Shown here piece by piece: positions 1 to 25,085 of a stretch of 25,085 nucleotides of DNA (positions within the stretch are counted from its first letter, which is position 1; each line of letters starts with the position of its first letter). The notes under the pieces are model-generated. The model did no database searches. It saw only the letters and a list, made by a program, of their open reading frames with translations, and was not told the DNA's origin. The DNA is from Acetobacteraceae bacterium (GTDB lineage: Bacteria > Pseudomonadota > Alphaproteobacteria > Acetobacterales > Acetobacteraceae). A program made the translations under genes and the position numbers. Where the stretch lies: NCBI GenBank assembly GCA_947478535.1, contig CANJXD010000013.1, forward strand, positions 1 to 25,085. The letters run 5' to 3'.

Positions 1-70
1 ATCTGGAAAGCCGCCTTCACCCCAGGCCCGCCCTGCGCCAAGCTTCGCCGGGGATGACGGAGGACAGGAT

Positions 71-745
71 TTGGCGGGGACCAGGACCAGCGGCAAAGCC
101 ATCGGGAAAACCACTGGGCGCAAGCCGGCCGCGCCGCTCGCGACGGGCTCCACCGCCCCCGCCGTCACGCCGCGCAGCCTCGAACAATCCCTCGGCGTGG
201 CCGTGCGCGGCCTGCGGCGGCAGGCGGACCTCACGGTGACGGACCTCGCCAGCGCCGCCGGCATTTCCATCGGCATGCTCTCGAAAATCGAGAACGGGCA
301 GATATCCCCCTCGCTGGCCACCATCCAGTCCCTCGCCGGGGCGCTGAACGTGCCGATCACCGCGCTGTTCTCGGCCTTCGAGGAACGGCGGGACTGTTCC
401 TTCGTCCGCGCCGGCCAGGGCGTGACCATCGAGCGGCGCGGCACCAAGGTCGGCCACATCTACAGCCTGCTCGGCCATGCCCTCGGCGGCGACCTGGCGA
501 TGGAGCCCTACCTCATCACGCTGGAGGAGGAGGCGGAGCCCTATATCGGCTTCCAGCATGCGGGGCAGGAATTCATCCACATGCTGAGCGGGGAGGTGAT
601 CTACCGCCATGCCGACCGGTCCTATCATCTCCGCCCCGGCGATTCCCTGATGTTCGACAGCGCCGCGCCGCACGGCCCGGAAAAGCTGCTGGTCAAGCCG
701 ATGCGCTACCTCTCCGTCATCGTGCACCCCCGGGTGCCGGCCTGA
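71..745 (+). CDS. XRE-family transcriptional regulator with C-terminal cupin domain
   Basis: A 224-residue DNA-binding regulator. The disordered, basic N-terminus (about 1-35) is followed by a helix-turn-helix at roughly residues 45-100, with the typical XRE signature SIGMLSKIENGQISPSL. A small-molecule-sensing cupin barrel follows at about 150-215 (FQHAGQEFIHMLSGEV, then LRPGDSLMFDSAAPHGP). Proteins of this architecture often control amine or amino-acid catabolic operons and bind the pathway substrate in the cupin. It stands immediately upstream of, and in the same direction as, the mgsABC-gmaS genes, so it is probably their local regulator. The chosen start is a TTG at 71, because GGAGG at 59-63 sits 7 bases upstream; an ATG at 54 is in another frame. 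The DNA left of it (1-58) shows no recognisable gene. The family call is firm; the ligand is inferred from context. Confidence 0.88.
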   Translation: MAGTRTSGKAIGKTTGRKPAAPLATGSTAPAVTPRSLEQSLGVAVRGLRRQADLTVTDLASAAGISIGMLSKIENGQISPSLATIQSLAGALNVPITALFSAFEERRDCSFVRAGQGVTIERRGTKVGHIYSLLGHALGGDLAMEPYLITLEEEAEPYIGFQHAGQEFIHMLSGEVIYRHADRSYHLRPGDSLMFDSAAPHGPEKLLVKPMRYLSVIVHPRVPA

Positions 746-768
746 TTTTCTCTACAGGAAAATATTTT
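745..768. promoter_or_regulatory. AT-rich overlapping palindromes upstream of mgsA (candidate operator/promoter)
   Basis: Directly after the regulator stop codon lies a sharply AT-rich patch in otherwise GC-rich DNA. It contains the perfect inverted repeat ATTTTC-(7)-GAAAAT at 745-763 and, overlapping it, the 10-base palindrome AAAATATTTT at 759-768. The dyad symmetry and position between regulator and mgsA fit an operator for the neighbouring XRE/cupin protein, or a promoter. No confident -35/-10 pair could be assigned. Function is inferred. Confidence 0.45.
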
Positions 769-838
769 GCCCCGGGATTGACGCGCCTGCCTCCGCGTGG
801 TGACCATCCCGGCCTTAAGGTCGAGTGCGGGGCAGGCC

Positions 839-1738
839 ATGTGCGGCATCGTCGGATTGTTCCTGAAGGACAGGGCGCTGGAGGGTGATCTCGGCCGGCT
901 GACGGCGGAGATGCTCGTCATCCTGAGCGACCGTGGCCCGGACAGCGCCGGCTTCGCCGTCTATGGCGCGGCCGGGGACGGCACCGCCAAGCTCACGCTC
1001 CGCGTGCCGGACGCGATGGACCCGGCGGCGCTCGGCGCGGCGCTGACGGCGGCGCTGGGCTGCCCCGTCTCCGCCCTGGTGCGCGGCGACCATGTCGTCG
1101 CAACCGTCGCCGCGGCCCAGGAGGCGGCGTTGCGGGCGGTGCTGGCGCGGGGCTTCCCGGAGATCGGCATCGTCAGCGCCGGCGCGCGGATGGAGCTCTA
1201 CAAGGGCGTCGGCCTGCCCGACGCTGTCTCCCACCGCTACGGCCTGCCGGGGATGAGCGGCACCCATGCCATCGGCCATACCCGCATGGCCACGGAAAGC
1301 GCCGTGACGACGCAGGGTGCCCATCCCTTCTCCACCGGGCCGGACCAGTGCCTGGTGCATAACGGTTCACTCTCCAACCACAACGCCGTCCGCCGCACGC
1401 TGAAGCGCGAGGGCCTGACCTTCGAGACGGAGAACGACAGCGAGGTGGCGGCAGGCTACCTCACCTGGCGGATGCGCCAGGGCGCCTCGCTCGGGGATGC
1501 GCTGACGGCGGCGGTGTCCGACCTCGATGGCTTCTACACCTTCGTCGTCGGCACGGAGAACGGCTTCGGCGTGCTGCGCGACCCCATCGCCTGCAAGCCC
1601 GCTGTCATGGCCGAGACGGAGGACTACGTCGCCTTTGGCTCCGAATACCGCGCCCTGGTCCCGCTGCCCGGCATCGAGCGCGCGCGGCTGTTCGAGCCCG
1701 CCCCCGGCCAGGTCTATTTCTGGGAGCGCGCGGCATGA
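839..1738 (+). CDS. mgsA: N-methylglutamate synthase subunit A (class II glutamine amidotransferase domain; MgsA/GlxB)
   Basis: A 299-residue class II (Ntn-type) glutamine amidotransferase, corresponding to the N-terminal domain of glutamate synthase as a separate subunit. The start at 839 gives an N-terminus of MCGIVGLF, so Met removal exposes the catalytic Cys. An in-frame GTG 42 bases upstream (797) would bury that Cys and is rejected. Further amidotransferase motifs are SDRGPDSAGFAVY, GHTRMATES and CLVHNGSLSNHN. In the NMG pathway the MgsABC complex moves the methylamino group of gamma-glutamylmethylamide onto a C5 acceptor to give N-methylglutamate; in rhizobia the same family is called GlxB. 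It overlaps mgsB by 4 bases (ATGA), indicating translational coupling. The mgs assignment rather than a generic glx role rests on the neighbouring gmaS and mgd genes. Confidence 0.85.
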   Translation: MCGIVGLFLKDRALEGDLGRLTAEMLVILSDRGPDSAGFAVYGAAGDGTAKLTLRVPDAMDPAALGAALTAALGCPVSALVRGDHVVATVAAAQEAALRAVLARGFPEIGIVSAGARMELYKGVGLPDAVSHRYGLPGMSGTHAIGHTRMATESAVTTQGAHPFSTGPDQCLVHNGSLSNHNAVRRTLKREGLTFETENDSEVAAGYLTWRMRQGASLGDALTAAVSDLDGFYTFVVGTENGFGVLRDPIACKPAVMAETEDYVAFGSEYRALVPLPGIERARLFEPAPGQVYFWERAA

Positions 1739-2439
1739 GCGCCACGGTGGAGGAGGTCGTCTTCGACCTCGCCGCGGCGCCCCTGCGGGACCTCAACCAG
1801 CGCCTGCACGCGCTGCCCGAGGGCACGAACGAGACGCGCTGGGTGCTGCGGAACCCGCAGGGTCGCCACGCCGTCGCGGTCGGGGTGGACCGACCCATTT
1901 CGGTGAAGATCGAGGGCCATGTCGGCTACTACTGCGCCGGCTTCAACAGCCAGGCCCGCATCGAGATCACCGGCAATGCCGGCGTCGGTCTCGCGGAAAA
2001 CATGATGTCGGGCGAGGTGCGCGTCCACGGCGATGCCAGCCAGGCCGCTGGCGCCACCGGCCGAGGGGGCTTGCTCGTGATCGGCGGCAATGCCGGGGCG
2101 CGCTGCGGCATCTCGATGAAGGGCATCGACATCGTCGTGCGCGGCTCCGTCGGGCATATGAGCGCTTTCATGGGGCAGGAGGGCAACCTCGTCATCCTCG
2201 GCGATGCCGGGGAGAGCCTGGGCGACAGCCTCTATGAAGCGCGGCTTTTCGTGCGCGGCGCCGTGCACTCGCTCGGTGCGGATTGCGTGGAGAAGCCGAT
2301 GGGGGAGGCGGAGCGCGCCATCCTCGCGGCGCTGCTCGCCCGCGCCGGCGTCACGGATGCGGCGGTGGAGGAATTCCGCTTCTACGGTTCCGCCCGCAAG
2401 CTCTATCATTTCAACGTCGACCACGCCGACAGCTACTGA
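1735..2439 (+). CDS. mgsB: N-methylglutamate synthase subunit B (GltB C-terminal GXGXG domain; MgsB/GlxC)
   Basis: A 234-residue stand-alone version of the C-terminal beta-helix (GXGXG) domain of glutamate synthase. The central part, about residues 60-180, is a run of glycine-rich turns such as GNAGVGLAENMMSGEVRVHG, GGNAGARCGISMKGIDIVV and GDAGESLGDSLYEARLFVRG, the repeat pattern of the right-handed helix. In glutamate synthase this domain is structural and helps connect the ammonia-producing and FMN sites; here it should bridge MgsA and MgsC. It starts inside the mgsA stop codon and ends 9 bases before mgsC, so the three subunits are produced together. Confidence 0.85.
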   Translation: MSATVEEVVFDLAAAPLRDLNQRLHALPEGTNETRWVLRNPQGRHAVAVGVDRPISVKIEGHVGYYCAGFNSQARIEITGNAGVGLAENMMSGEVRVHGDASQAAGATGRGGLLVIGGNAGARCGISMKGIDIVVRGSVGHMSAFMGQEGNLVILGDAGESLGDSLYEARLFVRGAVHSLGADCVEKPMGEAERAILAALLARAGVTDAAVEEFRFYGSARKLYHFNVDHADSY

Positions 2440-2448
2440 GGACGGCCC

Positions 2449-3774
2449 ATGGATCGCACCCCCCCCACGCCGCCCCGCTTCTCCGCGAGCTTCGACCCGC
2501 ACACCATCGCCTATATCCAGCGCGCGGCCTCGACCGGCATCTATGACATCCGCGGCTTCGGCGCGAAGCGGAAGCTGCCGCACTTCGATGACCTGCTGTT
2601 CCTCGGCGCCTCCATCTCCCGCTACCCGCTGGAGGGCTATCGCGAACGCTGCGCGACGGAGGTCGTGCTCGGCACGCGCTTCGCGAAGAAACCGGTGGTG
2701 CTGAAGACGCCGGTGACCATCGCGGGGATGAGCTTCGGCGCGCTGTCCGGCCCGGCCAAGGAAGCGTTGGGCCGCGGCGCCAGCCTCGTCGGCACCTCCA
2801 CCACCACCGGCGATGGCGGCATGACGGCGGAGGAGCGGGAGCATTCGGCGACGCTCGTCTATCAGTACCTGCCGTCGCGCTATGGCATGGACCTCGCGAG
2901 CCTGCGCAAGGCGGACGCGATCGAGGTGGTGATCGGCCAGGGTGCCAAGCCCGGCGGTGGCGGCATGCTGCTCGGCCAGAAGATCACGGATCGCGTCGCC
3001 GGGATGCGGAACCTGCCGCCCGGCATCGACCAGCGCAGCGCCTGCCGCCACCCCGACTGGACCGGCCCCGATGACCTCGAGATCAAGCTGGAGGAATTGC
3101 GGGAGATCACGGATTGGGAGAAGCCGATCTATGTGAAGGTCGGCGCCAGCCGGCCCTATTACGACACGGCGCTGGCGGTGAAGGCGGGCGCCGATGTCGT
3201 CGTCATTGACGGCATGCAGGGCGGCACCGCGGCGACGCAGGAAGTGTTCATCGAACATGTCGGCCTGCCGACTCTGGCCGCCATCCGCCCCGCCGTGCAG
3301 GCGCTGCAGGATCTCGGCATGCATCGCAAGGTGCAGCTCATCATCTCCGGCGGCATCCGCAGCGGCGCCGATATGGCGAAGGCGCTGGCGCTGGGGGCGG
3401 ATGCGGTGGCCATCGGCACGGCGGCGCTGATCGCGCTCGGCGACCAGGACCCGGCGCTGGAGGAGGAATACCGCAAGCTCGGCACCACCGCCGGCGCCTA
3501 TGACGATTGGCAGGATGGCCGCGACCCCGCGGGGATCACGACTCAGGACCCGGCGCTGGCCGCACGGCTCGACCCCGTGCGGGCGGGGCGGAAGCTGGCG
3601 AATTATCTGTCGGTGATGACCATGGAAGCCCAGGCCATCGCGCGTGCCTGCGGCAAGAGCCACCTGCACAACCTTGAGCCCGAGGATCTGGTGGCGCTGA
3701 CCATCGAGGCCTCCGCCATGGCGGGCGTGCCGCTGGCTGGCACGGATTGGGTGCCGGGGCGCGACCGCTACTGA
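2449..3774 (+). CDS. mgsC: N-methylglutamate synthase subunit C (FMN-binding glutamate synthase domain; MgsC/GlxD)
   Basis: A 441-residue FMN-dependent TIM-barrel protein of the glutamate synthase central domain. Motifs include ITIAGMSFGALSGPAKEAL-like sequence (about residues 87-106), GQGAKPGGGGML, ADVVVIDGMQGGTAATQ and IISGGIRSGADMAKALALGADAVAIGTAAL, the last being the phosphate-binding end of the barrel. It should carry out the reductive synthesis of N-methylglutamate. The C-x5-C-x4-C cluster that ligates the 3Fe-4S centre in ordinary glutamate synthases is absent: the few cysteines are scattered, and the equivalent region reads ALGDQDPALEEEYRK. This appears typical of the GlxD/MgsC branch. 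The start at 2449 has a GAGGA ribosome-binding site overlapping the mgsB stop. Confidence 0.87.
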   Translation: MDRTPPTPPRFSASFDPHTIAYIQRAASTGIYDIRGFGAKRKLPHFDDLLFLGASISRYPLEGYRERCATEVVLGTRFAKKPVVLKTPVTIAGMSFGALSGPAKEALGRGASLVGTSTTTGDGGMTAEEREHSATLVYQYLPSRYGMDLASLRKADAIEVVIGQGAKPGGGGMLLGQKITDRVAGMRNLPPGIDQRSACRHPDWTGPDDLEIKLEELREITDWEKPIYVKVGASRPYYDTALAVKAGADVVVIDGMQGGTAATQEVFIEHVGLPTLAAIRPAVQALQDLGMHRKVQLIISGGIRSGADMAKALALGADAVAIGTAALIALGDQDPALEEEYRKLGTTAGAYDDWQDGRDPAGITTQDPALAARLDPVRAGRKLANYLSVMTMEAQAIARACGKSHLHNLEPEDLVALTIEASAMAGVPLAGTDWVPGRDRY

Positions 3775-3780
3775 ACGAAG

Positions 3781-3800
3781 CCGCCCGCACCAACGGGCGG
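3781..3800 (+). other. 7-bp perfect stem-loop between mgsC and gmaS
   Basis: CCGCCCG at 3781-3787 pairs perfectly with CGGGCGG at 3794-3800 around a 6-base loop, 6 bases after the mgsC stop. There is no T-run after it, so it is more likely an mRNA-stabilising or processing hairpin than a terminator. The remaining bases up to the gmaS start (3801-3882) show no gene. Confidence 0.45.
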
Positions 3801-3882
3801 AGACGGAGGAAATGCTGGACCGGACAGGCGCGCAACGCCTGCCGCGCCCGGCCGTGTGGCATTACCGAACGGGGAACCCGAC

Positions 3883-5184
3883 ATGGCATCCAGCCTGGCC
3901 GAGGCCGCCAAGCAGCGCGGCATCAAGTACTTCCTGATCTCCTACACCGACCTGTTCGGCGCCCAGCGCGGCAAGCTGGTGCCGGCTTCCGCCATTGCGG
4001 GGATGCAGGACAGCGGCGCGGGCTTCGCCGGCTTCGCCACCTGGCTCGACATGACGCCGGCGCATCCGGACCTGTTCGCGAAGCCCGACCCCGCCAGCCT
4101 GATCCAGCTTCCCTGGAAGAAGGAGGTCGGCTGGCTCGCCGCCGATCTCTGGATGGAGGGCAGGGAGGTCGCCCAGGCCCCGCGCAACACGCTGCGCCGG
4201 GTGCTGGCCGATGCCGCGACGGATGGCCTTACGCTGAAGACCGGCGTCGAGTGCGAGTTCTTCCTGACGACGCCGGACGGCATGGCGATATCGGATGGCG
4301 CCGACCGCGCGCAGAAGCCCTGCTACGACGCCTCCGCCCTGATGCGCCGCTACGACATCATCACCGAGATTTCCGACGCGATGCTGGAACTCGGCTGGGG
4401 CCCCTACCAGTCCGACCATGAGGATGCGAACGGCCAGTTCGAGATGAACTGGCACTACGATGACGCGCTGGTCACCGCGGATCGCCACGCCTTCTTCAAG
4501 TTCATGGCCAAGTCCATCGCGGAAAAGCACGGGCTGCGCGCCACCTTCATGCCGAAGCCCTTCGTCGATCTCACCGGCAATGGCTGCCACGCGCATGTCT
4601 CGCTGTGGAAGGGGGCTGAGAATGTGTTCAGCGACGATGCCGGGGAGTTGGGCGTCTCGAAGGCCGGCTACCACTTCATTGGCGGCGTGATCGCTGAGGC
4701 CGATGCGCTCTGCGCGATGCTCAATCCGACGGTGAATTCCTACAAGCGCATCAACGCGCCACGCACGATATCCGGCGCCACCTGGGCGCCGAATACCGTC
4801 ACCTATGCCGGCAACAACCGCACCCACATGATCCGCATCCCCGACCCCGGCCGCTTCGAGCTGCGCCTCGCCGATGGGGCGGTGAACCCCTATCTGCTGC
4901 CGGCCGGGCTGCTCGCCGCCGGCCTCGACGGCATCCGCACGCAGCGGGACCCGGGGCCGCGGCTCGACATCAACATGTACACGGATGGGCACCTCGCGAA
5001 GGATGCGAAGAAGCTGCCGCTCAACCTGCTCGACGCGCTGCGGGCACTGGAAGGCAACGCCACGCTGCGCGCCGCCCTCGGCGCCGAATTCTGCGGCGCC
5101 TATGGCAAGCTGAAGCTCGCGGAATGGAACGACTACGCCCGCCACCTCACGCAATGGGAGCGGGATACGACGCTGGATTGCTAG
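3883..5184 (+). CDS. gmaS: Gamma-glutamylmethylamide synthetase / type III glutamine synthetase family
   Basis: A 433-residue ATP-dependent glutamate-amine ligase of the glutamine synthetase superfamily (GlnT/GmaS branch). The start chosen is the ATG at 3883 preceded by GGGGAA; the longer GTG at 3856 lacks an equally good site. Beta-grasp region: RGIKYFLISYTDLFGAQRGK, near the N-terminus. Catalytic domain motifs: GVECEFFL, DHEDANGQFEMNW, TGNGCHAHVSLW, NSYKRINAP and RIPDPGRFELRLADGAVNPY, covering metal, ATP and glutamate sites. GmaS converts methylamine, glutamate and ATP to gamma-glutamylmethylamide, the entry step of the NMG pathway. The family also contains rhizobial GlnT, and sequence reading alone does not separate them. 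The full set of mgs and mgd neighbours favours GmaS. It is the last gene of the first forward block. Confidence 0.8.
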   Translation: MASSLAEAAKQRGIKYFLISYTDLFGAQRGKLVPASAIAGMQDSGAGFAGFATWLDMTPAHPDLFAKPDPASLIQLPWKKEVGWLAADLWMEGREVAQAPRNTLRRVLADAATDGLTLKTGVECEFFLTTPDGMAISDGADRAQKPCYDASALMRRYDIITEISDAMLELGWGPYQSDHEDANGQFEMNWHYDDALVTADRHAFFKFMAKSIAEKHGLRATFMPKPFVDLTGNGCHAHVSLWKGAENVFSDDAGELGVSKAGYHFIGGVIAEADALCAMLNPTVNSYKRINAPRTISGATWAPNTVTYAGNNRTHMIRIPDPGRFELRLADGAVNPYLLPAGLLAAGLDGIRTQRDPGPRLDINMYTDGHLAKDAKKLPLNLLDALRALEGNATLRAALGAEFCGAYGKLKLAEWNDYARHLTQWERDTTLDC

Positions 5185-5206
5185 AACCCGCCCTGACGCG
5201 GTTGCG

Positions 5207-5320
5207 CGGCCCCCACCCCAACCCTCCCCCGCTATCGCGGGAGAGGGGGCATGGAGCGCCAAGTGTCCCTCTCCCGCTGCGCGGGGGAGGGTGGCGGCGA
5301 AGCCGCCGGGTGGGGGCGCG
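5207..5320. repeat. Composite palindromic intergenic repeat (REP-like) between convergent genes
   Basis: This fills most of the 145-base gap between gmaS and the reverse-strand regulator. The outer arms GCCCCCACCC (5209-5218) and GGGTGGGGGC (5308-5317) are exact reverse complements. The inner arms ACCCTCCCCCGC (5221-5232) and GCGGGGGAGGGT (5281-5292) are also exact. Two smaller hairpins are nested inside, around 5226-5249 and 5267-5291. Such CCCTCTCCCGC/GCGGGAGAGGG units are widespread intergenic repeats in GC-rich proteobacteria. It may form a bidirectional transcription barrier or mRNA end, but no T-tract is present. Confidence 0.75.
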
Positions 5321-5329
5321 ACCGACCAT

Positions 5330-6316
5330 CTACGCCCTGCCGCGTTCCCCGCTCGGCGCCACGCCGAAGCGGGCGCGATAGGCGCGGGAGAAATGGGCGG
5401 CGGCGGCGAAGCCCGTCGCCATCGCCACCTCCGTCACCGGCAGAGCGGTCTGCCGCAGCAGCACCCGCGCGCGATCCAGCCGCAGCGCCTGGTAGTGCCC
5501 GGCGATGGTGGTGCCGAGCATGGTGCGGAACAGGCGTTCGACCTGCCGCAGCGAAAGCCCCGCACCCGCCGCCAGCGCTGCCCGCGACAGCGGTTCTTCC
5601 AGCCGCGCCTCCATGCGTTCCAGGACGGACAGCAGCACGGGGTGGCTGATGTCATAGCGCTCCCGCAGGCCCATCCGCTGCGCCTCGCCGCCTTCCCGTA
5701 GCCGGGCATGCAGGAACCATTCGGACACGGCGGTGGCCAGCTTCCGACCATGTGCCGCCGCGATCAGCGCCAGCATGAGGTCCAGCGCCGCCGTGCCGCC
5801 GGAGGCCGTGCAGCGCTGGCGGTCGATCTCGTAGATGCTGCGGGTCAGCGCCAGGCCGGGAAACCGCTCCGCCATGGCGGGGATATGTTCCCAATGCGCG
5901 GTGCAGCGATGCCCCTCCAGCAGCCCCGCCCGCGCGAGCAGAAACGGCCCGCCCGAAATGCCGCCGATCCGCACGCCCCGCGCCGCCTGCGCCCGCAGCC
6001 AGGCGAACAGCGCGGGGTCCTCGAAAACGGCGGGGTTGCCGCCGGCGCAGACGAACAGGTCATCCACCGCTATCGGCCGGTCGATCCCCTGGTCCGGCAG
6101 GATGGCGACGCCGTTGGAGGCCAGCACGGCCAGCCCATCCGGCGAGGCGTGCCGCCAGGCGAACAGCGCCCGCCCCGCCAGCGTATTCGCGGCGCGATAG
6201 GGCTCGATAGCGCAGGCATAGGCCATCAGCGCGAAGCCCGGCACCAGCAGGAAGCCGATCCGCCGGGGTTCGGCGCGGATGTCGTCTGGGATCAACGGAA
6301 TGTCGCCCCGGGTCAT
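5330..6316 (-). CDS. GlxA-family transcriptional regulator (DJ-1/PfpI-like domain plus AraC-type HTH)
   Basis: A 328-residue regulator. The N-terminal class I amidotransferase-like (DJ-1/PfpI) sensing domain occupies about residues 15-190 (IGFLLVPGFALMAYACAIEP, and ISGGPFLLARAGLLEGHRCT). A C-terminal AraC/XylS DNA-binding domain lies at about 225-325 (LSRAALAAGAGLSLRQVERL, then TEVAMATGFAAAAHFSRAYR). Relatives such as GbdR, SouR and GlxA control betaine, sarcosine and N-methyl-amino-acid catabolism. The start at 6316 (MTRGDIPLIPD) has AGGAAC 11 bases upstream. A longer reading from 6370 would overlap mgdA and is rejected. It sits between the mgs-gmaS block and the mgd block, divergent from mgdA, and so probably controls one or both. 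Its ligand is not known from sequence. Confidence 0.85.
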   Translation of the reverse strand: MTRGDIPLIPDDIRAEPRRIGFLLVPGFALMAYACAIEPYRAANTLAGRALFAWRHASPDGLAVLASNGVAILPDQGIDRPIAVDDLFVCAGGNPAVFEDPALFAWLRAQAARGVRIGGISGGPFLLARAGLLEGHRCTAHWEHIPAMAERFPGLALTRSIYEIDRQRCTASGGTAALDLMLALIAAAHGRKLATAVSEWFLHARLREGGEAQRMGLRERYDISHPVLLSVLERMEARLEEPLSRAALAAGAGLSLRQVERLFRTMLGTTIAGHYQALRLDRARVLLRQTALPVTEVAMATGFAAAAHFSRAYRARFGVAPSGERGRA

Positions 6317-6368
6317 GGCTGGCAGGCTGTTCCTGCGAGGATGGAGCGTCAATCCCGGACCCCCGCCC
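6317..6368. promoter_or_regulatory. 52-bp divergent intergenic region between the GlxA-type regulator and mgdA
   Basis: Both starts face away from this short gap, so it or the adjoining 5' coding ends must hold both promoters and any regulator site. No clear sigma-70 hexamers or dyad could be seen. The reverse-strand ribosome-binding site AGGAAC (reading toward 6316) lies within it. Confidence 0.4.
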
Positions 6369-7619
6369 ATGCACTATTCCCTCGGCAGCCTGTTGCGGAA
6401 CGCGCTGGGCGACAATCGCGGCTGGAAGCCTGCCTGGCGGGATGCCGCGCCGAAGCCGGCCTATGACACGCTGATCATCGGCGGTGGCGGGCATGGCCTC
6501 GCCACCGCCTACTACCTCGCCAAGGAACACGGCATCACCGATGTCGCGGTGCTGGAGAAGGGGTATCTCGGCTCCGGCAATATCGGCCGCAACACCACCA
6601 TCATCCGCAGCAACTACATGCTGCCGGAGAACGAGCATTTCTACGAATGGTCGATGAAGCTGTGGGAAGGGCTGGAACAGGACATCAACTACAACGCCAT
6701 GGTCAGCCAGCGCGGCGTGCTGAACCTGTCCCACAGCGACGCGCAGCGGGATGCCCAGGTGCGGCGCGGCAACGCCATGCGGATCGCCGGCGCCGATGCC
6801 GAATTGCTGGACCGCGAACAGGTCCGCGCCATGGTGCCCGGCATCGCCATGGACAATGCGCGCTTTCCCGTGAAGGGCGGCCTGCTGCAACGGCGCGGCG
6901 GCACGGCGCGGCATGATGCGGTGGCCTGGGGCTACGCCCGCGCCGCGGATCGCCGCGGCGTCGATATCGTCCAGCATTGCGAGGTCACCGGCATCACGGT
7001 GGAAGGCGGCCGTGTGCTCGGCGTGGAGACGACGCGCGGGCCGATCCGCGCCAAGCGCATCGGCCTTGCCACCGCCGGCCATTCCTCCCGCACCGCGGCG
7101 CTGGCAGGGCTGCGCCTGCCGATCGAAAGCCATGTGCTGCAGGCCTTCGTCAGCGAGGGCGTGAAGCCGCTGATCGATACCGTGGTGACCTTCGGCGCCG
7201 GGCATTTCTACGTCAGCCAATCCGACAAGGGCGGCCTCGTCTTCGGCGGCGATATCGATGGCTATGCGAGCTATGCCCAGCGCGGCAGCCTGCCGGTGGT
7301 GGAGGATGTGATGGAAGGCGCCGTCGCGCTGTTCCCGGGCCTGTCGCGCCTGCGCTACCTCCGCCAATGGGGCGGCATCGTGGACATGTCGATGGATGGC
7401 TCCCCCATCATCGACCGCACGCCGATCGAGGGGCTCTTTCTCAATACCGGCTGGTGCTACGGCGGCTTCAAGGCGACGCCCGCTTCCGGCTGGTGCTTCG
7501 CCCACACCATCGCGACCGGCGCGCCGCACGCGCTGAATGCCGGGCTGACGCTCGACCGTTTCGCGCGCGGAGCCGTGGTGGACGAAAAGGGCGCCGGCGC
7601 CCAAGCCAACCTGCATTGA
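6369..7619 (+). CDS. mgdA: N-methylglutamate dehydrogenase subunit A (sarcosine oxidase beta-like flavoprotein; MgdA/SoxB)
   Basis: A 416-residue flavin-dependent amine oxidase subunit. The FAD-binding Rossmann motif GGGGHGLATAYYLA is at residues 38-51, followed by the acidic strand end VAVLEKG. GGTARHDAVAWGY contains His182, which matches the histidine that covalently holds FMN at the alpha/beta interface of heterotetrameric sarcosine oxidases. The C-terminal WGGIVDMSMDGSPIIDRTP and GGFKATPASGW motifs are typical of SoxB. In the NMG pathway the subunit oxidises N-methylglutamate to glutamate with release of a one-carbon unit. The start at 6369 (MHYSLGSLLRNALGDNRGW) matches the N-terminal pattern of SoxB proteins; an in-frame upstream reading from 6279 would run into the divergent regulator. 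NMG versus sarcosine as substrate is inferred from context. Confidence 0.85.
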   Translation: MHYSLGSLLRNALGDNRGWKPAWRDAAPKPAYDTLIIGGGGHGLATAYYLAKEHGITDVAVLEKGYLGSGNIGRNTTIIRSNYMLPENEHFYEWSMKLWEGLEQDINYNAMVSQRGVLNLSHSDAQRDAQVRRGNAMRIAGADAELLDREQVRAMVPGIAMDNARFPVKGGLLQRRGGTARHDAVAWGYARAADRRGVDIVQHCEVTGITVEGGRVLGVETTRGPIRAKRIGLATAGHSSRTAALAGLRLPIESHVLQAFVSEGVKPLIDTVVTFGAGHFYVSQSDKGGLVFGGDIDGYASYAQRGSLPVVEDVMEGAVALFPGLSRLRYLRQWGGIVDMSMDGSPIIDRTPIEGLFLNTGWCYGGFKATPASGWCFAHTIATGAPHALNAGLTLDRFARGAVVDEKGAGAQANLH

Positions 7620-7629
7620 GGACAAGGCC

Positions 7630-7890
7630 ATGAGAATCCCTTGCCCCCATTGTGGCGAACGCGGCAGCGACGAGTTCACCATCCTCGGTGCCGCCGACCC
7701 CAAACGCCCCGCGCCTGACGCACCCGCCGAGGATTGGCACGCCTATGTCCACCTCCGCGACAACCCGAAGGGCCGGTACCGGGAGTTGTGGCACCACGGC
7801 CTCGGCTGCCGCGCCTGGCTGGTGGTGGAGCGTGACACGGTGACCCACGCCATCCACGCCGTGACCGCCGCACGCGGAGACGCCGCATGA
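7630..7890 (+). CDS. mgdB: N-methylglutamate dehydrogenase subunit B (sarcosine oxidase delta-like zinc protein; MgdB/SoxD)
   Basis: A small 86-residue subunit. The zinc ligands expected in SoxD are all visible: Cys5 and Cys8 (IPCPHCG), His56 and Cys60 (HHGLGC). The conserved central part LRDNPKGRYRELW and the tail ERDTVTHAIHAV fit the family. It has no activity of its own but is a structural part of the heterotetramer. It begins 10 bases after mgdA, and its last codons overlap the mgdC start (ATGA at 7887-7890), so it is translationally coupled. Confidence 0.87.
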   Translation: MRIPCPHCGERGSDEFTILGAADPKRPAPDAPAEDWHAYVHLRDNPKGRYRELWHHGLGCRAWLVVERDTVTHAIHAVTAARGDAA

Positions 7891-10853
7891 CCGCGCAATC
7901 CTTCCGCCTGCCCATGGGCGGCGTGGTGGATCGCGCCGCACCGCTGTCCTTCACCTTCGATGGCCGACGGATGCAGGGGCTGGCCGGGGATACCTTGGCC
8001 TCCGCGCTGCTGGCGAATGGGGTTCACCTCACCGCGCGGTCCTTCAAGTACCACCGCCCGCGCGGCATCCTGACCGCCGGGCCGGAGGAGCCGAACGCGC
8101 TGGTCGAGATGCGGACCGACGCAAGGCGGGAGCCCAATACCCGCGCCACCATGGCGGAGTTGTATGAGGGGCTCGAAGCCCGCAGCCAGAACCGCTTCCC
8201 CTCGCTCGCCTTCGACCTTGGCGCGGTGAACGGGCTGGCCGCCCCGCTGCTCGGCGCCGGCTTCTACTACAAGACCTTCATGTGGCCCGCCGCCTTCTGG
8301 GAGAAGGTCTATGAGCCGCTGATCCGCCGCGCCGCCGGCCTCGGCCGCGCGCCCGAAGGCCCGGACCCCGACCATTACAAGCGCAGCCACGCCTTCTGCG
8401 ACGTGCTCGTCATCGGTGCCGGACCCGCCGGGCTGATGGCGGCGCTGGCGGCCGGCCGCGCCGGTGCCCGCGTGCTGCTGGTGGAGGAGGATCGCGCCCT
8501 CGGCGGCCGCCTGCTGGCCGAGGCCGAGTTGATCGCCGGCGCCCCCGCCCTCGCCTGGGTCGCGGCGGCGGAGGCCGAACTCGTGGCGATGCCGCGCGTG
8601 ACGGTGCTGCCCCGCACGAGTGCCTTCGCCGTGCTGGACCACGGCGTCGTCGGCGCCGTGGAACGCGTGGCGGACCATGTGCCAAGCCCGGGCGCGGACA
8701 CGCCGCGCCAGCGCTACTGGAAGATCACGGCGAAGCGCATCGTCCTCGCCGCAGGTGCCTTGGAACGCCCCATCGCCTTCGGCGGCAATGACCGCCCGGG
8801 CATCATGATGGCCGGCGCCGTGCGCGCCTATCTCCACCGCTACGCCGTGCTGCCGGGCCGCCGCGCCGTGGTCTTCACCGCCGGCGATGATGGCTGGCGG
8901 ACCGTCGCCGCGCTGCATGCGGCCGGCGCCAAGGTGGAGGCGGTGGTGGATGCGCGGGCGGAAGCCACGCAGGCCCAGCGGCACCTCGCGGCGCAGGCCG
9001 GGGCGCGGCTGATCGAGGGCGGGCGCGTCACCGCCACGCGCGGGCGCCTCCGCCTCACCGCGGTCGAGATCACCCACGCCAGGGGCGGTGTCGAAGGCGT
9101 CGGCGCCGATCTGCTGGCGATGGGCGGCGGCTGGAACCCGTCCGTCCACCTCACCGGCCATCTCGGGGGCAAGCCGCGCTGGGATGATACGATCGCGGCC
9201 TTCATCCCCGATGCGACACCCCCGGGCCTGACCGTCGCCGGCGCCGCCGCTGGCCGCTTCACCACCGCGGCCGCGCTCGCCGACGGCGCCCGCGAGGGTG
9301 CCGCCGCCGCCGCCGAATGCGGCTTTTCCCCGGTCCTCGCCCCGCTGCCGCGGGCCGAGGATGCCGCTGATGCGCGGATCGCGCTGTTCCATGTCGCGGC
9401 GTCCCGCGGCAAGGCCTTCGTTGATTTCCAGCACGACGTCACGGTGAAGGACCTGGCACTCGCCACGCGGGAAGGCTTCCGCAGCGTCGAGCACGCCAAG
9501 CGCTACACCACGCTCGGCATGGCGACGGACCAGGGCAAGACGGCGAATGTCACCGGCCTCGCCATCCTCGCCGAGCTCACGGGCCGGACGATTCCCGAAA
9601 CCGGCACCACCGTCTTCCGCCCGCCCTGGACGCCCGTCGCCATCGGCGCGCTGGCCGGCCATCATCGCGGCATGGCGTATCGCCCGTCCCGGCTGACGCC
9701 GACCCATGCATGGGCGAAGGCACGGGGCGCGAGCTTCGTCGAGGTCGGCGCCTGGTATCGCGCGCAATGGTACGCGAAGCCCGGCGAGGCGGAGTGGATC
9801 ACCAGCGTGAACCGGGAGGTGCAGGCGGTGCGCCAGGGCGCGGGCATCTGCGATGTCTCGACCCTCGGCAAGATCGAGGTGACGGGGCAGGGGGCGGCGG
9901 CGCTGCTCGACCTCGCTTATGCCAACACCATCTCCACCCTCGCCGTCGGGCGTGTGCGCTACGGCGTGATGCTGCGGGAGGATGGCTTCGTGATGGATGA
10001 CGGCACCGTCGCCCGCCTCGCGCCCGACCGGTTCTTCATCACGACGACGACGGCGAATGCGGGCAAGGTGCTCGCCCATCTCGAATTCTGCCACCAGCTG
10101 CTGCGCCCCGCGCTCGATGTCTCGCTGCTCTCGGTCACCGATGCCTGGGCGCAGTTGTCCATCGCCGGGCCGCGTGCGCGGGAGATTGTCGGCGGGCTGA
10201 TCGATGCCGGCCCCGATCTCTCGAACGCCGCGCTGCCTCACATGGCCTGCGTCGAGGTGACGGTCGGCGGCGCCCCGGCGCGGCTCTATCGCCTCTCCTT
10301 CTCCGGGGAGCTTGCCTATGAACTCGGCGTGCCGCCGGAGGAGGCGGAGGCCGTGATGGACCGCGCCCTCGCCCTCGGCGCCGTGCCCTATGGGACGGAG
10401 GCGCTGGGCGTCCTTCGCATCGAGAAGGGCCACCCCGCCGGCGGGGAGTTGAATGGCCAGACCACGGCGCGGGACCTCGGCCTCGGCCGCATGGTCTCGA
10501 CGAAAAAGGACTGCATCGGCCGGCGCATGGCCGAACGCCCGGCGCTGCTGGACCCGGCGCGGCCGGCGCTGGTGGGGCTCAAGCCCTGCGATGGCCGCAC
10601 GGCGTTGCGCGGCGGCTCTCACCTGTTCGCGCCGGGTGCTGCGGTGAACAGCGCCAACGACCTCGGTCACGTCACCGCCGCCTGCTTCTCCCCCACCCTG
10701 GGCCACCCCATCGCGCTGGCGCTGCTCTCCGGCGGTGCGGCCCGTATCGGCGAGCGTATCCGCGTGCTGGACCTGCTGCGCGGCGGCGATGCGGAGGCCG
10801 AGATCTGCGCGCCCTGCTTCATCGACCCCGAGGGAGTGCGCGCCCGTGGCTGA
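7887..10853 (+). CDS. mgdC: N-methylglutamate dehydrogenase subunit C (sarcosine oxidase alpha-like; MgdC/SoxA)
   Basis: The large 988-residue subunit. The N-terminal ferredoxin-like domain (about 15-75, FTFDGRRMQGLAGDTLASAL, SFKYHRPRGILTAGPEEPN) lacks Fe-S cysteines, as in other SoxA proteins. A NAD(P)-type Rossmann domain starts at about residue 171 (DVLVIGAGPAGLMAALAAGR, then LLVEEDRALGGR), with the second dinucleotide domain at about 290-470. The C-terminal half, from about 600, is a GcvT/aminomethyltransferase fold (ICDVSTLGKIEVTGQGAAAL, LSIAGPRAREIVGG, LRIEKGHPAGGELNGQTTAR) that binds tetrahydrofolate and can capture the formaldehyde equivalent as methylene-THF. It overlaps mgdB by 4 bases and mgdD by 8 bases. 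Length and domain order are full-size for the family. Confidence 0.88.
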   Translation: MTAQSFRLPMGGVVDRAAPLSFTFDGRRMQGLAGDTLASALLANGVHLTARSFKYHRPRGILTAGPEEPNALVEMRTDARREPNTRATMAELYEGLEARSQNRFPSLAFDLGAVNGLAAPLLGAGFYYKTFMWPAAFWEKVYEPLIRRAAGLGRAPEGPDPDHYKRSHAFCDVLVIGAGPAGLMAALAAGRAGARVLLVEEDRALGGRLLAEAELIAGAPALAWVAAAEAELVAMPRVTVLPRTSAFAVLDHGVVGAVERVADHVPSPGADTPRQRYWKITAKRIVLAAGALERPIAFGGNDRPGIMMAGAVRAYLHRYAVLPGRRAVVFTAGDDGWRTVAALHAAGAKVEAVVDARAEATQAQRHLAAQAGARLIEGGRVTATRGRLRLTAVEITHARGGVEGVGADLLAMGGGWNPSVHLTGHLGGKPRWDDTIAAFIPDATPPGLTVAGAAAGRFTTAAALADGAREGAAAAAECGFSPVLAPLPRAEDAADARIALFHVAASRGKAFVDFQHDVTVKDLALATREGFRSVEHAKRYTTLGMATDQGKTANVTGLAILAELTGRTIPETGTTVFRPPWTPVAIGALAGHHRGMAYRPSRLTPTHAWAKARGASFVEVGAWYRAQWYAKPGEAEWITSVNREVQAVRQGAGICDVSTLGKIEVTGQGAAALLDLAYANTISTLAVGRVRYGVMLREDGFVMDDGTVARLAPDRFFITTTTANAGKVLAHLEFCHQLLRPALDVSLLSVTDAWAQLSIAGPRAREIVGGLIDAGPDLSNAALPHMACVEVTVGGAPARLYRLSFSGELAYELGVPPEEAEAVMDRALALGAVPYGTEALGVLRIEKGHPAGGELNGQTTARDLGLGRMVSTKKDCIGRRMAERPALLDPARPALVGLKPCDGRTALRGGSHLFAPGAAVNSANDLGHVTAACFSPTLGHPIALALLSGGAARIGERIRVLDLLRGGDAEAEICAPCFIDPEGVRARG

Positions 10854-11367
10854 CCTTCTCATCACGCAGCAGACGTCCATCGCCGCGGCCGCCATCGCCG
10901 ATCGCGGCGGGGCGCCGGTGGCGCTGCGGGCGGCGCTGGGTCTGGACGCGCCGGCCGGCCCCGGCATCGCCACGGATGGCGCGGCGCTGCTGGTCTGGAC
11001 CGGCCCCGGCCAGTGGCTCGCCCTCCGGCGTGGGCTGGTCGGCACGGCCCGCTACGCCTTCGCGCGGAGCCTCACGGACTCGCTGGGGGAGGCAGCCTCC
11101 GTCACGGAGATGACCGGCAGCCGTGCCATCTTTCGCCTGGAAGGCACCAGGGCGCGGGGGGCACTCGCGAAAATCGTGCCCGTCGATCTCGACGATGGGG
11201 TGTTTCCCCCCGGCTCGGCCGCCGTGACGAATGGCGGCTACATGCCGGTCGCGCTGTGGCGGCTGGCGGATTGCTTCGAGATCGCCTGCTACCGCAGCTA
11301 TGGCGAGAGCCTGCGCGAAACCCTGCAAGCCGCCAGCGCCGGCTTCGGCCAATGGGTGAAGGCGTGA
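10846..11367 (+). CDS. mgdD: N-methylglutamate dehydrogenase subunit D (sarcosine oxidase gamma-like; MgdD/SoxG)
   Basis: A 173-residue small subunit assigned by position and by family-like features: LLVWTGPGQWLALRR, SLTDSLGEAASVTEMTGSRA, KIVPVDLDDGVFPPGSAAVT and a C-terminal CYRSYGESLRETLQAA. The start is taken as the GTG at 10846, inside the mgdC end, with AGGGAG at 10831-10836. An ATG-initiated reading from 10735 would add residues in a shadow frame of mgdC and is rejected. It closes the mgdABCD operon. Only 40 bases separate its stop from the convergent transporter operon, with no obvious terminator. Confidence 0.82.
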   Translation: MADLLITQQTSIAAAAIADRGGAPVALRAALGLDAPAGPGIATDGAALLVWTGPGQWLALRRGLVGTARYAFARSLTDSLGEAASVTEMTGSRAIFRLEGTRARGALAKIVPVDLDDGVFPPGSAAVTNGGYMPVALWRLADCFEIACYRSYGESLRETLQAASAGFGQWVKA

Positions 11368-11407
11368 TCTTACCCCGCTTGCACGCCACCCCGGCGCCGT
11401 TGCCGCC

Positions 11408-12313
11408 CTATTCCTTCACTGCCCCGGTCAGCGAGGACACGTAGTAGTCCACGAAGAAGCTGTAGAAGATCGCGACCGGCAGGGACCCCAGCAGGCTGCC
11501 CGCCATCAGCGCGCCCCACTGGTAGACATCGCCCGTCACCAGTTCCGTCAGGATCGCCACCGGCACCGTCTTGTTGGCGCTGCTCTGGATGAAGGCGAGC
11601 GCGTAGATGAACTCGTTCCAGGACAGGGTGAAGCTGAAGATGCCGGCGCTGATCAGCCCTGGGATCGCGAGCGGCAGCGTGATCTGGCGCAGGATCTGCA
11701 GCCGCGTCGCGCCATCGATCAGCGCGCATTCCTCGAGTTCGTAGGGGATCGACTTGAAGTAGCCGATCAGCAGCCAGGTGCAGAACGGGATCAGGAAGGT
11801 CGGGTAGGTCAGGATCAGCGCGAAGGGCGTGTCGAACAGGCCGAGCTTCACCACGATGGTCGCCAGCGGGATGAACAGGATCGAGGGCGGCACGAGATAG
11901 GCAAGGTAGATCGCGAGCCCCACATACTGGCTGCCGCGAAAGCGCAGCCGCTGGATCGCATAGGCCGCGAGCGTGCTGGCGAACAGGGAAATCACGGTCG
12001 CCGCGACCGCCACCAGCATCGTCGTCCACAGCCACTTCGGATAGGCCGTGCGGAACAGCAGGTGATAGACGTGGTCGAGGGTGGGGGAGGTGATCCAGAA
12101 CGGATTATGCTCGGTGAAGTTGTACAGCTCCGCATTCGGTTTGAACGCCGTCACCGTCATCCAGTAGAACGGGAACAGCAGGATCAGCACGAAGCAGGCC
12201 AGCGGCACATAGAGCGTGACGACGCGGCGGGACTTGCTGTCCCAGCTCATCGCCTCCGGCGCCGCGGCGGCGGTGTTCTCCGGCTTGGCGTCCACGGTCG
12301 CGGCGTCAGTCAT
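11408..12313 (-). CDS. CUT1-type ABC transporter permease (MalG-like)
   Basis: A 301-residue inner-membrane permease with six predicted membrane segments, the first at about residues 32-52 (VTLYVPLACFVLILLFPFYW). The coupling helix carries the EAA-type motif EECALIDGATRLQILRQITL, which docks on the ATPase, and the C-terminus SLTGAVKE resembles MalG-type sugar permeases. It is the last gene of the four-gene transporter operon and starts 8 bases inside the upstream permease gene. It would pair with that permease to form the membrane channel. The substrate cannot be told from the permease. Confidence 0.88.
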   Translation of the reverse strand: MTDAATVDAKPENTAAAAPEAMSWDSKSRRVVTLYVPLACFVLILLFPFYWMTVTAFKPNAELYNFTEHNPFWITSPTLDHVYHLLFRTAYPKWLWTTMLVAVAATVISLFASTLAAYAIQRLRFRGSQYVGLAIYLAYLVPPSILFIPLATIVVKLGLFDTPFALILTYPTFLIPFCTWLLIGYFKSIPYELEECALIDGATRLQILRQITLPLAIPGLISAGIFSFTLSWNEFIYALAFIQSSANKTVPVAILTELVTGDVYQWGALMAGSLLGSLPVAIFYSFFVDYYVSSLTGAVKE

Positions 12314-13262
12314 TGGACTCTCCCTGCTGCCACTTGCGCCGGGCCAGCCCGAAATAGCTGAACAAAGTCGCGAAGACGAGGAACGGGATCATGCTGACCG
12401 CGATCGCCGCACCCTCGCCCAGCTGCCCGCCCGGGATGCCGCGCTGGAAGGCCAGCGTCGCGAGCAGATGCGTCGAATTCACCGGACCGCCGCGCGTGAT
12501 CGAATAGACCAGCTGGAAATCCGTGAAGGTGAAGATGATGGAGAAGGTCATCACGATGGCGAGGATCGGCATCAGCATCGGGAAGGTGATGTAGCGAAAT
12601 CTCTGCCAGGGTGACGCGCCATCCAGCAGCGCCGCCTCATACAACGAGGGCGAGATGGTCTGCAGCCCCGCGAGCAGCGAGATCGCGACGAAGGGAATGC
12701 CGCGCCAGATATTCGCCGCGATCAACGACCAGCGCGCCGGCCAGGCGCTGCCGATGAAATCGAACGGCGTCGTCGTCAGCCCCATCTTGATGGCGAGGTA
12801 GGACAGGATGCTGAACTGCGGATCGTAAATCCACCAGAAGGCGATGGCGGACAGCACGGTGGGCACGATCCAGGGCAGCAGGATGATGGCGCGCAACAGC
12901 GACTTCATCGGCAGATGCTGGTTCAGCAGCAGCGCGAGCCAAAGGCCCAGCGCGAATTTCCCGATCGTCGCGACGCCGGTGTAAAAGACGGAATAGAAGA
13001 CCGCATTCCAGAAGATCGGGTCCTCGAACAGGAACTCGAAATTCTCGAGGCCCACCCAGATGCCGGCGCGCCCGATCGTCGTATCCGTGAAGGCGAGATA
13101 GACGCCGAGGCCGAGCGGATAGGTCAGGAAGGTCAGCAGCAGGCCGACCGCGGGCAGCAGACAGACGAAGGCGAGGAAGGGCTTCCAGTCGAACAGCCGG
13201 GCAAGCGCGCCATGCTGCGGGCGCACTTTCGTCCAGACCGGCGCGGCGGTGGCGGAGGACAT
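12306..13262 (-). CDS. CUT1-type ABC transporter permease (MalF/UgpA-like)
   Basis: A 318-residue inner-membrane permease. Hydrophobic segments begin at about residue 30 (FLAFVCLLPAVGLLLTFLTY), and the EAA loop reads YEAALLDGASPWQRFRYITF. The motif RGGPVNSTHLLATLAFQRG is typical of MalF/UgpA-type subunits of carbohydrate uptake systems. The start at 13262 has GGGAA upstream. It is separated from the binding-protein gene by a 63-base gap that contains a strong hairpin with a U-tract, so its expression may be lower than that of the binding protein. Confidence 0.88.
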   Translation of the reverse strand: MSSATAAPVWTKVRPQHGALARLFDWKPFLAFVCLLPAVGLLLTFLTYPLGLGVYLAFTDTTIGRAGIWVGLENFEFLFEDPIFWNAVFYSVFYTGVATIGKFALGLWLALLLNQHLPMKSLLRAIILLPWIVPTVLSAIAFWWIYDPQFSILSYLAIKMGLTTTPFDFIGSAWPARWSLIAANIWRGIPFVAISLLAGLQTISPSLYEAALLDGASPWQRFRYITFPMLMPILAIVMTFSIIFTFTDFQLVYSITRGGPVNSTHLLATLAFQRGIPGGQLGEGAAIAVSMIPFLVFATLFSYFGLARRKWQQGESND

Positions 13263-13278
13263 GAGGAGTTCCCGGCGG

Positions 13279-13319
13279 AAAAAGGGGGCGGGGACGGCGC
13301 CCGGAAGCGCCGCCCCCTT
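13279..13319 (-). terminator. Intrinsic terminator-like hairpin between solute-binding protein and permease genes
   Basis: On the reverse strand, AAGGGGGCGG (13282-13291 as read on the forward strand) and CCGCCCCCTT (13310-13319) are perfect reverse complements giving a 10-bp GC-rich stem. A GGCGC/GCGCC pair strengthens the inner stem. The stem is followed in the direction of transcription by a run of five U (13283-13279). It lies just after the binding-protein stop and before the permease start, a common position for a partial terminator or 3'-end stabiliser. Confidence 0.7.
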
Positions 13320-13325
13320 GTCTGC

Positions 13326-14657
13326 TCAGCGAGAGCGGAAGTAGCGGCGAGCGCGGCGTTCCGCTTCCGCCGCGGCGGCCTGCGGGGTTGCCTGGCCGGA
13401 GGCGACGGAGGCGCACATCTGCACCATGACGTAGTCCGCCGTCGCGGCGACCGAGCCTTCCGTGATCGGGCCCTTGTAGCCATTCCAGTAGCCGCTGTTC
13501 ATCGTGTCCTTGAACACCGAGACCTTCGGGTCCTGGCTCCAGGTCGCACTCGCGGCATAGGCGTTCAGCGGCTGCGACCAGTAGCCGATATTCGCCTGCA
13601 GCCACGGGTCGTACTGTTCAGCTTCCAGCAGATACATCAGCAGCGCCTTGGCGGCGTTGGGGAAGCGGCTGTGCTTGAACACCATGGCGTTGAGCGTGAG
13701 GCCGGCATTCGGCGCCGCATCCGCCAGGCCCTTCGGCATCGGCGTCATCTGCGTGTCGTCGGCGATCGCGCGCAGCGCCGGGTCGTTCTTCATGGAGAAG
13801 TACAGCGACACGCCGTTCTGCGTCAGGAAGCACTCATTCGCGGCATAGGCGCGGTTGTTGCTGATATCGCCCCAGGCCAGCGTGCCCGGCACGAAGGACG
13901 GATACAACTCCCGCAGGTAGTTCAGCGCCGCGATGGTCTGCGGGCTGTTGATGGCGACCGCGCCCTGCTCGTCGACCAGGAAGCCGCCATGCGACCACAC
14001 CAGCCAGCTCGCGAAGGCGTTGCCGTCACCCACCGCATTGCCGAGCGCGAAGCCCGCGGGCTTGTTGATGCGCTTCAGCGCCTGGCAAAGTTGCAGGAAG
14101 CCCGCGTGATCCTCAGGCGGCTTGTCGAAGCCGGCCTCGCGCAGCGCGGAGGTGCGCCAGATCGCCGGGCCACCGGAAGCGCCGAAGGGCAGGGCGATGA
14201 AGCGGCCGCCCTTGGTGCCATAGGCGCGCGCCAGGTTGCGCCAGCCGCCATACTTCTGGCCGAGATAGGTCGCGACATCGTTCATGTCGTGAATCTTCTC
14301 GGAGAACAGGTGCGGGCCTGCGTCGAAGCCCACGATGATATCGGGGCCGGCGCCGGTATTCGCGGTGACGGCGGTCTGCTGGGTGATGTCTTCCCAGCCG
14401 ACGAAATCGACGCTGACCTGGATGCCGTGCAGGGCGGCGAAGCGGGCGCAATTCGCGCGCCACGTCGTCTCATCGGGTTCCACGAAGCGCACGGGGCGCA
14501 GCATGCGGAGCGTGGCGCCGCGCTCGATCGGCAGGGACGGCGGCGTCGCCGGCATGGTGGCGATCGCCTGCGCACCGGCGGTGCCCGGCATGCTGGCGGC
14601 GGCGGCGGTGGCGCCGGCTGCAGCCAGCGTTTCGCGGCGGGTGATCAGATTGGCCAT
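13326..14657 (-). CDS. Extracellular solute-binding protein of CUT1 ABC transporter, Tat-like signal
   Basis: A 443-residue periplasmic binding protein. The N-terminus has a twin arginine (TRRETLAAAG, Arg7-Arg8) followed by an alanine-rich hydrophobic stretch and a likely cleavage after AGAQA near residue 31, suggesting Tat export. The mature part is a type-1 sugar-binding-family fold (GPDIIVGFDAGPHLFSEKI, GGRFIALPFGASGGPAIWRT, GFALGNAVGDGNAFASWLVW, and late YWSQPLNAYAAS). An AGGAGG ribosome-binding site precedes the start. It should deliver the ligand to the two permeases encoded downstream. The fold suggests a carbohydrate or polyol-like compound, but the ligand is not determined by what I can see. 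Proximity to the NMG locus makes an N-methyl compound worth considering only as a hypothesis. Confidence 0.87.
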   Translation of the reverse strand: MANLITRRETLAAAGATAAAASMPGTAGAQAIATMPATPPSLPIERGATLRMLRPVRFVEPDETTWRANCARFAALHGIQVSVDFVGWEDITQQTAVTANTGAGPDIIVGFDAGPHLFSEKIHDMNDVATYLGQKYGGWRNLARAYGTKGGRFIALPFGASGGPAIWRTSALREAGFDKPPEDHAGFLQLCQALKRINKPAGFALGNAVGDGNAFASWLVWSHGGFLVDEQGAVAINSPQTIAALNYLRELYPSFVPGTLAWGDISNNRAYAANECFLTQNGVSLYFSMKNDPALRAIADDTQMTPMPKGLADAAPNAGLTLNAMVFKHSRFPNAAKALLMYLLEAEQYDPWLQANIGYWSQPLNAYAASATWSQDPKVSVFKDTMNSGYWNGYKGPITEGSVAATADYVMVQMCASVASGQATPQAAAAEAERRARRYFRSR

Positions 14658-14699
14658 CGTGATACTGCTTCCTCCTGTGTTTTGTCGTCTTGCAGGCGT

Positions 14700-15749
14700 T
14701 CAGGCGGAAAGCCGATTGCCATCCGCACCGAAGAGGTGAACCAGGGAGAGATCCGGCAGGAACCGCAGCGTATCGCCCGGCCGCCCCTGGATGCGTTCGC
14801 GGAAGGCGCCGAGCAACGTCGTCTCCCCGACACGGAGCGTCACCTGGGTCTCGGACCCCGTGGGCTCCACCAGCACGATGGTCGCCTCCACGCCGTCATC
14901 GGCCAGCAGCAGATGTTCCGGGCGGATGCCATAGGTCGCAGCACCACCGGCGGGCGCGCTGGCGGGCAGCGGCAGGAAGGCGCCGCCCGTGGTGCGGAAG
15001 CCGCCATCGGCGATGCCGCCGGGCAGCAGGTTCATCGCCGGGCTGCCGATGAAGCCGGCGACGAACAGATTGGCCGGCCGGTCATAGAGATCGAGCGGCG
15101 CGCCGGTCTGCTCGATTCGCCCGCCATTCATCACGACGATCTGATCGGCCATGGTCATGGCCTCGATCTGGTCATGCGTGACGTAGATGGTGGTGGTGCC
15201 CAGGCGCTGTTGCAGTTCCTTGATCTCGGACCGCATCTGTACGCGCAGCTTGGCATCGAGGTTCGACAGCGGCTCATCGAACAGGAAGACCTGGGGATGC
15301 CGCACGATGGCGCGGCCCATCGCGACGCGCTGCCGCTGGCCGCCGGACAACTGGCGCGGATACCGGTCGAGCAGCACATCGAGGCCGAGGATCTTGGCCG
15401 CGCGCTGTACCTCGGCTTCCATCGCATCGGCCGGCGCCTTCGCCAGCTTCATGGAAAACGCCATGTTTTCCCGCACCGTCATATGCGGATACAGCGCGTA
15501 GTTCTGGAACACCATGGCGATGTCCCGGTCCTTCGGCGGCACGTTGTTGACAACCCGCCCGCCGATATCGATCTCGCCGCCGGTGATGTTCTCAAGCCCC
15601 GCGATCATTCGCAGCAGGGTCGATTTTCCGCAGCCGGAAGGGCCGACGAGGACGACGAATTCGCCGTCCGCGATCTCCACATCAACGCCATGCAGGATCT
15701 TGGTGCTGCCGAAGGACTTGCGCGCCTGCCGCACCGAAACCGTCGCCAT
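14700..15749 (-). CDS. CUT1-type ABC transporter ATP-binding protein (UgpC/MalK-like)
   Basis: A 349-residue ATPase. Walker [10 protein letters not shown] is at about residues 36-44, the Q-loop is [12 protein letters not shown], the ABC signature [15 protein letters not shown], Walker [17 protein letters not shown], and the switch His lies in [14 protein letters not shown]. The C-terminal regulatory OB-fold region (about 240-349, [32 protein letters not shown]) is typical of MalK/UgpC proteins, which energise carbohydrate-type importers. The start at 15749 ([14 protein letters not shown]) matches family N-termini; a longer reading from 15833 adds an unlikely cysteine-rich extension. It is the first gene of its operon, with the binding protein, permease and permease following. 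Confidence 0.9.
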
Positions 15750-15873
15750 ACGTGACCCCCCGCGTGCCGCCTTTGCTGGGGCATCACCGAAGCAGGCTAA
15801 CCACGACGCGCACGCACACGCAACCATGCCCAATTCTTGGGCGCTGGACGCGGTTGCCCGGTGGGTCTAGGCC
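15750..15873. promoter_or_regulatory. Divergent intergenic region with inverted repeat (ABC operon / MFS exporter)
   Basis: 124 bases separate the divergent starts of the transporter ATPase and the MFS gene. The inverted repeat GCCCAA-TTC-TTGGGC at 15828-15842 is a plausible operator-sized dyad. No clear -35/-10 hexamers were identified in either direction. Confidence 0.4.
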
Positions 15874-17070
15874 ATGCTGCACAGCAACATCGCCCAGGGT
15901 CCTATGCCGGAAGGCTACAGGCTGATCGCCATCCTGCTCGGCGCGCTTTCCGCGCTGACGCCGCTCGGCGTGGATATGTACCTGCCGGCCTTCCCTGTGA
16001 TGGGCGAGGATCTGGCGGCAAGCCCGGCGGCCATCCAGCGCACGCTCGCCGCCTTCCTGCTCGGCATGTCGGTGGGGCAATTGGCCTATGGCCCGGTGGC
16101 GGACCGCTTCGGGCGCAAGCCGCCGATGGTCTTCGGCCTCGCGGTGTTCATCCTGGCCTCCATCGGCTGCGCGCTGGCGGTCTCGGCGGAACAGCTGACC
16201 TGGCTGCGCGCCGTGCAGGCGGTGGGTGGCTGCGTCGGCGGCGTCGTCTCCCGCGCCGTGGTGCGGGACCTCTGCGATGAACGCGGCACGGTGAAGATGA
16301 TGTCGCTGCTGATGCTCGCCATGGGCGCGGCCCCGATCCTGGCGCCGATGCTGGGGGGATGGCTGATGCTGGGCTTCGGCTGGCGCGCCATCTTCTGGGC
16401 GCTGGCCGCCTATGGCGTCATCGCGCTGGTCACGCTGGTCTTCGCCCTGCCGGAGAGCCTGCCCCCGGACCAGCGGCGGAGGGACAGCCCTGTGCAGGTG
16501 CTGGGCCTTTACATTACCATCATTCGGGACCGCCGCTTCCTCGCCAATGCGCTGGCGGGTGCGGTGCCGCTGGCCGGGATGTTCGCCTACCTCGTGGGCT
16601 CGCCGCATCTGCTGATGGGCGTGCATGGGCTGAGCCCGAACCAGTACGGCATCGCCTTCGGCGTCAATGCCGCGGCGCTGATCCTGGCCAGCCAGATCAT
16701 CGCCCGCCTCGTCCGCCGCTGGTCGCCGGGCTTCCTGCTGCCGCGCGTGCTCGGCGTGCTGAGCATCGCCGGCCTCGGCGTGCTCGCCGCCGTGCTGAGC
16801 GGGCATCTCGTGCCGCTGCTGGTCGCCTTCTTCTGCTACCTCGGCGTGATGGGTGCGACGCTGCCGCTATCCTCGGCGCTTGCGATGCAGCCGATGGGCC
16901 GCATGGCGGGCAGCGCCTCGGCCATGATGGGCACGCTGCAATTCGGCCTCGGCGCCGTGGTCGGCACGTTGCTCGGCGCCTTCGGTGGCGGCACGGGACT
17001 GCCGGTCGGCATCGCGCTGGGCAGCGCGGGCTTCACCGCGCTGGCCCTGCATCTGTGGCTGCGGAAATAG
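15874..17070 (+). CDS. MFS drug-resistance transporter, Bcr/CflA family
   Basis: A 398-residue inner-membrane protein with the 12-helix layout of the DHA1 drug:proton antiporters. The first helix region LLGALSALTPLGVDMYLPAF is the Bcr/CflA hallmark, with Asp and Tyr-Leu-Pro at the end of TM1. Motif A between TM2 and TM3 reads GPVADRFGRKPPM, and motif C-like sequence (MGAAPILAPMLGGWLM) lies in TM5. It would export a small hydrophobic compound or metabolite. The start may be ATG 15874 or ATG 15904; the latter has AGGGT just upstream, and both precede TM1. It appears to be a single-gene unit; its stop abuts the stop of the convergent E1-beta gene. Confidence 0.87.
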   Translation: MLHSNIAQGPMPEGYRLIAILLGALSALTPLGVDMYLPAFPVMGEDLAASPAAIQRTLAAFLLGMSVGQLAYGPVADRFGRKPPMVFGLAVFILASIGCALAVSAEQLTWLRAVQAVGGCVGGVVSRAVVRDLCDERGTVKMMSLLMLAMGAAPILAPMLGGWLMLGFGWRAIFWALAAYGVIALVTLVFALPESLPPDQRRRDSPVQVLGLYITIIRDRRFLANALAGAVPLAGMFAYLVGSPHLLMGVHGLSPNQYGIAFGVNAAALILASQIIARLVRRWSPGFLLPRVLGVLSIAGLGVLAAVLSGHLVPLLVAFFCYLGVMGATLPLSSALAMQPMGRMAGSASAMMGTLQFGLGAVVGTLLGAFGGGTGLPVGIALGSAGFTALALHLWLRK

Positions 17071-18045
17071 CTACTTCGCCATCAGCGCTTCCGCCGCCGC
17101 CACCACCTTCGCCGTATCCGGCTTCAACGCATCCTCGAGCGGCGGCGCGAAGGGCACGGGGACGCGGGGCTGGCCGAGCCGGGCCGCCGCGCGGAAGCCC
17201 CCCGGGCCGAGCTTCTCCACCACCCGGGCGATGATCTCCGCCCCGAAGCCGCCCGTCGTCACGGCCTCATGCACCACCAGCAGCCGCCCCGTGCGCGCGA
17301 CGGAGGCCAGCACCGCCGCCTCATCCCAGGGCCAGAGCGTCCGCAGGTCGAGGATATCGGCGTGGATTCCCTGCGCCGCGAGCATCGCTCCAGCCTCCTC
17401 CACCTGCGGCACGATGGCGGACCAGGTGACGATCGTCAGATCCTTCCCCGCCCGCGCATGCCGCGCCTGGCCGAATGGGATGGGCTCGATGATGTCGGGC
17501 ACTTCGCCCAGCAGGGGAAACAGGTTCTTCGGGTCGAAGAACAGCACGGGGTCGTCGCTGCGGATCGCCGAGACCAGCAGCCCCGCCGTATCCGCCGGTG
17601 TCGAGGGCACGGCGACGATGACGCCGGGGATATGGGTGAACCAGGATTCCAGCGTCTGGCTGTGCTGGGCGGCCGAATTGCGCCAGATGCCATGCGGCAT
17701 CCGCACCACCACGGCGGGCTTCGCCTGGCCGCCGAACATGTAGCGGGCCTTGGCGATCTGGTTCACCAACTCATCCATCGCGCACATCACGAAGTCGAAG
17801 ATGCGCATCTCGATGATCGGCCGCGTGCCGACCAGCGCGGCGCCGAGCCCCGCCCCCATGATGACGCTTTCGCTGATCGGGGTGGAGACGATGCGCTGGG
17901 CGCCGAATTCATCGACGAAGCCGCGATACTGGCCGAACAGCCCGCCACGGGCGACATCCTCCCCCAGCACCCAGACCGTGGGGTCGCGGCGCATTTCCTG
18001 CAGGGCGGCGAGCCGCGCGGCCTCCACCAGCGTGACCTGCGCCAT
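17071..18045 (-). CDS. 2-oxoacid dehydrogenase E1 component beta subunit (AcoB/PdhB-like)
   Basis: A 324-residue transketolase-like pyrimidine-binding plus C-terminal domain protein. Family features include TVWVLGEDVARGGLFGQYRG (near residues 23-42), TPISESVIMGAGLGAAL, IFDFVMCAMDELVNQIAKAR and RNSAAQHSQTLESWF with the conserved His. The C-terminal part has ILDLRTLWPWDEAAV and LLVVHEAVTTGGFGAEI. It pairs with the upstream alpha subunit to form a ThDP-dependent heterotetramer that decarboxylates a 2-oxo acid or acetoin-like substrate and passes the acyl group to a lipoyl E2. The start at 18045 is one base after the alpha stop. No E2 or E3 gene follows, so it must borrow these or act alone. The substrate is unknown. 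Confidence 0.87.
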   Translation of the reverse strand: MAQVTLVEAARLAALQEMRRDPTVWVLGEDVARGGLFGQYRGFVDEFGAQRIVSTPISESVIMGAGLGAALVGTRPIIEMRIFDFVMCAMDELVNQIAKARYMFGGQAKPAVVVRMPHGIWRNSAAQHSQTLESWFTHIPGVIVAVPSTPADTAGLLVSAIRSDDPVLFFDPKNLFPLLGEVPDIIEPIPFGQARHARAGKDLTIVTWSAIVPQVEEAGAMLAAQGIHADILDLRTLWPWDEAAVLASVARTGRLLVVHEAVTTGGFGAEIIARVVEKLGPGGFRAAARLGQPRVPVPFAPPLEDALKPDTAKVVAAAEALMAK

Positions 18046-18046
18046 G

Positions 18047-19036
18047 TCAGTAGCCCTCCCGCACGGCGCCGGAATCCTGCACGTCTTCCCAGGCGATGGC
18101 CGGGTCCGGCCAGGGGGCGGCAAGCGCATTCTCCCGCGCCTGGGCCATCTCGGCCCGCGCCTCGCCCTGGATGTCATCGAGGAGGGAGGGTGCAGCGCCT
18201 TCGGCCAGCAGCCGCGCGCGCAGCCGCCCGATTGGCTCGGCCGCCTTCGCCGCCGCCACCGCCTCCGGGTCCCGCCAGGCGGCGGGGTCGTTGCTGGTAT
18301 GGCCGGTGATGCGATAGGTCGACGCATGCAGCAGGCGCGGCCCCCCACCGCTGCGGATCTCGGCCACCAGCCGCGCCGCCGTGGCATCCACCGCCGCCAC
18401 GTCATTGCCGTCGATGCTGGTGCAGGCGACGCCGAGCGCCTCCGCGCGCGCCGCGACCCCTGGGCCGGCGGTGACGGAAGCGGCGGCGGTGAAGGCGGCG
18501 ACTCCGTTGTCCTCGCAGACGAACAGCACCGGCAGGCGATACAGCGCCGCCCAGTTCAGCCCTTCGAGGAACGGCCCGCGATTGATGGCGCCATCGCCGA
18601 AGAAGCAGGCGACGACCTGGTCCCCGCCGAGGAGGCGGATTCCCTGGGCCGCGCCGACCGCGATCGGGATGCCACCCGCCACCACGCCATTCGCGCCCAG
18701 CATGCCGACCGAGAAATCCGCGATATGCATGGACCCGCCCTTGCCCCGGCAGTGCCCGCCGGCGCGGCCGAACAGTTCCTCCATCATCCCGGCAACCCCC
18801 GCACCCTTCGCCAGCGCATGGCCATGGCCGCGATGGTTCGAGGTAATCCGGTCATCGCGCCGCAGATTCGCGCAGACCCCCGCCGCCACGCCTTCCTGCC
18901 CGATCGAGACATGCAACGGCCCGGGGATCTCCCCGGCCTTGTGGGCGGCCAGCGCCGTTTCCTCGAACGCCCTGATCCGGCACATGGCGCCATAGAGCGC
19001 CAGCAACCGGGCGCGGTTGCCCCCACCACTGGTCAT
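18047..19036 (-). CDS. 2-oxoacid/acetoin dehydrogenase E1 component alpha subunit (AcoA-like)
   Basis: A 329-residue ThDP-binding subunit. The start at 19036 is supported by GGGGAGG 11 bases upstream; a longer reading from 19108 adds an unconserved, proline-rich leader. HRGHGH is at residues 68-73, and GKGGSMHIADFSVGMLGANG resembles acetoin dehydrogenase AcoA. The ThDP motif begins GDGAINRG (147-154) and closes with EDNG (175-178). A later YRITGHTSNDPAAWRDP matches the E1-alpha phosphorylation-loop region. It acts with the beta subunit directly downstream. The AcoA-like pattern suggests a small keto substrate, but branched-chain or pyruvate-type substrates are not excluded. Confidence 0.87.
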   Translation of the reverse strand: MTSGGGNRARLLALYGAMCRIRAFEETALAAHKAGEIPGPLHVSIGQEGVAAGVCANLRRDDRITSNHRGHGHALAKGAGVAGMMEELFGRAGGHCRGKGGSMHIADFSVGMLGANGVVAGGIPIAVGAAQGIRLLGGDQVVACFFGDGAINRGPFLEGLNWAALYRLPVLFVCEDNGVAAFTAAASVTAGPGVAARAEALGVACTSIDGNDVAAVDATAARLVAEIRSGGGPRLLHASTYRITGHTSNDPAAWRDPEAVAAAKAAEPIGRLRARLLAEGAAPSLLDDIQGEARAEMAQARENALAAPWPDPAIAWEDVQDSGAVREGY

Positions 19037-19167
19037 GAACTGCAAAGCCTCCCCATGCCCCCTCCCTGGCCATCCCGGGCGGATGGGGGCTTGCGGAGCA
19101 TGCGTCACCGGGCGAAGGAATCAAGCCGGGGCCGGAAAACGAGGGTTCCAGGGGGGGACGTGCAGGG
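19037..19167. promoter_or_regulatory. Divergent intergenic region with dyad (E1 pair / duplicated-domain gene)
   Basis: 131 bases lie between the divergent starts of the E1-alpha gene and the 267-residue protein gene. The perfect inverted repeat CCATCC-CGGGC-GGATGG is at 19070-19086, flanked by GCCCCC (19057-19062) and GGGGGC (19085-19090). It could be an operator that controls both sides. No confident promoter hexamers were seen. Confidence 0.4.
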
Positions 19168-19971
19168 ATGGCGCCGCCATTGGTGCTGGACAGTGTGACG
19201 CATCTGGACCCGACCATGGCCGGGCGGGTGGCCTGCGCCGCCAGCCATGCCGGGCTCTATGCCGCCTGGTATGCGCTGGCCAAGGGCCTGGCCGGGATGA
19301 TCCTGCATGATGCCGGCATCGGGCGAGATGCCGCGGGGATCGGCGGGCTCGATTGGCTGTCGGCGCGCGGCGTGCCCGGTGCCGCGGTCGGCCACGCCAC
19401 GGCGCGGATCGGCGAGGGCGCGGATATGCTGGCGCGCGGACTGCTCTCCACCGTCAATGAACCGGCCTCCGCCCTTGGCCTGCGCGTCGGCATGCCGACG
19501 CGGGAAGCGCTGGCGCTGCTTGCCGAAGCGGGCCTGCCGATGCCGGACGCCCCCGGCGAGATGGAGGAGGCACGGCGGGAGGTCGCCCGGCATGGCGCCA
19601 TCCGCGTCATCGCGCTCGACTCGAACGGCCTCGTCGGGCCGGGCGATGCCGGGCACATCGTCGTCACGGGTAGCCATGGCGGGCTGCTTGGCGGCAAGCC
19701 GGCCACGGCGGTGAAGGCCGATGTGCTGGCGGCACTCTACAACGATGCTGGCATCGGCATCGACCAGGCCGGGCTGTCCCGCCTGCCGGCGCTTGATGCC
19801 CGCGGCATCGCCGGCGGCTGCGTTTCCTGCTTCTCGGCGCGGATCGGCGACGGGATCAGCACCTGGGAGGATGGCGTCCTCTCCGCCCTCAACACCACCG
19901 CAGCCGCCCGAGGCGGGCGGGTCGGACAATCCGCGCGGGACTTCGTCGCCGCCATGCTGGAGCACGCCTGA
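19168..19971 (+). CDS. Unrecognised protein with two homologous halves, coupled to ThDP enzyme
   Basis: A 267-residue soluble protein; I see no signal peptide or membrane segment and do not recognise a named family. It is an internal tandem duplication: residues about 5-108 align with about 148-253 at a near-constant offset of 143, then 145. Matching pairs include LDS (7-9 and 150-152), SHAGL (26-30) with SHGGL (169-173), DAGIGRDAAG (48-57) with DAGIGIDQAG (193-202), ARG (66-68 and 211-213), ARIGEG (79-84) with ARIGDG (224-229), and RVG (106-108 and 251-253). Repeated Ser-His, Asp-Ala-Gly and Ala-Arg-Ile-Gly motifs suggest two equivalent ligand or metal sites, or pseudo-symmetry replacing a dimer. 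The second half has an extra CVSC (218-221). The stop overlaps the next ATG by one base, so its role is probably tied to the ThDP enzyme. Function unknown. Confidence 0.85.
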   Translation: MAPPLVLDSVTHLDPTMAGRVACAASHAGLYAAWYALAKGLAGMILHDAGIGRDAAGIGGLDWLSARGVPGAAVGHATARIGEGADMLARGLLSTVNEPASALGLRVGMPTREALALLAEAGLPMPDAPGEMEEARREVARHGAIRVIALDSNGLVGPGDAGHIVVTGSHGGLLGGKPATAVKADVLAALYNDAGIGIDQAGLSRLPALDARGIAGGCVSCFSARIGDGISTWEDGVLSALNTTAAARGGRVGQSARDFVAAMLEHA

Positions 19972-21710
19972 TGACCCCGAATGCCACCCGCCGCATGTCC
20001 GGCGGCGCCGCCCTGGCGGAGATGCTGAAGCTGCACGAATCCGGCCCGATGTTCGGCATGGGCGGCTTTCAATTGTTGCCCTTCTACGAGGCGTGCCGCG
20101 TGCTGAAGGTCCAGCACTACCTGATCAACGATGAACGCTGCGGGGCCTTCGCGGCCGATGCCTATGCCCGCGTGACGAACCGGCCCGGCCTCGTCGATGG
20201 CACGCTCGGCCCGGGGGCGACGAATTTGGCGACGGGGCTCGCGGAGGCCTTCAACGCCGGCATGCCGATGGTCGCCATCGTCGGCGACGCCAATCGCCAG
20301 CACGCCTGGAAGAATATGACGCAGGAGGCGAAGCAGCTGGAAGTGCTGCGCCCGCTGGTCAAGGACGTGATCCGGGTGGAGATGCTGTCCCGCATCCCCG
20401 AACATGTCCGCCGCGCCTTCGCCGTCGCCACCAGTGGCCGCCCCGGCCCGGTGGTGATCTCGGTGCCGGAGGATATCGCCCATGGCGAGCATGATTTCGA
20501 CGCCGCCGATTTCTGGATCGACCCCGGCACGCTGAAGGCCCAGGCCCGGCGTACCCGCCCCGATGCGCAGGACCTGGCGCGCGCCGTCGCCCTGCTGGCC
20601 AAGGCCGAGCGCCCGCTGATCCTGGCCGGCGGCGGCATCCATATCAGCGAGGCGCAGCAGGCGCTGACCGAATTCGCGGAAGCCCAGGGCATTCCGGTCG
20701 CCCACACCATGTCCGGCAAGGGTTCCATCGCCTGCAACCACGCGCTCTCCGCCGGCGTCTTCGGCCGCTATTCCCGCATCGCCAACGACCTGGTGGCGAT
20801 GAGCGACTGCCTGCTGGTGCTGGGCTGCAAGCTGGGTGAGGTCGCGACCAAGCGCTTCACCCTGATCCCGGCCGGCGTGCCGCTGATCCATGTCGATATC
20901 TGGCCGGAGGAGATCGGACGCACGACGCGCCAGGACGTGGCGCTGGCCGGCGATGCCCGCGCGACGATCGAGGAAATGGCGGCGGCGCTGGCCGATGGCG
21001 GCAAGCGCGCTGTGTCGCGTGCCGGTTGGTGCGCCGAACTGCCGAAGCGCATGGCCGAATGGCGGGCCGGGGCGCGGGAGCGGCTGGAGGCGGTCGAAAG
21101 CCCGATCAATGTCGGGCGCCTGATGGGGGAGCTGAACAAGGTGCTGCCGGCGGATGCGGTGGTCGTCGCCGATGGTGGCTTCGCAGCCCATTGGGGCGCG
21201 CTGTTCTATGACACCAAGCGCGCCGGCCGCGGCTTCGTCGCGGATCGCGGCTTCGCTTCCATCGGCTATGGCGTGCCGGGCGGCATCGGCGCGCAGATCG
21301 GCGTCGGGCCAACGCGGCGCGTGGTGTCGCTGACCGGCGATGGCGGCTTCAACATGTCGATGGGGGATCTGGAGACGGCCCGGCGCGTCGGCGCGCCGAT
21401 CGTCGCCTGCGTCTTCAACAACGCGGCCTCCGGCTACGTGAAGGCGTTGCAGCACGCTGTCTTCGGCCATGGCAACTACCAGTCCTCCGACCTGGTGGAG
21501 ATGGACTACGCCGCCATCGCCAACGCCATGGGCTGCCAGGGCATCCGCGTGACGGATCCGGAGAAGCTGGACAGCGCCCTTCGCGCGGGGCTGGAGAACA
21601 CGGATACGCCGACCATCCTCGACATCATCGTGACGCGGGACCCCGCCCGGATGCTGCCGGCCGCCGACAACCGCACCCTGAAGGTGGAAAAAGGCGACCG
21701 GCCTGTTTGA
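19971..21710 (+). CDS. ThDP-dependent enzyme, acetolactate synthase-like
   Basis: A 579-residue enzyme with the three-domain POX/acetolactate synthase layout. The N-terminal Pyr domain has the ThDP-activating glutamate at Glu55 in LINDERCGAFAADAYAR, followed by LGPGATNLATGLAEAF. The central domain (about 195-330) has LILAGGGIHISEAQ and AHTMSGKGSIACNH. The C-terminal PP domain carries GDGGFNMSMGDLETARR (from about 453) ending in VFNN, the metal/diphosphate motif. It should catalyse decarboxylation or carboligation of a 2-oxo acid. Dedicated acetolactate synthase normally has a small regulatory subunit gene next to it. Here the partner is the duplicated-domain protein, so a different reaction is likely. 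Translation is coupled by a TGATG overlap. Confidence 0.87.
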   Translation: MTPNATRRMSGGAALAEMLKLHESGPMFGMGGFQLLPFYEACRVLKVQHYLINDERCGAFAADAYARVTNRPGLVDGTLGPGATNLATGLAEAFNAGMPMVAIVGDANRQHAWKNMTQEAKQLEVLRPLVKDVIRVEMLSRIPEHVRRAFAVATSGRPGPVVISVPEDIAHGEHDFDAADFWIDPGTLKAQARRTRPDAQDLARAVALLAKAERPLILAGGGIHISEAQQALTEFAEAQGIPVAHTMSGKGSIACNHALSAGVFGRYSRIANDLVAMSDCLLVLGCKLGEVATKRFTLIPAGVPLIHVDIWPEEIGRTTRQDVALAGDARATIEEMAAALADGGKRAVSRAGWCAELPKRMAEWRAGARERLEAVESPINVGRLMGELNKVLPADAVVVADGGFAAHWGALFYDTKRAGRGFVADRGFASIGYGVPGGIGAQIGVGPTRRVVSLTGDGGFNMSMGDLETARRVGAPIVACVFNNAASGYVKALQHAVFGHGNYQSSDLVEMDYAAIANAMGCQGIRVTDPEKLDSALRAGLENTDTPTILDIIVTRDPARMLPAADNRTLKVEKGDRPV

Positions 21711-21805
21711 AATGGCCCGGTCAATGACCGCGAAACGCGATGTTTGCGTAACACTTTGATCGCACGAGGCGAATAGACTGGCGGGAATCGAGGAACCGAA
21801 CCGCC
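21711..21805. promoter_or_regulatory. Intergenic region with short palindrome upstream of glutamate synthase-like gene
   Basis: 95 bases between the ThDP enzyme stop and the next start. It holds the perfect palindrome CGGTCA-A-TGACCG at 21718-21730 and a moderately AT-richer stretch (21735-21780), which would suit a promoter. No hexamer pair with standard spacing was convincing. AGGAA at 21791-21795 is the ribosome-binding site of the next gene. Confidence 0.35.
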
Positions 21806-23428
21806 ATGAACCGCCTCCTGCCGACCCGTTTCATCCCGCTCGGCCTGGCGTTCGCCGCGAGCCTGGGCTTCGCGGTGGGCTTCGCCGTCTGGCCGGGGTT
21901 CTGGCCGGGGCTGGGGTTGGCGGTGGCGGGCGGGCTTTCGGTGATGGGGCTCCGGGACCTGTTCCACCCCTCCCACGCCGTGCTGCGGAACTACCCCATC
22001 GCCGCGCATCTGCGCTTCCTGCTGGAATCCATCCGGCCGGAAATGCGGCAGTACTTCTTCGAGGATGAGAAGCACGGCACGCCCTTCAGTCGGGACAAGC
22101 GCGCCATCGTCTACCAGCGCGCCAAGATGCAGTTGGACAAGCTCCCCTTCGGCACCCAGTACGATGTCTATCAGGACGGCTTCGAATGGCTGCAGCATTC
22201 GATCGCCGCGAAGCCGCCGGCCCATGAATCGCCGCGCCTGCTGATCGGCGGGCCGGATTGCACGCAGCCCTATGCGGCCTCCCTGCTCAACATCTCCGCC
22301 ATGAGCTTCGGCTCGCTCTCCGCCAACGCCATCCGCGCGCTGAACAAGGGGGCGAAGGAGGGCGGCTTCGCGCATGATACGGGGGAGGGTGGGCTCAGCC
22401 CGCATCACCGGGAGCATGGCGGCGACCTGATCTGGGAAATCGGCTCCGGCTATTTCAGCGCCCGCAACCGCGATGGCAGCTTCTCACCGGAGTTGTTCGC
22501 GGATGTCGCTGCGAGCGAGCAGGTGAAGATGGTGGAGCTGAAGCTCAGCCAGGGCGCCAAGCCCGGCCATGGCGGCGTGCTGCCAGCGGCCAAGGTCAGT
22601 GCCGAGATCAGCCAGACGCGGGGCGTGCCCATGGGGGAGGATTGCGTCTCCCCCCCCAGCCACACCGCTTTTTCCACCCCCATCGGGATGCTGCACTTCA
22701 TCGCCGAGATGCGACGGCTTTCCGGCGGCAAGCCCGCGGGCTTCAAGCTTTGCATCGGCCATCGCTGGGAATTCCTGGCGATCTGCAAGGCGATGGTGGA
22801 AACCGGGATCACGCCGGATTTCATCGTCGTCGATGGCGCGGAAGGCGGCACCGGCGCGGCGCCGCTGGAATTCATGGACCATCTCGGCATGCCGATGCGG
22901 GAGGGTCTGAACTTCGTCCACAATGCGCTGATCGGCGTCGGCCTTCGCCATCGCATCCGGCTCGGCGCCAGCGGCAAGATCGCCAGCGCCTTCGATATGG
23001 CGCGCGCCTTCGCCCTCGGCGCGGATTGGTGCAATTCGGCGCGCGGCTTCATGTTCTCCCTCGGCTGCATCCAGTCGCTGTCCTGCCATACCGATCGCTG
23101 CCCGACCGGTGTGGCGACGCAGGACCCGACGCGCAGCCGCGCCCTGCTGGTGCCGGACAAGTCAACGCGGGTGCGCCAGTTCCATGCGGCGACGCTGGAT
23201 GCGTTGGCCGATATGGTCGCCGCCGCAGGGCTCGACCATGCCTCCCAGCTGCGCCCGGACCATGTCTGGCGCCGCGTCTCGCCGCAGGAGGTGCGGAGCT
23301 ACGCCGATCTCTATCCCAGCCTCGCTCCTGGCGAATTGCTGCGCGGGACGGCCGATGCCCGTTTTGCCAGCGCCTGGGGGATGGCGCGCGCTGACAGTTT
23401 CGCCCCCCTGGAAGCTGTGATGGCCTGA
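21806..23428 (+). CDS. Membrane-anchored FMN/3Fe-4S glutamate synthase-like protein
   Basis: A 540-residue protein. Residues about 10-50 form a two-segment hydrophobic hairpin (GLAFAASLGFAVGFAV, a WPGFWPG turn, then LGLAVAGGLSVMGL), so it is probably anchored in the inner membrane with the enzyme on the cytoplasmic side. The rest is the glutamate synthase central barrel: ISAMSFGSLSANAIRALNKG, GEGGLSPHHREHGGDLIWEI, KLSQGAKPGHGGVLP and DFIVVDGAEGGTGAAPLEF. Cys421, Cys427 and Cys432 fit the C-x5-C-x4-C 3Fe-4S ligand motif (CIQSLSCHTDRC). It lacks the glutaminase and GXGXG domains, and no small NADPH subunit lies nearby, so it is unlikely to be a normal glutamate synthase. Relatives are annotated as FMN-binding glutamate synthase family of unknown role. 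Electron donor and substrate are unknown. Confidence 0.87.
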   Translation: MNRLLPTRFIPLGLAFAASLGFAVGFAVWPGFWPGLGLAVAGGLSVMGLRDLFHPSHAVLRNYPIAAHLRFLLESIRPEMRQYFFEDEKHGTPFSRDKRAIVYQRAKMQLDKLPFGTQYDVYQDGFEWLQHSIAAKPPAHESPRLLIGGPDCTQPYAASLLNISAMSFGSLSANAIRALNKGAKEGGFAHDTGEGGLSPHHREHGGDLIWEIGSGYFSARNRDGSFSPELFADVAASEQVKMVELKLSQGAKPGHGGVLPAAKVSAEISQTRGVPMGEDCVSPPSHTAFSTPIGMLHFIAEMRRLSGGKPAGFKLCIGHRWEFLAICKAMVETGITPDFIVVDGAEGGTGAAPLEFMDHLGMPMREGLNFVHNALIGVGLRHRIRLGASGKIASAFDMARAFALGADWCNSARGFMFSLGCIQSLSCHTDRCPTGVATQDPTRSRALLVPDKSTRVRQFHAATLDALADMVAAAGLDHASQLRPDHVWRRVSPQEVRSYADLYPSLAPGELLRGTADARFASAWGMARADSFAPLEAVMA

Positions 23429-23435
23429 AGGCTAT

Positions 23436-23454
23436 GCTCCCGCCAAAGCGGGGG
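23436..23454 (+). other. Short hairpin between glutamate synthase-like and acyl-CoA ligase genes
   Basis: CCCGC (23439-23443) and GCGGG (23448-23452) pair around CAAA. The unit resembles the common CCCGC-AAA-GCGGG type of intergenic repeat. The stem is short and no T-run follows, so termination is unlikely; the GGGGG also serves as the likely ribosome-binding region of the next gene. Confidence 0.35.
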
Positions 23455-23462
23455 ATGCGTTC

Positions 23463-25019
23463 ATGGCGAATGCCGCCAATCTTGGCCGGCTGCTGACACA
23501 GACGGCGCGGCGCCTGCCGGCGGCGCCAGCGCTGGTCTGGCGCGGCCGGGTCTGGTCCTTCGCCGAACTCGATGCCCGCGTCGATCGCGCGGCCCAGGCG
23601 CTGCGCGGGCTTGGGGTGGGGAAGGGGGACCGCGTTCTCGTCCACTCCCGCAACACCAATGCGATGTTTGAGAGCATGTGGGCCTGCTTCAAGATCGGCG
23701 CCGCCTGGGTCCCCACCAATTTCCGCCTGACACCGGCCGAGGTCTCCTGGCTTGCCACCTCCTCCCGCGCCGTCGTCATGCTGCGCGACGAGGGATTCTC
23801 CCAGCACGCGGAAGCCGTGCGCGCGGCGAGCCCGCATCTGCGGACCGTGATCGCGGTAGGCGATGCAGGCGCTGGGGAGCTGGACTACGAAACCCTGCTC
23901 ACCGCCGCCACGCCGCCCCCGGTGGATCACGAGGAAGCGGTCGCCTATGACGATCCCTGCTGGTTCTTCTACACCAGCGGCACCACCGGCCGCCCCAAGG
24001 CGGCAGTACTCACGCATGGCCAGATGGCCTTCGTGGTGACGAACCATCTGGCGGATCTGCTGCCCGGCACGACGGAGCGCGATGCTTCCCTCGTCGTCGC
24101 GCCGCTGTCGCATGGCGCGGGCATCCACGCCCTCACCCAGGTTGCGCGCGGCGCCCGGAGCGTGCTGCTGGCGGGGGAGAAGATGGACCCGGAGGAAGCC
24201 TGGTCGCTGGTCGCCGAGCACCGCGTCAGCAACCTGTTCACCGTGCCGACCATCCTCACCGCGCTGGTGCGCCACCCCGCCGTGGACCGCTTCGACCATT
24301 CCTCCCTGCGCCACGTCATCTACGCCGGCGCGCCGATGTATGCGGCCGACCAGGCCGAGGCACTCGCAAAACTCGGCCCCTGCCTGGTGCAGTATTTCGG
24401 GCTCGGCGAGGTGACCGGCAACATCACCGTCCTCCGACCGGACCAGCATACCGAGGACAATGCCGGCAGTTGCGGCGCGCCGCGCACGGGGATGGAGGTG
24501 GCTATCCTGGCGGAGGATGGCACGCGCCTCCCGCCCGATGCGATTGGCGAGATCTGCGTTCGCGGGCCCGCCGTCTTCGCCGGCTATTTCGAAAATCCGG
24601 AAGCGAACGCCAAGGCCTTCGCGGGGGGATGGTTCCACACCGGCGATCTCGGCCGTCTCGATTCGCGAGGTTTCCTGTTCATCACGGGACGCGCGTCGGA
24701 CATGTACATCTCCGGCGGATCGAACGTGTATCCCCGCGAGGCGGAGGAGGCGATGCTGACGCACCCGGCCATCGCCGAATGCGCCGTGGTCGGCATCCCC
24801 CACCCGAAATGGGGGGAAGCCGGTGTCGCCTGCGTCGTGGCGCGGGACGGCATGGCGCTGGACGAGGCGGCCGTGCTGGCCCATCTGCGGGACCGCATCG
24901 CCCGCTACAAGCAGCCCCTGCGCGTTGTGGTCTGGGATGCGCTGCCGAAATCCGGCTATGGGAAGGTTCCGAAGACGCTCATCCGCGCCCGTCTGGCGGA
25001 GCAGGGCATCGCGTTCTAG
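23463..25019 (+). CDS. AMP-dependent acyl-CoA synthetase/ligase
   Basis: A 518-residue ANL-superfamily adenylating enzyme. The ATP/phosphate loop YTSGTTGRPKAAVLTHG is at about 169-185, the aromatic A5 region YFGLGEVTG at about 310, the ribose-binding Asp motif HTGDLGRLD at about 391, the hinge GRASDMYISGGSNVYP at about 408, and the catalytic Lys in PKSGYGKVPKTL at about 500. It activates a carboxylic acid as acyl-AMP and normally transfers it to CoA. The substrate (fatty, aryl or other carboxylate) cannot be read from the sequence. It follows the glutamate synthase-like gene after 34 bases and precedes a probable amidohydrolase, so it may belong to the same catabolic operon. Confidence 0.9.
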   Translation: MANAANLGRLLTQTARRLPAAPALVWRGRVWSFAELDARVDRAAQALRGLGVGKGDRVLVHSRNTNAMFESMWACFKIGAAWVPTNFRLTPAEVSWLATSSRAVVMLRDEGFSQHAEAVRAASPHLRTVIAVGDAGAGELDYETLLTAATPPPVDHEEAVAYDDPCWFFYTSGTTGRPKAAVLTHGQMAFVVTNHLADLLPGTTERDASLVVAPLSHGAGIHALTQVARGARSVLLAGEKMDPEEAWSLVAEHRVSNLFTVPTILTALVRHPAVDRFDHSSLRHVIYAGAPMYAADQAEALAKLGPCLVQYFGLGEVTGNITVLRPDQHTEDNAGSCGAPRTGMEVAILAEDGTRLPPDAIGEICVRGPAVFAGYFENPEANAKAFAGGWFHTGDLGRLDSRGFLFITGRASDMYISGGSNVYPREAEEAMLTHPAIAECAVVGIPHPKWGEAGVACVVARDGMALDEAAVLAHLRDRIARYKQPLRVVVWDALPKSGYGKVPKTLIRARLAEQGIAF

Positions 25020-25047
25020 GTTTCGGCCCAACCCGCAGGAGCCACCC

Positions 25048-25085
25048 ATGTCCACCACGATCTTCGCCAATGCCCGCATCCTCGA
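25048..25085 (+). CDS. Partial CDS, 5' end of probable amidohydrolase-family protein
   Basis: Only the first 12 codons lie in the window (MSTTIFANARIL). AGGAG at 25037-25041 with a 6-base spacer supports the ATG at 25048. An N-terminus of the type hydrophobic-xNARIL is common in metal-dependent amidohydrolases (imidazolonepropionase/dihydroorotase-like), but this is too little sequence for a firm call. The gap from the ligase stop is 28 bases, consistent with one operon. Confidence 0.45.
   Translation, partial: MSTTIFANARIL

Follow-up and report, generated by a model that had tools for sequence, protein, structure and literature searches.

The window, i.e., the whole stretch of 25,085 nucleotides of Acetobacteraceae DNA analyzed here, carries a gene for a tandem protein with an ATG start, which is directly followed by the gene of an acetolactate-synthase-like ThDP enzyme (Table 1). 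The open reading frame represents a real gene, as 2087 of the 7997 candidates scored are homologues at E ≤ 0.01. The nearest homologue among the best 120 listed shares 77% identity, and the named ones among the matches listed stem from Falsiroseomonas, Roseomonas, Elioraea and Phreatobacter. No match to the family was found in phage records. Upstream, on the opposite strand, lie the genes of an E1 alpha/beta pair; the start of E1 beta was placed at residue 121 of a longer open reading frame, based on its profile match. Downstream, a gene with a glutamate synthase central-domain profile (PF01645; 21806-23428, plus strand) separates the ThDP gene from an acyl-CoA ligase gene (23463-25019). Among 15 loci that have an acyl-CoA ligase at most 3 kb behind the ThDP gene, eight carry the PF01645 gene as well and seven do not. 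At the other end of the window (797-5184 and 6279-10853, both plus strand), glutamate-synthase-like pieces, a glutamine-synthetase-like gene and sarcosine-oxidase-like genes were noted by eye; they resemble a methylamine or N-methylglycine route.

Table 1. Tandem gene, domains, conserved residues and neighboring genes in the window.
Feature	Positions	Strand	Basis or remark
Tandem DUF1805-like protein, 267 aa	19168..19971	+	Open reading frame, homologues, AF2
N-terminal domain, residues 1-124	19168..19539	+	Alignments A2, A3 and column counts
C-terminal domain, residues 141-267	19588..19968	+	Alignments A2, A3 and column counts
Conserved in N-terminal domain			D8-S9, S26-H27, D48-A49, G52, H76, R80-I81-G82, N97
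Conserved in C-terminal domain			D151-S152, S169-H170-G171, D193-A194, G197, R225-I226-G227, N242
TGATG, stop/start overlap (translational coupling)	19969..19973	+	Sequence
Acetolactate-synthase-like ThDP enzyme, 579 aa	19971..21710	+	PF02776/PF00205/PF02775
E1 alpha subunit (PF00676), divergently transcribed	18047..19108	-	Pfam; frequent third partner
E1 beta subunit	17071..18045	-	PF02779/PF02780, PRK09212 match from residue 121

A preliminary description of this DNA proposed an internal duplication, and the protein does contain the same domain twice. Its stretch of residues 5-122 can be aligned to the C-terminal half, starting at residue 148, with a single gap of two residues; the halves share 36% identity. 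The local BLOSUM62 score of 174 between them is reached by none of 5000 shuffles of the C-terminal half (mean 39.2, SD 7.3, maximum 76). AlphaFold2 models the whole protein with a pLDDT of 97.3 and the N-terminal half by itself with a pLDDT of 97. In the predicted structure, elements of the N-terminal half recur in the C-terminal half at an offset of 143-145 residues, with strands 21-27, 43-47, 71-74 and 92-96 paired to strands 164-170, 188-192, 215-219 and 237-241, respectively. The monomer prediction, which the preliminary description had proposed as a check, thus repeats the same strands in both halves, and their folds are not unrelated. One element differs: helix 30-38 has no counterpart of at least four residues at the equivalent place in the C-terminal half. 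In a FastTree phylogeny of the halves, built from few columns, 79 N-terminal and 79 C-terminal halves fall on separate sides, haloarchaeal ones included, while five divergent pairs (L090, L091, L103, L104 and L112) mix. This split makes a single early duplication behind the tandem family likely, yet it does not prove one for all members. A search for single-domain relatives yielded 1116 matches, the best 120 of which, all 193-254 residues long, include no single-domain ancestor.

The view that the protein belongs to no named family did not hold, as both halves group with DUF1805/YunC (COG3377), based on weak profile matches and on fold. The Pfam profile DUF1805 (PF08827) matches the window protein with 26.0 bits (E = 1.1e-5), below its gathering cut-off of 29.5 bits, and a precomputed annotation assigns PF08827.17 to the same protein. 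Across the family, 48 out of 63 members match the profile at E ≤ 0.01 (best 2.5e-8); the other 15, plus L120, do not. The best match of the halves among solved structures is TA1206 (1QW2), the fold of which they share, at 15% identity and with Foldseek E-values that are not significant. Typical DUF1805 members are single-domain chains. DUF1805/YunC (PF08827, COG3377, arCOG04424) is represented by 1QW2 as one chain of 102 residues, whereas the window protein carries two domains of about 120 residues per chain. We therefore class it as a divergent DUF1805 relative rather than a full member. The profile search foreseen in the preliminary description hence led to a named family, but not to a characterized one, as no function of DUF1805/COG3377 was found in the open-license papers searched. 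Searches of the window protein against NCBIfam (E ≤ 1) and PHROGs (E ≤ 0.1) returned nothing. Asp/Glu racemase and acetolactate decarboxylase are absent from the Pfam matches and the 50 structure matches listed, although these lists exclude nothing. Sequence searches of the PDB with P0001, A2 and A3 as queries yielded weak matches only, mainly to PdxS, RecA and DNA polymerase IV, which were judged to be local or due to chance. The Y-family DNA polymerase profile (IMS, PF00817) was likewise rejected as the family: it matches 25 out of 63 members over a short stretch only, and the window protein scores under its cut-off of 23.2 bits. Residues ~80-120 do resemble the R-G-x-I-S-x-x-N-x-x-A stretch of these polymerases, probably reflecting a shared local arrangement.

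Conserved polar residues in both halves had been pointed out at the outset, and this is borne out in alignments of 63 and 84 rows. Common to both halves in the 63-row alignment are D-S, S-H-G, D-A-x-x-G, R-I-G and N. Invariant (63/63) are S26, D48, A49, G52, G82 and N97 in the N-terminal half, and D151, S169, H170, D193, A194, G227 and N242 in the C-terminal half, with G197, the counterpart of G52, retained in 62. Nearly as constant are H27 (61), R80 (59), R225 (60) and D8 (60). When haloarchaeal and divergent proteins are included (84 rows), S26 is kept in 84, D48 in 78, N97 in 83 and R80 in 76, and on the C-terminal side S169 in 82, D193 in 84, N242 in 83 and R225 in 77. The halves are not fully symmetrical. 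H76 occurs in 56 out of 63 rows and corresponds to C221 in the alignment of the halves; position 53 holds an R or K in 55 out of 63, and position 198 opposite to it is mostly I (35/63). Most conserved residues come after core-strand ends in the predicted secondary structure, and they may form pockets. Because the same polar residues are kept in both halves, the protein is likely to have two sites, for ligand binding or for catalysis.

The 579-residue ThDP enzyme aligns to acetolactate synthases over almost its full length. The alignment retains a Glu in the N-terminal domain, which we take to be the catalytic Glu, and a GDG...NN stretch, presumably the cofactor motif; its listed homologues (best 120 of 4455) carry generic names. 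Since the TGA stop codon of the tandem gene overlaps the ATG of the ThDP gene, the translational coupling suggested earlier is real in the window. The neighborhood was surveyed in the best 80 of 112 loci found, with a ThDP orthologue defined by at least 55% identity over more than 100 residues and with counts that are lower bounds due to contig ends. An orthologue lies inside 64 out of 80 loci. In 56 it is encoded on the same strand and starts no more than 250 nt downstream, as judged from match ends, which in these adjacent loci lie at least 3 nt away from those of the family match. Sixteen loci, some of them short contigs, lack the gene. It was found elsewhere in the genome in all 15 whole genomes searched (60-76% identity, E ≤ 1e-223), and for L076 it lies on L071, a contig whose assembly prefix is that of L076. 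The assemblies of all 80 loci hence hold a ThDP orthologue: within the locus in 64 cases, elsewhere in the genome in 15 and on another contig in one. The association between family and ThDP enzyme is also strong at the level of genomes. A number of 31 out of 289 alphaproteobacteria contain the family, 26 the ThDP enzyme and 24 both (Fisher p = 1e-26, with related genomes not being independent), and no ThDP matches occur between the cut-off of 1e-120 and 1e-227 in this set. In the class of Nonomuraea (Actinomycetota), both are present in the same two out of 296 genomes and are adjacent in each; one of these two is the seed genome, so only one counts as a fresh case. In the tree of full-length proteins, the family members of genomes lacking the ThDP enzyme do not group into one clade; the ThDP label used there follows from the locus and genome searches for the window and the loci, and is assumed for the database proteins P0050, P0091, P0113, P0116 and P0118.

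Two kinds of partnership had been envisaged at the start, a partner subunit or a consecutive enzyme. The functional tie holds by neighborhood and co-occurrence. Of the two readings, the subunit is the less well supported one, since there are relatives without the ThDP enzyme and genomes in which its gene lies away from the locus. As the main rival explanation, the protein could act non-catalytically, as a regulatory or stabilizing subunit of the ThDP enzyme, and bind an effector in its two pockets. Such a role would fit the immediate downstream position of the ThDP gene in 56 out of 80 loci, the TGATG overlap, the near-perfect co-occurrence and the duplicated polar residues, and small subunits of acetolactate synthase are likewise encoded beside an acetolactate-synthase-like large subunit. 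The window protein differs from these, however, in having no ACT domain (no Pfam match at E ≤ 1) and in having TA1206 as its best fold match. Moreover, the family occurs without the enzyme in seven out of 31 carriers (G027, G082, G097, G211, G215, G295 and G302, with G215 being a partial match), the enzyme occurs without the family in two out of 26 genomes (G069 and G102), and no ThDP enzyme is annotated in the haloarchaeal stretches viewed. The 16 loci without the ThDP gene weigh in the same direction, even if some are short contigs. We consider the subunit role unlikely, although it deserves to be taken seriously.

E1 genes are a frequent third component, occurring in 42 out of 80 loci and together with the ThDP gene in 33; seven loci have neither. 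At E ≤ 1e-90, E1 alpha is found in 24 out of 289 alphaproteobacteria, which are exactly the 24 genomes with both the family and the ThDP enzyme. This 24/24 agreement suggested an obligate E1 alpha, which was ruled out by searching the genomes of 27 of the 38 loci without E1: 11 have an E1 alpha at E ≤ 1e-90 (among them G146 and G246, which also belong to the 24 triple carriers), 13 have weaker matches only and three have none at E ≤ 1e-60. E1 is hence a frequent rather than an obligate partner. L115 and L116 have an E1 alpha/beta pair on either side of a single ThDP gene, and the family gene is close by.

The neighbors of the bacterial family genes are typical of catabolic clusters. In the representative loci chosen, these comprise TRAP transporters (DctP/DctQ/DctM), TctC/TctA, MFS transporters and ABC solute-binding proteins, as well as SDR proteins, amidases (one of which scores best as AtzE type, under the cut-off) and IclR regulators. 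For instance, L069 encodes E1 alpha, E1 beta, DctP, DctQ, DctM, the ThDP enzyme and the family protein in a single row, and the second Actinomycetota genome has a compact cluster with MFS and IclR genes, followed by the family, ThDP, SDR and amidase genes. The planctomycete loci L074 (9983-14395) and L076 (9998-14427) contain two diverged tandem family copies, each adjoining a TRAP DctM-cluster gene. The spread of the family across unlike catabolic clusters and the strong conservation of its polar residues would also suit a non-catalytic ligand sensor or carrier, e.g., of an imported acid, common to many catabolic clusters and with no fixed partner. Yet several clusters already carry dedicated IclR regulators and the bacterial family is tied specifically to one ThDP orthologue group, which renders such a role quite improbable. 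A lack of any functional link, with common descent or the joint transfer of a larger island behind the co-occurrence, is least credible of all: many loci do come from related Acetobacteraceae and Hyphomicrobiales, so that the counts are not independent, but an unlinked ThDP gene is still present in 15 out of 15 genomes, gene order varies between groups and the two genes are again paired in Actinomycetota and Planctomycetota.

More distant relatives (31-40% identity) occur in 13 plasmid records; 10 of the 13 regions were viewed. A search of plasmids for the ThDP enzyme yielded no match at E ≤ 1e-120, and plasmid context is thus not informative for this enzyme. In all five haloarchaeal regions viewed, the order is VOC, family, RuBisCO-like and acid-sugar kinase gene, with an SDR gene near (the VOC gene of L098 was identified by tblastn, the other genes by annotation). 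In the one record tested, the best-scoring assignments are OiaX for the RuBisCO-like protein (504 bits) and OiaK for the kinase (445 bits), both under the cut-offs of 700. The roles of OiaK and OiaX in the catabolism of D-apionate and 3-oxo-isoapionate are described in part in PMC6302742. Like the clusters for these compounds, the haloarchaeal relatives adjoin OiaX-like and OiaK-like genes, but with scores under the curated cut-offs and with none of these genes in the bacterial loci searched: in a tblastn search of L001-L117 (>50 bits), only the haloarchaeal L098, L100 and L105 match. The other five regions viewed (Rhodococcus, Aminobacter, Rhizobium, Ponticoccus and Methylovirgula) have no common theme. 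The distant contexts include GMC oxidoreductase, thiolase/acyl-CoA ligase, hydantoinase and carboxymuconolactone decarboxylase-like genes, and given this diversity one common substrate is not evident. In L090 (6157-7011), L091 (714-1697) and L112 (8012-8821), extra copies from the divergent branch are present in genomes that also have a main copy; their neighbors are carboxymuconolactone-decarboxylase-like (L090, L091) and HyuA/HyuB (L112).

Taken together, the pairing with the ThDP enzyme, the acid importers and the acid-sugar setting in haloarchaea suggest an enzyme acting on hydroxy or oxo acids in a reaction adjacent to the ThDP step. The explanation that we favor, and hold to be fairly probable, is that a pseudo-dimer of two DUF1805 domains serves as a small-molecule enzyme in a ThDP-dependent catabolic module for such acids. 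Each domain of the single chain has a Rossmann-like alpha/beta core and would hold one conserved polar pocket. The protein would most likely act as a hydrolase, isomerase or similar enzyme, with both halves being functional and acting on the same compound as the ThDP enzyme. Its partners would be the acetolactate-synthase-like enzyme and, often, the E1 alpha/beta ThDP enzyme, with carboxylate or sugar transporters feeding the module with hydroxy or oxo carboxylic acids.

A narrower guess, based on chemistry, is that the shared type of compound is a 2-hydroxy-2-alkyl-3-oxo acid (acetolactate type). 3-Oxo-isoapionate is such an acid, i.e., an analogue of acetolactate, and the haloarchaeal and bacterial settings would therefore be united. 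Haloarchaeal OiaK/OiaX-like enzymes, whose roles we partly presume, would handle 3-oxo-isoapionate, and the acetolactate-synthase-like enzyme in the window would handle a compound of the same type. Taken further, the tandem DUF1805 proteins could be a new enzyme class for acetohydroxy-acid-type sugar acids, for example an isomerase that makes 2-hydroxy-2-alkyl-3-oxo acids from a 2-oxo acid. The products would be cleaved by the ThDP lyase in bacteria, versus phosphorylated and decarboxylated by the OiaK/OiaX-like enzymes in haloarchaea. This extension is speculative and we consider it rather improbable.

The domain type itself is already known; the tandem architecture and its link to ThDP enzymes are not described in the open-license literature found. 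For DUF1805/COG3377, a family with a known structure, a two-domain version is now tied to a defined ThDP enzyme. As the family is linked to ThDP enzymes and transporters, the function of the DUF1805 fold becomes testable. Because the family travels with ThDP enzymes, it probably belongs to a pathway, so far undescribed, that breaks down imported organic acids. Its context also suggests that Alphaproteobacteria, Planctomycetota and Actinomycetota have a catabolic module not described before.
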